Positions 1 through 64,000 of a DNA stretch of 64,000 bases are shown piece after piece (position 1 is the first letter of the stretch; the number at the start of each line of letters is the position of its first letter). Made by a program: the position numbers and the translations under genes. The notes under the pieces were generated by a model. It was not told where the DNA came from. It was given only the letters and a program-made list of their open reading frames with translations, and did not search any database. Source of the DNA: Pontibacter populi. Lineage in GTDB: Bacteria > Bacteroidota > Bacteroidia > Cytophagales > Hymenobacteraceae. The stretch spans positions 434,001 through 498,000 of the forward strand of contig NZ_JAHWXQ010000001.1 in NCBI RefSeq assembly GCF_019336435.1, given 5' to 3'.

Positions 1-2616
1 GATCGCTGCAAAGGCCTCCGGATTGAGCAGCTTCGACAACAAGCCGGCTTCAAAGATCAACGGCTGGCTTGTCGTTATCAGGCGGCCGTTGCGGTCGTAC
101 AGGTTTATATCGGTTTCAGAGATAGCCGCAATATCAGAGATCCGCTTCTGCAATTCGCTCCTGTTTTCCAGCACGCCTGTGCCAATAAGCGCATTCAGGT
201 TTCCCTGTATAGCTTTACCGCGTTGCTCGTAAGTGGTCTTCAGGTCCTTTTTGTATGATGCCGTAACCAAACTGGCAATGGCAATACTAACCAGCAGCAA
301 AGGCAACAGAATACCAAAATTAAGGAACACCTGTATCTTGGTACTGAAATTAGGCCTGAACTCCCGGATATAGTTGCGATTGTATAACAGGATGAGAAGC
401 CCAAGCAGGATAAAGCCTGCCATAAAAATAAGGAACAGGAAAGAGAAGTTGGAAAGTACCTCGGTGGCACTATATTTCTCGTTGGTTACAACCAGTACCT
501 TATCCTTACCGGCCACTACACCAAAATGGTGGTAATCTCCCTGGTTATGGCCGTCTCTGTAAAATTCTGAATGACCAATGTGGTCGGGATTAAGGTTGGT
601 GGCATAGTCGTATTCACCCTCGCTGTAGCTTAGTTTCCTGTTTTCGTAAATAGCGTAGCTTAGCAAATCCATCCGGAAAGGCTGGTTATGCTGCTGGCCT
701 GAAAGCAGCTCCGGCACCAAACTATGAGGCAGTAACTTCTGCAGACTCAACTGCAAAACTATAGTTCCTTTCTGCCCATAAGCCAACGGCACTTCTATGA
801 GTTTGAGATATAAGCGCGAATTATACCTGGCCGGGTTCTGCACTAAAAACAGGTTCTTCCGTTCGGTACGGTTCTCGGGAGTATCGTATTTGCGTAGCAG
901 CTCCTGCAACGTAGCGGCCGTAGTATCGGCACTTTCCAGGGAGTTGCCCTTGCTATCGAACAGAAGCACATTCGTTTCATACTTATCAAAATAATCGCGA
1001 AGGTACTGCTTGGAAATCTTGCGTTTTATGAAGGATGCATCTACATACGGGCCCAGCATTTTCAGCCGTATCAGTCCATCTTTCGCTATCTTATCCGCTA
1101 CCTCATCCAGGAAAAACTCCCCCACCACATCATTTCCCTGTATAATACTGGATGCAAACGACTGCTTGTATAGTTTAACCTCGTTCTGGTAATGCCTGAA
1201 AAGCGCAAATGCTCCGGTCATGGCGCTCATCATTATCACCAGCAAAATGAACAGGTAAGAACGGTAAGCGGCACTGACTACATTTTTATGCTGCGCCGAT
1301 AAAATGATGATGACCCAAAACAACGTACCGATCAAAACAACTCCCCAGAACTGTAGTTTGGCCAGCACCGTGATCAGCAGCAACACCAAACTGATCAGGA
1401 ACAATAAACGGTAAGGCCAGGCTTTCTTTTCTTTGTAGAGTAAAACAACGGTTGCAGTGGTAAGCATGTAAGCAAAACCGCATAGCGCCATGGTATGCAG
1501 CAGCATAATGCTGTAAAGTATTATTTTGTATTTCGAAAACTCCAGCGACTGGTTGATATCCAGTATGAGCGGCGAATTGTGGTAGATGCCATAGTAGAAC
1601 AGGAACAGCACTATAAGCAACAGGTAAAAGCCCAGGATGCAACTTATAATGATAGGCCGTCTATAGTTCAGCTCAATCGTTTTGAGTTGTGTCAGTACGT
1701 TATTCTTATAAAACAGGTACAAGCCTGCTGCAGCAACTATAAGCAGCAGCAAAATATTAAGTGCCAGATCGCCAATGGACGGAGACCAGCGGGAGGCGGC
1801 ATAAAGTCTGGGGTCGAATAACTCTGTATCAGCAATAGCAAAGGGCAGGTTAAACACCAGTAGCACAATACGCAACAGTATTAGCATGACTAACAGCGTA
1901 ATTACGCCTTTGCCATGTTTTCCGTGCTGTACCTGTTGCCGGCAATAAACTATAGCAGCAGTTACATAAAGTATAATCCCAAGGAGTAACAGGGTTAACT
2001 GTGTTGTTTGCCTGCTTTGGTCTACTTCATTTTCGTTAAGATCTACAGAGAACAGGTAATCGCCCTGAGGTGATCTTACCTGCGGCAAGCGAATTCTAGG
2101 GTCAGGAACAATACCGGCTACAGGCTGGTCGAATATTTCTTCCGAAAGTGACTTGTTCAGGTATTCGTTCTTAATGCGGTAATCTGTTTCCAGGGGAATA
2201 TAGACGAATATTTTATAGCCTTTTGCCTGATGCGGTACAACTATAAAAGATCCATATTCGCTGCTTGCAAAGGCTACCTTTTTTGCTTCGGGTGCAACAT
2301 CCAAGTCCGTAATAGCCACATCCGCCGACCAGAATACGATGTGGTTATTTTTGTAGACCAGTGTCGGGTAATCTGTTTTATCGAGCAGGGAAGAAAAGGA
2401 AACGGTTTCCGGGCTTAGTTGCCGGCCTATAGTTACGGCCTGTGTTTTGGCTTTGGCAATACAATAAAGTGTGCGCTGCTGTATAGTTGCAAGCTTTTTC
2501 TGATTCCCTGAAAAGATGGAAGGTGCCGGAATTACATAGAAATGAATAGCCGCCGTAGCTACGAAACATAGCAACGACAGTAGAAGAAGTATAAAGGGTG
2601 TTACCTTCCGATTCAA
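1..2616 (-). CDS. Multi-pass membrane sensor protein, probable histidine kinase N-terminal part (partial, runs off left edge)
   Basis: An open frame of 872 codons continues uninterrupted from a TTG at 2616 to base 1. An in-frame TAG lies two codons upstream and there is no early ATG, so TTG is the likely start. The protein opens with a signal-anchor (residues about 7-25) and an extracytoplasmic domain to about 200. A cluster of about seven hydrophobic segments follows (about 202-460). A second extracytoplasmic domain (about 470-715) is followed by two more membrane segments near 720-740 and 757-777, and then a third sensor-like stretch. No HisKA or HATPase motif lies inside the window. The arrangement resembles large Hymenobacteraceae sensor kinases whose catalytic part would lie to the left, which is inference. 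It is in the same direction as the oxidase operon, 66 bp after the DUF983 gene, with no terminator seen between, so read-through is possible. Confidence 0.6.
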   Translation of the reverse strand, partial: MNRKVTPFILLLLSLLCFVATAAIHFYVIPAPSIFSGNQKKLATIQQRTLYCIAKAKTQAVTIGRQLSPETVSFSSLLDKTDYPTLVYKNNHIVFWSADVAITDLDVAPEAKKVAFASSEYGSFIVVPHQAKGYKIFVYIPLETDYRIKNEYLNKSLSEEIFDQPVAGIVPDPRIRLPQVRSPQGDYLFSVDLNENEVDQSRQTTQLTLLLLGIILYVTAAIVYCRQQVQHGKHGKGVITLLVMLILLRIVLLVFNLPFAIADTELFDPRLYAASRWSPSIGDLALNILLLLIVAAAGLYLFYKNNVLTQLKTIELNYRRPIIISCILGFYLLLIVLFLFYYGIYHNSPLILDINQSLEFSKYKIILYSIMLLHTMALCGFAYMLTTATVVLLYKEKKAWPYRLLFLISLVLLLITVLAKLQFWGVVLIGTLFWVIIILSAQHKNVVSAAYRSYLFILLVIMMSAMTGAFALFRHYQNEVKLYKQSFASSIIQGNDVVGEFFLDEVADKIAKDGLIRLKMLGPYVDASFIKRKISKQYLRDYFDKYETNVLLFDSKGNSLESADTTAATLQELLRKYDTPENRTERKNLFLVQNPARYNSRLYLKLIEVPLAYGQKGTIVLQLSLQKLLPHSLVPELLSGQQHNQPFRMDLLSYAIYENRKLSYSEGEYDYATNLNPDHIGHSEFYRDGHNQGDYHHFGVVAGKDKVLVVTNEKYSATEVLSNFSFLFLIFMAGFILLGLLILLYNRNYIREFRPNFSTKIQVFLNFGILLPLLLVSIAIASLVTASYKKDLKTTYEQRGKAIQGNLNALIGTGVLENRSELQKRISDIAAISETDINLYDRNGRLITTSQPLIFEAGLLSKLLNPEAFAAI

Positions 2617-2682
2617 GATCTAACAGTTTATCCCACGAATTTAACTAAAACGCAGGATAAGCCCTATTGATTCAGTACAGAT

Positions 2683-3069
2683 TTATACCTTGTTATAGGT
2701 GGGATTATAGTTAATGCCTGAAAAAAAGTGCAGCATCAGCACGCGGGAGTAACGGAACAGGACAGGAGCTGCCAGAATTACGACAGCGGCGACCGTACTA
2801 ATGTACACCCATGTAGGCGGATCTCCGGCCAGGTTATAAAGCAGCACGCCAACTATAAAAACAATTGCTACCGAAAAACCATAGCTAATATACATGGCGC
2901 CGTAAAAAAGACCTACTTCTACTTCGTAATGAAGACCACATACCGGGCAGTCCTCATACATGCTATCGAATTTGCGAAGGTTGTAAGCCGGATGTGTGAA
3001 TATTTTACCTTGACGGCAACGTGGGCAACGGCAATTTAAAATAGCCCCTGCTTTAGATGGTACCGCCAT
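2683..3069 (-). CDS. DUF983 family membrane protein
   Basis: 128 residues. The N-terminus carries two CxxC pairs, CPRC (near 15-18) and CPVC (near 41-44), forming a probable zinc ribbon. Two hydrophobic helices (about 58-80 and 88-108) follow. This is the normal layout of DUF983 proteins, whose biochemical function is not established but which often sit beside cytochrome oxidase genes. The start overlaps the preceding 91-residue gene by 17 bp, which indicates co-transcription and probably translational coupling. It is the last gene of the respiratory unit. A role in oxidase assembly is inferred from position only. Confidence 0.85.
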   Translation of the reverse strand: MAVPSKAGAILNCRCPRCRQGKIFTHPAYNLRKFDSMYEDCPVCGLHYEVEVGLFYGAMYISYGFSVAIVFIVGVLLYNLAGDPPTWVYISTVAAVVILAAPVLFRYSRVLMLHFFSGINYNPTYNKV

Positions 3070-3328
3070 TCTTATTTTTCTTGTTGCTCTTGTACCATAA
3101 AAAGCCTACTGTTCCGATCAGGATATATGGTATTGCCATCAGGTACAAAATACCTGTGTTCAATCCGGAACCAACTGCAGAATCAGCCTCTGTTTTGCCG
3201 GTTCCCACATTAGACTCAACTGTAGCGCGGCACATGGCGCACTGGCTATAGCTGTCCGTAGTTGTGGCAAGCATAAGCCCCAAAACGAAAACTATAGTTG
3301 CCAAACCTTTGATTGTTAACTTTTTCAT
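3053..3328 (-). CDS. Small exported CxxC membrane protein of the oxidase operon
   Basis: 91 residues. A cleavable-looking signal sequence (about 1-28, ending in SYSQ) is followed at once by a CAMC motif, a short polar stretch rich in Gly, Ser and Thr, one membrane helix (about 60-80) and a lysine/asparagine-rich cytoplasmic tail. I recognise the type only as a conserved hypothetical protein of Bacteroidota oxidase operons. The exposed cysteine pair just outside the membrane would suit a copper, heme or thiol-handling assembly factor, but that is inference from the motif and from its place between the DUF420 and DUF983 genes. No enzymatic domain is visible. Confidence 0.7.
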   Translation of the reverse strand: MKKLTIKGLATIVFVLGLMLATTTDSYSQCAMCRATVESNVGTGKTEADSAVGSGLNTGILYLMAIPYILIGTVGFLWYKSNKKNKNGGTI

Positions 3329-3358
3329 ATGCCCAACAAGTAATTTACTTTACGTAAT

Positions 3359-3916
3359 TTAATTATAATATGGCGAAATAAGCAGGTAAACCAACACACC
3401 CGAAATTGCCACATACAACCAGATCGGGAAGGTCCAGCGGGATATGCGACGATGACGCGAAAGCTGATTTGTAATGCCAAAATAAACCGAGAGCAATACC
3501 AACGGAACTATAACTACCGCTAGCACAATATGCGTAAGCAGTACAAAATAATAAATATACTTTAGTGCGCCCTCTCCACCATAGATAGTACGTTCTCCTA
3601 AAAAGTGGTAGGTCACATACGATACCAGGAAGATAGCCGATAAGCCAAACGCTGTAAGCATTGAAGCGCGGTGCACTTTAATGTTATTACGTTTAATGCT
3701 ATAGTACCCAACTATAAGCGCAATAGCCGTTAATGAATTCAGTATAGCATGCAATGGCGGTTGAAATGAAACGTCAACGGAGGCATCTGCTACTGATTTA
3801 TCGAGGAAGAACAGAGCCGCTACAGCCACCGGAATTAAAATCGACAACGTAGCGATCAGGAACATCATGCGCCTTTCGCGGGCGGCATTGGCATTATTTA
3901 CTTTTACTGTACTCAT
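3359..3916 (-). CDS. DUF420 family membrane protein (CtaM-like oxidase maturation factor)
   Basis: 185 residues with about five membrane helices. Histidines occur near membrane edges, in a KVHRAS motif after helix 2, a YHFLGE motif, LTHIVL and SRHRRISRW, all typical of DUF420. DUF420 proteins include CtaM of Firmicutes, which is needed for activity of an aa3-type oxidase, so a maturation role is a reasonable family-based inference. The chosen start overlaps the end of the Sco gene by 23 bp. An internal Met at residue 17 would remove the overlap, so the exact N-terminus is uncertain. Confidence 0.8.
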   Translation of the reverse strand: MSTVKVNNANAARERRMMFLIATLSILIPVAVAALFFLDKSVADASVDVSFQPPLHAILNSLTAIALIVGYYSIKRNNIKVHRASMLTAFGLSAIFLVSYVTYHFLGERTIYGGEGALKYIYYFVLLTHIVLAVVIVPLVLLSVYFGITNQLSRHRRISRWTFPIWLYVAISGVLVYLLISPYYN

Positions 3917-4562
3917 CTAATAGAACGTTAATCTCCAGTATAAGCCTGTCCACGTCGGTTACACTGGTACCTTTATAAACTCCTCTTACCTTATTCTCTT
4001 TATCCACCAGCATAAACCTATCGCTGTGTAAAAAATCTTCAGGGCCGCCGGTCTTTTGCAAAGGCAGTTTAAAACCATTTTGTGCTAAACTATAGATTTC
4101 CTTCTTGCTACCAGTCAGGAAATGCCACTTTGTTGTATCAGCGCTATATTCTGCTGCATACCCTTTTAATACACTGGCAGAATCTTCTTCAGGCTTGGTT
4201 GTAATAGAAACAAGTGCAATAGTTGGATTGTTCTGGTAAGCGTCCTGCACCCGTACTAACTGAGAACTCATTTTGCGGCATAGGTCCGGGCAATCAGTGT
4301 AAAAAAAGTTTACAACATAAATCTTGCCCTGCAGATCGGCCTGCGAAAAAGAATTGCTGCTCTGGTCGGTAAGTGTAAAATCCTGCACTGTCTGGAAAAG
4401 CGTATCGCCTTTCTCGTTAAGCAGAACTTCTCCTTTATCATTTGTTTCGGGGTAGTAGCCTTTTACTTTAAAATGATGCTCCCCGAAAGTATAGATAAAT
4501 ATAAAAACGAAAATAGGCACTAATATCAGGAGTCCTAACATTAGTGCCTTTATCTTACGCAT
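3894..4562 (-). CDS. SCO1/SenC family copper chaperone for cytochrome oxidase
   Basis: 222 residues from the ATG at 4562. A longer frame reaches 4622 but would overlap the subunit IV gene, whereas the ATG at 4562 directly precedes a signal-anchor (MRKIKALML...) and leaves a 10-bp gap. The thioredoxin-like domain contains the Sco copper site: CPDLC (CxxxC) in the FFYTDCPDLC segment and a distant histidine in DFLHSD. All three copper ligands are therefore present. Sco proteins deliver copper to the CuA site of oxidase subunit II outside the cytoplasmic membrane. Its place after the oxidase structural genes agrees with service to the CtaC encoded here. Confidence 0.93.
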   Translation of the reverse strand: MRKIKALMLGLLILVPIFVFIFIYTFGEHHFKVKGYYPETNDKGEVLLNEKGDTLFQTVQDFTLTDQSSNSFSQADLQGKIYVVNFFYTDCPDLCRKMSSQLVRVQDAYQNNPTIALVSITTKPEEDSASVLKGYAAEYSADTTKWHFLTGSKKEIYSLAQNGFKLPLQKTGGPEDFLHSDRFMLVDKENKVRGVYKGTSVTDVDRLILEINVLLDEYSKSK

Positions 4563-4572
4563 GTAGTCTTCT

Positions 4573-4914
4573 TTATTTGAAATAATTGGTAATGGACTCG
4601 AAGTAGTAACTACCTTCTGCAATTAGTGCTACCATAAGCCAGGTTACCAGTGCCATTGGTAAAAGTATAGACCATATAAGCACTTTTGATTCGTGCTTTA
4701 AGTGCATAAACTCCCCTACAATGTAAAATGCCTTGAAAATGGTAAGGATAATAAAGATAGAGTTACGAACTGTACTGGCTTCCATTGTAAAAGCAAATAT
4801 AAATTCTACTGCTGTTAGTGCTACCAGTATGATGAAAGTTCTCCAGATCGCTTTCGTTTGCGGTTTCGGAACTTCTCCAGCTGTATTAAAATCTTGTTCG
4901 TGATGCGTTGCCAT
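4573..4914 (-). CDS. Cytochrome c oxidase subunit IV (prokaryotic COX4 type)
   Basis: 113 residues. A short hydrophilic N-terminus with histidines is followed by three membrane helices (about 24-44, 50-70 and 80-103), the usual form of bacterial oxidase subunit IV. The TAVEF motif in helix 1 and the FMHLKHE loop after helix 2 are typical. It follows the two subunit III genes and precedes sco. It is an accessory, non-catalytic membrane subunit of the heme-copper oxidase. Identification rests on length, topology and position more than on catalytic residues. Confidence 0.85.
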   Translation of the reverse strand: MATHHEQDFNTAGEVPKPQTKAIWRTFIILVALTAVEFIFAFTMEASTVRNSIFIILTIFKAFYIVGEFMHLKHESKVLIWSILLPMALVTWLMVALIAEGSYYFESITNYFK

Positions 4915-4983
4915 ATGTTATAACGTTTATACCTGTTATTACTGTTAAGTGCTTTGCAGGTAATTAGTTTATACTTTGTTCTG

Positions 4984-5730
4984 TTAGATCAGGTAGAAGA
5001 ATGTGAAAACGAATACCCATACAAGGTCAACAAAGTGCCAGTACAGACCAACTTTCTCAACCATCTCGTAATGCCCGCGTCTGTGGTACACTCCGTTAAC
5101 AGTGTTAATAAATATCATTACCAGCATGATCCAGCCAGTGAATACGTGCGTACCGTGGAAACCTGTAATAAAGAAGAACAGATCTGCAAACAACGGCGGG
5201 CCATATTGGTTCATGGTCAGGTTGGCACCCATTATAGTTGTACCATCAGCTAACTGCAATCCTACGCCATCACCTGCAATAAAGTGTGACCATTCCCATG
5301 CCTGACAACCAAGGAAAGTTGCACCAAACAGGATAGTCCATAGTAGCCACTTCTGCACATCATTCTTATCCATTCTGTGTCCGGCTTCAACGGCAAGTAC
5401 CATTGTTACAGAACTAAGAATCAGAATCATTGTCATTAATGCCACGAATGCAAGCGGAAGATCCATGCCATGCAGACCAGGGAATGCATTAAATACTTTT
5501 TCAGGAATTGGCCACCACTCAGTAGAGAAAGTGAAATCTTCAGCTTTTCCGGTATAGGCCAGGTTGCTATGACGCGACAAACCATAAACGATCAGAAAGG
5601 CGCCAAATGTAAATGCATCGGACAGCAGGAAAAACCACATCATGAGTTTTCCATAGCTCGCTTTCAATGGTTCATTGCCACCATCCCATGTACCTGTATT
5701 AGGTGCTTCCAGCGTAGTTGATGTAGACAT
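4984..5730 (-). CDS. ctaE: Cytochrome c oxidase subunit III
   Basis: 248 residues with about seven membrane helices. Family signatures visible are GCQAWEWSHF in the middle, FFITGFHGTHVFTGW before the last helices, and a C-terminal YWHFVDLVWVFVF segment. The acidic residue within WEW and the conserved histidines correspond to the lipid and proton-uptake-associated core of subunit III. It lies 20 bp after a second, shorter subunit III gene. The gene is in the same orientation and tightly spaced with its neighbours, so it belongs to the operon. Confidence 0.95.
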   Translation of the reverse strand: MSTSTTLEAPNTGTWDGGNEPLKASYGKLMMWFFLLSDAFTFGAFLIVYGLSRHSNLAYTGKAEDFTFSTEWWPIPEKVFNAFPGLHGMDLPLAFVALMTMILILSSVTMVLAVEAGHRMDKNDVQKWLLWTILFGATFLGCQAWEWSHFIAGDGVGLQLADGTTIMGANLTMNQYGPPLFADLFFFITGFHGTHVFTGWIMLVMIFINTVNGVYHRRGHYEMVEKVGLYWHFVDLVWVFVFTFFYLI

Positions 5731-5750
5731 AGTTTATGTATAAAACGTGT

Positions 5751-6329
5751 TTAGTGATTTACCAGTAAAAAGAAGTACAAATATAGCCAAAGTCCGCCTA
5801 AAAAGTGCCAATACGTTGTACATAACTGTATACGCACCATTTTTTTAGAGTGCACTTTATATTTGAAGCTCGCTATCAATAGGATAGCTAAAAATATCAA
5901 TCCTGTTATTAAGTGAAAACCGTGAACTCCTGTAAGTACATACAGAAATGAGCCGGCTGGGTTACTGTCAACGCCACCAAAGTAAACGTTATTCTGCACC
6001 AAATCGCCCCAGGCACTCAGCTGTCCATATAAAAAGACAATACCTAATACCATTGTAAGGACCAACATGATTTTAACCATGCTTAGGTTATTTTTTTTGG
6101 CTGCAAAATAAGCCCACTGCATTGTAATACTGCTTAGTATAATTACCGCAGTATTGATGATGAACATCTGTGGCAGGTCGAATTCCAGCCAGTTGCCTTC
6201 TTCGCGTCTTACGATATAAGCACTGGTAAAAGCACCGAACATCATCAGGATACTGATAATGATAAGCCAGAGCGCAAATTTAAGCGGGTGAACGCCTGCG
6301 GAATTTTGATTTTCTATGTTCGTAACCAT
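5751..6329 (-). CDS. Second, shorter cytochrome c oxidase subunit III
   Basis: 192 residues and about five membrane helices, shorter than classical seven-helix subunit III. Subunit III signatures are present: FLYVLTGVHGFHLITG and the C-terminal YWHFLGGLWLYLYF. It begins 2 bp upstream of ctaB's stop position and is followed 20 bp later by the longer subunit III gene. The two are clearly homologous in their C-terminal halves but differ in length and N-terminus, so they are paralogous subunits and not a split gene. Paired subunit III genes occur in other Bacteroidota oxidase operons. Whether both enter the same complex cannot be told from sequence. Confidence 0.92.
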   Translation of the reverse strand: MVTNIENQNSAGVHPLKFALWLIIISILMMFGAFTSAYIVRREEGNWLEFDLPQMFIINTAVIILSSITMQWAYFAAKKNNLSMVKIMLVLTMVLGIVFLYGQLSAWGDLVQNNVYFGGVDSNPAGSFLYVLTGVHGFHLITGLIFLAILLIASFKYKVHSKKMVRIQLCTTYWHFLGGLWLYLYFFLLVNH

Positions 6330-6331
6330 GG

Positions 6332-7234
6332 TTATAGGTTAACTTTATCTAAAACAAATGCGATCTGTACGATCGGTAAATATAAAAATGAGCCGAACAT
6401 AATATTCATGGCTGCTTTTTTAGTGCAGGTACGCATGAGATAAAATGTTTGGGCTAGGAACAGTACGCCACAAACTACTGCTATAAGCGCAGAGGTTGTT
6501 CCTGTCATACCAAATTGCAATGGTAACAGGCTAAACGGAATCAGTACCAAGGTATAGATCATGATCTGGAAAGCAGTTTTCAGATTTTTACCGCCAGCCA
6601 TCGGCAGCATTTTAAACCCTGCCTTCTTGTAATCATCATCCAACACCCAGGCAATCGCCCAGAAATGCGGGAACTGCCACATAAACTGAATGCCGAATAA
6701 TATCCAGGCTTCTACTCCTAAAACTCCTGTTGCTGCCACCCAACCTAATAGCGGAGGCATTGCGCCAGGAATAGCTCCTACAAACACACAGATTGGGCTT
6801 ACACGTTTAAGTGGCGTATAAACAAATCCGTATAGTATAAGCGAAAGTAACGATAAAGCCGCTGTCAGCACATTGAAGGTATATCCCAGAATCAGTAATC
6901 CTGCTACACCCGTAACTATACAAACACCAATTGCTTCAGCTACGCTAACCTGCCCGGTTGGCAATGGTCGCTTCGCTGTGCGTTTCATCAGTTTGTCGTG
7001 CTCTCTTTCAATGATCTGATTTATAATGTTAGCAGATCCTGTTACCAGCAATCCCCCAATCATTACAAGAGCTATCTCCCAGTAAGTAGCTACTGGCCTG
7101 CCAAGTATAAACCCGATAGCACTGGAAAAAGAGACCGTAAAGCTTAGCCTGAACTTCAGTAACTTGAAATATGCTGAGGCTTTAGTACCCATTCCAATTT
7201 GAGGCAGTAGCGTTTTCTTTTCTTCAATCAACAT
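6332..7234 (-). CDS. ctaB: Protoheme IX farnesyltransferase (heme O synthase)
   Basis: 300 residues from the ATG at 7234. A GTG three bases earlier overlaps the ctaA stop as TAGTGATG and could also serve. It is a UbiA-superfamily membrane prenyltransferase with about eight to nine helices. The prenyl-diphosphate/Mg binding region is seen as NIINQIIEREHDKLMKRT followed by KRPLPTG, and the second acidic motif is in DDDYKKAGFKMLP. It farnesylates heme B to heme O, the first step toward the heme A needed by CtaD. It overlaps or abuts ctaA, which encodes the next enzyme. Confidence 0.96.
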   Translation of the reverse strand: MLIEEKKTLLPQIGMGTKASAYFKLLKFRLSFTVSFSSAIGFILGRPVATYWEIALVMIGGLLVTGSANIINQIIEREHDKLMKRTAKRPLPTGQVSVAEAIGVCIVTGVAGLLILGYTFNVLTAALSLLSLILYGFVYTPLKRVSPICVFVGAIPGAMPPLLGWVAATGVLGVEAWILFGIQFMWQFPHFWAIAWVLDDDYKKAGFKMLPMAGGKNLKTAFQIMIYTLVLIPFSLLPLQFGMTGTTSALIAVVCGVLFLAQTFYLMRTCTKKAAMNIMFGSFLYLPIVQIAFVLDKVNL

Positions 7235-7236
7235 CA

Positions 7237-8310
7237 CTATACTATAGCTACCGACTTTTTATGCACCCTTTTAGATGCGTAATAATATATTATCAGAATC
7301 ATGAACTCCGCTCCGAACAATAACGCTGCAAACGTTAAGTGAAGCGGTTGCATTACCGGCGGCATTGCAAAGTAGGTCAGAATAACACCGAAAGTAACCT
7401 CTGCCAGCACTATAAAGAGCATCACATTGGTCCAACGGGTTAATCTTTGGTCTTTTAGCTGATAGATCAGGTAAGCAAGATATAGATGCATGCCTACTAC
7501 AACTATAGAAAAAGACCGGTGTATATAAAAACTTAAACCGAGGTTATCAATCCATTCCGCACGTAGCGCATTCCCCATGGTAAAAGCAACTATATCTATT
7601 TCTTCTCTGATCTGAGTGCCAAGCATTATCTGCCCGAACGTAGTTATAAGTACTGCCCAGATCATCACATTCAGCCTGCTGCTGAAAGGCAAAGTTGTTT
7701 TTTTATCGCGTTCTCTTACTCTTACAACAACATACTGCAACAAAGCAACAAGAACCAGCGCAAGCGCCATATGTATCGTAATCGTTATCGGTAACAGATT
7801 GGTAGATACAACGATAGACCCTAACCACCCTTGGAAACCAACGAGTATAAAACTAGCCAGCGATATGTAAAAAACAGAAGGGTCAGTTTTTAGAAAAGGT
7901 ATAGCGTAGAGTAAGGTCAGAAATATCAGAATGCCTATGGCAACACCAACCAGCCTGTTCAGGTACTCTATCCAAGTTTTGGTTACATTAAACTCCGTTT
8001 CGGTGTACTGACTCGGATGTGTAAAGATATACGCTGCTACCTTATCAAATCCAGCTTTATCCAGGTAACCTGCCAGCTTCTGATTTTTTTCAATCCTCTT
8101 CTGTTTGTATACCTCCAGGTAATCTTCTGGCAATTGGTTAACATTAGTTGGAGGAACCCAACTTCCAAAGCACTTAGGCCAGTCTGGGCAACCCATGCCT
8201 GATCCCGTACTTCTGACGATTCCTCCAACTAAGATTAGAAAGTAAACAGCAATTACTGTAAGTACCCCTATTCTTCTAAATTTTTGTTCCTTAGAAGATT
8301 TATTAACCAT
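7237..8310 (-). CDS. ctaA: Heme A synthase (COX15/CtaA family)
   Basis: 357 residues with about eight membrane helices. The N-terminus has the CtaA signature GGIVRSTGSGMGCPDWPKC just after helix 1, with a cysteine pair in the extracytoplasmic loop. Heme-ligand histidines appear in TIHMALAL, YIHRSF, VGMHLYL and QPLHLTFA. An inserted lysine-rich loop follows the first helix (about 55-100), as in the Bacteroidota form. The enzyme oxidises heme O to heme A. It lies directly downstream of ctaD (8-bp gap) and is coupled to ctaB. Confidence 0.96.
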   Translation of the reverse strand: MVNKSSKEQKFRRIGVLTVIAVYFLILVGGIVRSTGSGMGCPDWPKCFGSWVPPTNVNQLPEDYLEVYKQKRIEKNQKLAGYLDKAGFDKVAAYIFTHPSQYTETEFNVTKTWIEYLNRLVGVAIGILIFLTLLYAIPFLKTDPSVFYISLASFILVGFQGWLGSIVVSTNLLPITITIHMALALVLVALLQYVVVRVRERDKKTTLPFSSRLNVMIWAVLITTFGQIMLGTQIREEIDIVAFTMGNALRAEWIDNLGLSFYIHRSFSIVVVGMHLYLAYLIYQLKDQRLTRWTNVMLFIVLAEVTFGVILTYFAMPPVMQPLHLTFAALLFGAEFMILIIYYYASKRVHKKSVAIV

Positions 8311-8318
8311 TAATGAAA

Positions 8319-10148
8319 TTACTCTAGAACTCTCTCCTGAGGCAGGTTTGATGATTGTGTCTCTGAGAAAGGTACGTTCTGTGGAATAAAGTCTTCAGCT
8401 GCACCTGGCTTGCTATAATCATAAGGCCATCTGTAAACAGCAGGGATCTCACCTGGCCAGTTACCGTGTCCCGGATTTACTGGTGTTGTCCATTCCAGTG
8501 TGTTAGAGTGCCATGGATTAAGTGTAGCTCTTCTTCCTTTAAACATGCTATAAATGAAGTTGAACAGGAATATGAACTGTGCAGTGAAACCGATTATAGC
8601 GGAAATACTAATGAAAGTATTAAGATCTGTAAACATGTTGAATGTTTCGAAACCTGTCCAGTTGTAGTATCTTCTTGGGAAACCTGCAATACCAACATAG
8701 TGCATTGGCATAAACACCAGGTAAACTGCAATAAATGTTAACCAAAAATGTACAAAACCCAGTTTCTCATCCATCATTCTGCCGAACATTTTCGGGAACC
8801 AGTGGTAAATACCGCAGAACATACCAAAGAACGCTGCTGCACCCATTACAAGGTGGAAGTGTGCTACCACAAAGTAAGTATCATGTAGCTGTATATCCAG
8901 CGCAGAGTTACCAAGTATGATACCTGTTAAACCACCTGAAATAAACAGAGAAACGAAACCGATTGCGAACATCATAGCAGATGTAAAGCGGATGTTACCT
9001 CTCCACAGTGTTGCCAACCAGTTAAATACTTTCACTGCCGATGGCACCGCAATAATCAGAGTCAGGAACATGAAGACCGAACCTAAGAATGGGTTCATAC
9101 CTGTTACGAACATGTGGTGTGCCCAAACTACGAAAGAAAGTACGGCTATACCCAGCATTGAACCGATCATGGCTCTGTAACCAAATATTGGTTTGCGTGA
9201 ATTAGTAGCAATAACTTCAGAAACTATACCGAAGGTTGGAAGGATTACAATGTACACTTCAGGGTGACCTAAGAACCAGAACAAGTGCTGGAACAGAATC
9301 GGGCTACCTCCTGTATTTGATAAGGCCTGTCCGGCAATATAAATATCAGATAGGAAGAAGCTGGTTCCGAAGCTACGGTCGAATATAAGAAGTAGAGCAG
9401 CTGATAAAAGTACCGGGAAAGATAGCAATCCCAGGATAGCTGTTAACGTAAATGCCCAGATTGTAAGAGGAAGTTTCGTCATAGACATCCCCTTTGTTCT
9501 AAGGTTAATAACTGTGGTTATATAGTTAACACCACCCAGCAGCTGAGAAATAATAAACAGCGCCATGCTTATTAACCATAAAGTCATACCAGTTCCTGAA
9601 CCCTGGATAGCTTGCGGCAATGCACTTAATGGAGGATAAATAGTCCATCCACCACCTGCAGGACCTGTTTCAATGAACAAGGATGTGAACATGATGATAC
9701 TTGCCAGGAAGAAAATCCAGAAAGACAACATGTTCATAAATCCTGATGCCATATCACGGGCACCGATCTGAAGCGGAATAAGGAAGTTACTGAAAGTACC
9801 ACTTAAACCAGCTGTAAGAACGAAGAACACCATGATTGTACCGTGCATGGTAACCATTGCCAAGTAAAACTCCGGGTCAATCTTTCCATTCTGAACCCAA
9901 CCACCAAGAATCGGTTCCAGGAAAGTAAAAGTAGCTTCCGGCCATCCTAACTGTAAGCGGAAAAGAACTGAAAGGAAACCACCGATGAAAGCCCATATAA
10001 TACCCATGAAAAGATATTGCTTGGCAATAACTTTATGATCAAGGCTAAAAATGTACTTTTCAAAAAAATTCAAATCGTGATGATGATCATGCTCTTCATG
10101 GCCATGATGCATATCAGTCTGGTTAATAGCGATATCTGTACTAGACAT
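8319..10148 (-). CDS. ctaD: Cytochrome c oxidase subunit I (aa3 type)
   Basis: 609 residues, about twelve membrane helices. The catalytic site is complete: CuB/cross-linked Tyr motif FLGHPEVYIVILP (His, and Tyr four residues on), the paired histidines in VWAHHMF, and heme ligands in HDTYFVVAHFHLV. The Glu in GHPE marks an A1-type proton pathway. The N-terminus is histidine-rich (MHHGHEEHDHHH), which may bind metal or may simply be a tail. The enzyme reduces oxygen to water and pumps protons, receiving electrons through CtaC from the ActE/ActA cytochromes encoded just upstream. Confidence 0.98.
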   Translation of the reverse strand: MSSTDIAINQTDMHHGHEEHDHHHDLNFFEKYIFSLDHKVIAKQYLFMGIIWAFIGGFLSVLFRLQLGWPEATFTFLEPILGGWVQNGKIDPEFYLAMVTMHGTIMVFFVLTAGLSGTFSNFLIPLQIGARDMASGFMNMLSFWIFFLASIIMFTSLFIETGPAGGGWTIYPPLSALPQAIQGSGTGMTLWLISMALFIISQLLGGVNYITTVINLRTKGMSMTKLPLTIWAFTLTAILGLLSFPVLLSAALLLIFDRSFGTSFFLSDIYIAGQALSNTGGSPILFQHLFWFLGHPEVYIVILPTFGIVSEVIATNSRKPIFGYRAMIGSMLGIAVLSFVVWAHHMFVTGMNPFLGSVFMFLTLIIAVPSAVKVFNWLATLWRGNIRFTSAMMFAIGFVSLFISGGLTGIILGNSALDIQLHDTYFVVAHFHLVMGAAAFFGMFCGIYHWFPKMFGRMMDEKLGFVHFWLTFIAVYLVFMPMHYVGIAGFPRRYYNWTGFETFNMFTDLNTFISISAIIGFTAQFIFLFNFIYSMFKGRRATLNPWHSNTLEWTTPVNPGHGNWPGEIPAVYRWPYDYSKPGAAEDFIPQNVPFSETQSSNLPQERVLE

Positions 10149-10166
10149 TTTCTAAGTATTTAAATG

Positions 10167-11234
10167 CTATAATTCTGTTTTTTCTTCCTCTGCCGCAGCA
10201 TCCAATCTTGTTGCTGGCTGATCAGCCGCAGTAGTCTTGAATTTTGCTACTACATCCGGGTTCTGTGACGCAAAAGCTTTCTGCCCTGCTAACCATGCTT
10301 CATAATCTTCCGGCTCATCAACTACAACTACATAGCGCATCGCAAAGTGACCACGACCGCATATTTCAGTACAAGCCAACTCATACTTAAATTCAGCATT
10401 ACCGGTCTCATTTTGCATTTCACTAGTTGTCTTGGTTGGTACAAACCAGAACTTTGTAGGCATTCCCGGTACAGCATCCATCTTCTGACGGAAGTGAGGA
10501 AGGAACACACTGTGGATCACATCTCTAGAACGAATCTTAAATAACACAGGTTTACCTTTTGGAATATGTAACTCCAGCGGGTTAACTATATCGTCCTGTG
10601 CATTTGGATCTGAAAAATCAATACCAAATTCATTCGTCGCATCTATCAGAGACGTCTTTGTAATTCCAAGTTTTCCATCAGCACCAGGATATCTTACCAT
10701 CCAGTTGAACTGCTTACCCATTACTTCTACTACAACTGCATCTGCAGGAGCAGCACTTGTAATGTTGGTCCATGTTTTCCAGCCGGCAAAAACAAGAATT
10801 GCCATTACTACCGCCGGGATCATAGTCCAGATAAGCTCCACTTTGTTATTGTGTGGATAATAGTAGGCGCGCTTATCGTCCTTATGCTGATATTTATATG
10901 AATACCAGAACAGAAGAACCTGTGTGATAACAAACACGATACCGATGATGATCATCGTTGTCCAGAACAATTCATCTGTCCATTCACCGTGCACGGATGC
11001 CACTGGCTGGTTCATCTCATCCCATGATGCAGAGAAAGACCATATAAAGGCAATTCCACCTATAATCAGGAACAGTAGCAGAAGCATACTATTCACTTTA
11101 TTGCTTGTTTTAGTTGTACCTACTGCTTTCTGAGAGGAACCTCTGAATATAGATGCCAGCGTTCCGATCCTGAAAAGAAGGAAAAGAACAACAAAAAGCA
11201 GAAGTATGGATAAACCAATAGCGATCGTAATCAT
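10167..11234 (-). CDS. ctaC: Cytochrome c oxidase subunit II (CuA subunit)
   Basis: 355 residues. Hydrophobic segments at about 1-20, 47-65, 88-110 and 135-152 precede a periplasmic cupredoxin domain. The CuA site is intact: a His in DVIHSVFLPHF and the CTEICGRGHFAM motif supplying two Cys, the Glu carbonyl, His and Met. No heme-binding CxxCH is present, so this is an aa3-type and not a caa3-type subunit II, and an external or ActE cytochrome must deliver electrons. The C-terminal tail after residue 310 is acidic and low in complexity. It sits between actF and ctaD. Confidence 0.97.
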   Translation of the reverse strand: MITIAIGLSILLLFVVLFLLFRIGTLASIFRGSSQKAVGTTKTSNKVNSMLLLLFLIIGGIAFIWSFSASWDEMNQPVASVHGEWTDELFWTTMIIIGIVFVITQVLLFWYSYKYQHKDDKRAYYYPHNNKVELIWTMIPAVVMAILVFAGWKTWTNITSAAPADAVVVEVMGKQFNWMVRYPGADGKLGITKTSLIDATNEFGIDFSDPNAQDDIVNPLELHIPKGKPVLFKIRSRDVIHSVFLPHFRQKMDAVPGMPTKFWFVPTKTTSEMQNETGNAEFKYELACTEICGRGHFAMRYVVVVDEPEDYEAWLAGQKAFASQNPDVVAKFKTTAADQPATRLDAAAEEEKTEL

Positions 11235-11258
11235 TGTATTGTGTTTTTAGTATTATCT

Positions 11259-12518
11259 CTAAACGTGATGGTGTATACTTTCTTCCAGGAACGGGTGATT
11301 AGCCGGTACCAGAGATGCTTTAGTAAGTCCTTTCGTAAATACCAGTAAGAATACTCCTAAGAAGATAAGTGTTGTTCCAATCTCAATGAAACCGATACCC
11401 GCATCTCCGCGCATAGTACCCGGCATCATCATCAGGTAAAAATCCAACCAGTGACCAATAAGAATTGCAATCATTACAATCTTAAGCATAATCATCTGAC
11501 GTTTGGCATCTCTTGTCATCAACACCAGGAACGGGAACACAAAGTTAACAAGAAGGTTCACAAAGAATACCCACTTATAGTTTGGCCCTAATCGCTCTAA
11601 GAAGTAAATCGATTCTTCCGGAATGTTTGCATACCAGATCAGCATGAACTGAGAGAACCAGATATATGTCCAGAAGATAGAGAACGCAAATACAAACTTA
11701 CCTAAGTCATGCAGGTGATTGGCGTTAACCATTTTCAGGTAACCATTCTGCTTCAGGAAAACTACTGTTAGTGTGATAGCGGCTAAACCAGCTACAAACC
11801 AGCTTGCAAACACATACCAACCAAACATAGTAGAGTACCAGTGTGTATCTATAGACAATACCCAGTCCCAGGCAGCCATAGAAGAAGATACACCAAATAC
11901 TACCAGGAACATAGCTGAAACAGTAATGCTCTTATGATAGAAAGATGTTCCGCCATGCAGGTCTTCATTGATAGACATTCTTCTTAACCAGTTAAAGAAC
12001 AATATCCATAGTGCAAAGAACAGAATCATTCTGATCAGGAAGAACCAAAAGTTCAGGTAACCTGATTTTCCGGAAATGATTGGGTCATAACGCGGATCAT
12101 TTACATCGTAAAGGTATTCATGCGTCCAATGGAAGATATCATGTCCTCCAATAAGGAATATTATAATCATGATAATACCACCTATAGGTAAGAAATAACC
12201 CAAGGCTTCCGGGATACGCTTGATAAGAACTGACCAGCCTGCATATGCCACATACTGAACAGCAACAAAGAATACACCTACAAGTGCAATACCTGTAAAG
12301 TATACGTTATTTAACCAAAGGTTTATGAACAAGCGCTTCGTCCAAGAAGCAGCTTCGTGACCTGCAGCTGCAGCTTCACCATGTCCTTCACCATGTTCCG
12401 CTCCACCACCGGCAGCCATTAACAGTATACCTGCTATTAACAGGACAACACCTATGGCTATCATTAAGAAAAACTTGTTATTCGTTTTTCGTGGTATAAT
12501 GAGTCTTTCTTCTGTCAT
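11259..12518 (-). CDS. actF: Alternative complex III subunit ActF (quinol:cytochrome c oxidoreductase)
   Basis: 419 residues from the ATG at 12518 (MTEERLIIPRK). A TTG nine bases earlier is the alternative start. About ten membrane helices are seen. A Gly/Ala/His-rich loop (about 45-65) follows helix 1. ActF is an integral membrane subunit related to NrfD/PsrC-like ActC and forms part of the membrane core of alternative complex III. Tight gaps to actE (26 bp) and ctaC (24 bp) and a shared strand place it in the supercomplex operon. No cofactor motif is expected. Confidence 0.92.
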   Translation of the reverse strand: MTEERLIIPRKTNNKFFLMIAIGVVLLIAGILLMAAGGGAEHGEGHGEAAAAGHEAASWTKRLFINLWLNNVYFTGIALVGVFFVAVQYVAYAGWSVLIKRIPEALGYFLPIGGIIMIIIFLIGGHDIFHWTHEYLYDVNDPRYDPIISGKSGYLNFWFFLIRMILFFALWILFFNWLRRMSINEDLHGGTSFYHKSITVSAMFLVVFGVSSSMAAWDWVLSIDTHWYSTMFGWYVFASWFVAGLAAITLTVVFLKQNGYLKMVNANHLHDLGKFVFAFSIFWTYIWFSQFMLIWYANIPEESIYFLERLGPNYKWVFFVNLLVNFVFPFLVLMTRDAKRQMIMLKIVMIAILIGHWLDFYLMMMPGTMRGDAGIGFIEIGTTLIFLGVFLLVFTKGLTKASLVPANHPFLEESIHHHV

Positions 12519-12544
12519 TATTCTCAAAAATTAATGCTTCAGTC

Positions 12545-13192
12545 TTAATTATTAGGTGTTGCTGTTTCTGTTTGTGCTGAAGTTGTATCTGCTGCAGCTT
12601 CGGTTCCTTCAACAGTTGTTCCTGTTTCGCCTTTCTGCAACTGCTGAACATACATCACAATTTTCCAGCGCTCGTTAGGGTCTACCTGTGAGCCGTGAGG
12701 CATCATTCTGCCACGTCCGTTTGTGATAACGTGGAAGATATGTCCACCCGGTAATTCAGCTACTCTGCCAGCTGTATAAGAAGGCACACCTTTGAACTTC
12801 TGACCAACCAAGCCCTGACCATCACCCTGTTCACCATGGCATGGCGAGCAGAAACGTGTATAAAGGATCTTACCTTCTGCCAAGTTTGCACTGGTTCTTT
12901 CCAATGGATTTACCAGTTCTACACCTGCAGCTTCAGCATTATCAGCTGAAAGATACATATTATACCCCTGCTTGCCGCGTGCAACAGTTCCAACTGCAGG
13001 CTGACGCATGTTCATACCGCCCGGGTTGAACTTATTTTCTTTAATCTGTGAATATGGATCAAGAGGTATAGAATGATACATATCTGGTGCATATTCCAGA
13101 CCTGGGTCTTGCTCGTTACTGCAGGCTACCAGCATTGCAGCAGAGAAGAGTACAGCAGAGGCTTTTACGCCAATATTCATGAAGTTTTTCAT
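12545..13192 (-). CDS. actE: Alternative complex III subunit ActE, mono-heme cytochrome c lipoprotein
   Basis: 215 residues. A lipoprotein signal ends in LVAC with Cys24 as the likely acylated residue. One heme c motif, CSPCH (Cys115, Cys118, His119), lies in a cytochrome c domain. A plausible distal Met ligand is in GRGRMMPHG. The C-terminus (about 190-215) is a Thr/Ala-rich low-complexity tail. ActE carries electrons from the ActA hemes toward the oxidase. Its start overlaps the actD stop by one base (TAATG), suggesting coupled translation. Confidence 0.93.
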   Translation of the reverse strand: MKNFMNIGVKASAVLFSAAMLVACSNEQDPGLEYAPDMYHSIPLDPYSQIKENKFNPGGMNMRQPAVGTVARGKQGYNMYLSADNAEAAGVELVNPLERTSANLAEGKILYTRFCSPCHGEQGDGQGLVGQKFKGVPSYTAGRVAELPGGHIFHVITNGRGRMMPHGSQVDPNERWKIVMYVQQLQKGETGTTVEGTEAAADTTSAQTETATPNN

Positions 13193-13716
13193 TACTTGAT
13201 TACCTCCTTCTCGTTAACTTCGATAGCGCCGTTTGTACGAAGCAGGTTATTTAGTGCTGACATATCAGTTACGCCTTCCTTAACTTCGATGGCCATAACA
13301 AACTTGTCGTCTGTAGAGCGCTTGTCGAAAACATTCACTTTTAAAGATGGTCTAAGGCGCTGCACGATAAAGAATGTGATCACCATACCAAAAGCAGAGA
13401 AAAGTACCGTTAACTCAAAAGTTACTGGTATAAATGCCGGGATAGCGATGTGTGGTTTACCACCAATGATCATTGGCCAGTCAAAACCCAGCATCCAGAT
13501 CTGCATCCAGAGCGCAAACGATGTTCCCATAAGACCGCAGAAAAATGCTACGATCGGAAGCCTGGAACGCTTGATACCTAATACATCATCGATGCCGTGT
13601 ACAGGGTATGGCGAGAATACGTCATAAATCTTAGTACCGGCAGCCCGTACGTTTTCGATGGCTTCTAAAAGCACATCTTCATCATCGTAGATACCTAAAA
13701 CAAATTTCTTATTCAT
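13192..13716 (-). CDS. actD: Alternative complex III subunit ActD (DUF3341)
   Basis: 174 residues from the ATG at 13716, chosen because [14 protein letters not shown] is the usual start of this family. A longer frame to 13773 would run 65 bp into actC. The start lies inside the end of actC as ATGAATAA, an 8-bp overlap. An N-terminal soluble part contains the Y(D)xF(S)PYPVHG-like segment typical of DUF3341. Two membrane helices (about 65-85 and 100-122) and a cytoplasmic C-terminus follow. It is a non-redox membrane subunit of alternative complex III. Confidence 0.93.
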
Positions 13717-15145
13717 TGCTATGATGTGTATTAGTGTTAGACTCAGGTGCAGTGCCATGCATAGACTTCGCATGTGAGTTATGAGGGTGATTCACGCCCG
13801 AAGATGACTTCAGAATCGCTTTTACTTCTGCCATGTTAATAACAGGGAAGAACTTACAGAACAGAAGGAAGAGTGTAAAGAACAACCCTATTGTACCTAC
13901 ATATACGCCGATATCGATGATCGTCGGAGAGAACATAGCCCATGAAGATGGCAGGTAATCTCTGTGCAGCGAGGTAACGATAATTACGAAACGCTCGAAC
14001 CACATACCGATGTTTACGAAGATAGAGATGATGAATGTAGCTGTAAGGCTTCTTCTGATCTTTCTGAACCAGAATAACTGCGGCGTAATTACGTTACAGG
14101 TCATCATTGACCAGTAAGCCCACCAATAAGGTCCGAAAGCACGGTTGATAAAGGCATACTGCTCATATTCCACACCTGAATACCAGGCGATAAAGAACTC
14201 AGTTGTATAAGCAATACCAACGATAGAACCTGTCAGGATAATTACCTTGTTCATTGATTCCACGTGCTCCAGTGTGATGTAGTCTTCCAGGAAGAATACT
14301 TTTCTGGTGATGATCATCAGGGTTAACACCATCGCAAATCCTGAGAAGATCGCACCTGCCACGAAGTATGGAGGGAAGATTGTTGTGTGCCAGCCTGGGA
14401 TTACAGACGTTGCAAAGTCCATGGATACGATCGTGTGTACAGAAAGTACCAGTGGCGTTGCAAGTCCAGCAAGGATCAAAGAAACTGTTTCGTAACGTGA
14501 CCATGCTTTTGCTGAACCTGTCCAGCCCATTGATAAAGCCGCGTAAGCTCTTCTTGCTATAGGACCGGTTGCTCTGTCGCGGATGGTTGCAAAGTCAGGA
14601 ATAAGACCAATGTACCAGAATACTAACGATACAGAGAAATACGTTGAAATAGCGAACACGTCCCAAAGCAGCGGAGAGTTGAAGTTTACCCAAAGCGAAC
14701 CAAAGGTGTTTGGCAATGGTAAAACCCAGTAAGCTAACCAAGGACGGCCCATGTGTAGTACCGGGAACATCGCGGCGCAGATTACGGCGAAGATAGTCAT
14801 CGCCTCGGCTGCACGGTTAATAGAAGTTCTCCACTTCTGACGGAACAGTAAAAGGATAGCTGAGATAAGCGTACCGGCGTGACCAATACCTACCCACCAC
14901 ACGAAGTTGGTGATATCCCATGCCCAACCTACTGTTTTGTTCAATCCCCATTCACCGATACCATACCATAGGGTGCGGTAAACAGAGTATAAAAATATAG
15001 CGAGGCCTACCAGGGCAACAGCAAGAGCGGCAGCCCAACGGATGTTAGGCTTCGCTTCTACTTGTCTGCAGACATCTTGTGTGATGTCGTGGTATGTTTT
15101 CCCCCCTGTTACCAGAGGCTCTCTTATCGGAGATACATGCTGCAT
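13709..15145 (-). CDS. actC: Alternative complex III subunit ActC (NrfD/PsrC-like membrane subunit)
   Basis: 478 residues and about ten membrane helices of the NrfD/polysulfide reductase C type. The N-terminal cytoplasmic segment (about 1-35) is followed by [17 protein letters not shown], the quinol-site region in ActC proteins. ActC binds and oxidises menaquinol and is proposed to translocate protons. The C-terminal tail is His/Asn/Ser rich (about 455-478). It is positioned between actB and actD with a 20-bp gap and an 8-bp overlap respectively. Confidence 0.95.
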
Positions 15146-15165
15146 AATTCTCTCGAATTTTATTT

Positions 15166-18159
15166 TTAAGCTAAGTTTCTAATTTTAGTCAGGTAAGTCA
15201 CGTTTGGCTGAACGTTAAGTTCTTCCAGTACGTGGAAGGCACGCTCACCTTTCTCGTGTGCCAGAACCTTTGAGATACGGCTTTCTTTATCCAGCATATC
15301 ACCGAATACAATCGCTTCTGTAGGGCAAGACTGTGCACAGGCAGTTACGATTTCACCATCTTTAGGTCTTCTGTTCTCACGTTTCGCTTCTAACTTACCA
15401 AGCTGAACACGCTGTACGCAGAAAGAGCATTTCTCCATCACACCGCGTCCACGAACCGTAACATCCGGGTTAAGTACAAACTTAGCCAGGTCGTTATTCA
15501 TGGTATAGTCAAACTTATCGTTGTTAGAATAAGCGAACCAGTTAAAGCGACGAACTTTGTAAGGGCAGTTGTTAGCACAGTAACGTGTACCTACGCAACG
15601 GTTGTAAGCCATCTGGTTAATACCTTCAGAGCTGTGCATTGTTGCAGCTACCGGGCAAACAGTTTCACACGGAGCGTGGTTACAGTGCTGGCAAAGCATC
15701 GGCTGGAAAATAACAGAAGGGTTTTCTGCCGGATCTTCCATCGTTTCATAATCCTTCGCCTCGTGCTCTACTGCGCTATAGTATCTATCGATACGCATCC
15801 AGTGCATTTCACGACGCATCAGAACTTCAGCTTTACCTACAACCGGAATGTTATTCTCAGCCTGGCAGCTTATCGTACAAGCGCCGCAACCAATACATGA
15901 GTTAAGGTCGATAACCATACCCCAATGGTGGTTCTTGTACTCATAATCATCCCAAAGTGAGATAGTAGCCGGCTTCGCAGGGCCTTCATGTGTTGCAATG
16001 CGAATGTATTCCGTTACATCTTTAGGATTCTCTTTATACTTAGCCAACGTGTTTTCCTGCACTACCAGACGATCCATGATCGTGTGGTGTGTCTGCATCT
16101 GAGCAATTTCAGATGTAGCGTTGGTTTTTTCTATTTTAACAGGGCTTGTATAAGAAATGCTGTTGTTTGCTACAGTTGCAATCGGGAATGCATTTGCACC
16201 CAGACCTTTTGCAACCGGCATTGAATCTGTAGTACGACCGTAACCCATTGCAATACCAACAGTACCCTGTGCCTGACCTGGCTGTACAAGTACCGGAAGT
16301 TCGATAACTGAATTGTTAGCTAACGTTACTTTAACAACAGTACCCTGCTCAAGCTTCATTTCTTCTGCCATCTTGCGTGGCATAGCTACATAGTTACCCC
16401 ATGTCGCTTTAGAAATAGGGTCAGCCATTTCCTGTAACCATGGGTTGTTAGCTTCTACGCCAGAACCGATAGCTACTTTTTCGTAAAGAACAGCCTCGAT
16501 AGCACCTGCAGCTGCTTTAACGTTTGATGCACCTATAGTTGCCGGAGTAAAGGTATTGCTAACAGCAAGCATGCTGCTACCATTCTGCAATACACCGTCA
16601 TGCACTGCCTGCTCCCAGGCTTTATTAAAGTCACCAGTCAATACTTTCCTCCAGTTATTGCGGATGTATTCGTAGTAGCTGGTTGAGTTACCACTCCAGG
16701 TTAACAGGGAATCCTGCATCTGGCGGGTAGTAAAGATCGGAGAAAGAACAGGCTGAGCTAAGCTGATATAGCCTTTCTTAGGTTCGTAATCGTTCCATGA
16801 CTCCAGGAAGTTATGATCCGGCGCCACGATATCTGCCAACGCTGCAGTTTCATCCAGACGCTCAGCAAACGTTACTTTCAAGCCTACTTTCTTCAGGCCA
16901 CTAGCAATTTTGTCAGCAAGCGGGTGATCGTAGGCAGGGTTTGCGTTATAGAAGAACACAGCACCAACAGAGCCATTGTTCATTTCATTGATCAGGCGGA
17001 TCATCTGCGCATCGTTACCCTGCTTTACAAAGTAAGGAGTAGCAGCGTCTATAGTTGAACCATTAGCTCCTAAAGAGTTATTAATGGCAGCAACCATTGC
17101 CTGAACTGAAGGATCGTTAGAGCCAGAAACAACAAGTGCCTTGCCTGAATTAGCTTTAAGATCTTTTACAGCATTTGCTAATGCTTTAGAATCGATACCT
17201 TCTACTGAGCCAGCTGCACCACCACCTGTAATGGCACTGTAAAGCGCTGAAACGACAGCATGCTCTTGTGATGGCTTGATTGGAACACGGATATCGGCGT
17301 TAGCACCAGTAAGCGACATGATTGTCTCGAACTGATAGTGACGCGACATATCCTTCTTGTCAGCAGATAACTTTCTGTTTGTGATATATTGTTTCGAGAA
17401 GATAACCGGCGCTAACCAGGTACCCAGGAAATCTGCATTGATACTAACTATAATGTTTGCCTTGCTGAAATCATAGCCAGGAACCACACCATTGTTAGCG
17501 CTTAGTAATGCTGATGAAGAGGTGGCATCGTAAACTACGTGTTCGAAGTTTCCGAAACGTGAACCGAACTCATTGATCAGCTGCTTGGTAGATGGAGAAA
17601 TTACTGTAGACGAAACTATAGCAACCTTGCCACTTACAGAACCTAAACGGGAAGCGATCTCTTTGTCAACCTGCTCCCATGTAGCTTCTTTTCCTTTTAA
17701 TAATGGTGTACGAAGTCTGTTGTTATCATACACGCTTAGTACTGCAGCCTGCGCTCTTGCACTTGTACCAATTGGCGTAAGTGCAGACGTAGGGTTTGGC
17801 TCGATCTTGATCGGACGTGCCTCACGGGTCTTTACAAGAATACTGTTGTAATCTCCGTTAAGATAATAAGTAGAGGCATACCAGTTAGCTGTTCCTGGTT
17901 CTACATCCACTGGCTTGTTTAGGTAAGGAATTGCTTTTCTTACCGGCGCCTCGCACGAAGCAAGCGATACAGCAGCAACACTGAAACCTAATAGCTTCAG
18001 AAAGTCTCTGCGGTGTGTTTTACCACTTCCTGAGGTCTCTTGGCCACTGCCTTCACCAACTGGCAGGAATTCTGGAAACTCATTATGAGCATGCTTTGCG
18101 AACTCCGGAGTATTTTCTAACTCCTCAATTCCTTTCCAGTATTTTATTCTGTCTTGCAT
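15166..18159 (-). CDS. actB: Alternative complex III subunit ActB (molybdopterin-like domain fused to iron-sulfur domain)
   Basis: 997 residues. A twin-arginine motif [12 protein letters not shown] (Arg50-Arg51) and Cys69 in SLASC indicate Tat export and perhaps lipidation. Residues about 80-700 resemble a molybdopterin oxidoreductase large subunit, but ActB is known to lack the molybdenum cofactor, so this part is structural. Residues about 750-960 are a ferredoxin-like domain with Cys clusters [39 protein letters not shown] and CAQSC, enough for several [4Fe-4S]/[3Fe-4S] clusters. It passes electrons from quinol to the ActA hemes. It follows actA after 43 bp. Confidence 0.96.
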
Positions 18160-18202
18160 AATATGTTTAGAAAACTCGAATATTCAGATTAAAATTGACT
18201 GC

Positions 18203-19528
18203 TTAGTAGTGACACTTAGAACACTCTGTACCCCCGTTTGATGCTACAGTGAACGCTCCTTTAGAAGAAGATTCGTGTAGTTTCACAAGGTTATCATAGT
18301 ATGCGTTTCCTTGAGTGTTCAGCGGTGTTTCGCGGTGGCAGTCGATACACCAGCCCATCGTAAGTGGAGAATATTGATAAACAACATCCATTTCCTCGAT
18401 AGGTCCGTGGCAGGTCTGGCATTCTACACCACCCACTTGTGTGTGCTGCGAGTGGTTAAAGTAAGAAAGATCAGGCAGGTTGTGGATACGTACCCACTCG
18501 ATTGGCTTGTTACGCTCAATAGCCTTGTAAATCTTCTGAATCTCAGGAGACTCTTTTTTGATCTGGCTATGGCAGTTCATACAGATGTTAGCCGAAGGAA
18601 TACTAGCACTCTTGCTTTCGTAAACAGTTGAGTGGCAGTAGTTACAATCGATCTGGTGCTCACCTGCGTGTAGTTTGTGCGAGAAAGCGATCGGCTGCTT
18701 AGGAGCATAGCCCTGCTGTATACCAATACCCATTACCTTATCAAGGCTCAGGTCCAGCAATACCACTACAAAGATCAGCAGTACCAGCGTACGAACCGCT
18801 TTAGACTTATAGATCTTAGAGAAGTCGAAACGCTGATTTACGATTTCTCTATCGTCTTCAGCAAGTTCACGGTTCTTGTTTAAGTAGTTTTTAAGCAGTG
18901 AAGAGATCAGTAAAAGTGTTACCACTAACACGATCAGCACAACTATAAGTACTACTAATATAATATCTAAATAACCGCCAACAGCACCTATTGCATCAGT
19001 ACCAACATTCTCACCCGGTGTAGCTCCTTCCGGACCTGCAACCGTGGTTGGTGTGGCAGCTGCTACATTAGCCTGCGCATCAACATATGCTAAGATAGAT
19101 TTGATCTCATCGTCAGAGAAAGCAAAAGAAGGCATTGCCTGCTTGTTGTACTCATTGTAAATAGCAACAGCATGCTCATCGCCTGACTGAATAAGAGCCT
19201 GAGAGTTTTTAATCCAGCTGATCAGCCAGCTCTCGCTTCTTGCCTTTGTTACGCCCTTTAAACCAGGACCAACAATCACATCGCTACCTGCAGAGTGGCA
19301 AACGGCACAGTTATTTTTAAATAAAGCAGCACCAGCGTCAATAATCGCAGGATCTGCAGAACCTGTTTCAGCACCTTCAGTAGAACCTGGCTCTACTCCT
19401 TTAGTAGCTATTTCCGCCTGCTCGCTATCCTGCGCCTGTGTCCCGAAGGTTACAGCCAGAGTTAACAAGAAGGCAAGAAAAATCTTGTGTGTAGTTTTAA
19501 GTATACAGCTAATCGTAGCCATCATCAC
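18203..19528 (-). CDS. actA: Alternative complex III subunit ActA, six-heme cytochrome c with fused N-terminal mono-heme domain
   Basis: 441 residues from GTG at 19528 (ATG at 19525 and 19522 are alternatives). Signal sequence to about 32. A mono-heme cytochrome c domain with CAVCH near residue 74 comes first, then a Pro/Thr/Gly-rich linker, two membrane helices (about 189-212 and 243-263) and a pentaheme domain with CNYCH, CMNCH, CQTCH, CIDCH and CSKCH (about 297-440). The described ActA carries five hemes, so the N-terminal domain adds a sixth. First gene after the operon promoter, hence the start of the respiratory unit. Confidence 0.95.
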   Translation of the reverse strand: MMMATISCILKTTHKIFLAFLLTLAVTFGTQAQDSEQAEIATKGVEPGSTEGAETGSADPAIIDAGAALFKNNCAVCHSAGSDVIVGPGLKGVTKARSESWLISWIKNSQALIQSGDEHAVAIYNEYNKQAMPSFAFSDDEIKSILAYVDAQANVAAATPTTVAGPEGATPGENVGTDAIGAVGGYLDIILVVLIVVLIVLVVTLLLISSLLKNYLNKNRELAEDDREIVNQRFDFSKIYKSKAVRTLVLLIFVVVLLDLSLDKVMGIGIQQGYAPKQPIAFSHKLHAGEHQIDCNYCHSTVYESKSASIPSANICMNCHSQIKKESPEIQKIYKAIERNKPIEWVRIHNLPDLSYFNHSQHTQVGGVECQTCHGPIEEMDVVYQYSPLTMGWCIDCHRETPLNTQGNAYYDNLVKLHESSSKGAFTVASNGGTECSKCHY

Positions 19529-19566
19529 TTGCGTTTTAGTATAATGGTGAACTTACTTTTCGGGCA

Positions 19567-19597
19567 CAAACTTACTATGCGATTTCCATTATTCAAA
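19567..19597 (-). promoter_or_regulatory. Promoter of the act/cta respiratory operon
   Basis: On the minus strand TTTG (19597-19594), 19 bp, then TAAGTTTG (19574-19567). This is a full match to the Bacteroidota primary sigma consensus TTTG-N19/20-TAnnTTTG. The predicted start of transcription lies about 25-30 bp before the actA start codon. Confidence 0.8.
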
Positions 19598-19950
19598 CAG
19601 ATACTTTTTATTTTTGGAACCTTATGCATAGGTAGTTGGTTTCCAGACCTCGAACAGTCAAAATATCGTTTATTTCCGTTTTTAAGGCTTTTTATTTAGA
19701 ATCATTTTAAATTACTAGGCCTTTCATACTAATAAATCCTGGTTTGTTTTGTCTAATTTCAGCTTGGTTTTAGTACAATTACCTGTGGGTATACTTGCAT
19801 ACTGTGTTATTAGTTTTTAATGCAAGTTTTTATTAATTTAAACACCTTCTTCAAAAACCAATATTACGCCTTATTTATATAATATACCTTTCCTGCCTAT
19901 AACTATAGGCTAACTATTCTTTTGGCTCAGCTACATTTATCGCGTAAACT
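19598..19950. other. Divergent intergenic region between actA and rpsF, no gene seen
   Basis: About 350 AT-rich bases between the two divergent promoters. Short frames are present but none has a convincing start or recognisable product. It contains one copy of AACTATAG (near 19900). I see no hairpin or terminator. Confidence 0.6.
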
Positions 19951-19982
19951 TTTGGTTTTAAAAATACTAAGCTGTAATTTTG
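19951..19982 (+). promoter_or_regulatory. Promoter of the rpsF-rpsR-rplI operon
   Basis: TTTG at 19951-19954, 20 bp, then TAATTTTG at 19975-19982, matching TTTG-N19/20-TAnnTTTG exactly. Transcription would begin near 19988, giving a leader of roughly 25 bases before the rpsF ATG at 20012. Confidence 0.8.
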
Positions 19983-20011
19983 CGAGCTAAATCAAAAAAT
20001 TCTACTAGAGA

Positions 20012-20377
20012 ATGGAATTAAAAAATTACGAAACGGTCTTCATCCTGACTCCTCTGTTGAACGAGGTGCAGATGCAAGAAACGGTCGAGAAGTTCAGACA
20101 GGTGCTTAAGGAAAATAGCGCCGACATTATCCACGAGGAGAACTGGGGTCTACGTAAGCTTGCTTACCCAATCCAGAAGAAATCAACTGGTTTCTATCAT
20201 CTAATCGAGTTTAAGGCTCCCGGAACAGTTGTAGATCAGCTTGAGCTGACTTACCGCCGCGACGAGAAAGTTGTTCGCTTCCTGACCACTGTACTGGATA
20301 AGCACGCAGTTGCTTATAACGAGCGCAGAAGAAATGGCGAGTTCAAACAAGCTAAAAAAGAGGAGGTTAAAGGATAA
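20012..20377 (+). CDS. rpsF: 30S ribosomal protein S6 (bS6)
   Basis: 121 residues, normal length for bS6. The start [14 protein letters not shown] and the internal [17 protein letters not shown] are classic S6 sequence, and the C-terminus is lysine/glutamate rich. bS6 binds bS18 on the 30S platform. In a Bacteroidota ribosome structure these two, with bS21, were seen to cover the anti-Shine-Dalgarno end of 16S rRNA. The stop codon overlaps the rpsR start by one base (TAATG). The last codons encode the rpsR Shine-Dalgarno sequence. Confidence 0.98.
20361..20367 (+). promoter_or_regulatory. Perfect Shine-Dalgarno sequence before rpsR
   Basis: AGGAGGT lies nine bases before the rpsR ATG at 20377 and inside the rpsF coding end. 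It is a full complement of the anti-SD sequence. Most genes of this phylum, including most in this window, lack such a site. Confidence 0.85.
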
Positions 20378-20628
20378 TGAGCTTAGTTAACGAAAGAGTA
20401 CACAAGCAGGAGAATCGTCAGAAATACTGCCGTTTCAAGAAGAGCGGTATTAAGTACATCGATTACAAAGATGGTAACTTCCTCCTGAAATTTGTAAATG
20501 AGCAGGGCAAGATTCTTCCAAGAAGATTAACTGGTACCAGCCTTAAGTTCCAGCGTAAAGTAGCTCAGGCGGTTGCAAGAGCTCGTCACCTGGCGATTTT
20601 ACCTTATGTAACAGATTCTTTAAAATAA
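20377..20628 (+). CDS. rpsR: 30S ribosomal protein S18 (bS18)
   Basis: 83 residues. Typical bS18 features are an N-terminal cysteine-containing segment [17 protein letters not shown], then [20 protein letters not shown] and a C-terminal [10 protein letters not shown] motif. It partners bS6 in the 30S subunit. Translation is probably coupled to rpsF through the TAATG overlap and is preceded by a strong Shine-Dalgarno site, which in related bacteria is proposed to allow bS18 to control its own synthesis. Its stop codon overlaps the Shine-Dalgarno sequence of rplI. Confidence 0.98.
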
Positions 20629-20634
20629 GGAGGG
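20628..20634 (+). promoter_or_regulatory. Strong Shine-Dalgarno sequence before rplI
   Basis: AGGAGGG, overlapping the last base of the rpsR stop codon, stands seven bases before the rplI ATG at 20642. It is the second near-perfect Shine-Dalgarno site in this three-gene operon. Confidence 0.8.
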
Positions 20635-20641
20635 ACTAGAG

Positions 20642-21085
20642 ATGGAAGTAATACTTAAAGATGACGTTAAAGGCTTAGGCTACAAAAACGATACAGTTGA
20701 TGTAAAGCCTGGTTATGGCCGTAACTACCTGATCCCTCAGGGTCTTGCAGTTATCGCTGACAAAGCAAACAAGAAAATGGTAGCTGAGAACATCCGTCAG
20801 GCTGCTCACAAAGCTGATAAAATCAAGAACGACGCACAGGAACTGGCTAACAGCATCGGTGACATCACACTTGAGATTCCGGCTAAAGTTGGTGAGACTG
20901 GTAAGATCTTCGGTTCAGTAACTACAAACCAACTTTCTGAGGCTCTTAAGGCTAAAGGATTTGATGTAGACCGTAAGCGTATCTCTTTTGATCAGGATGT
21001 GAAAACTGCAGGTGAATATACTGCATCTATCAACCTGCACAAAGAAGTGAAGCACACCGTTAAATTCAACGTAGTATCTGAGTAA
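20642..21085 (+). CDS. rplI: 50S ribosomal protein L9 (bL9)
   Basis: 147 residues, the usual two-domain bL9. The N-terminal domain starts MEVILKDDVKGLGYKNDTV and contains the signature GYGRNYLIPQGLA. A long connecting helix (about 45-75) is followed by a C-terminal domain with GKIFGSVT. It binds 23S rRNA near the L1 stalk. It is the last gene of the operon and is followed by a rho-independent terminator 20 bp on. Confidence 0.98.
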   Translation: MEVILKDDVKGLGYKNDTVDVKPGYGRNYLIPQGLAVIADKANKKMVAENIRQAAHKADKIKNDAQELANSIGDITLEIPAKVGETGKIFGSVTTNQLSEALKAKGFDVDRKRISFDQDVKTAGEYTASINLHKEVKHTVKFNVVSE

Positions 21086-21104
21086 TCAGAACTATAGTTT
21101 ATAT

Positions 21105-21139
21105 AAAAGCGCCCCGAAGTTATTCGGGGCGCTTTTTTT
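21105..21139 (+). terminator. Rho-independent terminator of rpsF-rpsR-rplI
   Basis: A 14-bp stem (AAAAGCGCCCCGAA at 21105-21118 paired with 21123-21136) with a four-base loop and a T tract. It is GC-rich and nearly symmetrical. Confidence 0.92.
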
Positions 21140-21207
21140 ATGCCTGTACATACCTATAACTTATAACTATAGTTTGTAGTTTTAGCAGCAAAACAAATTA
21201 CCATACT

Positions 21208-22188
21208 ATGTTCCGTACCGAAATAACGCTACCTGCATCCGGCCTGAATCTGAGTCTGCACGACAAAGCAGTAACGATAGGTTCGTGCTTTGCAGAAGTT
21301 ATCGGCACAAAACTGAAAGACTTTAAAGCTGATGTACTGGTAAACCCTTTCGGAACAATATTTAACCCGGTATCAGTGTGCCGGTTGTTACAGGCAGTTG
21401 CCGGCGAGCCTTTAAACCTGGAGCAAAGCCTGATACAGCGCGATGGTATCTGGTATAGTTACGACCTGCATTCGTCTCTCTCCTCCCCTAACAAAGACCA
21501 GCTGCTGCACCTGATAACCCAGCGGATCACACAAACACGCGAGCATCTTAAAAATGCCAGGCTGCTGATCATTACATTTGGCACTGCTGTATCTTATAAA
21601 CTCACCGATACCGGAACTATAGTTGCCAACTGCCACAAATTACCCGCGAAGCAATTCAGCAGAACATTATTAACTATAGAGGAGATCAACTATAGCCTGG
21701 AGACTTGTTACCAGGCGCTCAAAAAATTTAATCCCGAGCTCCAAACTATAGTTACTGTCAGCCCGGTGCGCCATCTAAAAGAAACACTGCCAACAAACAG
21801 TGTTAGTAAATCCATACTCCGGGTGGCCACACATATTATAACCGAGCGTTACAAAGATGTACTGTACTTTCCGGCTTATGAGATCATGCTGGATGACCTG
21901 CGTGACTACCGCTTTTACGGCCCGGATATGCTGCACCCTACTCCGGTTGCTGAAGACTATATCTGGCAAAAATTTGCATCTGCTTATTTGGACCCGCTTT
22001 TCCAGGAGTTTATACCTGCCTGGGAAAAGATAAGAAGCGCTATGGCCCATCGCCCGTTTCACCCGAACACAGAAGCCCATCAGGCCTTTATTACCAAAAC
22101 TATAGCCCAACTACAGCAGCTGGCTGCCAACTATAACATTGCCACCGGGTCGGAAGAACTTGAGCTACGCCGGCAGCTGACAACTTAA
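21208..22188 (+). CDS. GSCFA domain protein
   Basis: 326 residues. The family name motif is present as GSCFAEVIG (about 27-35), followed by NPFGTIFNP, and later SPVRHLK and a C-terminal YGPDMLHPT block with Asp and His. GSCFA proteins resemble SGNH/GDSL hydrolases: Ser of GSCFA and the C-terminal Asp/His are candidate catalytic residues. The substrate is unknown. There is no signal peptide. It lies alone downstream of the ribosomal operon, and the 120-bp gap carries two exact AACTATAGTT copies. It is followed after 48 bp by the DUF255 gene in the same direction. Confidence 0.9.
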   Translation: MFRTEITLPASGLNLSLHDKAVTIGSCFAEVIGTKLKDFKADVLVNPFGTIFNPVSVCRLLQAVAGEPLNLEQSLIQRDGIWYSYDLHSSLSSPNKDQLLHLITQRITQTREHLKNARLLIITFGTAVSYKLTDTGTIVANCHKLPAKQFSRTLLTIEEINYSLETCYQALKKFNPELQTIVTVSPVRHLKETLPTNSVSKSILRVATHIITERYKDVLYFPAYEIMLDDLRDYRFYGPDMLHPTPVAEDYIWQKFASAYLDPLFQEFIPAWEKIRSAMAHRPFHPNTEAHQAFITKTIAQLQQLAANYNIATGSEELELRRQLTT

Positions 22189-22236
22189 TTTGTTGCTGGC
22201 TTAACAACAAAGTAGCTGAAGCCCGTAAAATAAAGT

Positions 22237-24318
22237 ATGACACCACCAGCGCAAACAGCTTTATCAGACAGGAAACCAAACCGGCTTATTAAAGAAAGCA
22301 GCCCCTACTTGTTACAGCACGCCTACAACCCCGTGGACTGGTACCCATGGGGCGAAGAAGCTTTGCAACAGGCTAAACAGGAGAATAAGCCCATATTGGT
22401 AAGTATCGGCTATGCTGCCTGCCATTGGTGCCACGTTATGGAGCATCAGTCTTTTGAGCGGCAGGAAATTTCCGATATCATGAACCAGCACTTTATCTGT
22501 ATAAAAGTTGACCGGGAAGAGCGCCCCGATGTAGATGCTGTTTACATTGATGCGGTTCATGCCATGGGTTTGCAAGGCGGGTGGCCCCTAAATGTTTTCC
22601 TGACCTCTGAAGCAAAGCCTTTTTATGGCGGAACATATTTTGCGCCACAGCAATGGGCACAACTGCTGCAAAACATAGCCAACGCCTATAAAGAGAACCG
22701 CCAGGAACTGGACGAGACTGCTGAGCAATTTGTAGAGCACCTGAATGTAAGCGACCTGGAAAAGTACGGCCTAAAGCAGAGCGATAAGCAGGTATCAGAG
22801 GAGGAGCTACAGCAACTATACCTCAACCTGAGCAAGCGCTTCGACAAGATCAAAGGCGGACTTTCGCCGGCTCCCAAATTCCCGATGCCCTCCAACTTTT
22901 TATTCCTGTTGCGCTACATTCATCATACACAAAGCGAAACAGCCCTGGCACAGGTAAACCTTACCCTTAGCCAAATGGCTTATGGCGGTATTTACGACCA
23001 GGTAGGTGGCGGTTTTGCGCGTTATGCTGTTGATGCTGACTGGTTGGTGCCGCACTTCGAGAAAATGCTGTATGATAATGCCCAGCTTGTAACTCTATAC
23101 GCCGAAGCATATCAGGTGACCAGAGATCCGCTTTACAAACAGGTGGTTTACGAAACTATAGCGTTTGTAGAGCGTGAGCTGATGAGTGAAGAGTATGGCT
23201 TTTATTCGTCGCTGGATGCGGACAGTGAAGGCGAAGAAGGCAGATTTTACACATTTACCCGGGATGATCTGCAAAAGATACTGAAAGACGAGGAGCCACT
23301 TTTCTCTAAATACTATAACGTTACGGCAGCCGGTAATTTTGAGCATGGCCGAAACATACTGCACCGCCAGGAAAGTGACGAAACATTTGCGAGGGACAAT
23401 GAGCTGGAACTGGAAGTACTGCAGGAAATGGTAGCGGAATGGAAAAGGAAGCTGATGAAAGTACGTGCCAAACGCATACGACCGGCGCTGGATGACAAGA
23501 TACTTTGCTCCTGGAATGCACTGATGCTGAAGGCCCTGGTAGATGCATACCATGTTTTTGGTGAGAAGCATTTCCTGGACCTGGCACTTAAAAATGCAGA
23601 CTTCCTTTTTGAGAAGATCAGAGAAGGAAATAAACTGTGCCACAACTATAAAAACGGCAAAGCAACTATAGATGGCTTCCTGGAAGATTATGCGCTGCTG
23701 GTAGCAGCCCTGATACGCCTATATGAAGTAACTTTTAACGAAGAATGGCTTAACCAGGCAAAGCGTTTTACGGATTATACTTTATCGAACTTTATGGATA
23801 AGCAAGAGGGTATGTTCTATTTTACAGACCAGACTGCTGAAAAGCTTATCGCCCGCAAAAAAGAGATTTTCGATAACGTAATTCCGTCATCTAACTCTGC
23901 AATGGCTATAAACCTGCACTTGCTGGGCCTTTATTTCGATAATGAGACTTATCAGCAGGTAGCAGATAAAATGCTGAATACCATGATCCCGTTAATCACT
24001 AAAGAGCCATCGCACCTTAGTAACTGGGCAATTTTATATTATAACAAGCTTACTCCAACTGCCGAAGTAGCTATAGTTGGCAAGCAGGTAACCCAGATGC
24101 GGGAAGAGCTTAGCGTATTTTACCTGCCAAATATGATCCTGATGGGCAGCAACTATAAAAGTAAACTCCCGCTCCTGGCAGACAAAATTCCTGTGGATGG
24201 CAAAACCACTATTTATGTGTGCTATAACAAAACCTGCCAGCTGCCGGTGCATACTCCCTCTGAAGCATTAAAACAACTTCAAGGCTGGCAGCAACAGTCT
24301 AAATTCCCGGCGCTATAG
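22237..24318 (+). CDS. DUF255 / YyaL family protein (thioredoxin-like domain plus six-hairpin domain)
   Basis: 693 residues. It starts with a thioredoxin-like domain: the family signature [19 protein letters not shown] (about 21-39) and a CHWC redox-type motif in [16 protein letters not shown]. The middle and C-terminal parts (about 200-690) resemble an (alpha/alpha) barrel related to N-acylglucosamine 2-epimerase and glycosidases, with [20 protein letters not shown] and [12 protein letters not shown] blocks. The length is normal for the family. The biochemical role is not established. There is no signal peptide, so it is probably cytoplasmic. Confidence 0.92.
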
Positions 24319-24432
24319 TTCAGAGGCCAAACTATAAACGGGTTCTTCTTCACATCCTTAATCTTATTTTGCACCTTGCTACATGTCGTGCTTTTTCCCG
24401 ACATTTGTACAGATCAAGTATAGATTTCACCC

Positions 24433-26964
24433 TTGTCAGAGCTACTCAATTTTAATTACCCGCCCGAGCCGGCCGTAGACCGCGTTACGCTTTTTGCTGA
24501 TGTGATTCTGCCGCTGCCCTTGCCTAAACTTTACACCTACCGCATCCCCTTCGAGATGAACGATGAAGTGCTGGTTGGTGTGCGGGTAATTGTGCAATTC
24601 GGAGCAAAAAGGGTTTTGAGTTGTATAGTTGCCGAAATTCATGAACAAGCCCCGGCAGATTACCAGGCCAAGTATATACTGGATGTGCTGGATGACACAC
24701 CTATAGTTACCGTGCCGCAACTCAAGCTTTTTAAGTGGATCGCGGATTACTATATGTGCACGCTTGGCGAAGTGATCAACGCGGCGCTGCCATCTGCTTT
24801 AAAACTAAGCAGCGAGTCGCGGATACAATTGCACCCGCACTTTAACCCCGAAGAAGACGATATTCCGCTGGCGGCTCAGGAAGCAAAGATCATTTATGCG
24901 CTGCAGCACAACCAGGCCATGACCTTTACCGACATTGGCAATCTGCTACAGGTAAAAAGCTATCACAAATACATCAAATCGCTGATACAGAAAGAGGCGA
25001 TCATTATATACGAGCAGGTAAGCGATAAATTCTCTCCGAAAGTGGTGAAGAAAATTCGTTTGAGCGAGCATTTTGTGCAGGAAGAAGGCATGCTGGAAGA
25101 ACTGTTCGAACAGCTAACGCCAAGACCAAAGCAACTCGACATTCTGCTTAATTACCTGCAAAAAGTACCGGTGCACCAGGACATAAACCTGAACTATAAG
25201 GGCATCGAGAAATCAGCACTTACCAATAACCCACATCTGTCCAAATCATCTATCGATTCGCTTGTAAAGAAAGGTGTGTTGGAGCAGTTCGATCAGATCA
25301 TTTCCCGTTTCCCGGTGGATGATTCGCCTCGTCAGTTGCCCATGAACCTATCGGAGCACCAGTTGCAGGCCAAAGATGAGATTCTGGGTTTATTTAAAGA
25401 GAAAGATACGGTGTTGTTGCACGGTGTTACGGGCAGCGGTAAAACCGAGGTATACATCGACCTGATAAAACATGCCCTCGAAGGCGGCGGACAGGTATTA
25501 TACCTACTCCCGGAGATTGCGCTTACGGCTCAGATCGTAACCCGCCTGATGAAAGTGTTTGGCGAAAAGCTGGGTGTATATCATTCCAAGTTCTCAGATA
25601 ACGAGCGCGCTGAAGTTTGGCAGGGTGTGCTTTCGGGCAGGTTCCAGGTAGTGGTTGGCGTTCGTTCAGCTGTTTTCCTGCCATTCCATAATTTGTCGCT
25701 GATTATAGTTGACGAAGAGCACGAAGCCAGTTACAAGCAATACGAGCCGGCTCCGCGCTACAATGCCCGCGAAACGGCCCTGATGATGGCACATTTACAG
25801 GGCGCTAAAACCTTACTGGGTTCTGCTACACCAGCTATAGAAACCTACTATAACTGTAAAACTGACCGCTGGGGCTTGGTTACCATGCTGAAACGCTTCG
25901 GAGAAGCACAACTGCCCGACGTGGAACTGGTGAATACCCGCGAAGAGCAGCAACGCAAAACCATGCACAGCCACTTTTCGAGCAAGCTGTTAGATGGCAT
26001 TGAAGCCCGTCTGAAACGTAAAGAGCAGGTTATCCTTTTCCAGAACAGACGCGGCTACGCGCCTTTTATCTCCTGTGATGAATGCTCCTGGATACCGAAG
26101 TGCCGTAACTGTGCCGTTAGTTTATCTTACCATAAATTCAGCGGTGAGCTGCGTTGCCATTACTGCGGTTACCACGAACGTATGCCATCTGACTGCCCGG
26201 CCTGTGGCGCTACTACGCTGAAAAGCATGGGCTTTGGTACCGAAAAGATTGAAGATGACCTGAAGCTGATGCTGCCCAGCGCTGAAGTGCAGCGTATGGA
26301 CCTGGACACCACCAAAAAGAAGAACAGTTACCAGCAGATAATCGCCGATTTTGAGAACGGAAAGACCAATGTGCTGGTAGGTACCCAAATGGTTACCAAA
26401 GGCCTCGATTTCGAGAATGTGAGTCTGGTTGGTATTCTTAACGCCGATAGCATCATCCACTTCCCTGATTTCCGGGCGCATGAGCGAGCATTCCAGTTAT
26501 TTGTGCAGGTAAGTGGCCGTGCAGGTCGTAAAGGTAAGCCGGGCACCGTTATCATCCAGACCCGCGACCCGATGCAGGCCATTTTCCGGAAGGTGAAAAG
26601 CGTGGATTATGAAGCGCTGTATGCGCATGAAATAGAAGAACGGATGCGATTTAGCTATCCACCTTTTGTGCGCATGATAAAAGTAACGGTAAAACATGCG
26701 GATGAACGGACCTCGGAAAACGCAGCTATAGTTCTGGCAAAGGACTTGACTGACAGGCTAGGGAAGCAGCATGTGCTGGGGCCAGAGATACCTTATATTT
26801 TCCGTATCCGGAATCTGTTCCTCAACGAGATCCATATAAAGCTTCCACGTGAAAACGTGAACCTGCGCACCGCCAAGGGGCAGATCGCGATGGCTATTCA
26901 ACAACTATACCAGATGCCTGACTTTAAAGGAATAAGGGTGGTGGCCGATGTTGACCCAATGTAA
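24433..26964 (+). CDS. priA: Primosomal protein N', replication restart helicase
   Basis: 843 residues from a TTG at 24433. No ATG occurs before the conserved N-terminus, so TTG is the best start. The N-terminal DNA-binding domain (FADVILPLPLPKLYTYRIP) is followed by Walker A GVTGSGKTEVY (about 333-343) and the DEEH box. A zinc region with eight cysteines (CDEC, CRNC, CHYC, CPAC) and a C-terminal helicase block GRAGRKGKPG complete it. All elements needed for an active PriA are present. It is slightly longer than the E. coli enzyme (732 residues), as in other Bacteroidota. Confidence 0.97.
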   Translation: MSELLNFNYPPEPAVDRVTLFADVILPLPLPKLYTYRIPFEMNDEVLVGVRVIVQFGAKRVLSCIVAEIHEQAPADYQAKYILDVLDDTPIVTVPQLKLFKWIADYYMCTLGEVINAALPSALKLSSESRIQLHPHFNPEEDDIPLAAQEAKIIYALQHNQAMTFTDIGNLLQVKSYHKYIKSLIQKEAIIIYEQVSDKFSPKVVKKIRLSEHFVQEEGMLEELFEQLTPRPKQLDILLNYLQKVPVHQDINLNYKGIEKSALTNNPHLSKSSIDSLVKKGVLEQFDQIISRFPVDDSPRQLPMNLSEHQLQAKDEILGLFKEKDTVLLHGVTGSGKTEVYIDLIKHALEGGGQVLYLLPEIALTAQIVTRLMKVFGEKLGVYHSKFSDNERAEVWQGVLSGRFQVVVGVRSAVFLPFHNLSLIIVDEEHEASYKQYEPAPRYNARETALMMAHLQGAKTLLGSATPAIETYYNCKTDRWGLVTMLKRFGEAQLPDVELVNTREEQQRKTMHSHFSSKLLDGIEARLKRKEQVILFQNRRGYAPFISCDECSWIPKCRNCAVSLSYHKFSGELRCHYCGYHERMPSDCPACGATTLKSMGFGTEKIEDDLKLMLPSAEVQRMDLDTTKKKNSYQQIIADFENGKTNVLVGTQMVTKGLDFENVSLVGILNADSIIHFPDFRAHERAFQLFVQVSGRAGRKGKPGTVIIQTRDPMQAIFRKVKSVDYEALYAHEIEERMRFSYPPFVRMIKVTVKHADERTSENAAIVLAKDLTDRLGKQHVLGPEIPYIFRIRNLFLNEIHIKLPRENVNLRTAKGQIAMAIQQLYQMPDFKGIRVVADVDPM

Positions 26965-27104
26965 TTTTTTTCTAACAAAACTGCCGTTTACAGAACTTAA
27001 AGGCACTTTCAGAAAAAAGTTTGAAAAATTTTAAGCTTTTTACACAATAAGCCCAACCTTGCCAAAACAGTGGCGTATATACTGATACCTTTGGCTAAAA
27101 GTTG

Positions 27105-27159
27105 AAAACCTGAAAATTCTGAGTATCTACCAAGAAACTTACGGATTTTCAGGTTTTTC
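27105..27159. terminator. Bidirectional terminator between priA and the small membrane protein
   Basis: A perfect 13-bp inverted repeat (AAAACCTGAAAAT at 27105-27117 and its complement at 27145-27157) with a 27-base loop. T tracts occur on both strands. It lies 140 bp after priA and a few bases after the stop of the convergent small gene. Confidence 0.6.
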
Positions 27160-27161
27160 CT

Positions 27162-27335
27162 TTATATCCCCTTTCGTAGCCTGTATACGTACATTAGGCC
27201 GGCCAGCAGAAACAACACTCCCAGCACGATATTCATAATATCCTCATCGCCCTGCGCGTAGCGGTAAGCATTTAACCCCGCAGCTCCAAAACAGGCAATG
27301 GCAAGTATAATTTTAAAAGTTCGGTTGTCTCTCAT
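27162..27335 (-). CDS. Small membrane protein of 57 residues, unknown function
   Basis: A short frame from ATG at 27335 to TAA at 27162. The protein begins MRDNRTFKIILAIACFGA and has two hydrophobic segments (about 8-22 and 36-51) separated by a polar, acidic loop (YRYAQGDEDI), ending in a basic RLRKGI tail. Two-helix topology with positive residues at both ends is consistent with a real small membrane protein. The gene ends at a terminator shared with priA. I do not recognise a family, and coding status is inferred from composition and context. Confidence 0.5.
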   Translation of the reverse strand: MRDNRTFKIILAIACFGAAGLNAYRYAQGDEDIMNIVLGVLFLLAGLMYVYRLRKGI

Positions 27336-27411
27336 TATAGTTTATACTGTGTTATTAAGCGTAAACACTAAGATATATGTTAATCGCTAACATACATAAT
27401 GGTATTGCACG

Positions 27412-27447
27412 AAAAAGGTCTTCCGGTTTATGCCGGAGGACCTTTTT
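27412..27447 (-). terminator. Terminator of the M14 peptidase gene
   Basis: A 15-bp stem (AAAAAGGTCTTCCGG paired with CCGGAGGACCTTTTT, one G-U pair) with a six-base loop. On the minus strand it ends in a run of T. It sits 15 bp beyond the stop codon at 27463. Confidence 0.88.
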
Positions 27448-27462
27448 CAGCTTTGACTATAG

Positions 27463-30021
27463 TTACTGTCCTACTACAAAAACAGCATTCCCAAACATCA
27501 GTTTGCCACTGTGCCAGAACCCACGGAACAACGGATTATCAGCCATATAAATTACCTGTCCGTCGCCCATTGGCTGTGCACCGAGTATCAGCGCATCCTG
27601 TAATTTCTCTTTTATAGCGGAGCCTACAAAACCGGTGGTATAGTTGTTCTTTTTAAGCACGCCCACATTCCAGCCTTCTTTCAGGTACTCAAACGTATTC
27701 GATGAGCGGATAAGGGCAAAGTAGGTATCGCCATAGCCAAATGCCAGCGGGTGCGACTTATCCAGGTTCACACGGAACACGCTGCCCTGCACTTCTTCAG
27801 CTAATGCTTCGCGTTCGCGGTCGCCGTAGGTTTTCAGGTATTGGTATGGGTTTTCCTCCTTCTTATCCTTTGCTTTCTCTTCTTCCGCTTTATCGGCTTC
27901 CTTTTTCTTCAGGTCGAAATCCTTTTTACCAACCAGAAATGCGGCCGCACTTTCCATGGCAATCAGCTTACCGCCGCTTTTTACCCAGCTTTTTACCTGC
28001 TCCAGTGTCTGCTCATCCAGCACCTTGCTGTAAGCTCCTGATGGCAGTATCAGTACATCGAACTCATGCAGGGGCACATTTTTAAAGTAGGTTGTATTGA
28101 TGGCTGTAACCGGGTAATTGATCTGCTGCTCGAAATAATGCCAGACTTCCCCGAACGCATAAGGCGACACGCCTTCACCTGTCATTAAAGCTACTTTAGG
28201 CATTTTAAGATAACGAACCGAACCCGAGCCAAAATCGGCACCACTGCTTACAAAGCCGGTGGCTGTAGCTGCCAGGTCTATAGTTTGCTTTTTAGCCAGA
28301 TCACGAACTATACTATCAAATTTGTCGCCCAGCTTTTCGTTTCCGGTGCGGGTTATGATAAGTGTACCAGCCGCGTACTGTTGCTTGTCTGTTTCAAACG
28401 CTTTTTCGGCCATGCGTACTTTTACGCCCTGCTTCATCAGTTCCGTCAGGAATTTAAGATCCTGCAGACTGTTCCAGCGCACCAGGTAGGCGTATGGTTT
28501 TTCTATAGTTGGGGTAGCTATAGTTGCTGCAGCTTGCTGTTTGTTCTGCGGCTCCAGTTTCTTTTTCATGGCATAGGCCTGCACACCAAAAGCATATGGC
28601 ATCGCCCAGGAAGTAATATCATACGTCAGCGAATCTTCTAAAGCAGCGTTAGGCTCGAACAATACCTTTACCAGGGTAGACTTTGGCTGGTACATACTGA
28701 TAACCAGATCCTTCTCTCCTACTTTTACACTCTCTTCTTTGCCAGTACTATAGTTAAATCCTCTGCCTGATGTATTTTTGCCGGCATAACCGTACTGTAT
28801 CTGCTGACGATCCAGGTAATCGGTGAGTGCCTTTACATTGCCTGCTCCATTGCCGTTGGCTTTTACTACAAAGGCTTTATAGTTGCCACCTGGTTTATTC
28901 AAGTTGTTCTCGTAATACTTTCTGAATTCCTGTTTTATCTGGTCGGCTTTTTCGGAAGTAGCCTGCATAGTTGCCATGCTGGCCGCTACGTGGTGAGCAA
29001 TTCTGTCTGTTAAAGTAAGTGTATCCCCGCTTTGTGTTTTGATGGCTAACCCTGCTCTACCCGATCCACCTTGTTCGTAGGTCATGCCGATGGCGCCATT
29101 AAAAGTAGGCCAGGTGTCGCCGTAGCTCGGGTAAAAAAGGTCGAAACTCTCGCGGGTGAAATACAGCCAGTTGTTCTTGTCGAAATAAGAGCGGTTATAG
29201 TCGCCGATGGTGTTTTGAAACTGGCGCTGCCACGGGGTAATACTCTCATGAAAAGGCTTTGCTGCCGGCGAAAAGTAATAGGGTGCCTCCACTCCCATCT
29301 CATGGAAATCGGCGTGCACCTGTGGCAGCCAGTTATTATAAACTGCCAGGCGCTGTTTCGATTCTATTTGCGTTTGCCAGGCCCAGTCGCGGTTCAGGTC
29401 GAAGTAATAGTGATTTGGTCTGCCGCCCGGCCACGGCTCATTATGCTCCCAGGCGTAAGGCATGGCGTTTCCGCCTTGCGCTGCTGCCTGCTTATACCAC
29501 TGCACATAACGCTCACGTCCATCAGGGTTTACACAAGGATCAAGTATAACTACCGTATTTTTCAGCCAGTTCTGGGTTTGTGTATTGGCAGGGTTAGCCA
29601 GTTCGTAAAGCACCTGCATTACCGCCTCCGTACTCACCGATTCGTTCCCATGTATGTTATAGCTCAACCAAACTATAGCCGGTTGGTTGCCCTGTACCTG
29701 CCCCTGCTGTACGCCTGCCAGTTTTAAGTTATTTCCCCTTATCTCCTCCAGTCGTGGTAAATTCTCTTCCGATGCCACATACGCCAGCACCAGCGGCCTT
29801 CCTTCATAAGTCTTGCCATATTCCTGTAGCTTTATGCGTTTAGGCGCCTGTGAAGCCAGGTAGTTTACATAGTCGAGCACGCGGCTATGGAACGTAAACT
29901 GCTCTCCGAGTTTATAACCCAGGAACTGTTCAGGCGTCTGTATTCTTTGCTGCGCCTGTGCAACCTGCATACTCATCCAGATCAGCATAAAAACAGGCAG
30001 CCACTTAAGAGATTTTCTCAT
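27463..30021 (-). CDS. Secreted M14 family zinc carboxypeptidase-like metallopeptidase
   Basis: 852 residues. Signal peptide about 1-23 (ending AQAQ). The M14 domain (about 35-370) has the zinc motif HGNE (His124, Glu127), a third ligand in HADFHEMG, and a candidate catalytic Glu in TYEQGGSG, so it appears active. The C-terminal part (about 590-852) resembles a class I glutamine-amidotransferase-like fold, as in other long Bacteroidota M14 proteins, and has a charged KKEADKAEEEKAKDKKEE insert. No T9SS signal is visible. A close paralogue lies at 39541-42111 on the other strand. Confidence 0.92.
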   Translation of the reverse strand: MRKSLKWLPVFMLIWMSMQVAQAQQRIQTPEQFLGYKLGEQFTFHSRVLDYVNYLASQAPKRIKLQEYGKTYEGRPLVLAYVASEENLPRLEEIRGNNLKLAGVQQGQVQGNQPAIVWLSYNIHGNESVSTEAVMQVLYELANPANTQTQNWLKNTVVILDPCVNPDGRERYVQWYKQAAAQGGNAMPYAWEHNEPWPGGRPNHYYFDLNRDWAWQTQIESKQRLAVYNNWLPQVHADFHEMGVEAPYYFSPAAKPFHESITPWQRQFQNTIGDYNRSYFDKNNWLYFTRESFDLFYPSYGDTWPTFNGAIGMTYEQGGSGRAGLAIKTQSGDTLTLTDRIAHHVAASMATMQATSEKADQIKQEFRKYYENNLNKPGGNYKAFVVKANGNGAGNVKALTDYLDRQQIQYGYAGKNTSGRGFNYSTGKEESVKVGEKDLVISMYQPKSTLVKVLFEPNAALEDSLTYDITSWAMPYAFGVQAYAMKKKLEPQNKQQAAATIATPTIEKPYAYLVRWNSLQDLKFLTELMKQGVKVRMAEKAFETDKQQYAAGTLIITRTGNEKLGDKFDSIVRDLAKKQTIDLAATATGFVSSGADFGSGSVRYLKMPKVALMTGEGVSPYAFGEVWHYFEQQINYPVTAINTTYFKNVPLHEFDVLILPSGAYSKVLDEQTLEQVKSWVKSGGKLIAMESAAAFLVGKKDFDLKKKEADKAEEEKAKDKKEENPYQYLKTYGDREREALAEEVQGSVFRVNLDKSHPLAFGYGDTYFALIRSSNTFEYLKEGWNVGVLKKNNYTTGFVGSAIKEKLQDALILGAQPMGDGQVIYMADNPLFRGFWHSGKLMFGNAVFVVGQ

Positions 30022-30157
30022 GTTATTAGGTATAGGATATGAAAAGGGAAGTAAACTACAGGGGTAAATTTACTGAATTTTCACAGCAATTATGTGTTAT
30101 ACTTTTTTAGCCAAAACTGGTTTGTATAGTTATAGTTAGCTTTCGTAAATTGTAGGT

Positions 30158-30847
30158 ATGCTGTTAAGTAAACGTATTGTAAAGTTGCTTTTAAGATTAA
30201 TTTATAGCTTAGGTATATTGGCACTTATAACTATAGTTACTGCCCTTGTACTTAGCGTTTTACCTGTAAATTCCGGCTTTGCGCAAACCCAGCAAAATGA
30301 GCATATCGAGATCAACATCACTTCCAATGGCATCCATACCGACTTAGTATTACCGGTTAAAACCCCTTACATAGACTGGCGCAACAAGATAGCTTTGCAG
30401 CATTTTGCCGGAGCAGACAGTAGTTTTACCCATATATCTTTTGGCTGGGGAGATCGCGAGTTTTATATGGAAACACCTGAGTGGAGTGACCTAACCTTAG
30501 AAGTTGCCCTTTCGGCAATGTTCTGGCCCAGCCCTTCCGCCATGCACGTCGAATATATCAGGAGACCGCTAACGCCAAACAAGCACCAACGCCCGATTCG
30601 GATCACTCCCGAGCAATACCAAAAGCTGGTAACCTACATCTATAGTTCGTTCCAAAGCAGAGATGGTAACTTCTTACTTATCCCCGGCAAAGGCTATAGT
30701 TCAACTGATAACTTTTATGAGGCCCGCGAAAAATTCTACTTCCCGAAGAACTGCAATAACTGGGTGAACGGCGGTTTAAAAGCTGCCGGACTTAAAGCTG
30801 CCTTCTTTGCTCCTTTCCCTTATGCTGTTATGCGCCACTATCGGTAA
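30158..30847 (+). CDS. DUF2459 (TIGR02117) family protein
   Basis: 229 residues. One N-terminal membrane segment (about 9-33) or uncleaved signal precedes the domain. The conserved block NGIHTDLVLPV, then FGWGDREFY and later NCNNWVNGGL identify the TIGR02117/DUF2459 family. The Cys/Asn/His set resembles a papain-like NlpC/P60 arrangement, but function is not established. It is transcribed divergently from the M14 peptidase and convergently with the giant T9SS protein. The upstream region contains several TATAGTT copies. Confidence 0.85.
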   Translation: MLLSKRIVKLLLRLIYSLGILALITIVTALVLSVLPVNSGFAQTQQNEHIEINITSNGIHTDLVLPVKTPYIDWRNKIALQHFAGADSSFTHISFGWGDREFYMETPEWSDLTLEVALSAMFWPSPSAMHVEYIRRPLTPNKHQRPIRITPEQYQKLVTYIYSSFQSRDGNFLLIPGKGYSSTDNFYEAREKFYFPKNCNNWVNGGLKAAGLKAAFFAPFPYAVMRHYR

Positions 30848-30925
30848 AAACCCAATTACGGAAGCTAATATGAGAGCATAATTTATAGACAACTCAACTA
30901 TAGGTTTTCATCACCTGCCATAAAA

Positions 30926-30952
30926 TGAAAAAGACGGGTAATGTACCCGTCC
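30926..30952 (-). terminator. Terminator of the 2605-residue T9SS protein gene
   Basis: An 8-bp perfect stem GACGGGTA/TACCCGTC with a three-base loop (30933-30951), followed on the minus strand by a five-T run. It stands 25 bp beyond the stop at 30977. Confidence 0.85.
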
Positions 30953-30976
30953 CTTTCTGCTTTAAACCCTAATAGT

Positions 30977-33900
30977 TTATTTCTTCATTAATTTAAAATT
31001 CGTTGTGATGCCGTTCAGCCGAGTGGTAACAATGTAGATACCTGCCGGTAACCCTTCGCCCAGATCCAACACTGCTGAACTTCTGCCTTTAGCAACGTTT
31101 ATCGATTTTGTCATCAGTTTTTTGCCCATCAGATCAGTCAGTGTGACTTCCATAGTTGCATCTTTCTCCGAATCCACATCCAGCTTCACATCGCGCTCAA
31201 ACGGGTTAGGATAAACAAACACACTGTTTACAACATCACCAAAGATCACCATCTGCGGACCATAGTAAGCATACTGGCCATCCGAATCGAGCTGTCTCAA
31301 TCTATAGTAGCGTGTTCCGAACTTGCCATTTTCCTTATCTACAAATTCGTAGGTTTGTTTGATGGAAGTGTTGCCGTTCTTGGTAGGCACAAACTGTAGT
31401 TGTCTATAGTTCACGCCATCCTGCGACACCTGCACCTCAAAGCCTTCGTTGTTTTTCTCCATGGCCGTTGCCCACGTCAGCACCGCATTATTCTCTCGGC
31501 GGGTAGCTTTAAAGTACATCAGTTCTACTGGCAGTGGGGTGATAGTACCTTGATAAAGAGCGACAATGGTGTTAGCGAAATAACATTCTTTTGCAGTTGT
31601 GCCAAGTATATTGATGACAACTTTTACTTCGTATGGATCATCATTCTGAGCTACTCGTTCATACACATTACTTGTGCTACGTTGCGCCAGTGCCCATGCT
31701 GATTCATCTGCGCCTGCAGGTCTTACATACCATAAGTACTCTACATTCTCTCCATTATCTGCAAAATCATTATCTACAGTAAAGACAGCTGTTTCACCAA
31801 TCTTAACTGGATCAGTTGGTGTGATAGGCCTTGGCGGATCAGTTTTATGAGTTGCAAAAATTTCACCAACAGCAACTGCTCTAGGTTCAAGGGTAAGCGT
31901 ACCCATATCCACTTTTACACCTGTAGTATTGCAGGTACCTTTTACAATCACATGGTATACCCCATTGTGATTTGCAGCTAACGCATTATTTATCGTCAGG
32001 CTGTTACTGTTATTTCCTATTGACTGGTTGTTTTTAAACCACTCGTAACTCAGACCTGTACCAGTTGCAATTACACTCATTTGCACAGTTGAGCCTTCGC
32101 ATTGTGTGGTTTCCACCAGATTTGGAGATGCAACAACAGGTTCATTAACTATAAGCGTAGCAACACTTGATGTTAACACACCACAGGTTCCTGTAACTCT
32201 TACCGTATAGTTACCAGCATCTGTTGCAACAACTGAAGGAATAGTATAGGTAGCAGCACTAGCTCCAGGTATAGCAGTAGCTCCTTTAAACCATTGGTAA
32301 GTCAGGTTAGTGCCGGTTGCGGTTACGCTGAAAGATGCCGGGCTTCCCGGACAAACCGTTAAACCTTGCGGCTGTGAAGCAAGTCTTGTCAGCGGATTAA
32401 CTATAAGCTCTGTGGTATTGGATGTGACCGTTGAACTACAAACTGATGTAGAGCTGTTGCTTACCGTTACATAATACTTACCGGCATCTGATAAAGCCAG
32501 GTTGCTGATAGTTATGGCATTTGTAGTAGCATTAGTTATTCTACCAGTATTTGTAAGCGGGGTTGCAGAACCTTCTTTATACCAGGCATACTGCAGGTTA
32601 GAGCCTGTAGCTGTTACGCTTAAAGTTACGCTTCCGGCTTCGCACTGGGCTGGTGTAGCAGCAAGGTTTGCAGTTATAGCAACATTCTGATCAATCCTTA
32701 TAGTTATTGCCTGAGAAGTTTCAGGATCTGAACCACATTTCGGGTTAGTAACAGTGTCAATATCCGATGTGAACTCCACATAAACCTGATCTCCATTCTG
32801 GAATGTACTTCTAGGCTTTGTAATACTTATAGTAGTTCCGCTTACGCCGTTTGTAGTTGCCAGTAAAATATCAGCTACTCCACTGCGTTTGAGGTACCAT
32901 CTAACTGTAACATTAGCAGTTTCCCAGCCTCCAACAAAGTTTCCTAAAGTTGCAGTAAGTGTTACATTGCTCTGATCATTAGGATTAAAGCACCAGGCAG
33001 GTACACTGCTCAATGTCATCGAATATCCCTGTGGCTCGCTAAAGTATATTCTGCTGGATAAAGCGCCTATGCCTGAGCCACATATGGTGTTGGCATTTTT
33101 AGGAGTAACCCAAACACCAACCCAGTCTGTAGCAGAAAGGCCGGCAAAGCCCTTGGTACGCGCGTCGTTACCTATAGTACCACCTCTTGAATCACTTCGG
33201 GTCCATCCATATGTAAAAGAGTTAGCACCTTTATCCATTCCGTCAGCCCCATTTACTAGAGCTCCAGATCCCATAATTACCTTTGCTTCGAAGTATCTAT
33301 AAGCATATTGTTTTATGATTGCAGGTGTGTTAGCTGGAACATAGTTTGCTATATACTCAGGGTTTGGTGCAGGTTCTTCATTATCTGCTACTACTTGTCC
33401 TTGCGCGTTTAGAGGCTGACCAGCAGCATTTGTCATGTATGGGTAGACTACTCTATCAATATCCCGGTATACATAAGCTGTATAGTCTGTGTTCTGACCT
33501 CTACAAACCGGGAACGGATCAGCAACAACAACGACAGTGTATTTAGATTCTTTGACAGTTACAGTTTTGCTCACTGTACTAGTACATGATCCTTGTACCC
33601 TAGTATAAGTTATTGTATGCGTACCAACTCCTGCTGTACATGGATTGAAAGTAGTACCGCTCACGCCTAGTCCTGAGAAAGTTCCACCAGCAGGCGATGC
33701 AGCAAGAGTAATAGCTCCCTGCCCTGTATAAAATTCGCTAGTACTGGCAAGTGTTCCTGTAAAGCTTACTACCGGATTAGGGTTAACAGATACCGTTACA
33801 TTCTGGGTATTGGTACAGCCATTAGCTGTCATTTGTACCGCATAAACTACATTTACTGCACTAGTTGTAGTGTTGATGAGTGTTTCGTTAATTACGTTAC

Positions 33901-36900
33901 CCGCTACATTCGATACAGCAGGATTACTGATTCCTGATACTGCGGCACGTGACCAGCTGAAAGTAGTATTGGCTGTAGCACTCGTTGCACTATAGTTAAA
34001 TGCTGATCTGCTACAAACAGCCGCCGGCGTTAAAGTGCTTGAAAGTTTAGGAGTAGGATTAACGGTTATTGTAAATGACTGTTGAGTGGCTGAACAACCG
34101 TTTGCAGTTGCATTAACAGTTACAGTTGTAGTCACAGGATTACTACCAGTATTGGTTGCTGTATAGGTAGGAATATTACCCGTTCCGTTTGTCCCAAAAC
34201 CAACGTTTGCAGATGACGTCCAGCTTATAGTTGAACCAGCAACGCTGCTTGCAAAAGTAATTGCTTCCCCAGTGGCTCCGTTACAATAAGTCTTGCTAGC
34301 AATTGGAGTAATAACAGGAGTAGGTTTAACTGTATAAACAACATCATCAGATGTAGAGCATCCATTTGTAGTAACAGTCATGGTAAGTGTTACATTACCA
34401 AAACCAGTTATATCGACACGCTCTGCATATAGCCAGTCATAACCTATTCCAACTGTACCTATAGTACTATCTTTACTTTTAAGAGTCCATTTTACATCAA
34501 GACTTGTACCATTACCAACACCACTACCACTTCCTTGTCTGTTAATGAAAGTCACTCCTGAAGCTGCTTGACACACACTCTGGTCCGGACCTGCATTTGC
34601 AATTGGCATTGGATGTACTGTTAAGGTAACATCTCTGGAAGCAGTAGCACAACTCGCTACCGAGCTACTTGAAGATAACCGCATTGTAACGGTACCAACA
34701 CCAGCTACTGTTACTTGTGTACCCGTTGTGTTAGGGCTACTAACATTACTTACAGTTGCACCTCCGGTAGTTCCAACCACTGTCCATTGCGGCGTACCAT
34801 TTGCTACTGAACCAGTTAAATCGAAAACTGTAACGTTTCCGGTGCCGACACATTTAGCAGCCGGACTAGCCGATGCAGCCGAAACTACTGGCTGTGGGTT
34901 TACAGTTACTGTAGTGGCAGTTGCTGTAGTAGCTACGCAGGTTGTTGTATTGTTTGTAACACGTACAGTATAGTTTCCTGCTGCAGATGCAGTATAATCT
35001 TTCGCTGTCCCATCTGTTGTTATAGCAGTTCCATTTCGGAACCACTGATAAGAATAATCGCCTTGCGGAGCACTAAGTACCACGAATCCTCCCTGGCAGA
35101 AGGTAGTTGGGCCACCTGCCGTTATAGTTGTACTCGGTAATGGATCTACAGTAAGTGTAGTTGTACTCTCTGCAGTGTTACAAGCTGAAACAGAATTTGT
35201 TGTTCGCAATGTAATAGTTGCTGCGCCTGTACCGGTTGCCACAATAGTTGCAGTCGCTTGCCCTGTTGTAGTGTTGTAAACCGGGTTCTGAATCTGGAAG
35301 CTGGTATTTGATGAAATCCATTGTGCTGTACCACCAGAGAAAGTACCACTGACAGTGAAAGACGTTGAGTTCCCAGCTCCTATACATTTAGCCTGATCAG
35401 TACCTGTGATAGCTGCGGTTGGCTGAGGATTTACTGTCACATTTGTAGCCGTAGGAGTGGTGACGACACAACCAGTAGCGCTATTTGTTACTTCTACAGT
35501 ATAACCACCTGATTGAACTGCAGTGTATTGCTGACCGGTACCGGCAGTTGTAATTGCTGCTCCGTCTCTGAACCACTGATACGTATAACCAGCTCCCTGA
35601 GGGGCACTCAGTACTACAGAACCATCCTGGCAGAATGTGGTCGGGCCACCTGCGGTTATTGTTGCACTTGGTAAAGGATTAACGGTTAATGTTACAGCGC
35701 TATTGGCTGTAGAGCAACTTGCCGCATTGTTTGTAGTGCGTAATGTAATTGTGCTTGTACCAGTACCAGAAGCTGTAATAGTAGCAGTTGCTTTGCCAGT
35801 AGATGCATCATAAACAGGATTACTGATCACAAAGACTGGATTAGAGGTTAGCCATTGCGCTGTACCGCCTGAAAAATCACCTGTAACTGTAAAAACTGTT
35901 GTGTTTCCAGCACCAAGGCATTTTTGCTCGCTGCTGCTGGTTACAGTTGCAACTGGCTGTGGTAATACTGTTACCTTAACCTTAGCAGAAAGCTTAGAGC
36001 AGTCTTCAACTAAGTTAGTTACTTCAACCTGGTAATCACCACTTTCATTTGCAATGTATGTTTCACTTGTTTCATTAGGTATTTCAACGTCGTTTTTAAA
36101 CCACTTATAAGTATAAGGGTTATCAGTATCTGGGGATTTATTGGCACTTAATTTTAAGCTACCTCCCTGGCAAAAAGTGCTTGCTCCTTCTAAAGTAATA
36201 TTTGCCTCAGTAGGTAATTCCGCTACTATGACAGTTAATGTCTGAGAAGTTTGCTTACAACCGTTTTGGTTTGTAACTACTAAGTAATAATCACCTGAAG
36301 TAGTAGCAACATAATCTTTCGTTGTTTCTACCTCAGAATTATCGGCCGCATTAAACCAGGCATAAGTAAATGTATCGCCGGTTGGCAAAGCTGTGGGTAC
36401 CAACACAACCGAATTCCCTTCGCAGAATTGCAGCGGGCCTGTTGGGGTAATACTCACTGTCGGCAGTGGATTTACAGTTACTGTAACCGGCTCTGAAGAT
36501 GCGCTGATACAGCTGTTACCATCCGTTACCTGCACGGTAAAAGTACCGCTGGCGTCTACCGTTATAGATTGGGAAGTAGCACCATTGCTCCATAACCAGG
36601 AACTACCAGCGCTCGCTGTTAGCGTTACTGATCCTCCCTGGCAGAAAGTAGTAGGCCCTCCTGCTGTTATAGTTGCAACCGGCAATGGGTTAACTACAAC
36701 ATTTACTGGTGCTGACGCAGCACTTGTACATCCATTGGCATCTGTTACAATCACTGTAAAGCTGCCACCTGCACTAACAGTTATAGATTGTGTAGTAGCG
36801 CCGTTGCTCCATAACCAAGAGTCTCCTGCGCTGGCTTTAAGAGTTACAGACCCACCCTGGCAGAAAGTAGTAGGGCCACTTGGTGTTATAGTTGCTACTG

Positions 36901-38794
36901 GCAGTGGGTTTTCTGTTACAGTAACTGGCGCAGAAGGTTCACTTGTACAGCTATTGCCATCTGTCACCTGTACTGTATAAGTACCACTGGCATCTACAGT
37001 AATAGATTTGTTAGTTGAACCGTTGCTCCATAAAAATGTATCTCCACCTTCAGCAGTTAATGTCACCTGACCACCTTCGCAAAAAGTAGTAGGGCCACTC
37101 GTTGTAATAGTAGCTACAGGTAACGGGTCAACTGTAATTTCAACTGGGTCTGAGGTACGTGGACATTTGTTTAATCCTGTCACTGTAACAGTGTATACAC
37201 CTGCTTCAGTAACTGATAACGATGGACTGTTTGTACCTATTGGTGAAGTAGCCCCTCCCACAGTTGTGCCTTTGAACCACTGATAGGTATAGGTATCTCC
37301 TGCCGGCGCTGATGCTACACTCAGAATCTGGCTGGTCCCGGCGCAAATTGCTGGAGAATCATAAGCTATCACTGCTATTGGTGTAGGCAGCACTGTTACA
37401 TCAAAAGACGCAGTACTTGTTGAATTACAGGCATTAGTTGCAGTCACCGATATTGTAACTTTGCCAGAAACCGGTACAGTTGGTTCAAATCTAACTATAG
37501 CCGGGTTATTGGTCGGCTCCAAAACTCCTGCTCCCTGCGTAACACTCCAGGTATAGTTTGTAAACCCGGACGGAGCTTCATAAAGCACATCTTTACCTGC
37601 GCATACTTCTCTTTCGCCAATTATTGTAGCCGCTCTCATGGCTGGGTTAACAACGAGCGTTTGCGGATTAGATATATTATTTGCTGGAGGTGCAGGGTTA
37701 AGAACTGTGATGATGCGGTTGCCGGAAAGCGCCAGATCCGCAGCTAGTATAAGTACCTGGAGTTGTGTAGAACTTATATAGGTAGTCGTTCTGCTAAATC
37801 CGTCTACACGAACTATCGAATTCCTTTCAAAGTTTGTACCCGATACTGTCAACGTTAAATCACCCGCTCCTTGTGTAATACAAGTAGCCGGCAAAGTAGC
37901 TAAAGTGGGTACTTTACTATTTACATTAAAAGCACTACTTGTAACACTTGTTAAGCCTGAACCGGATGCAGTTAAGGTATAACCTGTACCTGCTCTGTCA
38001 ATGCTATATCCTGAAAAAGTAACTACTCCATTTGCAGTTGCGGAAGTACCTGTTGCAAGAGTACCTGAACTTGGGTTATTGCCAATCGCAAGCGTAACCG
38101 CGTTAGAAGCACCTGCTACGGTATTACCAAATTGATCTTGTATAGCAACTCGCGGCGCAGGAGTTATAGTTGCTCCTGTTTCTACATTGGAAGGTTGGGT
38201 TATAAAAGCTAATCTGCGGGCTAATCCGTGTGTCATGTTCAGATTAGCTACTGTTGCATCTGAGCCTAAACCAGCAATATTAGCATTCCCTTGAATATAA
38301 ACTGTTCCCGAGGATGGAAGAGGAACAGCACCGTCTATTGGCTGAGTTTCTATTCCACTTATTGTTATGGACTCAATATTATTGCCTCCATTATCATATG
38401 TAATTGCAAATGTTAATGTTTTGAAGTCAGCGGATAATGTAGGCCTTATCGTTCTTGTATTAATAATGTTCCCCCCAGAGCTTCTTAAAGCTACAACCGT
38501 CTCACTATTAGGATTAAAGCGCCAATTACCAGTAGTCTTAATTACTAAACTACTAGTATTAAAGTCGTTTCTAGCATTCTCCCTTATAACTATATCCCCT
38601 ATAGAAATAAAAGCTGGTGTCGCACCATTAGACGCTTGGTCTACAGTAGTACTCGCAGTTATAGAAGTTATAGGAGATATGTTAGCCATTAAATAGGCAG
38701 CCGAAATAATAAAGAGCAGAAGCGTAGCTATGGCAAACGTGAATTGCCGGGCTTTACTGACTTCTGAAATGAATTGAGTAAAATTTTTCTTCAT
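30977..38794 (-). CDS. Giant Ig-like repeat surface protein with T9SS type A sorting domain
   Basis: 2605 residues. A hydrophobic export signal at about 18-40 follows a 17-residue charged N-tail. An early unique domain is followed by an IPT/TIG-like domain (about 300-375, CITQGAGDLTLTVSGTNF) and a PKD-like domain, then about 20 Ig-like repeats, many with an FCQGG start and a WLWSNG or YQWF core. Near 1760-1960 is a non-repeat section with FTYGWTRSDSRGG. Close to the end is a fibronectin-like segment (VELMYFKATRRENNAVLTW), then a type A C-terminal sorting domain with VFVYPNPFERDVKL and a final FKLMKK. Predicted secretion by T9SS with surface display or release. Likely adhesive or structural, by inference. 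Confidence 0.93.
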   Translation of the reverse strand: MKKNFTQFISEVSKARQFTFAIATLLLFIISAAYLMANISPITSITASTTVDQASNGATPAFISIGDIVIRENARNDFNTSSLVIKTTGNWRFNPNSETVVALRSSGGNIINTRTIRPTLSADFKTLTFAITYDNGGNNIESITISGIETQPIDGAVPLPSSGTVYIQGNANIAGLGSDATVANLNMTHGLARRLAFITQPSNVETGATITPAPRVAIQDQFGNTVAGASNAVTLAIGNNPSSGTLATGTSATANGVVTFSGYSIDRAGTGYTLTASGSGLTSVTSSAFNVNSKVPTLATLPATCITQGAGDLTLTVSGTNFERNSIVRVDGFSRTTTYISSTQLQVLILAADLALSGNRIITVLNPAPPANNISNPQTLVVNPAMRAATIIGEREVCAGKDVLYEAPSGFTNYTWSVTQGAGVLEPTNNPAIVRFEPTVPVSGKVTISVTATNACNSTSTASFDVTVLPTPIAVIAYDSPAICAGTSQILSVASAPAGDTYTYQWFKGTTVGGATSPIGTNSPSLSVTEAGVYTVTVTGLNKCPRTSDPVEITVDPLPVATITTSGPTTFCEGGQVTLTAEGGDTFLWSNGSTNKSITVDASGTYTVQVTDGNSCTSEPSAPVTVTENPLPVATITPSGPTTFCQGGSVTLKASAGDSWLWSNGATTQSITVSAGGSFTVIVTDANGCTSAASAPVNVVVNPLPVATITAGGPTTFCQGGSVTLTASAGSSWLWSNGATSQSITVDASGTFTVQVTDGNSCISASSEPVTVTVNPLPTVSITPTGPLQFCEGNSVVLVPTALPTGDTFTYAWFNAADNSEVETTKDYVATTSGDYYLVVTNQNGCKQTSQTLTVIVAELPTEANITLEGASTFCQGGSLKLSANKSPDTDNPYTYKWFKNDVEIPNETSETYIANESGDYQVEVTNLVEDCSKLSAKVKVTVLPQPVATVTSSSEQKCLGAGNTTVFTVTGDFSGGTAQWLTSNPVFVISNPVYDASTGKATATITASGTGTSTITLRTTNNAASCSTANSAVTLTVNPLPSATITAGGPTTFCQDGSVVLSAPQGAGYTYQWFRDGAAITTAGTGQQYTAVQSGGYTVEVTNSATGCVVTTPTATNVTVNPQPTAAITGTDQAKCIGAGNSTSFTVSGTFSGGTAQWISSNTSFQIQNPVYNTTTGQATATIVATGTGAATITLRTTNSVSACNTAESTTTLTVDPLPSTTITAGGPTTFCQGGFVVLSAPQGDYSYQWFRNGTAITTDGTAKDYTASAAGNYTVRVTNNTTTCVATTATATTVTVNPQPVVSAASASPAAKCVGTGNVTVFDLTGSVANGTPQWTVVGTTGGATVSNVSSPNTTGTQVTVAGVGTVTMRLSSSSSVASCATASRDVTLTVHPMPIANAGPDQSVCQAASGVTFINRQGSGSGVGNGTSLDVKWTLKSKDSTIGTVGIGYDWLYAERVDITGFGNVTLTMTVTTNGCSTSDDVVYTVKPTPVITPIASKTYCNGATGEAITFASSVAGSTISWTSSANVGFGTNGTGNIPTYTATNTGSNPVTTTVTVNATANGCSATQQSFTITVNPTPKLSSTLTPAAVCSRSAFNYSATSATANTTFSWSRAAVSGISNPAVSNVAGNVINETLINTTTSAVNVVYAVQMTANGCTNTQNVTVSVNPNPVVSFTGTLASTSEFYTGQGAITLAASPAGGTFSGLGVSGTTFNPCTAGVGTHTITYTRVQGSCTSTVSKTVTVKESKYTVVVVADPFPVCRGQNTDYTAYVYRDIDRVVYPYMTNAAGQPLNAQGQVVADNEEPAPNPEYIANYVPANTPAIIKQYAYRYFEAKVIMGSGALVNGADGMDKGANSFTYGWTRSDSRGGTIGNDARTKGFAGLSATDWVGVWVTPKNANTICGSGIGALSSRIYFSEPQGYSMTLSSVPAWCFNPNDQSNVTLTATLGNFVGGWETANVTVRWYLKRSGVADILLATTNGVSGTTISITKPRSTFQNGDQVYVEFTSDIDTVTNPKCGSDPETSQAITIRIDQNVAITANLAATPAQCEAGSVTLSVTATGSNLQYAWYKEGSATPLTNTGRITNATTNAITISNLALSDAGKYYVTVSNSSTSVCSSTVTSNTTELIVNPLTRLASQPQGLTVCPGSPASFSVTATGTNLTYQWFKGATAIPGASAATYTIPSVVATDAGNYTVRVTGTCGVLTSSVATLIVNEPVVASPNLVETTQCEGSTVQMSVIATGTGLSYEWFKNNQSIGNNSNSLTINNALAANHNGVYHVIVKGTCNTTGVKVDMGTLTLEPRAVAVGEIFATHKTDPPRPITPTDPVKIGETAVFTVDNDFADNGENVEYLWYVRPAGADESAWALAQRSTSNVYERVAQNDDPYEVKVVINILGTTAKECYFANTIVALYQGTITPLPVELMYFKATRRENNAVLTWATAMEKNNEGFEVQVSQDGVNYRQLQFVPTKNGNTSIKQTYEFVDKENGKFGTRYYRLRQLDSDGQYAYYGPQMVIFGDVVNSVFVYPNPFERDVKLDVDSEKDATMEVTLTDLMGKKLMTKSINVAKGRSSAVLDLGEGLPAGIYIVTTRLNGITTNFKLMKK
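34570..37130 (-). repeat. Tandem Ig-module repeats inside the 2605-residue protein
   Basis: Two periods are visible. Three units of exactly 219 bp (73 residues) recur at landmarks 36642, 36861 and 37080, each with the GPTTFCQGG...LWSNGAT pattern. Nearby a 534-bp (178-residue) two-domain unit recurs (landmarks 35111 and 35645), combining an FCQGG module with an AKCIGAGN module. Confidence 0.8.
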
Positions 38795-39540
38795 GAGGTT
38801 AATGACTTTAGGGATTAAGCTGGGTTTGGGTTAGGTTGTGTTTGGGAGCACCTTTGGTTTATGGCGTGCAGTGGAGTGTAAAAGCTTCTGAAAAGGCAAT
38901 AAACAGCCTGACCACCCTGTTTTTGAAGGTGGTTTTTCAGTTGCTATGAGTTAAACCTTATAGCATTACTTTAAGAAATTGCAGTTTAATCAGGTGGCTG
39001 AAAAGAGGAATTAATGTATTTTCCCTCTGTAGACCTATAAAATTGCACTAAAACAACAAAGTATAGATTCTGCATAATATTTTTTGGTTATAAGTACCAA
39101 ATATTATTAACATAGTACATATATTTTACATTTAAGTTACGTCAATATTTAACTTTTTTTATTAACAATAGCATTACAGGTTTTAAACGCATATACAATT
39201 TGAACTATATCTATAGATATAAATATTTGAATAATATCCATAAATGCTATTTAAATCACTATTTGTATTAAAACCAGACGCAAATCAAGCATCGCCTATA
39301 GTTCAAGTTGTACCTCAACCAAAAACTCAAAATCTTATAAGTTTTAGTTAACAATTCTATAGGTAAGATAGCATAGCTTAGACCTAAGGATTGCGATGGA
39401 GGTAAGAGGCGTTTCGATGAGGAGGTAAGAGGATAGCTATGGGTACGTGTTGTATGACAGCGTTTAGCATTTGTAAAAGACTATATAAAAAGACAAATTG
39501 CAGTAACAAACTACTTTACCTTAAACCTTAACTATTCCTA
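38795..39540. other. Intergenic region between divergent giant protein and M14 genes
   Basis: About 745 AT-rich bases. Near 38911-38933 a hairpin ACCACC/GGTGGT is followed by five T on the plus strand. At 39394-39432 a purine-rich direct repeat (CGATG..AGGTAAGAGG twice) occurs. Several CTATAG copies are present (near 39213, 39297, 39357). I see no gene. The promoters of both flanking genes must lie here, but I find no full TAnnTTTG match. Confidence 0.55.
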
Positions 39541-42111
39541 ATGAGAAAACTGTACGCACTGGCTGTTACAGCACTTTTATTGTGTAGCCACTTAGCACAG
39601 GCACAGGCTACCCTTTCGTATTACCTGCCCAAAAATGTTACCTATGATAAAAACATACCTACTCCGCAGCAGGTGCTTGGCTACGAGGTTGGCGAATGGC
39701 ATATAAGCCACGATCAGCTGATAACTTACATGCGCTATATGGATCAGGTATCGGACAGGATAACGATAGCTGAGTATGGCCGCAGCCACGAGAACCGACC
39801 GCTGTACCTGCTCACCATCACCTCTCCTGATAATCATAAAAATATAGAGCAACTAAAGGCAGATCATAAGCAACTGACTGACCCTGATAACTCCGGTAAA
39901 CTGGATATAAAAAACATGCCGGCTGTAGTCTGGATGGGCTATAGCGTGCATGGCAATGAACCAAGCGGCAGCAATGCCGCCTTACTGGCCGTTTACCATC
40001 TGGCAGCTGCCCAGGGGCCAGAGATCGAGAAACTGTTAAAAGAAACTATAGTTCTGATTGACCCTGCTATTAACCCTGACGGCCTGAACCGTTTTGCCAG
40101 CTGGGTAAATACAAATCGTGGCAAAAACCTGGTAACAGACCCGAACAGCTCTGAGTTTAACGAAATATGGCCACGCAGCAGAACAAATCACTACTGGTTC
40201 GACCTTAACCGCGACTGGTTACCATTGCAGCATCCCGAATCGCAGGGCAGACTGGCGAAGTTCCACGAATGGAAGCCGAACCTGCTGACCGACCACCACG
40301 AAATGGGCACCAATGCCACCTTCTTTTTTCAGCCGGGTATACCAAGCCGCAACCACCCGCTTTCTCCGGAGAACACATTTAAACTGACACAGAAAATCGG
40401 TAATTACCACGCAAAAGCTTTGGATAAGATCGGTTCGCTGTACTATACCGAAGAAAGTTATGATGACTTTTACTATGGCAAAGGATCAACCTACCCGGAT
40501 GTGAATGGCGCCGTTGGTATTTTATTTGAACAGGCAAGTTCCCGTGGGCACGCGCAGGAAAGCATAAATGGGGTACTTACCTTCCCTTTCACCATTCGTA
40601 ACCAGTTTGTAACAACACTTTCATCGTTAGAGGCAGCCAACGCCATGCGCGAAGAACTGCTAACGCATCAGCGTGATTTCTACAAGCAGTCGCTGAATGA
40701 ATCTAAAAAGGTAGCTACCAAAGCGTATATTTTTGGCTCTGAGAAAGATCCTGCCCGCGCATATCACCTGGCTGAGATCATTCGCCAGCACCAGATCGCC
40801 ATCTATAAGCCAAAAGAAACTATAAAAGTAGGCAGCACAAACTATAGCCCGGAAAGCGCTTACATTGTGCCCCTGGAACAACCACAGTATAAACTGATTG
40901 AGGCCATGTTCGAGAAGCGTACTACGTTTAAAGACAGCCTTTTCTACGACATCTCTGCCTGGACCTTCCCGCTTGCTTTTGACCTGGAATACAATGTACT
41001 GAATGGCAAGAATTATAAACCAGCACAGCTTGGCGAAAAAGTAACTAACCCACAGATGCCGGCTGGTAAAATAACCGGGGGCCAGAGCACCTATGCCTAT
41101 GCTTTTGAGTGGACAGCATACTATGCCCCTCGTATACTTAACACCTTGTTTGACCACGGCATACAGGCCAAAGTAGCTACTGATACTTTTAAGGGCGGTG
41201 ATGGAAAAACGTTTGATTACGGAACTATACTGATTCCTGTAGCAGGCCAGCCTGTATCTGGCGCCGAACTATACAAGTTACTGGAAGAGGCTGCGCTTAA
41301 AAATGGCGTAGAAGTATTTGCCATGCAAACTGGCCTTACCTCAGCAGGTATAAAACTAGGTAGCCCGATGATGCTGAACCTGCGCAAACCCAGCATTATG
41401 TTACTTACCGGTGATGGCGTGAATAGCAACGATGCCGGCGAGGCCTGGCACCTGCTCGATAACCGTTTCGATATTAAAACCACGCTTATAACTACAGATA
41501 ATTTTAACCGCGCCAACCTAAGCCGCTACAATGTGTTGGTAATGGCCGACGGTTCTTATAACAGCATCTCTAAAGACAAACTCCGCGCCTGGGTACAGCA
41601 GGGAAATACAGTAATAGGCATGGGTGATGCAATTAAATGGCTGGCAGATAACGGCTTGAGCAACATCACCTTTAAAAACGTAAAAGACACACCTGCGGGC
41701 ATGCGAAAATCGTATGCTGACCTGGGCAATGAATCCGGAGCACAGGTAATTGGCGGCGCCATTTTCGAAACTACGCTTGACCTTACTCACCCGCTGGCTT
41801 ATGGTTATACCGACAATAAACTACCGATCTTCCGTAGCAACACTTTATTTGTAGAGCCATCTCAGAACCCTTATGCCAACCCAGTCATGTATACTGCTAA
41901 CCCGTTAATGGCTGGCTACATTTCAAAACAGAACCTGCAACAGATAAAAAACTCAGCTGCTGTTTCGGTTACAGCAGTTGGCGCAGGCAAAGTAGTGGCG
42001 ATGCCGGATAACCCGAACTTCAGGGCATTCTGGTATGGCACTAACAAACTTTTCTTGAATAGCATCTTTTTCGGCCAAATCATTAACAACCGTTCTGCCC
42101 GCACTGAATAA
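39541..42111 (+). CDS. Secreted M14 family zinc carboxypeptidase-like metallopeptidase, second copy
   Basis: 856 residues. Signal peptide 1-22 (ending AQAQ). The M14 domain carries HGNE (His137, Glu140), a third zinc ligand in LTDHHEMG and a candidate catalytic Glu in LFEQASS. The C-terminal half (about 600-856) is again amidotransferase-like, with RYNVLVMADGSY and GNTVIGMGDAIKW. It is clearly paralogous to the 27463-30021 protein over the whole length, with shared motifs (TPQQVLGYEVGE against TPEQFLGYKLGE), but diverged and lacking the charged insert. A terminator follows. Confidence 0.92.
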   Translation: MRKLYALAVTALLLCSHLAQAQATLSYYLPKNVTYDKNIPTPQQVLGYEVGEWHISHDQLITYMRYMDQVSDRITIAEYGRSHENRPLYLLTITSPDNHKNIEQLKADHKQLTDPDNSGKLDIKNMPAVVWMGYSVHGNEPSGSNAALLAVYHLAAAQGPEIEKLLKETIVLIDPAINPDGLNRFASWVNTNRGKNLVTDPNSSEFNEIWPRSRTNHYWFDLNRDWLPLQHPESQGRLAKFHEWKPNLLTDHHEMGTNATFFFQPGIPSRNHPLSPENTFKLTQKIGNYHAKALDKIGSLYYTEESYDDFYYGKGSTYPDVNGAVGILFEQASSRGHAQESINGVLTFPFTIRNQFVTTLSSLEAANAMREELLTHQRDFYKQSLNESKKVATKAYIFGSEKDPARAYHLAEIIRQHQIAIYKPKETIKVGSTNYSPESAYIVPLEQPQYKLIEAMFEKRTTFKDSLFYDISAWTFPLAFDLEYNVLNGKNYKPAQLGEKVTNPQMPAGKITGGQSTYAYAFEWTAYYAPRILNTLFDHGIQAKVATDTFKGGDGKTFDYGTILIPVAGQPVSGAELYKLLEEAALKNGVEVFAMQTGLTSAGIKLGSPMMLNLRKPSIMLLTGDGVNSNDAGEAWHLLDNRFDIKTTLITTDNFNRANLSRYNVLVMADGSYNSISKDKLRAWVQQGNTVIGMGDAIKWLADNGLSNITFKNVKDTPAGMRKSYADLGNESGAQVIGGAIFETTLDLTHPLAYGYTDNKLPIFRSNTLFVEPSQNPYANPVMYTANPLMAGYISKQNLQQIKNSAAVSVTAVGAGKVVAMPDNPNFRAFWYGTNKLFLNSIFFGQIINNRSARTE

Positions 42112-42139
42112 CAGCAACTATAAACTATAGCCTGTATTG

Positions 42140-42170
42140 AAAAAGCCCTGACATAAGTCAGGGCTTTTTG
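42140..42170 (+). terminator. Rho-independent terminator after the second M14 gene
   Basis: A 13-bp perfect stem (AAAAAGCCCTGAC at 42140-42152 and its complement at 42157-42169) with loop ATAA and a T tract. Confidence 0.93.
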
Positions 42171-42571
42171 TTTTAAGTATCACTGCGGATTACAATTTTA
42201 TCTTCTGAGCACTTTCAAAACTAGACTCACAAAGTACAAATACGGGAAATATAAATAGTTATACTATAATATAAGCAAAGTCATAATTACAATTGGCTGT
42301 ATTCTTTCCTTTCAATTAAAGTATTAATATATTATAGTTAGCTTATTTATTAGTTTTCAGCATTATAACGCAAGAAAAAAATAACTACGAGAGAAACTAT
42401 ATTTTGTTATTATTGCTTTACAGATCAGCTCAAACTTTCTGAATATTATACTAATTAAGTTATTGATACATCAAACATAACGCATGTTGAATACATCAAT
42501 AATTTATATACTATTTGTGCAATTTTTCTTGATAGAAGACCAATTATAGTACACAGTTATACAAATTGCTT
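42171..42571 (+). promoter_or_regulatory. AT-rich upstream region of the 4126-residue protein
   Basis: About 400 very AT-rich bases without a gene. A possible promoter is GTTG (near 42487), about 19 bases, then TACTATTTG (near 42510), close to but not matching the TAnnTTTG consensus because of one extra base. The A+T richness contrasts with the GC-balanced gene that follows. Confidence 0.3.
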
Positions 42572-45500
42572 ATGAGAATACTTTTACCGCTGGTGTTCAC
42601 TTTATTGTTTTTAGGGTTTTTACCATCAGCTGCATTTTCGCAATGCCAGCCACCCTCTGTTACCTTACCTGCAGGCAAAGGCTATTGCGGGCCAAAAGCA
42701 ATCGCATTCAGCACCACTAATTCTGCACATACGCCAGTGTATTCTAACGATGAACTGACGTATTCCTGGAAACTGAACGGCGTTGTAGTAGCAACTACCG
42801 CTTACCCAACTATAAACTTCCCTACACCGGGTACGCACACCGTTACTGTTACGGTTACCAAGCGTTGTGGCAGGGATGAAATTGCAAGAGCCGAGGATAC
42901 ACAGCTTATAACTATAGAAGCAGTTCCGGCTGCACCTGATGTGGATAACCTGGCTGTATGTACAGGAAGCAATGCTACGCTATGGGTAAACAATGCAGAT
43001 CCCAACCTCATCTATAAATGGTATAACAAAAGTACAGGCGCATTACTGGTTTGGGGCACTTCTTATACCATGAACAACGCCAGCTATATGCAGGTAGAAG
43101 TAGAGGCTATAACAGCCAGCGGATGTACTTCTCCCCGTACTACAGCAACTATAACTTCTTCTTTAACTAACGGAAACGCAACCGTACTGAACGGAAACCA
43201 GGAAATATGTGCCGGCACCAGGCCGGGTACTATAGATGGCAATGCACCGCAGAACATGACCTTTCAGTGGCTGCAAAGCACAACAGGCGCCGGCTCCGGA
43301 TATAGCCCAATTGCATCAGCTACCGATAAAAGTTACTCTCCTCCTCCGCTTTACCAAACTACATGGTACAAAAGGGTTGCCTACAATGGCGGTTGCGGCG
43401 AAGAAACCAACCCGGTAAAAGTAACTGTAACAGCTATACCTCCTACACCAATCGTTTCGGATAAACTGGTATGCTACGGCGAGCGCGCTATGTTTGTGGT
43501 GGCCAACAGCGACGGAAAAACGATCTATAACTGGTATGCCACGGCCACCAGCACCACAATGCTGGGTACCGGCCCAAGTTTTATCACCCCACAACCCGTA
43601 ACAGGTCCGGTAACCTATTATGTAGAGGCATCTACCACAGCACAAACCCAGTGCTACAACCTTACCCGAATAGCGGTGAATGCCAATGCAACACCGGCAA
43701 TTGCCAACAACAGCATTTCGGCAAACCAGGCCATGTGTACTGGCGGCAAACCACAGCCTTTAACAGGTACAACCCCAACAGGCGGTGGCGGCGGTTACAT
43801 TTACCAGTGGCAGCAAAGCACAGATGGCAATACGTTTACAGATGTGCAGGGAGCCAATGCAAAAGACTTCGCCCCCGCTTCACTTAAAGTTACTACCTGG
43901 TTCCGTAGAACTATAAAAGCAGCCAGCAGCTGCCCGATGAGCATCAGTAACATCGTTGTAGTAACGGTTACCCCAATGCCCGCAACTATAGATATTGATG
44001 ATCCGATGATCTGTTATGGTTCGCCGGCATCTATAGTTGTAACCAACCCCGAACCTGATTTTACCTACCGTTGGTACGATGTAGCAGAGGGAGGCACCCT
44101 GCTTGCCACGGGCACAACCTATACCACCACACCACTTACATCAAACAAAACATTTTATGTAGAAGCTACTTCGGATGCCGGGTGTTATAGTGTGCGCCGC
44201 TCGGTGGAAGTAACGGTTACTACTTTACCTGATGCACCAACTGCAGCCAATGTTACTATCTGCGAAGGCACCAATGCTATACTGGCCGTAAAACCAACCG
44301 ATGCCGCTATCTTTTACAGATGGTATGACAGCAACAACACACTGGTAGCTACGGGTATAAACTATAGCACTCCTCCGCTAACTGAAAACACCACCTATTA
44401 TGTAGAGGCCGTAACAAAAGCTTCGCCGGGCTGTGCCAGTCCTAAAGTAGCCGTAGAAGTTACTGTAACTCCAAAAATAGACGGAAATATTATCACCTCT
44501 GACCAGGTGCTCTGCAGTGGCGCCAAGCCTGCTTCCCTGCAAGGGTCCGTACCAACCGGCGGTGGCGGTGGCTACACTTACCAGTGGGAATACAGCATAG
44601 ATGGAAGTTTATTCACTACAATAACAGGAGCTACAGGAATACACTTTGCACCCGGCGCCCTGACAGCCACCACCTGGTATCGCCGTAAGGTGAACGCAAC
44701 AGGCAGCTGCAAGACTTCTGTAAGTAACCTGGTTAAAATCACTGTAAACCAATTACCGGGCGCTCCTACAGCCACAAACACTTCTATCTGTACTGGTTCC
44801 GGAACTACACTGGCTGTAAACAGCCCGGATGCGAATCTGACCTACAAATGGTACAGCACGGCTACAGGTGGTTCAGCCATTGCTACAGGCAGCACCTATA
44901 ATACAGGTATCCTGACATCAGGAAAAGATTATTATATAGAGGCTACTTCTGCAACTGGTTGTGTTAGCCCGGCCCGTGGCAAAGTATCTGTTACGGTCAT
45001 CCCGCTACCTGCCACCCCGGAAGCCGACAATGCCTCGGTTTGCGCAGGTGCTACGGTAACGTTAAAAGTACTGGCCCCTGATGTCAACCTGGTTTACCGC
45101 TGGTATAACGATGATACGGACGGAACACTGCTTGCAACCGGAACCAACTACACCACCGAAGCCCTGACTGAAAGCTCTATTTTTTATGTAGAAGCATCAA
45201 CCGTTGAGGGTTGCACCAGTTCTGACAGAAAGCCGGTTTACGTGAACGTAACACCATTGCCAGCTATCCCGGATGTATCCAACACAACGATTTGCTCTGG
45301 CGATGCGGCGGTGTTATTTGTTAACAACCCGGATCCTACGGCAACTTACCACTGGTACCTGGGCGGCTCATTGCTTGCTTCGGGTGTTACCTTTACTACT
45401 GATATTCTTGCCTATAGTACCACCTACCATGTAGAGGCTGTTTCGAATACATCCACTGCCTGCCCGAGCCCTGCACGTCGTGCAGTGGTAGTTACTGTTA

Positions 45501-48500
45501 CGCCGAACATTGCCAACAATAACATTAGCAGTGCGCAAACTATCTGCAGCGGCGGCACACCATCTACGCTAACAGGCACGCAGCCAACCGGCGGAAGCGG
45601 AACTTATACCTACCAGTGGGAAAGAAGCGAAGACGGCACAAACTTCTCGAGTATCGCCGGAGCCGTTAATTCTACTTACAGCCCGGGTTCGCTAACTATA
45701 ACTACCTGGTTCAGAAGAAAAGTAAAAGCAGCTACAGGCTCGTGCCCGGAACATGTAAGCACCCCGGTAAAAGTGACCGTATCTCCTCAGCCAACTACCC
45801 CAACTGCTCTTAACACAACGGTTTGTAATGGTGAAAGAGCACAGTTAAGCATTTCAACACCAGATCCATCGTTAACTTATAAGTGGTACAGTACCGCAAC
45901 AGGCGGAAGCCCGGTAGGTGTTGGCCCAACGTTACAAACAGAAACGCTTACAGCTACTACTACTTATTATGTGGATGCTACCAGCACAACTGGCTGCACC
46001 AGCAACAGAAGAGCCGTAACTGCTACTGTAAGACCACTTCCTGAAATGCCGCAGGCGCTGGATAAAACCATCTGCGCAGGAAGCAGCACAACATTATCTG
46101 TAACCAACCCGAATGCAACCCTGGCTTATCGCTGGTTCAACGCAAGCGGCGACCAAGTTGCTACCGGTACTACTTTCACAACTGCCGCCCTTCAAACAAC
46201 CACTACTTATTATGTAGAAGCATCAACAGTAACCAATCCTGTTTGTGCCAGCCCACGCAAAGCGGTAGTTGTATCTGTAACTCCAATCCCGGGGATGCCG
46301 ACTGCTGAAAGTGTCGCCATCTGTACGGGAGGTTCGGCTGTGCTTACAGTTAGTTCTCCTGATGTGTCGTTTACTTATAACTGGTATACTTCTGCTACAG
46401 GTGGTTCTGCCATCGGCACGGGCACTTCGTTCAACACCGGCACGCTTACTTCAGCCAGATCATTCTACCTGGAAGCTGTAACAGCTGCAGGTTGTGTGAG
46501 CGCACGTTCTAAGGTTGATGTTACCGTAACACCACTTCCGGCCACACCGACAGCAGACAATGTATCGATCTGTGCCGGAGCGCCTGCAACCCTTACTGTA
46601 AAAGACCCTGCTGCCAATGTTTCGTACAGATGGTACACCGCGGCAACCGGTGGTACTTTACTGGCAACCGGAAACAGTTATGCTATCGGTTCTGTAGCAA
46701 CTACTACTACCTATTATATAGAGGCGGTAACAACAGGCGGTTGCGCGAGCACGTCACGTGGAACAGTTACGGTACAGGTTACGCCCTTGCCGGCTACGCC
46801 AAATGCTGATAATGCTACTGTTTGTGCGGGCAACAGCACTACGCTTTGGGTGAAGACACCTGAGCCTGGCCTGATCTACCGCTGGTACCAGGATGGTGTG
46901 CAGGTTGCAACAGGCATTTCTTACACTACCGAAGTGCTGAACTATAGCGCCACTTACCAGCTGGAGGCAGTTACAAATAACAGCAATGCCTGTGTCAGCG
47001 CCTCGCGCCGCACCGTTAGCGTTACCGTTACGCCGGCCATTACCAACAACATCATCTCTGCAGACCAGAACATTTGCAGCGGTACGGCACCGGCAACCTT
47101 TACCGGAACATTACCAGCCGGTGATGGAAGTGATTTCTCTTACCAATGGGAGCGCAGCGAGGACGGGGTTAACTTCTCGATCATCGCAAACGCAACTGGC
47201 CAGTCCTATACATCGGGAGCTTTAAATGCGACAAGCTGGTTCAGAAGAAGAGTAAAGTCGAACAATAACTGCCCTGAACATGTCAGCAACGTTGTTAAAG
47301 TAACTATAAACCAACTACCTGCTACCCCACTTGCTGATAATGCCACTACCTGCGAAGGAAGCACCGCTACGTTAAGTGTTAAAGATCCGAACGCTGCATA
47401 CACCTACCGTTGGTACACAGTAGCTACCGGAGGCAGCATTCTTGGAGTTGGCACTACCCTGACTACACCTGCTGTAAATGCTAACACTACCTATTATGTT
47501 GAGGCTTCTAACGCGACAGGCTGTTTAAGCCCACGCAGAGCAGTTACTGTATCGGTAACACCATTGCCGGCAGCACCAGTAGTAAGAGACCGCAGCATTT
47601 GCGTGAACGAGCAGGCCATTCTGTCGGTAAGTTCACCGAACGCTACCCTGATCTACCGTTGGTATAACAACGCCGGCAACCTGCTCGCAACCGGCCCTAC
47701 GTATACTACCGATGCCCTATCTGCCAACACTGTTTATTATGTAGATGCCGCAACTATAGCAACGCCATCTTGTGTGAGTAACCGCAGCACGGTTATAGTT
47801 AGCGTAACGCCTTTACCGGCAACGCCACAAGCAACTGATGTAACCGTATGCTCTGGCAGCACTGCAGATCTTGCCGTGAAAGATGTTGATCCGAACCTGA
47901 CCTATAAGTGGTACAGTACGGCGACCGGAGGCACGGCACTGCATACAGGATCTACTTACAGAACTACAACCTTAACCTCAGGCAGAACATATTACATTGA
48001 AGCCGTAAACGCGGCAGGCTGCATAAGCCCGTCACGCAAAGCGGTATCTGTAAATGTTATTCCAATTCCGTCTGCTCCGATAGTAAATAACACTACCATT
48101 TGTGCAGGAAGCAGCGCTACCCTAACTATAGCAGCACCGGATGCCTCGCTTACCTACCACTGGTATGATAATGCCGGTAACTTACTGGGTTCCGGTACTT
48201 CGTTCAGCACAGGCGCACTTGGCAGCACTACCAACTATAGCGTAGAAGCTGTTGCCCTTGCTACCACCGGTTGTAACAGCACACGCCGTACAGTAACGGT
48301 AACCGTAACGCCATTGCCAGCTACACCGGAAGTAAATCAGCCTACCATTTGCGCCGGTGGTACAGCAACCCTGGTTGTTCAAAACCCGGTGCCGTCTGTA
48401 AACTATAACTGGTATGATGGAAACGAGAACCTGATTACGACCGGAACATCGTTCACGACAGGCGCACTTGCCGAGAGCACACTTTATTACGTGGAAGCGG

Positions 48501-51500
48501 TAACCAGTAACGGTTGCGCCAGCCCGGCCAAAGAAGTAGTAACAGTAAAAGTACTGCAGCCGGTAAGCAACAACGCTATTGCAGCTGATCAGACGATTTG
48601 TTATGCGAGCACTCCAACTACCCTTAACGGATCCGAGCCTCTGGCCGGAGGCGCAAACTATAGTTACCTATGGGAGAAAAGCGAAGATGGCCTGAATTTT
48701 ACAACTATAACCGGAGCCACCACGCAACACTATAGCCCGGAAGCACTTACGACCGATACCTGGTTCAGAAGAAAAGTAGTAACCGACGGCCCTTGTAAAG
48801 TAAACAGCAGCAACGTAGTGAAGATAACAGTAACACCACTTCCTGCTGTACCAACTGCTGCCAACGCTACGATCTGTGCCGGTTCATCTGCCAGCTTAAG
48901 CATAAACGGTACAGTAGCAACCTATACATACCGCTGGTTTGATGCCGCAAGTGGTGGAACGGTGCTGATATCCGGCTCTACGTTTACTACCCCGGAATTA
49001 CAGGCAACTACTACCTACTATGTAGAGGCAATTAACGAAGCCGGATGTGTCAGCCCAAGAAGAGCTGTAACCGTAACCGTAACGCCAATGCCTGGTGCGC
49101 CAGTAGTTGCCAACAAAACCATTTGTTCAGGCAGCCCGGCTGTTCTAAGCGTTAGCGCCCCGGATCAGTCACTGGTTTACAAATGGTATAACAGCATCGG
49201 TGAGCAGGTAGCTTCTGGCGCTACTTACAATACCGGCAGTTTAACCACAACTACAACTTATTATGTAGAAGCAGCCACTACAAGCGCTCCGTTCTGTGTA
49301 AGCAGCCGCACCACCGTTATAGTTACCGTAACCGACCTGCCAACAATACCAGTAGTTGAGAATACCAGCGTTTGCGCGGGTGAGGCAGCTATGCTTTCTG
49401 TGCTTGTGGTGGATCCGGCTTATACTTATAAGTGGTATACTTCAGCAACAGGCGGAACAGTAGTTGGCTCAGGTGCTACTTATAATACCGGTGCTTTAAC
49501 ATCAGACAGAGCCTATTATGTAGAGGCTGTTTCAGCGGCCGGTTGTGCCAGCCAGCGAGCGAAAATTGCTGTAACTGTAACACCACTCCCTGCTACACCT
49601 TCCGCAGATAATGTTAGCATTTGCGCAGGTCAGCCGGCAACACTGGTTGTAAACACTCCGGATGCAAACCTGTCTTACAGATGGTATAATGCGGCTACCG
49701 ATGGTACCCTGCTTGCAACCGGCGATACGTACACAACCGGAAGCTTATCAGTTAGTGAGACCTACTATGTGGAAGCGGTAACAGCAACAGGCTGCGCCAG
49801 CACAACCCGCAAAGCAGTAACTGTAAATGTAACGCCACTACCAGCCACCCCAGTAACCGAAAATGCTTCCATCTGCGCGGGCAGCAGCACTACGCTGTGG
49901 GTGAAAAACCCGGATCCTACGGTATACTATAACTGGTATAGCGGCGGCGCGTTAGTTGGCACAGGCATTTCATATGCTACCGGCGTGCTGAACTATAGCG
50001 CTACGTATTATGTGGAGGCAGTTAGCAACACAGGCACCGCCTGCAGCAGCGCTTCACGCAGTACGGTAACAGTAACGGTAACACCTGCTATCTCTAACAA
50101 CTTTATCTCTGCAGACCAGACCATCTGTAGCGGCAGTTCGCCAACTGCCCTTACTGGCTCGTTGCCAAATGGCGGCGGCGGAAACTATAGTTACCAGTGG
50201 GAGCGCAGCGAAGACGGCGTAAACTTTACCGCCATCAGCAATGCCACTACCCAGAACTATAGCCCGAACGCACTTAACATTACGACCTGGTACAGAAGAA
50301 AAGTAAAAGCAGTTGGCCCATGCGGCGAGCAGGTTAGTAACACGATCCAGGTAACTGTTCAGCCGATACCAGCTACTCCGGTTGCCGACAATGCAACGAT
50401 ATGTGAAGGTGCTACGGCTACCTTGAGCGTTAAAGATGTAACTCCTGGCTATACCTATCGCTGGTACACGACACCAACCGGCGGAAGTGCGATCGTAACA
50501 GGAACATCTTTCACAACTACACCGCTTGAGAGCACTACTACTTACTATGTGGAGGCAGTAAATGCAACAGGTTGTATCAGCACTAGAAGAACTGTTTCGG
50601 TAACGGTAATGCCTTTACCGGAAGCCCCGATGGTAGCAGACCAGAACATCTGCGCCGGCGAACAGGCGATTCTAACAGTAGAGAACCAGACAGCCAGCCT
50701 GACCTACCGCTGGTACGATAACAATGGTACTTTACTTGCAACCGGAACAAACTATACCACAGCCATCCTTACCAGCAACGCTACTTATTATGTAGAGGCT
50801 GTTACATCTGGTGCGTTAAGCTGTGCCAGTGGCCGAACTATAGTTGCTGTAAATGTAGCTGCAAGACCTGCCACTCCGCTTGCTGACAATGCCAGTGTTT
50901 GTGCAGGATCATCAGCACAGCTTTCTGTAAAGAGTATCATTCCGGGCATCACATACAAGTGGTACACAGTAGCTACAGGTGGCACACCTGTGTTTATTGG
51001 TTCTGCTTATACTACGGCTGCTCTTACTTCAAACAGAACATATTATGTAGAAGCTTCAACAGCGTCGGGTTGCACCAGCGAAAGCCGCAAGGCAGTAACG
51101 GTAACAGTTATTCAGCAGCCAGCTATGCCGGTTGTTGCCGACCAGACCATCTGCCAAGGCAGCGAAGTGGTACTGACTGTTTCTAACCCGGATGCCAGCC
51201 TGATGTACCGCTGGTATAACCAGGGCGGAACAGCCTTAGCAACCGGCACATCTTACACCGCACGTGCCCTGACAGCAAATACTATTTTCTATGTAGAGGC
51301 GGTAACTACTACTTCTCCTGGTTGTACAAGTGCCCGCGAAACGGTGTATGTAACCGTAACGCCATCGCCGGCAACACCACTTGCTGATGATGCCAAGATC
51401 TGTGCAGGCTCAACGGCTACCCTTTATGTGAAGAATGCGACTCCGGCGGTAGTATACAAATGGTACGATGATACGGAAACGTTACTCCACACCGGTACCA

Positions 51501-54500
51501 CCTTCACCACTCCTGTACTTGCTGCTGACGCTATTTACTATGTGGAGGCAAGCTCAGGTGCAGGCTGCGTAAATCCGAATCGTATGGTGGTGACGGTTAA
51601 TGTTGCCCAGCCGATCGTTAACAACACGATCAGCGGAAACCAGACCATTTGCAGCGGCACCAACCCAAGCACACTTATCGGCTATGAGGTGATGAGCACC
51701 GATGGAACTGTTACTTACCAGTGGGAAAGCAGCGAGGATGGTATCAACTATAACATCATCCCGACGGCAACTGGCAAGAACTATAAACCAGCTACCACTT
51801 TTGTAACCACCTGGTACAGAAGAACGGCAAGTGTGGAGAATGGAACCTGCCCGGCCCAGAAAAGCAACATCGTAAAAATCACTGTTATCTCTGCCCCGGC
51901 AACGCCATTGGCCAGCAACATTACAATCTGTGCCGGCTCAAGAGCTACCCTATCGGTAACATCTCCTGAGTTAGGTTATACCTACCGTTGGTTCAGTGTA
52001 GCAAGCGGTGGCAATAGCCTTGGCACGGGAATAACATTTACAGCAGATGGTATGCAGGCGGAAACGACCTACTATGTAGAGGCCGTGAATGCTGGTGGCT
52101 GCGTGAGTGCCCGTAAAGCAGTAACCGTATATGTTACCCCATTGCCAGCCATACCACAGGCAGCAGATCAGGTGATCTGTTACAATGAGAAAACGACGCT
52201 AAGTGTTACCAACCCGGATGTGAAACTGAACTATAGATGGTTCGACGGAAACGGAATACTTGTAGCAGATGGCTCCTCATTTACAACAGCTAACCTGAAA
52301 CAGAACACCATGTTCTACGTGGAGGCTTACACCACAACCACACAGGCCTGCGCCAGCCAGCGCAAAGCAGTTATGGTAAGTGTAATGCAACTGCCAACAG
52401 CCCCGGAAGTAGATAACCGTGCAATTTGCGAAGGCAGCAGCACAACGTTAACTGTGAAGCAGGCAAGTGCAGGCTTAACCTACAAATGGTACAGTGCTGC
52501 AACCGGCGGCTTAGCCCTGGCAACAGGAACAACCTACGAAACCGGCTCACTTACTTCAGACAGAACGTACTACGTAGAAGCAACCAACACTTCCGGTTGT
52601 GTAAGCGAAAGAACTGCTGTTACTGTAAGCATTTCCGCACTGCCGGCTACCCCGATCGCATCTAACCAGCAGATTTGTGCAGGCGAAACGGTAACGCTAC
52701 GTGTGTCTCAGCCGGATGCAACGTTGAACTATAGATGGTTCAGCGAATCGGGCAAGTTACTGGCAACCGGAAATACACACTCTATCTCTGGATTAACGGC
52801 CAGCACTACGTACTATGTAGAGGCTGTAAATGCAGCAGGCTGTATCAGTCCGAAGCGCAAGTCAGTGGTAGTAAGTGTTACACAATTGCCGGCTACACCT
52901 TCCGTATCGAACGCTTCGATCTGCTCCGGCGAAAGAGTAACCTTACATGTGAAGAATCCTGACCCGGCAGTAGAGTATAGATGGTACAACGATGCCGCTG
53001 GTACAAACCTGATCGGTTCCGGTATCTCTTACACTTCTGAAGATGCCCTGTTCACAACCAGATCATACTATGTAGAGGCAGTGAATACCTCAGGTTGCAG
53101 CAGCCCGACAAGAGCGCAGGCTATAGTTTCGGTAACGACTAAACCTGGTGCACCTGTAGTGGAGGATGCTACGATCTGCAGCGGCGGAACAGCGAAACTG
53201 GAGATTATACAGCCGGACCCTGCCCTTGTTTATAAGTGGTACGATGCGAACGGAACGATGCTCGGTAATGGTACAAGTTATACTACATTCCCGCTATCTT
53301 CTCAGGCCACGTTCTATGTAAGAGCTAACACAACTTCACCAACTGCCTGTGAAGGGCCGAGTGTGGCGGTAACAGTTCGCATTATGTCGTCGCTGGCTAA
53401 CAATACAGTTACAGGTAACCAGACCATTTGCAGTGCCGCCACGCCGGCTCCATTGTCGGGTTCGGTGCCTACAGGTGGTGGAAATGCTGCCCTGTATTAC
53501 CAGTGGGAACGCAGCGAGGACGGTGTAAACTTTGCAAGTATAGTTGGCGCTTACGCCCAGGAATATGCGCCGGGTGCCCTTACGCAGAACACCTGGTTCA
53601 GAAGAGTAGTGCGTGCAGCAGGCCCTTGCGGTGAAAGCGTGAGCAATGCGGTTATGGTAACGGTTACTCCACTACCTGCTACGCCACTTGCTGATGATGT
53701 GACGATTTGCGCTGGCAGCACTGCTACCCTGCGCATCAAAAATCCATCAACAGGAGCTTCCAACATAACCTACCGTTGGTATTACACTGCTTCCGGCGGA
53801 ACATCTATTGCATCGGGCATCAACTTCACAACGCAGCCGCTTTATACCAACTCTACTTATTATGTAGAGGCCATAAACGCGACAGGTTGTGCAAGTAGCG
53901 CCCGCCGTGCGGTAACTATAATTGTGAACCAACTGGTGACAGACAACACCATCAGCTCGGCGCAGCAACTTTGTACTGGTGGTGTACCGGCAGCCTTAAC
54001 AGGTTCGGTAGCCTTCCAGCAGTCAGAGAATTACACGTACCAGTGGCAGCAAAGCCCTGACGGCATGAACTACATGAACATTTCAGGCGCTACGGGCCAG
54101 CATTACGCACCAACCCAGGCACTGACCAAAAATGTATGGTACCGTCGTGTTGTGCAGATCTCAGGCCCTTGCGAAGACCACATCAGTAATGCCGTGAAGA
54201 TAGAAGTTGTTCCGCTGCCAACATTGCCAACTATAGCCTCTGCTTCGGTTTGCCCGGGTGGCAGTGTTACCCTGCAGGCGACAGGCGTATTGCCTGGCAC
54301 AAGACTGGAGTGGTTCGATGCTCCGAAGGGTGGAACTTACCTGGCAGAAGGCACAACCCTAACAGTTACACCATATTCTACTACCACTTACTGGGTGCAG
54401 GCTGTGAACAGCAACAATTGCGAAAGCAGTGCCCGCAGAGAAGTAAAAGTGACAGTAGTGGAACCTGTGGCAAATGTAAGTGGCGATGTGACCATTATGC

Positions 54501-54952
54501 AGGGCAAAGCTACCAAGCTGGTTGCTACTGGCGGTGCTACCTATAGTTGGTCTCCGGCTACTGGCCTGAGCGATGCAACAAGTGCCACGCCAATTGCCAA
54601 ACCGGAAGTAACAACAACTTACACGGTAACTATAACAACCGCTGAAGGCTGTACAGCTTCTGCTTCGGTGACGGTAAATGTGGTGCCGGCTATCGTTCCG
54701 ATGAACGCCATGACACCAAATGGCGATGGTATAAATGATGTGTTCCATGTAGAGAACCTGGAGCTTTACCCGGATTGCCGCGTGGAGATCTTCACCCGTT
54801 GGGGCGAAAAGATATTCGAAAGCAAAGGCTACTCAGAACCATGGAACGGTATGCGCAACGGCAAGCAAATGCCACTTGGCGCTTACTATTACATCATTTA
54901 CCTGTCCAGAGACGAAGCACCTATTTCAGGAAGTATAACAATTATTAAGTAA
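42572..54952 (+). CDS. Giant Ig-like repeat protein with T9SS type B (CHU_C) sorting domain
   Basis: About 4126 residues from the ATG at 42572 (a TTG two codons earlier is possible). Signal peptide to about 24 (AAFSQ). A PKD-like first domain is followed by about 35 Ig-like modules of about 83 residues. Each has a cysteine start such as ICAGSSATL, a YRWY or YKWY core, TYYVEAV and a second Cys. About ten larger modules of about 95 residues (NNxIS..QTICSG, YQWERSEDG, TWFRRKV) are interspersed. The C-terminal 90 residues form a type B sorting domain: TPNGDGINDVF, RVEIFTRWGEKIFES and a final GSITIIK. Secreted by T9SS and probably kept at the surface. Adhesion or gliding-related function is inference. 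The stop overlaps the SprF-like gene. Confidence 0.94.
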   Translation: MRILLPLVFTLLFLGFLPSAAFSQCQPPSVTLPAGKGYCGPKAIAFSTTNSAHTPVYSNDELTYSWKLNGVVVATTAYPTINFPTPGTHTVTVTVTKRCGRDEIARAEDTQLITIEAVPAAPDVDNLAVCTGSNATLWVNNADPNLIYKWYNKSTGALLVWGTSYTMNNASYMQVEVEAITASGCTSPRTTATITSSLTNGNATVLNGNQEICAGTRPGTIDGNAPQNMTFQWLQSTTGAGSGYSPIASATDKSYSPPPLYQTTWYKRVAYNGGCGEETNPVKVTVTAIPPTPIVSDKLVCYGERAMFVVANSDGKTIYNWYATATSTTMLGTGPSFITPQPVTGPVTYYVEASTTAQTQCYNLTRIAVNANATPAIANNSISANQAMCTGGKPQPLTGTTPTGGGGGYIYQWQQSTDGNTFTDVQGANAKDFAPASLKVTTWFRRTIKAASSCPMSISNIVVVTVTPMPATIDIDDPMICYGSPASIVVTNPEPDFTYRWYDVAEGGTLLATGTTYTTTPLTSNKTFYVEATSDAGCYSVRRSVEVTVTTLPDAPTAANVTICEGTNAILAVKPTDAAIFYRWYDSNNTLVATGINYSTPPLTENTTYYVEAVTKASPGCASPKVAVEVTVTPKIDGNIITSDQVLCSGAKPASLQGSVPTGGGGGYTYQWEYSIDGSLFTTITGATGIHFAPGALTATTWYRRKVNATGSCKTSVSNLVKITVNQLPGAPTATNTSICTGSGTTLAVNSPDANLTYKWYSTATGGSAIATGSTYNTGILTSGKDYYIEATSATGCVSPARGKVSVTVIPLPATPEADNASVCAGATVTLKVLAPDVNLVYRWYNDDTDGTLLATGTNYTTEALTESSIFYVEASTVEGCTSSDRKPVYVNVTPLPAIPDVSNTTICSGDAAVLFVNNPDPTATYHWYLGGSLLASGVTFTTDILAYSTTYHVEAVSNTSTACPSPARRAVVVTVTPNIANNNISSAQTICSGGTPSTLTGTQPTGGSGTYTYQWERSEDGTNFSSIAGAVNSTYSPGSLTITTWFRRKVKAATGSCPEHVSTPVKVTVSPQPTTPTALNTTVCNGERAQLSISTPDPSLTYKWYSTATGGSPVGVGPTLQTETLTATTTYYVDATSTTGCTSNRRAVTATVRPLPEMPQALDKTICAGSSTTLSVTNPNATLAYRWFNASGDQVATGTTFTTAALQTTTTYYVEASTVTNPVCASPRKAVVVSVTPIPGMPTAESVAICTGGSAVLTVSSPDVSFTYNWYTSATGGSAIGTGTSFNTGTLTSARSFYLEAVTAAGCVSARSKVDVTVTPLPATPTADNVSICAGAPATLTVKDPAANVSYRWYTAATGGTLLATGNSYAIGSVATTTTYYIEAVTTGGCASTSRGTVTVQVTPLPATPNADNATVCAGNSTTLWVKTPEPGLIYRWYQDGVQVATGISYTTEVLNYSATYQLEAVTNNSNACVSASRRTVSVTVTPAITNNIISADQNICSGTAPATFTGTLPAGDGSDFSYQWERSEDGVNFSIIANATGQSYTSGALNATSWFRRRVKSNNNCPEHVSNVVKVTINQLPATPLADNATTCEGSTATLSVKDPNAAYTYRWYTVATGGSILGVGTTLTTPAVNANTTYYVEASNATGCLSPRRAVTVSVTPLPAAPVVRDRSICVNEQAILSVSSPNATLIYRWYNNAGNLLATGPTYTTDALSANTVYYVDAATIATPSCVSNRSTVIVSVTPLPATPQATDVTVCSGSTADLAVKDVDPNLTYKWYSTATGGTALHTGSTYRTTTLTSGRTYYIEAVNAAGCISPSRKAVSVNVIPIPSAPIVNNTTICAGSSATLTIAAPDASLTYHWYDNAGNLLGSGTSFSTGALGSTTNYSVEAVALATTGCNSTRRTVTVTVTPLPATPEVNQPTICAGGTATLVVQNPVPSVNYNWYDGNENLITTGTSFTTGALAESTLYYVEAVTSNGCASPAKEVVTVKVLQPVSNNAIAADQTICYASTPTTLNGSEPLAGGANYSYLWEKSEDGLNFTTITGATTQHYSPEALTTDTWFRRKVVTDGPCKVNSSNVVKITVTPLPAVPTAANATICAGSSASLSINGTVATYTYRWFDAASGGTVLISGSTFTTPELQATTTYYVEAINEAGCVSPRRAVTVTVTPMPGAPVVANKTICSGSPAVLSVSAPDQSLVYKWYNSIGEQVASGATYNTGSLTTTTTYYVEAATTSAPFCVSSRTTVIVTVTDLPTIPVVENTSVCAGEAAMLSVLVVDPAYTYKWYTSATGGTVVGSGATYNTGALTSDRAYYVEAVSAAGCASQRAKIAVTVTPLPATPSADNVSICAGQPATLVVNTPDANLSYRWYNAATDGTLLATGDTYTTGSLSVSETYYVEAVTATGCASTTRKAVTVNVTPLPATPVTENASICAGSSTTLWVKNPDPTVYYNWYSGGALVGTGISYATGVLNYSATYYVEAVSNTGTACSSASRSTVTVTVTPAISNNFISADQTICSGSSPTALTGSLPNGGGGNYSYQWERSEDGVNFTAISNATTQNYSPNALNITTWYRRKVKAVGPCGEQVSNTIQVTVQPIPATPVADNATICEGATATLSVKDVTPGYTYRWYTTPTGGSAIVTGTSFTTTPLESTTTYYVEAVNATGCISTRRTVSVTVMPLPEAPMVADQNICAGEQAILTVENQTASLTYRWYDNNGTLLATGTNYTTAILTSNATYYVEAVTSGALSCASGRTIVAVNVAARPATPLADNASVCAGSSAQLSVKSIIPGITYKWYTVATGGTPVFIGSAYTTAALTSNRTYYVEASTASGCTSESRKAVTVTVIQQPAMPVVADQTICQGSEVVLTVSNPDASLMYRWYNQGGTALATGTSYTARALTANTIFYVEAVTTTSPGCTSARETVYVTVTPSPATPLADDAKICAGSTATLYVKNATPAVVYKWYDDTETLLHTGTTFTTPVLAADAIYYVEASSGAGCVNPNRMVVTVNVAQPIVNNTISGNQTICSGTNPSTLIGYEVMSTDGTVTYQWESSEDGINYNIIPTATGKNYKPATTFVTTWYRRTASVENGTCPAQKSNIVKITVISAPATPLASNITICAGSRATLSVTSPELGYTYRWFSVASGGNSLGTGITFTADGMQAETTYYVEAVNAGGCVSARKAVTVYVTPLPAIPQAADQVICYNEKTTLSVTNPDVKLNYRWFDGNGILVADGSSFTTANLKQNTMFYVEAYTTTTQACASQRKAVMVSVMQLPTAPEVDNRAICEGSSTTLTVKQASAGLTYKWYSAATGGLALATGTTYETGSLTSDRTYYVEATNTSGCVSERTAVTVSISALPATPIASNQQICAGETVTLRVSQPDATLNYRWFSESGKLLATGNTHSISGLTASTTYYVEAVNAAGCISPKRKSVVVSVTQLPATPSVSNASICSGERVTLHVKNPDPAVEYRWYNDAAGTNLIGSGISYTSEDALFTTRSYYVEAVNTSGCSSPTRAQAIVSVTTKPGAPVVEDATICSGGTAKLEIIQPDPALVYKWYDANGTMLGNGTSYTTFPLSSQATFYVRANTTSPTACEGPSVAVTVRIMSSLANNTVTGNQTICSAATPAPLSGSVPTGGGNAALYYQWERSEDGVNFASIVGAYAQEYAPGALTQNTWFRRVVRAAGPCGESVSNAVMVTVTPLPATPLADDVTICAGSTATLRIKNPSTGASNITYRWYYTASGGTSIASGINFTTQPLYTNSTYYVEAINATGCASSARRAVTIIVNQLVTDNTISSAQQLCTGGVPAALTGSVAFQQSENYTYQWQQSPDGMNYMNISGATGQHYAPTQALTKNVWYRRVVQISGPCEDHISNAVKIEVVPLPTLPTIASASVCPGGSVTLQATGVLPGTRLEWFDAPKGGTYLAEGTTLTVTPYSTTTYWVQAVNSNNCESSARREVKVTVVEPVANVSGDVTIMQGKATKLVATGGATYSWSPATGLSDATSATPIAKPEVTTTYTVTITTAEGCTASASVTVNVVPAIVPMNAMTPNGDGINDVFHVENLELYPDCRVEIFTRWGEKIFESKGYSEPWNGMRNGKQMPLGAYYYIIYLSRDEAPISGSITIIK
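45515..51619 (+). repeat. Higher-order repeat: four 1.53-kb blocks of six Ig modules, paired as two 3.05-kb units
   Basis: The start of the 95-residue module (Asn-Asn codons) falls at 45515, 47045, 48569, 50096 and 51620. The periods are therefore 1530, 1524, 1527 and 1524 bp. Each block holds one large and five small modules. Modules 4 and 5 of blocks 1 and 3 resemble each other more than those of blocks 2 and 4, and the reverse, giving a 3051-3054-bp super-repeat. Confidence 0.82.
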
Positions 54953-55965
54953 TGCCAGCTATGAGACGTATTTTAACTATAGTAGTGGCACTGGTTGCCG
55001 CAGCAGGCACTGCACTGGCGCAACAGCGCCCTCAGTACACACAGTACGCTTTAAACAATTACCTTACAAACCCAGCAGTAGGCGGCATAGAAAGCTATGC
55101 CGACCTGCGCACCAGTTATCGCGGGCAGTGGGCAGGCGTCGAAGGCGCACCGGAAACCATGTATGTCACTTTCCATGGCTCTATTGGCAACCCGGACAAT
55201 GCTAAAACATCACCAAAATCCAGGAAGGCGAATAAGTATGGTTTCTCCAGCCGCAACAGCTATAAAAAAGCCGTGCCACACCACGGTGTAGGGGCCGTTG
55301 TGCAGGTTGATAAAGCAGGTCTTTTGCGTACCTCAACCTTTAACGCGACTTATGCTTATCACCAGCCTATTACCCGCTACTTAACTTTATCAAGCGGACT
55401 GGCAGGTGGCTTAACGCAGTATAATGTGGATGTGAACCGCGCCAAAGTACTCGACCCAAGCGACCCTTATCTGGTTGGCGGTAACATGTCGGCTAGTAAA
55501 GTAGATGTAGGTGTTGGGTTATGGTTATACAGTCCTGATTTCTATGTTGGATTATCCGGTATGCAGTTACTGAAAAGCAAGCAGGAAATTGTAACCACTG
55601 ACGACCCGGCCATGAGCCTGCAACCGCACTTTTACGGAACAGCCGGCATCCGCTTCCAGACATCCAGCAACCTGGCTGTTGTGCCATCTGTCATGGTAAA
55701 AGCAACCGGCTCAGCCACTCCTGCGGTAGATCTAAACCTGCGTGCCTTGTATGCACAGTATGTCTGGGGAGGCATGTCGTATCGTCACAATGATGCCTGG
55801 GCAGTTATGGCCGGAGTTAACCTGAATCATTTATTCGATGTGGGCTACTCTTACGAAATAGCCACCTCCAGCATGAGCCGTGTATCCGCAGGAAGCCATG
55901 AGGTTGTAGTTGGTTTTAAACTGAACAATACCAGTAGAGTGCTCTGCCCGCAGTGGGTTTGGTAA
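54952..55965 (+). CDS. PorP/SprF family outer-membrane protein, partner of the type B T9SS substrate
   Basis: 337 residues. Signal peptide about 1-24 (ALAQQ). The family start QRPQYTQYALNNYLTNPAVGGI is followed by YRGQWAGVEGAPET, and then a beta-rich barrel-like sequence to a C-terminal GFKLNN strand. PorP/SprF proteins are usually encoded directly after T9SS type B substrates and are needed for their attachment or secretion. Here the ATG overlaps the giant gene's stop as TAATG, so the two are probably translated together. A second ATG nine bases on would also retain the signal peptide. Confidence 0.94.
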   Translation: MPAMRRILTIVVALVAAAGTALAQQRPQYTQYALNNYLTNPAVGGIESYADLRTSYRGQWAGVEGAPETMYVTFHGSIGNPDNAKTSPKSRKANKYGFSSRNSYKKAVPHHGVGAVVQVDKAGLLRTSTFNATYAYHQPITRYLTLSSGLAGGLTQYNVDVNRAKVLDPSDPYLVGGNMSASKVDVGVGLWLYSPDFYVGLSGMQLLKSKQEIVTTDDPAMSLQPHFYGTAGIRFQTSSNLAVVPSVMVKATGSATPAVDLNLRALYAQYVWGGMSYRHNDAWAVMAGVNLNHLFDVGYSYEIATSSMSRVSAGSHEVVVGFKLNNTSRVLCPQWVW

Positions 55966-55987
55966 TGATTATATTGTTGAGATTTTG

Positions 55988-56023
55988 AAAGCCCGGCAGC
56001 TGTATGGTTGTCGGGCTTTTTGT
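55988..56023 (+). terminator. Terminator after the SprF-like gene
   Basis: Stem AAAGCCCG/CGGGCTTT with a short imperfect extension and a T-rich tail, 23 bp after the stop codon. Confidence 0.8.
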
Positions 56024-56880
56024 TTTACCTCACCCCTCTCCTAAAAACAAGAGAGGGGGTTTAGCTATAGTTTAAGTTATAAAATTGTGCTTTTTTGTTG
56101 GCGCGGGTTTGCAACCCGTGTCGAACTATGGTGTTGAGTTTGTAACTCAACTGGCCCTGCAGGGACAGGGAAGAGTAGTGGCGGTGGCTATAGTTTTATA
56201 GTTGCCATTTTAACCCACCCCTACCCCTCCCAAGAGGGGAATTTCGGCCATTGTTATAGTTTGAGTTGAAGTATTATAGATTCTGTTTTTAACACCCCTG
56301 TAGTCCCCTCAAGGGGACAATTCTGCTACTGCTTTTCAAGCTGTCATTTCGACTTGCAGGAGAAACCTAAGTTTGCTATAGTTACCCATCATAATAAGGA
56401 CAGGTTTACCTGTCTCTACGGAACTATGACCGCGATCAATCTCGGAGCATACCGATTCAAACTATAAACGCTGGTAACTATGCGAAAACTATCAGTCTTT
56501 GGGTTGAGCGCCTTTGCTTTGTTGCGGTGCCTTTAGGCAGCCCGAGCAGAGCGAGGGAAGCAAGAGAGCAGCAGCGCGATGCCCAAAGACGAGGCCACCC
56601 GGCCATGAGGGCACCAAAGCTAAAGATGAAACGATAGGTACCTAGAGCTCCCAGGATTGGAGTAGCTATAGTAGAAAAGGCTTGGTTCTGGATAGTAATG
56701 TATTAAACTATAAGCTGAGATAGATTTCTCACTTTGTTCGAAATGACAAAAGTGAAAGGTCTAAAAACTGTATAATATCCTTCGGCTACGCTCGGATTAC
56801 AAAAGCCCTGTAACCAAAAACGACTTTCATCGGAAATAAAAGAAGCAACTTGTGAGAAGAGCCATTTCAGGTGAAACCAT
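56024..56880. repeat. Intergenic region packed with short palindromic repeats, no gene seen
   Basis: Items seen in order: CCCCTCTC/GAGAGGGG (56034-56059); GCGGGTTTGCAACCCG (near 56103) and GTTGAGTTTGTAACTCAAC (near 56134); two more CCCCT...AGGGG elements (near 56218 and 56303); TGTCATTTCGA..GGAGAAACCT (56342-56369) with an inverted relative at 56720-56749; GGACAGGTTTACCTGTC (near 56398); and a long foldback with arms GTCTTTGGG (56495-56503) and CCCAAAGAC (56582-56590), plus GGTGCC/GGCACC outside. Several TATAGTT copies are also present. The short families look like common Bacteroidota interspersed repeats. Confidence 0.7.
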
Positions 56881-56888
56881 TACCTTTG
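56881..56888 (+). promoter_or_regulatory. Possible promoter -7 element before the acidic protein gene
   Basis: TACCTTTG matches TAnnTTTG and lies 22 bp before the ATG at 56911. No convincing TTTG is seen at the expected upstream distance, so support is partial. Confidence 0.4.
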
Positions 56889-56910
56889 CAAACTATAACG
56901 CAATAAACAC

Positions 56911-57447
56911 ATGAGCGCCAAAAACCTACAGCTACTACTTGAGACAGCCTATGATACTGAGAACCCACAGGTTTTTGAGGAAGGTGCTGCCAATGTCTAC
57001 AAAAAGTTTGAAGAAGCTTACAAAGTCTTCGTTCAGACTGGCAAACCGACAGACGAACTGAATTTCAGGTTTGAGCGGGTGCGTTTGGCCGTAGGTATTG
57101 CGTTACTGAAAGCGTATACCCGCCTGGCTGATAACGAAACAAGTATTGAAGCACTGCAGGTATTACAGGAAGCCATAACAGCAAAAAATTCGAAGGAGAT
57201 TGACAAGATCGTACAGAAAAAGATCAAAGTGTTTGATAACCTGTACCATGAAATTTTTGTGAACGAAGAACGCGAGCACATACTTGGCCTGTTTGAAGCT
57301 ACGCTGGATGCCAGCTCTAAAGAAGAACTGGATGAATTGATGATCGAAGGCCTGGAACTGCTGACTGCAATTGATTTTGAACACCACGCCCAGCAGGACG
57401 ATGACGACGAACCGCTGGATGAGGACTTCCTTAAAAGCATACAGTAG
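56911..57447 (+). CDS. Acidic soluble protein of unknown function
   Basis: 178 residues, all predicted helical, with no signal peptide or membrane segment. The sequence contains an FEEAYKVFVQTGKPTDEL section, a central RVRLAVGIALLKAYTRLADNE helix and a strongly acidic end (QQDDDDEPLDEDFLKSIQ). I recognise no domain; it looks like a lineage-specific conserved protein. A possible TAnnTTTG element lies upstream. The DUF2721 gene begins 18 bp downstream in the same direction, so the two may be co-transcribed. The gap between them contains an exact AACTATAGTT. Confidence 0.75.
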   Translation: MSAKNLQLLLETAYDTENPQVFEEGAANVYKKFEEAYKVFVQTGKPTDELNFRFERVRLAVGIALLKAYTRLADNETSIEALQVLQEAITAKNSKEIDKIVQKKIKVFDNLYHEIFVNEEREHILGLFEATLDASSKEELDELMIEGLELLTAIDFEHHAQQDDDDEPLDEDFLKSIQ

Positions 57448-57465
57448 CTCAACTATAGTTTGCCC

Positions 57466-57870
57466 ATGGAAATCACCCTGACCACTCCTGCCCTGTTGTT
57501 TCCGGCTATTTCGTTATTGCTGCTGGCGTATACCAATCGTTTTCTGGCGTTGGCTGGCTTGATCAGGAGTTTAAAACAGCGGTACGCCACAACACAAAGC
57601 CATATCGTTTACGGGCAGATCGAGAACCTCAGAACACGGCTATTACTGATCCGCAACATGCAGGCATTTGGCATAGCCAGTATATTCGGCTGCGTGTTCT
57701 GTATGTTTGTCTTATTTGCCGGCTACGAAACGATAGGAAAGTATGTATTCGGGCTGAGCCTTTTGCTGCTACTCATTTCATTGGCGTTAGCGCTTCGCGA
57801 GATACAGATATCAGTACACGCCCTGACCCTGGAACTGAACGACCTGGAAGAAGAAACCGAAAACAGTTAG
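57466..57870 (+). CDS. DUF2721 family membrane protein
   Basis: 134 residues from the ATG at 57466. A TTG two codons earlier is within the frame, but the ATG is more likely. Three membrane segments are seen: about 8-30, 65-88 and 92-112. Between the first two lies a cytoplasmic helical section (LAGLIRSLKQRY...) typical of DUF2721. It ends with an acidic tail (LEEETENS). Function is unknown in the family. It follows the acidic protein gene and precedes queA by 81 bp, which include short ACTCTTAACTAA direct repeats. Confidence 0.85.
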   Translation: MEITLTTPALLFPAISLLLLAYTNRFLALAGLIRSLKQRYATTQSHIVYGQIENLRTRLLLIRNMQAFGIASIFGCVFCMFVLFAGYETIGKYVFGLSLLLLLISLALALREIQISVHALTLELNDLEEETENS

Positions 57871-57951
57871 TAACTAGTGAAGAGTTAAAAGCTAACTAAA
57901 CATCACTCTACACAACTCTTAACTAATAACTCTAAACTCTTAACTAAATAC

Positions 57952-59169
57952 ATGTCCGATCCTAAAAAGCTGGCGATAAAAGATTTTGTGTACGAGCTGC
58001 CAGATGAGCGAATCGCCAAATTCCCTTTACCCGAACGCGACCAGTCTAAGTTACTGTACTATAAAAGCGGAACTATAGCTGACCATACGTTTACTGAGTT
58101 ACCTGAGCTTTTGCCTGCCGATACCTTACTGGTTTTTAATGATACCAAAGTGGTGCAGGCGCGGCTATTGTTTCAGAAAGAGACCGGTGGTATTGTTGAG
58201 ATCTTTTGCCTGGAGCCCGTAAAGCCGCATGCCGAGGTGCAACTGGCCATGCAGCAAACCGAAAGCTGTACCTGGAAATGCCTGGTAGGCAACAACAAAC
58301 GCTGGAAGAGCGGCAAACTTTACCTGCATTTTGAAGGCGGAACTATAACAGCTGAACGCGAGGCCCAACAGGACGGACATTTCCTGATCAGCTTTGCCTG
58401 GGAGCCAGCTAACCTGACCTTCGCCGAAGTACTGGAACGTTGTGGAAAGCTGCCCCTCCCGCCCTACCTTAACCGCGACCTTACACCCGACGACCGTACC
58501 CGTTACCAAACCATTTATGCGAACCAGGAAGGCGCCGTAGCTGCCCCAACCGCCGGCCTGCATTTTACGGACAAGGTAATGGCAACTATAAAAGCTAAAG
58601 GTATATCCACGGCTTACCTAACACTGCACGTGGGCGCGGGCACCTTTAAGCCAGTTAAGGCTGATGTAATGGAAGCGCACAAGATGCACGCCGAGCAACT
58701 ATATTTAACCAAAGATTTTATAGTTCAGCTACTGCATCAGGTTCAACAAAATAAACCTGTTATCCCGGTTGGTACTACTAGTATGCGTTCTCTGGAGAGT
58801 TTATATTGGTTGGGCGTAAAAGTTCATCAACAACCTGACCTGCCACAAAATCAACTACACATTACCCAGTGGTTTGCTTATGAAACTATAGATTTGCCCA
58901 CTCCTGCCGAAGCTTTAAATGCGCTGCTAAACTACATGGCCAACTATAAAACAGATCATTTGCACGCCAGCACCCAGATCATTATTGCACCGGGCTATAG
59001 TTTCAGGATTTGTATTGGTTTGGTTACCAACTTCCATCAGCCGGAAAGTACATTGTTATTATTAGTTTCAGCGTTGATCGGGGATAACTGGCGTAAGGTT
59101 TACCAACATGCCATGAACAACAACTATAGATTTCTGAGCTACGGCGATAGTTCGCTGCTGCTGCCGTAG
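57952..59169 (+). CDS. queA: S-adenosylmethionine:tRNA ribosyltransferase-isomerase
   Basis: 405 residues. It starts LAIKDFVYELPDERIAKFP, the usual QueA opening, followed by DTLLVFNDTKVVQARL, then EGAVAAPTAGLHFT and LTLHVGAGTFKPV, which line the active site, and later VGTTSMRSLE and GLVTNFHQPESTLLLL. All core motifs are present. The protein is longer than the E. coli enzyme (356 residues), as in other Bacteroidota. It transfers the ribosyl part of AdoMet to preQ1-tRNA to form epoxyqueuosine. No other queuosine gene is in the window. Confidence 0.97.
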   Translation: MSDPKKLAIKDFVYELPDERIAKFPLPERDQSKLLYYKSGTIADHTFTELPELLPADTLLVFNDTKVVQARLLFQKETGGIVEIFCLEPVKPHAEVQLAMQQTESCTWKCLVGNNKRWKSGKLYLHFEGGTITAEREAQQDGHFLISFAWEPANLTFAEVLERCGKLPLPPYLNRDLTPDDRTRYQTIYANQEGAVAAPTAGLHFTDKVMATIKAKGISTAYLTLHVGAGTFKPVKADVMEAHKMHAEQLYLTKDFIVQLLHQVQQNKPVIPVGTTSMRSLESLYWLGVKVHQQPDLPQNQLHITQWFAYETIDLPTPAEALNALLNYMANYKTDHLHASTQIIIAPGYSFRICIGLVTNFHQPESTLLLLVSALIGDNWRKVYQHAMNNNYRFLSYGDSSLLLP

Positions 59170-59218
59170 TCTGGCCTACTTGTAAATCCGGTATTGATTC
59201 AAAAACAGACTACTGCTG

Positions 59219-59406
59219 GCGCGAGCTTGTAGCTCGTGCTTTTACTATACAAACATAAAACAGTACGAGCTACAAGCTCGCACTAGCGAAGTAAACTATA
59301 GCTCAGCGAGTCTGGAGACTCGCACACACTGTGCGGCAACAGTTGGACACTAGCGCCAGGAAATAGTAAAAACTCATCCTGTAAATCCTTTAATCCTGTA
59401 AATCCT
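59219..59406. repeat. Palindromic and direct repeats downstream of queA
   Basis: GCGAGCTTGTAGCTCGTGC (59221-59239) and the inverted relative ACGAGCTACAAGCTCGCAC (59265-59283) form a larger foldback. GCGAGTCTGGAGACTCGC (59306-59323) is a third palindrome of the same design: a short stem around a loop of six to eight bases. TCCTGTAAATCCT occurs twice, at 59377-59389 and 59394-59406. No gene is seen between 59170 and 59482. Confidence 0.75.
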
Positions 59407-59416
59407 GATTCAGACA

Positions 59417-59454
59417 AAAAACGCCTACCCCGGATAACCAGAGCAGGCGTTTTA
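59417..59454 (-). terminator. Terminator of the M28 peptidase gene
   Basis: Stem AAAACGCCT/AGGCGTTTT with a roughly 17-base loop. On the minus strand it is followed by a run of six T. It lies about 30 bp past the stop at 59483. Confidence 0.82.
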
Positions 59455-59482
59455 CTTTATAGTTCGGAGATCTAACGTCAAA

Positions 59483-60883
59483 TTACAATCCGTACTGCGA
59501 GATCAGGTAAACCAGCGATGCCATGGAAGCGGCACCTAACTGCATTTCGCGGCGGTTCACGGTTTCAAACGTGTCGATGTCGGTGTGGTGATAATCGAAA
59601 TAACGCTGTGAATCGGGTTTGAAGCCGATAAGGGCTACGGTGCCCTGGCCTTTCAGCGGGCCGATGTCAGCGCCACCATGTCCGGCGCCGATTTCGTGCA
59701 GGCCGTAAGGTGTCAGCAATGGTTTCCATGTCAGTGCTTTTTGTATCTGCGCTGGAGTAGCTTCCATTCCGAAACCACGTGGCGTAAATCCACCGGCATC
59801 CGACTCAATAGCTGCAATATGGTTCTCGCCTTTTGCTTTGGCTTCTTCGGCATACTTACGGCCACCGCGCAATCCGTTCTCCTCGTTCATATACAACACG
59901 GCTCTAATGGTACGCTTCGGCTTTATACCTAAATCTTTGAACAAACGCAGCACTTCCATTGACTGCACAACACCAGTGCCATCGTCGTGAGCGCCTTCGC
60001 CCAGATCCCACGAATCCAGGTGACCACCTACAACTATAATTTCGTTCGGTTTCTCAGTGCCTTTCAGTTCACCGATCACGTTGTAAGACAGCACTTCCGG
60101 CAGGTTCTCGCAGGTCATGCGCATGTAAAACTTCAGGTTCGGATCGTTCTTGAGTTGTTTGCTCAGCAGTTCAGCGCCTTTAGTACTGATGGCTGCGGCC
60201 GGAATCTTGTCCACGCCATCCTGGTAACGGGTGTTACCGGTATGCGGCACATCCTGTATCTCATTGGCCATAGAACGAACTATAACCGCCACAGCACCCA
60301 GTTTAGCAGCAGCCACCGGTCCACCGCCACGTTGATCAACCGCGCCACTATAGGCCGCCATTGTTTGCACATGGGTATTATCGAAAGCACGGTTAAAGAA
60401 CACGATCTTACCTTTTACCTTCTTCTTACCCAGTTTCTCCAGTTCTTCAAAGTTGTGCACTTCCACTACTTCGGCGGTCAGGCCGCTTTCGCCGGTGCCT
60501 ACAGAGGAGCCCAGCGCTGCAATATTTACATCCGTAGAACCAACCTGCCCGCTCAAAACACGGCCTATCTCTTTATCGCCGCGGACCCAATGGGGCACCA
60601 TTACCTCTTGCACATACACACGGTCAAGGCCCATTTTATTCATTACCTGTCTGCCCCACTCTACTGCAGCGGCAGCCTGTGGCGACCCACTCAGGCGTGC
60701 GCCAATATTCTTGGTAAGGTAACGCAGGTCTTCGTAGCTTTTAGTGCTGGTCAGGGCGTTGTCGTAGATCTGCTTTATAGTTGCCGAATCGGATGGAGCA
60801 ACGGGGTTGTTGGCCATGGCAGGCGCGGCAGCTAGAGTTGCTGCAGCCAACAGCCAGTGGCGGAGTCTGTTCTTTAATAACAT
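59483..60883 (-). CDS. Secreted M28 family zinc aminopeptidase
   Basis: 466 residues. Signal peptide about 1-24 (APAMA). A protease-associated-like insert (about 130-250) precedes the metallopeptidase core. Both metal sites are visible: GGHLDSWDLGEGAHDDGTG (His, Asp), NEENGLRGG (Glu-Glu), ESDAGG (Asp) and YHHTDIDTFE (His). All residues for a co-catalytic two-zinc site are present. Predicted to release N-terminal amino acids from peptides outside the cytoplasm. The gene stands alone, with a terminator after it. Confidence 0.95.
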   Translation of the reverse strand: MLLKNRLRHWLLAAATLAAAPAMANNPVAPSDSATIKQIYDNALTSTKSYEDLRYLTKNIGARLSGSPQAAAAVEWGRQVMNKMGLDRVYVQEVMVPHWVRGDKEIGRVLSGQVGSTDVNIAALGSSVGTGESGLTAEVVEVHNFEELEKLGKKKVKGKIVFFNRAFDNTHVQTMAAYSGAVDQRGGGPVAAAKLGAVAVIVRSMANEIQDVPHTGNTRYQDGVDKIPAAAISTKGAELLSKQLKNDPNLKFYMRMTCENLPEVLSYNVIGELKGTEKPNEIIVVGGHLDSWDLGEGAHDDGTGVVQSMEVLRLFKDLGIKPKRTIRAVLYMNEENGLRGGRKYAEEAKAKGENHIAAIESDAGGFTPRGFGMEATPAQIQKALTWKPLLTPYGLHEIGAGHGGADIGPLKGQGTVALIGFKPDSQRYFDYHHTDIDTFETVNRREMQLGAASMASLVYLISQYGL

Positions 60884-61011
60884 TATGTAGGTGAGTTGTT
60901 TTGTTTGTGCCTATAAGATATAAAATAGTTTTCGGAGTTATAACATATAGTTAAAGCTATACTTATACTTTCCTGTTGATTTTATAGTTTGTCCGGGTTT
61001 GATATAGTTTT

Positions 61012-61134
61012 AGACACCCCGTAGTTTCTGACATCTTTGTCTGAAACTCATCTGCTGCGAATGTCCACGTTATTTGTAAAGTGGAGACAAGGATGTCCCC
61101 GGTAGTCTTACTTCCGGACTTGGATGTCCGGAAG
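61012..61134. repeat. Cluster of palindromic hairpins between DUF1028 and M28 genes
   Basis: AGTTTCTGACATCTTTGTC...GAAACT (near 61012-61039), GTCCAC/GTGGA(G)AC arms (near 61059-61087), and a perfect CTTCCGGAC/GTCCGGAAG stem at 61111-61134 with loop TTGGAT. These resemble the palindromes after queA and near 56103 in design. No T tract is seen, so they are probably interspersed repeats and not terminators. Confidence 0.6.
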
Positions 61135-61164
61135 AGCAGCGGCATCAACAATCAACAATTATCC

Positions 61165-62175
61165 CTACTTCACATCCAGAATCTTCTTCAGGTCCTGTGG
61201 CTTTAGTGTGAGCAACCCAACCTCCGGTAAGCGGGTGGTCAGTTCTTTCCAGTTATCGTCTTTCTTATATACTTCGCGAAGCAGTTTGGCGGCGCCGTTT
61301 ACATCTCCGTTGTTGGCTAGGGTAATGGCATGCCAGTACTTCATCTCGAGGTTATTCGGGAACATAGTTTCGGCTTTACCATACTCTTCCATGGCTTTCT
61401 CCATCTGCCCTTTTTCTACTGCCAGATCACCGTTGTTCATGTGTTCGTAGGCTCGGTATACTTTCAGGAGTCTCGCTAATTCATCCAGTGGTTTTTCATG
61501 ATCGTCTACGCGCAGGTCTATGGTCACATCATCCCATGGCTGGTCTGTTTTTTTGCCTTTTACCACCATTAAAACTGCCGATTGTTTCCCCCGGATATCG
61601 CCACCTTCGCGTTCGGCTGCCTGCATGGCCAGCAACACACGCTCTGCCAGTGGCTTGCCTGTGCTTTGCTCAAAGGCTTTGGCCATAGCCGGCCACACTT
61701 TATCGGTCAGCATCATGTTGGCCTGCACCGAAAAGTTTTTGCCCGTAATGTGCCCGGCATACCGGATGCAGTTTTTACCGGTATGGGTCGCCACACGTCC
61801 CTGCGCATCCAGGATGGAAACCTGGCGCACTTCACGCCCTTCATCATCTTTTAAAAGGATAGCTAATGCTTCGTCCGGGGTCTTGCCTTGTTTCAATAGT
61901 TCCAGCCCACGCAACCCAAACGACTTGTTTGTGAAAGACTGGGTAGCAACCACTCCAACCCCAGCCTCTACCCAGGGCACAGCCGTACCCACTGAAAACC
62001 AATGACTCTGTACACCTACCGCCATTTCGCCGGTTTCAGGGTCGCGGGCAACTATAGAATACGTGTGGGCCAGTGGCTCTTCGGCTTTAAACACCTGCGC
62101 ACGCGCAGCAGGCATTGCCAGGCAGCAAACCGATGCCACCGTATAAAGCGTTTTTTTCATGAAGTTCAGGTTCAT
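61165..62175 (-). CDS. Secreted DUF1028 protein with C-terminal TPR-like segment
   Basis: 336 residues. Signal peptide to about 27 (AARAQ). A start five codons later (MKKTLYTVAS) is equally possible. The DUF1028 domain (about 36-230) starts HTYSIVARDPETGEMAVGVQS, then VVATQSFTNKSFG and FSVQANMM. The family has an Ntn-hydrolase-like fold and the Thr or Ser at its beginning is a candidate nucleophile, which is inference. The last 100 residues form helical TPR-like pairs (NGDLAVEKGQMEKAMEEYGKA...). It lies 282 bp upstream of the M28 gene on the same strand with palindromes between. Confidence 0.88.
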   Translation of the reverse strand: MNLNFMKKTLYTVASVCCLAMPAARAQVFKAEEPLAHTYSIVARDPETGEMAVGVQSHWFSVGTAVPWVEAGVGVVATQSFTNKSFGLRGLELLKQGKTPDEALAILLKDDEGREVRQVSILDAQGRVATHTGKNCIRYAGHITGKNFSVQANMMLTDKVWPAMAKAFEQSTGKPLAERVLLAMQAAEREGGDIRGKQSAVLMVVKGKKTDQPWDDVTIDLRVDDHEKPLDELARLLKVYRAYEHMNNGDLAVEKGQMEKAMEEYGKAETMFPNNLEMKYWHAITLANNGDVNGAAKLLREVYKKDDNWKELTTRLPEVGLLTLKPQDLKKILDVK

Positions 62176-62362
62176 AAGAGAAGAATTAATGCATTTACTA
62201 TACCGTAACTAAGGCAAGGATGTTGAGCAAACGAACTATAACTTCCTGAGCAGTAGCACCCGGAATTTTACAGCCACAACTTCGCTCCAACGTATAAGTA
62301 TACTATAAAAATCAAACAGCTACAATACAGGCCGCATTCTGCCGCCAACTAATAACCTATAC

Positions 62363-63145
62363 ATGAAAAACCCTTATCCTGAAAAAAAGAAACACCGCCT
62401 GGCTATACTGATAGATGGCGATAATGCACAGCCCAGCCTTATAGTTAAGTTAATGGCCGAAGCTGGAAAATATGGCCAGATAACCATCCGCCGGATTTAC
62501 GGCGACTGGACCACCCCACAAATGAACGGCTGGAAAGAATGCCTGAACCACCATGCCATACAACCCATTCAACAGTTCCGCTACACCATCGGGAAAAACG
62601 CCACAGACAGCGCTTTGATTATTGATGCGATGGATCTGCTGCACAGCGGACTTGTAGATGGTTTCTGTATCGTTTCGTCAGATTCAGACTATACCCGGCT
62701 GGCCACACGGATACGGGAAGCCGGTATTTTTGTGATGGGCATAGGGCAGCGTAAAACACCGAAGCCGTTCGTAAATGCCTGTAACATCTTCATCTTCACC
62801 GAAAACCTGGTTGATAATATAGAAGAAAAGCAGATCGCAGAAGCAGAAAAATCGCCTGAAAATGGAAGCCATTCGCGCCCTAACCCTATTCCGTTACTGA
62901 AAGAAGCCTTTAGTATGGCAGCCGACGAAGACGGCTGGGCACACCTGGGAGCCATTGGTGTAAACCTGCGTCAACTCGACCCTAGCTTCGACCCACGCAC
63001 GTTTGGCTACGGACAATTACTCCAGCTTATAAAAGCACAGAAAGAACTGTTCACGATCCGGAAAGAAGACGACAAAGGCCCCTCGGCCGTGTATGTTAAG
63101 CGAGCCAGCAGGAAACGTAACAATCGCAAGCAGGTGGCCGAGTGA
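62363..63145 (+). CDS. NYN domain nuclease-like protein with LOTUS/OST-HTH domain
   Basis: 260 residues. The NYN (PIN-like) domain (about 10-150) has the acidic residues expected for metal-dependent RNA cleavage: LIDGDNAQ, ATDSALIIDAMDLL and VSSDSDYTRL. A linker (about 155-175) leads to a C-terminal winged-helix OST-HTH/LOTUS domain (about 176-245, PLLKEAFSMAADEDGWAHLG, FGYGQLLQLI), ending in a basic tail RASRKRNNRK. The combination suggests RNA binding plus cleavage. The substrate is unknown. It is transcribed alone, away from the DUF1028 gene. Confidence 0.92.
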   Translation: MKNPYPEKKKHRLAILIDGDNAQPSLIVKLMAEAGKYGQITIRRIYGDWTTPQMNGWKECLNHHAIQPIQQFRYTIGKNATDSALIIDAMDLLHSGLVDGFCIVSSDSDYTRLATRIREAGIFVMGIGQRKTPKPFVNACNIFIFTENLVDNIEEKQIAEAEKSPENGSHSRPNPIPLLKEAFSMAADEDGWAHLGAIGVNLRQLDPSFDPRTFGYGQLLQLIKAQKELFTIRKEDDKGPSAVYVKRASRKRNNRKQVAE

Positions 63146-63177
63146 TGATTAATGAGCAATCACTAAACTATAAACCT

Positions 63178-64000
63178 ATGGAAAAGCTAATCTTCGTTTT
63201 TATTATTTTGCTGTTGAGCATGCCTGTGGCTTTTGCCCAGCAAAAAATGAGCTGCTGCACCAAACCAGCCTCAGAAGCTACTACCCAGTTTGCCATGCTG
63301 GGCAGCGATAAAAGTTTCCAGGCAAAGCATGACAACCCGCTGCCATTTTCCCTGCAAAACCAGAAAGGTAAAATGGTAACCTTTAAAACGCCTGATGGCA
63401 AAACCGCCAGCGCCTACGAAATAAAAGCGCCTAAAAAGACCGACAATTACCTGCTGGTTTTTCATGAGTGGTGGGGATTGAATGATTATATAAAACAGGA
63501 AGCGGAACGACTGGCAAAAGAGCTGGGTAACGTAAACGTGCTGGCACTCGACCTGTACGATGGCCGTGTAGCTGCCGAACGTGAGAAAGCCGTGGAATAT
63601 ATGCAGTCGGTTACGCCGGAGCGCGGTAAAGCTATTATAAACGGAGCCATTGCCTACGCTGGTAAAGACCCGGATATTGCTACTATAGGCTGGTGCTTTG
63701 GCGGTGGTTGGTCGTTACAGGCTGCTATAGAAGCCGGTGATAAAGCTGAGGCAGCTGTTATTTACTACGGCATGCCCGAGCGCGACGTGGAACGGCTGAA
63801 AAAACTGGACGCACCTGTGCTGGGTATCTTCGCGAAACAGGATGGCTCTATCACTCCTGAAATTGTGGCTGACTTTGAGCAGAAGATGAAGCAGGCAGAT
63901 AAAAAAGTAACTATAAAAATGTATGATGCCGTGCACGCTTTCGCCAACCCCAGCAACCCAAAATATGATAAGCAGGCGGCGGAAGACGCACACAAATTAG
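63178..64000 (+). CDS. Dienelactone hydrolase family protein, exported (partial, runs off right edge)
   Basis: 274 codons are visible from ATG at 63178. Signal peptide about 1-20 (PVAFAQQ). The alpha/beta hydrolase domain shows VFHEWWGLNDY, LALDLYDGRVA, the nucleophile elbow GWCFGGGWS (Cys), an Asp in AKQDGSITPE and a His in DAVHAFANP: a Cys-Asp-His triad as in dienelactone hydrolases. The export signal distinguishes it from cytoplasmic catabolic enzymes, and no aromatic-degradation genes are near, so the substrate is unknown. It begins 32 bp after the NYN gene. Confidence 0.92.
   Translation, partial: MEKLIFVFIILLLSMPVAFAQQKMSCCTKPASEATTQFAMLGSDKSFQAKHDNPLPFSLQNQKGKMVTFKTPDGKTASAYEIKAPKKTDNYLLVFHEWWGLNDYIKQEAERLAKELGNVNVLALDLYDGRVAAEREKAVEYMQSVTPERGKAIINGAIAYAGKDPDIATIGWCFGGGWSLQAAIEAGDKAEAAVIYYGMPERDVERLKKLDAPVLGIFAKQDGSITPEIVADFEQKMKQADKKVTIKMYDAVHAFANPSNPKYDKQAAEDAHKL

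Follow-up and report, generated by a model that had tools for sequence, protein, structure and literature searches.

The window, a stretch of 64,000 nucleotides from Pontibacter populi taken at its full length, carries on its forward strand a giant T9SS type B cargo gene (42572..54952, 4126 aa). The open reading frame as listed starts at a TTG (42566), and the ATG at 42572 begins, by our reading of the translation, a hydrophobic leader. At the other end of the protein is a CHU_C / TIGR04131 type B sorting domain (54701..54943, forward strand; residues 4044-4125 of 4126; PF13585, E 4.2e-23; TIGR04131, E 6e-17), which resembles the C-terminus of Aureispira GhpA (E 4.3e-8). The next gene, 54952..55965 on the same strand, encodes a PorP/SprF-family protein (PF11751, E 1.1e-66) for which a phmmer search yielded no relative of solved structure at E <= 0.001. 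A PorP/SprF gene adjoins the giant gene in all 11 of the other orthologous loci, lying upstream of it in G019 and G032. SprA of the T9SS translocon is encoded in the same genome (TIGR04189 above cut-off), and a PorP/SprF-family shuttle gene is described as often lying near T9SS type B cargo (PMC12618676). We infer that the giant protein is a T9SS type B surface protein, secreted by the T9SS and anchored through its PorP/SprF neighbor.

Two kinds of Ig-like domain make up the array, A (10 copies) and B (Pfam Ig_7, 35 copies), and a conserved cysteine pair is present in each Ig-like domain of the stalk. On the forward strand throughout, N-terminal short units, namely B (42917), A-B (43175) and A-B-B (43706), occupy 42917..44482 and are followed by a partial block 0, consisting of A and modules 3-4-5 (44483..45514). 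Four full blocks of about 509 aa then stand in tandem, each with the order A-B1-B2-B3-B4-B5. Blocks 1 (type a, 45515..47044) and 3 (type d, 48569..50095) are of the odd type, A-1-2-3-4-5; blocks 2 (type c, 47045..48568) and 4 (type e, 50096..51619) are of the even type, A-1-2-3-E4-E5. The array continues past the blocks of the earlier note, with a fifth, terminal block T in which the A domain at 51620 precedes six B modules (A-1-2-3-4-T5-T6, 51620..53398), and then two C-terminal short units, A-B and A-B (53399..54457).

The Ig_7 profile (PF19081) finds 36 stretches in the whole protein, for a total of 2390 bits; among the 77 A domains tested, out of 113, it matches 52 at E <= 0.01, but not the one at 45515-45781. 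AF2 models have a pLDDT of 92.5 for the A domain and 91.5 for a block; structure alignment A1 was built from 77 A domains out of 113, without those of G031, G027, G033 and G018, and alignment A2 from all 41 full blocks. The A-domain profile matches RemA of Flavobacterium johnsoniae (8gl6_D, E 7.9e-35), and the block profile matches GhpA (E 6.4e-281), which is absent from the A-profile matches at E <= 1. In Foldseek, the top five matches of the block model are all pieces of GhpA (9flp: TMq 0.70 over 627 columns). Searched by itself, the A domain matched only generic Ig structures, the best at E 0.012 and none reaching E <= 0.001, and with a single B module phmmer gave no relative of solved structure at that threshold.

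The six-domain super-repeat

Tandem Repeats Finder, whose longest period is 500 bases, did not detect the 509-aa blocks, and the modules were therefore located with profile HMMs. These place the large-module starts at 45515, 47045, 48569, 50096 and 51620, with periods of 1530, 1524, 1527 and 1524 bp, in agreement with the earlier note. A blastp self-comparison gave no off-diagonal segments, and module-by-module identity was used in its place. Modules at matching positions, which had been described as alike, share 51.4% amino acid identity (50 same-position pairs, positions 1-5 of five blocks), versus 45.1% for adjacent modules (n=20), 46.9% for other pairs in the same block (n=30) and 45.9% for the rest (n=200). 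Shuffling within blocks 1-4 gave 46.4 +- 1.0, and the observed 51.7 was reached in 0 of 5000 shuffles. The commonest distance from a domain to its best match is 12 domains (15 of 45 domains, with lag 6 accounting for 7 of 45). Mean identity of the B modules of blocks 1-4 is likewise 56.7% at lag 10, with 50.1% at lag 5 and 46.4% at lag 15, and the congener G032 shows a similar profile (61.7 at lag 10, 50.5 at lag 5).

The partial block before the first full one, also reported previously, is recognizable across species: compared with the other species, its module 03 is nearest class 3 in 11 of 12, and 04 and 05 are nearest classes 4 and 5 in 12 of 12 each. The first B of the C-terminal short units is nearest class 1 in 11 of 12 species. 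Clustering of neighboring modules, which was to be looked for as the sign of simple tandem duplication, did not appear: of 205 modules, 138 have their nearest within-gene paralogue at the same position, 2 have it beside them in the same block and 65 have it elsewhere. A hierarchy of six-domain blocks with positional clustering is thus confirmed.

The position label requires 4 Fitch changes over 205 modules, versus at least 111 in 300 shuffles. In a tree of 385 modules, positions 1, 2, 3 and odd-type 5 each form a clade and T5 joins position 5, although position 4 is not a clade, its 25 O4 modules falling in two places. The 35-module tree of the window gene alone is poorly supported, with single modules misplaced (e.g. 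4_5 and 1_1). The E5 modules group with p2, and the E4 modules group with T6 and q2 (11 of 16) or beside the position-2 clade (5 of 16). The tails of even-type blocks thus resemble a separate set of modules more than divergent versions of the odd-type tails. Mean identity puts E4 closest to position 2 in 14 of 16 cases, with E5 divided; simple descent of E4 from position 2 may be possible on this measure, but the tree places most E4 modules elsewhere.

Block number and block types in Pontibacter

The giant gene is present in at least 12 of 50 Pontibacter genomes among the matches listed, and the ortholog set consists of the 12 genes whose listed match starts at query residue 1. G004 and G007 were omitted because their domain order differs; their N-termini are also weaker matches (46% and 39%). 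In all 12 orthologs the runs of B modules read 1,1,2,3,[5]n,6,1,1, with n being 2, 3, 4, 5 or 6; the flanks of the array are constant, and the reading frame is open in 12 of 12. All 41 full blocks (A and five B modules, 12 species) are 507-513 aa long. The comparison of module number that the earlier note had proposed for related strains was made here among congeners, where length differs in whole blocks, from 2 to 6. This suggests that giant proteins of this sort grow and shrink by whole blocks. Differences of one block and of two blocks both occur; collapse in assembly was ruled out as their source by the longest exact repeats within a gene, which are only 18-50 nt over the 12 genes.

In the block tree, G065 is without block d, G033, G018 and G060 have only a and e, a-b is repeated in G032, and a is repeated in G061. 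An ortholog of block 3 (UFBoot 100) is present in G019, outside the window's clade, and c, e and G019_3 together form a clade (UFBoot 100). G019_3 is basal to c and e in this tree, yet all five of its B modules best match block 2, and the tree does not resolve whether d groups with a. Odd (O) and even (E) types were read from loop lengths by script, with gaps or spurious values resolved by visual inspection of the tails and of the remaining modules (to E for G019_5, G027_2, G061_3 and G032_6; to O for G008_3, G032_3, G032_5 and G071_1), and on this reading strict alternation is found in 3 of the 8 arrays of at least three blocks (G000, G031 and G027, all of the window's clade), the five blocks of G019 read OOEOE, three of the two-block arrays read OE, which is trivially consistent with alternation, and G071 reads OO.

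Within the window gene, alternation at modules 4 and 5 had been claimed for both pairs of blocks. It is present in blocks 1 and 3 (1_4-3_4 70%, 1_5-3_5 66%, other pairs 43-56%); for blocks 2 and 4, identity at these positions (48%, 55%) does not stand clearly above that of other pairs, but the two have their loop lengths in common. The motifs cited in support are mostly literal in the translation: TPAI endings in blocks 1 and 3, QPV/QPI endings in blocks 2 and 4, and NVSICAG and VLNYSATY in blocks 1 and 3. The string given as TGTLLATG is, as common to the blocks, GTLLATG, and the TxxGC insertion fits module 4_4, whereas module 2_4 reads ATTGC.

Over whole blocks, pairs 1-3 (57%) and 2-4 (56%) are the most alike in amino acid identity, other pairs having 50-53%. 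The pairing 1-3|2-4 is supported by 28 informative columns versus 7 and 3 for the other pairings, gap columns being treated as a state, and by summed identity at all five B positions; the A domains favor 1-2|3-4. Of these 28 columns, 20 fall in modules 4-5 (of 23 informative there) and 8 between A and module 3 (of 15), and most of the parity signal reflects two kinds of block tail. Outside modules 4-5, parity is weak in the window gene. The four blocks of G008 show no parity (12, 9 and 8 columns).

Origin and possible role of the array

The earlier note explained the array by duplication of a six-module block and then of a twelve-module pair. The hierarchy and the twelve-domain periodicity of that account are upheld, but the simple sequence of block and then pair is not supported in that form, and the final twelve-module duplication only in part. 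Duplication of a block and then of an odd-even pair, giving OEOE, would explain the pairings by identity and columns, the single clade of c, e and G019_3, the dominance of lag 12 and the a-b-a-b arrangement in G032. Against it are the A domains, the concentration of columns in modules 4-5, the rarity of strict alternation, the unresolved d-a grouping and the absence of parity in G008; moreover, the OOEOE of G019 minus one odd block also gives OEOE. We regard this history as possible but rather doubtful. Congeners with 2, 3, 4, 5 or 6 blocks indicate that one-block differences occur, and the presence of a block 3 ortholog in G019 means that any pair duplication must predate the split of G019 from the window's clade or have passed between species. 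An abcde ancestor that lost block b would also yield the window's OEOE, and such a loss fits G019, but we do not claim it, as G019_3 is basal to c and e, and b may have been gained in the G008/G019/G032 group.

With similar reserve we consider that the parity of blocks 1 and 3 at modules 4-5 might mainly be due to an old in-register conversion of tails, superimposed on single-block duplications. Nucleotide identity between these blocks is 66-67% in modules 4-5 versus 55-60% from A to module 3, and a younger, conversion-like tract is visible in G032 at the same two-block distance: about 550 nt of blocks 2 and 4 are 93% identical inside the tract versus 67% outside (0 of 300 permutations). In the scan of 59 within-gene block pairs, however, blocks 1 and 3 of the window gave no significant tract; 3 pairs pass (<=3 of 300 permutations, with about 0.6 expected by chance), two of them, in G061, being weak (64 versus 53% and 69 versus 54%). 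A conversion between 1 and 3 would also leave the tail type common to 2 and 4 unexplained.

The reading we favor, and think probable, is that of a giant T9SS type B surface protein, linked to PorP/SprF and with an [A-B1-B2-B3-B4-B5] stalk, evolving by in-register recombination of whole blocks together with position-preserving selection. Length would change by whole blocks through rare in-register recombination inside the gene, blocks being gained and lost, probably, through unequal exchange, while purifying selection and occasional in-register gene conversion would maintain the identity of the positions. Exchange in progress was not seen; the window blocks have diverged (55-61% nucleotide identity) and their longest exact repeat is 22 nt, so that recombination is deduced from history. 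Conflicting trees for parts of the locus suggest that interspecies transfer may have contributed to the block differences as well. With dN/dS of 0.03-0.10 in 11 of 11 comparisons, the orthologous blocks are under strong purifying selection.

A protein of this kind could serve as a long adhesive or scaffold filament, secreted by the T9SS and anchored by PorP/SprF, with an A domain every six domains. It is conceivable, if unlikely, that the stalk is a molecular ruler in which A is a docking or self-assembly station and the number of blocks (2 to 6) sets the reach of the filament in quanta; the spacing of five B modules between stations would then be kept by selection, much as titin may be constrained by the period of the thick filament. 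We give still less weight to the grappling-hook mode of Aureispira, in which a GhpA-type oligomer catches other cells: the block profile, the sorting domain and the first five Foldseek matches all lead to GhpA, but GhpA is rich in Ig_7-like domains, so that one would expect it to be matched by other Ig_7 arrays as well, the A profile does not match it at E <= 1, and we identified no oligomerization part. Convergence, with loop lengths selected slot by slot and no block duplication, is very improbable; slot signatures do recur across species (the script giving no value for part of the modules) and purifying selection is strong, but whole modules cluster by position and gene length differs by whole blocks. 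A functionally neutral, satellite-like expansion, similar only in the form of its hierarchy, is rejected on the low dN/dS, with the open frames and constant flanks also against it.

Parallels in known proteins

Ig-like super-repeats are best known from muscle giants, and satellite higher-order units are highly homogeneous. The satellite-like logic under coding constraint that the earlier note had proposed thus holds for the constraint, seen in the dN/dS values, and as a likeness of logic only, the window blocks being far from homogeneous in nucleotide sequence. The nearest parallels are the super-repeats of titin and nebulin, and the nearest bacterial relatives with solved structures are GhpA and RemA. 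Among the open PMC matches listed, judged by title and the start of the abstract, no paper on super-repeats in T9SS Ig_7 proteins was found.

GhpA (PDB 9flp and others) is like the Pontibacter giant in its C-terminus, its long Ig_7-like array and its size, but shows no A-type domain by profile at E <= 1; it is reported to form a heptamer and to capture prey (PMC11205867). RemA matches the A domain, and the lectin domain described for it (PMC11205867) was not seen in the giant protein, whose Pfam matches at E <= 0.01 include no lectin family. SprB, also of F. johnsoniae, is reported to bind the PorP-like partner SprF (PMC9143113), and by analogy the PorP/SprF neighbor might partner the giant protein in the same way. 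The Acinetobacter BAP is a giant surface protein with Ig-like repeats among units of 70-104 aa, the repeats varying in type and number (PMC4647330); its repeats belong to another Ig-like family and vary among isolates, and its description there gives no fixed six-domain block.

The A-band super-repeats of titin (Ig/FnIII) are, like the array described here, composed of two beta-sandwich domain kinds in fixed order; domains that occupy corresponding slots are more alike than others, linkers differ by slot, super-repeats have been duplicated as wholes and the end repeats are distinct, and the unit of titin may reflect the thick-filament period (PMC10665226). Titin belongs to eukaryotic muscle, whereas the Pontibacter giant is bacterial, carries a T9SS signal and has units of six domains that number 2-6 in the different congeners. 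Nebulin, unlike it, is not bacterial, and its modules are short, actin-binding and not Ig-like. The seven-domain super-repeat of nebulin is nevertheless similar in having expanded mainly by a unit of fixed domain number (PMC1553488).

In the muscle giants, it is hard to tell whether the size of the unit comes from the period of a partner or from the mechanics of duplication alone. Pontibacter offers a bacterial case with 2, 3, 4, 5 and 6 units, constant flanks and an inferable order of block differences. Given this natural series of units, one visible conversion-like tract, relatives with solved structures and a simple organism, the question of what sets the unit size becomes testable.

Anatomy and orthologs of the giant gene

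The ORF at 42572-54952 (+) specifies a protein of 4126 aa with a C-terminal T9SS type B sorting domain, and is built of two Ig-like domain kinds, A (10 copies, ~89 aa each) and B (35 copies, ~83 aa each, Pfam Ig_7), each with invariant cysteines at two alignment places. The domains run B, A-B, A-BB, A-BBB, four times A-BBBBB, A-BBBBBB, A-B and A-B, with a short stretch of weak matches between the last A-B and the sorting domain. We refer to A-BBBBB as a full block (blocks 1-4, modules at positions 1-5), to the preceding A-BBB as the partial block 0 (modules 3-4-5) and to A-BBBBBB as the terminal block T. The A starts of an earlier note (45515, 47045, 48569, 50096 and 51620) and their periods of 1530, 1524, 1527 and 1524 bp were reproduced on re-mapping. 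AF2 models consist of confident beta-sandwich domains (pLDDT 92.5 for A, 91.5 for a block), the relative orientation of domains within the block being uncertain because the pTM of the block model is only 0.42.

We searched 50 Pontibacter genomes, own included, with the N-terminal part of the giant protein, and counted as orthologs those matches beginning at the query's first residue; among the matches listed, at least 12 of the 50 genomes have one. The B-runs are 1, 1, 2, 3, [5]n, 6, 1, 1 in 12 of 12 orthologs, with n of 2 (G060, G033, G018, G071), 3 (G065, G061), 4 (the window's own genome G000, G031, G027, G008), 5 (G019) or 6 (G032), and each of the 41 full blocks measures 507-513 aa. We hold this anatomy, and the differences of whole blocks among orthologs, with high confidence. 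The longest exact repeat within a gene is 18-50 nt across the 12 genes, too short for collapse in assembly to account for the differences in block number. The first B-run lengths, 1, 1, 2, 3 and 5 (42917-47044), are conserved in all 12 orthologs; their resemblance to Fibonacci numbers is probably coincidence, although the conservation itself is real.

Module position, block tails and block history

Residue identity is 51.4% between modules at the same position, versus 45-47% in other pair classes, and none of 5000 within-block shuffles of blocks 1-4 attained the observed same-position value; four further sets (G000 with T, G019, G032 and G008) gave the same outcome. By spacing along the array, the 20 B modules of blocks 1-4 average an identity of 56.7 at lag 10, compared with 50.1 at lag 5, 46.4 at lag 15 and 43-50 at the remaining lags up to 14. 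For 15 of the 45 domains the closest match is 12 domains distant, and for seven it is six domains distant.

Loop lengths split the 41 blocks into 25 odd-type (O) and 16 even-type (E), some blocks being typed by eye. In all 12 orthologs the series of full blocks opens with an odd one, and in 11 it closes with an even one, the strings being OEOE (G000, G031, G027), OEE (G065), OE (G060, G033, G018), OO (G071), OOE (G061), OOOE (G008), OOEOE (G019) and OOOOOE (G032). With gaps counted, 28 alignment columns of the window gene favor the block pairing 1-3|2-4, seven 1-2|3-4 and three 1-4|2-3. The earlier note had placed such alternation in modules 4 and 5, where 20 of the 28 columns indeed fall. The counts for G031 (26, 8, 4) and G027 (25, 7, 6) match this pattern; parity is weaker in G019, taken as blocks 1, 3, 4 and 5 (22, 13, 11), and the alignment columns of G008 give none (8, 12, 9).

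The window-only tree of 35 modules (labelled by block and position) recovers the groups 1_5-3_5-0_5 and 1_4-3_4-0_4 and unites all five position-2 modules, but the latter group also holds 4_4, p_2 and q_2, 4_5 is placed near position 1, and 1_1 joins 4_3; this tree is poorly resolved, as would be expected for sequences that are short and about 50% identical. A larger tree, built with 385 modules of 12 species, has clades for positions 1, 2 and 3 (local supports 0.92, 0.965 and 0.892), each mixing odd, even and terminal blocks, but position 4 forms no clade. Here O5 modules group with 05 and T5 (support 0.966), E5 with p2 (0.898), and 11 of 16 E4 with T6 and q2 (0.776). From the placement of E5 and E4, even-type blocks seem to carry a different pair of tail modules.

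An IQ-TREE analysis of the 41 full blocks yielded block types that recur from species to species: a in first place, b, c, d or d', and e in last place; d and d', separate in this tree, may represent one slot. In 11 of the 12 arrays the order could be read from the tree: a-c-d-e in the window, G031 and G027, a-c-e in G065, a-e in G060, G033 and G018, a-a-e in G061, a-b-(c?)-d-e in G019, a-b-d'-e in G008 and a-b-a-b-d'-e in G032. Types c and e form one clade with G019_3 (UFBoot 100, G019_3 basal with 69), and b, c and e a clade with UFBoot 78. Because G019 carries an ortholog of block d (UFBoot 100) and falls outside the window's clade in both the locus tree and the rpoB tree, the block sequences are most simply explained by a loss of d in G065. 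Types c and d may likewise have been lost in G033, G018 and G060, while G032 and G061 look like block gains. Differences of one block and of two blocks both occur among the orthologs, and we consider it rather doubtful that duplication of a block pair, as proposed in the earlier note, was the specific last step in the history of the window's array.

Exchange, selection and the locus

In G032, blocks 2 and 4, two apart and in register, have in common a tract of ~550 nt that reaches from module 3 as far as the beginning of module 5, with 93% identity inside versus 67% outside (0 of 300 permutations); a 50-nt exact repeat whose copies are 1021 aa apart falls at this same place in the two blocks. 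Gene conversion or a recent partial exchange is the best explanation for this tract. Three of 59 within-gene pairs exceeded the threshold of the tract scan, the other two being weak and from G061. The N-terminal part of the G008 gene (L026) groups with G019 and G032 (support 100) and its C-terminal part and PorP with G061 (support 100 each), conflicting trees that suggest recombination between species in which part of the gene was exchanged. The case for in-register recombination as the cause of changes in block number is good but historical. The orthologous blocks are under strong purifying selection, with dN/dS of 0.03-0.07 against G031, and of 0.06-0.10 against G027 and 0.05-0.08 against G065, for both of which silent sites are near saturation.

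A PorP/SprF-family gene adjoins the giant gene in the window and in 11 of 11 other orthologous loci, lying upstream in G019 and G032 (L025 and L027) and downstream in the other ten. At 54952-54963, the ATG with which the window's PorP/SprF ORF is listed overlaps the stop of the giant and is missing from G027; a second ATG nine bases downstream, kept in the six closest relatives (G031, G065, G027, G060, G033 and G018), is the likelier start. SprA is encoded in the same genome. Type B cargo has been reported to depend on cognate PorP/SprF-like shuttles for secretion (PMC12618676), and SprF-bound SprB has been reported (PMC9143113). The A-domain profile matches RemA, a gliding adhesin, at E 7.9e-35 and also gives a weak match to RemZ at E 4e-4. 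The grappling hook protein of Aureispira, GhpA, is recovered with the profile and with the model of the block, but not with the A profile alone. Our best reading is that the giant would be a long, probably adhesive filament on the cell surface, with PorP/SprF as its anchor.

A second giant gene, at 30977-38794 (-), encodes a 2605-aa product that combines Ig_7, Ig_2 and PKD-like domains with a sorting domain of the Por_Secre_tail kind, and contains a 219-bp repeat in three copies (36461-37117). It is flanked by two M14 zinc carboxypeptidase genes, at 27463-30021 (-) and 39541-42111 (+), the latter, upstream of the array, having a counterpart in the flanking sequence retrieved for eight of the 11 other orthologous loci.

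Comparison with other super-repeats

A weaker homolog in G007 (L029) likewise combines A and B domains, and its residues ~1046-3060 look like a different super-repeat of 11 domains (~960 aa). Identity there reaches 42.3 at lag 11 and is 22-36 at every other spacing up to lag 24; the best match is at lag 11 in eight of 37 domains, but at lag 4 likewise in eight. Domain repeats are described as often expanding by several domains at once in mid-array, nebulin by sevens (PMC1553488), and the titin A-band is described as having slot-specific similarity and linkers, with distinct end repeats (PMC10665226). The Pontibacter gene is a super-repeat of the same kind as those of titin and nebulin, but differs from them in being bacterial and in a T9SS setting, in having two tail types, and in offering a natural series of unit numbers.
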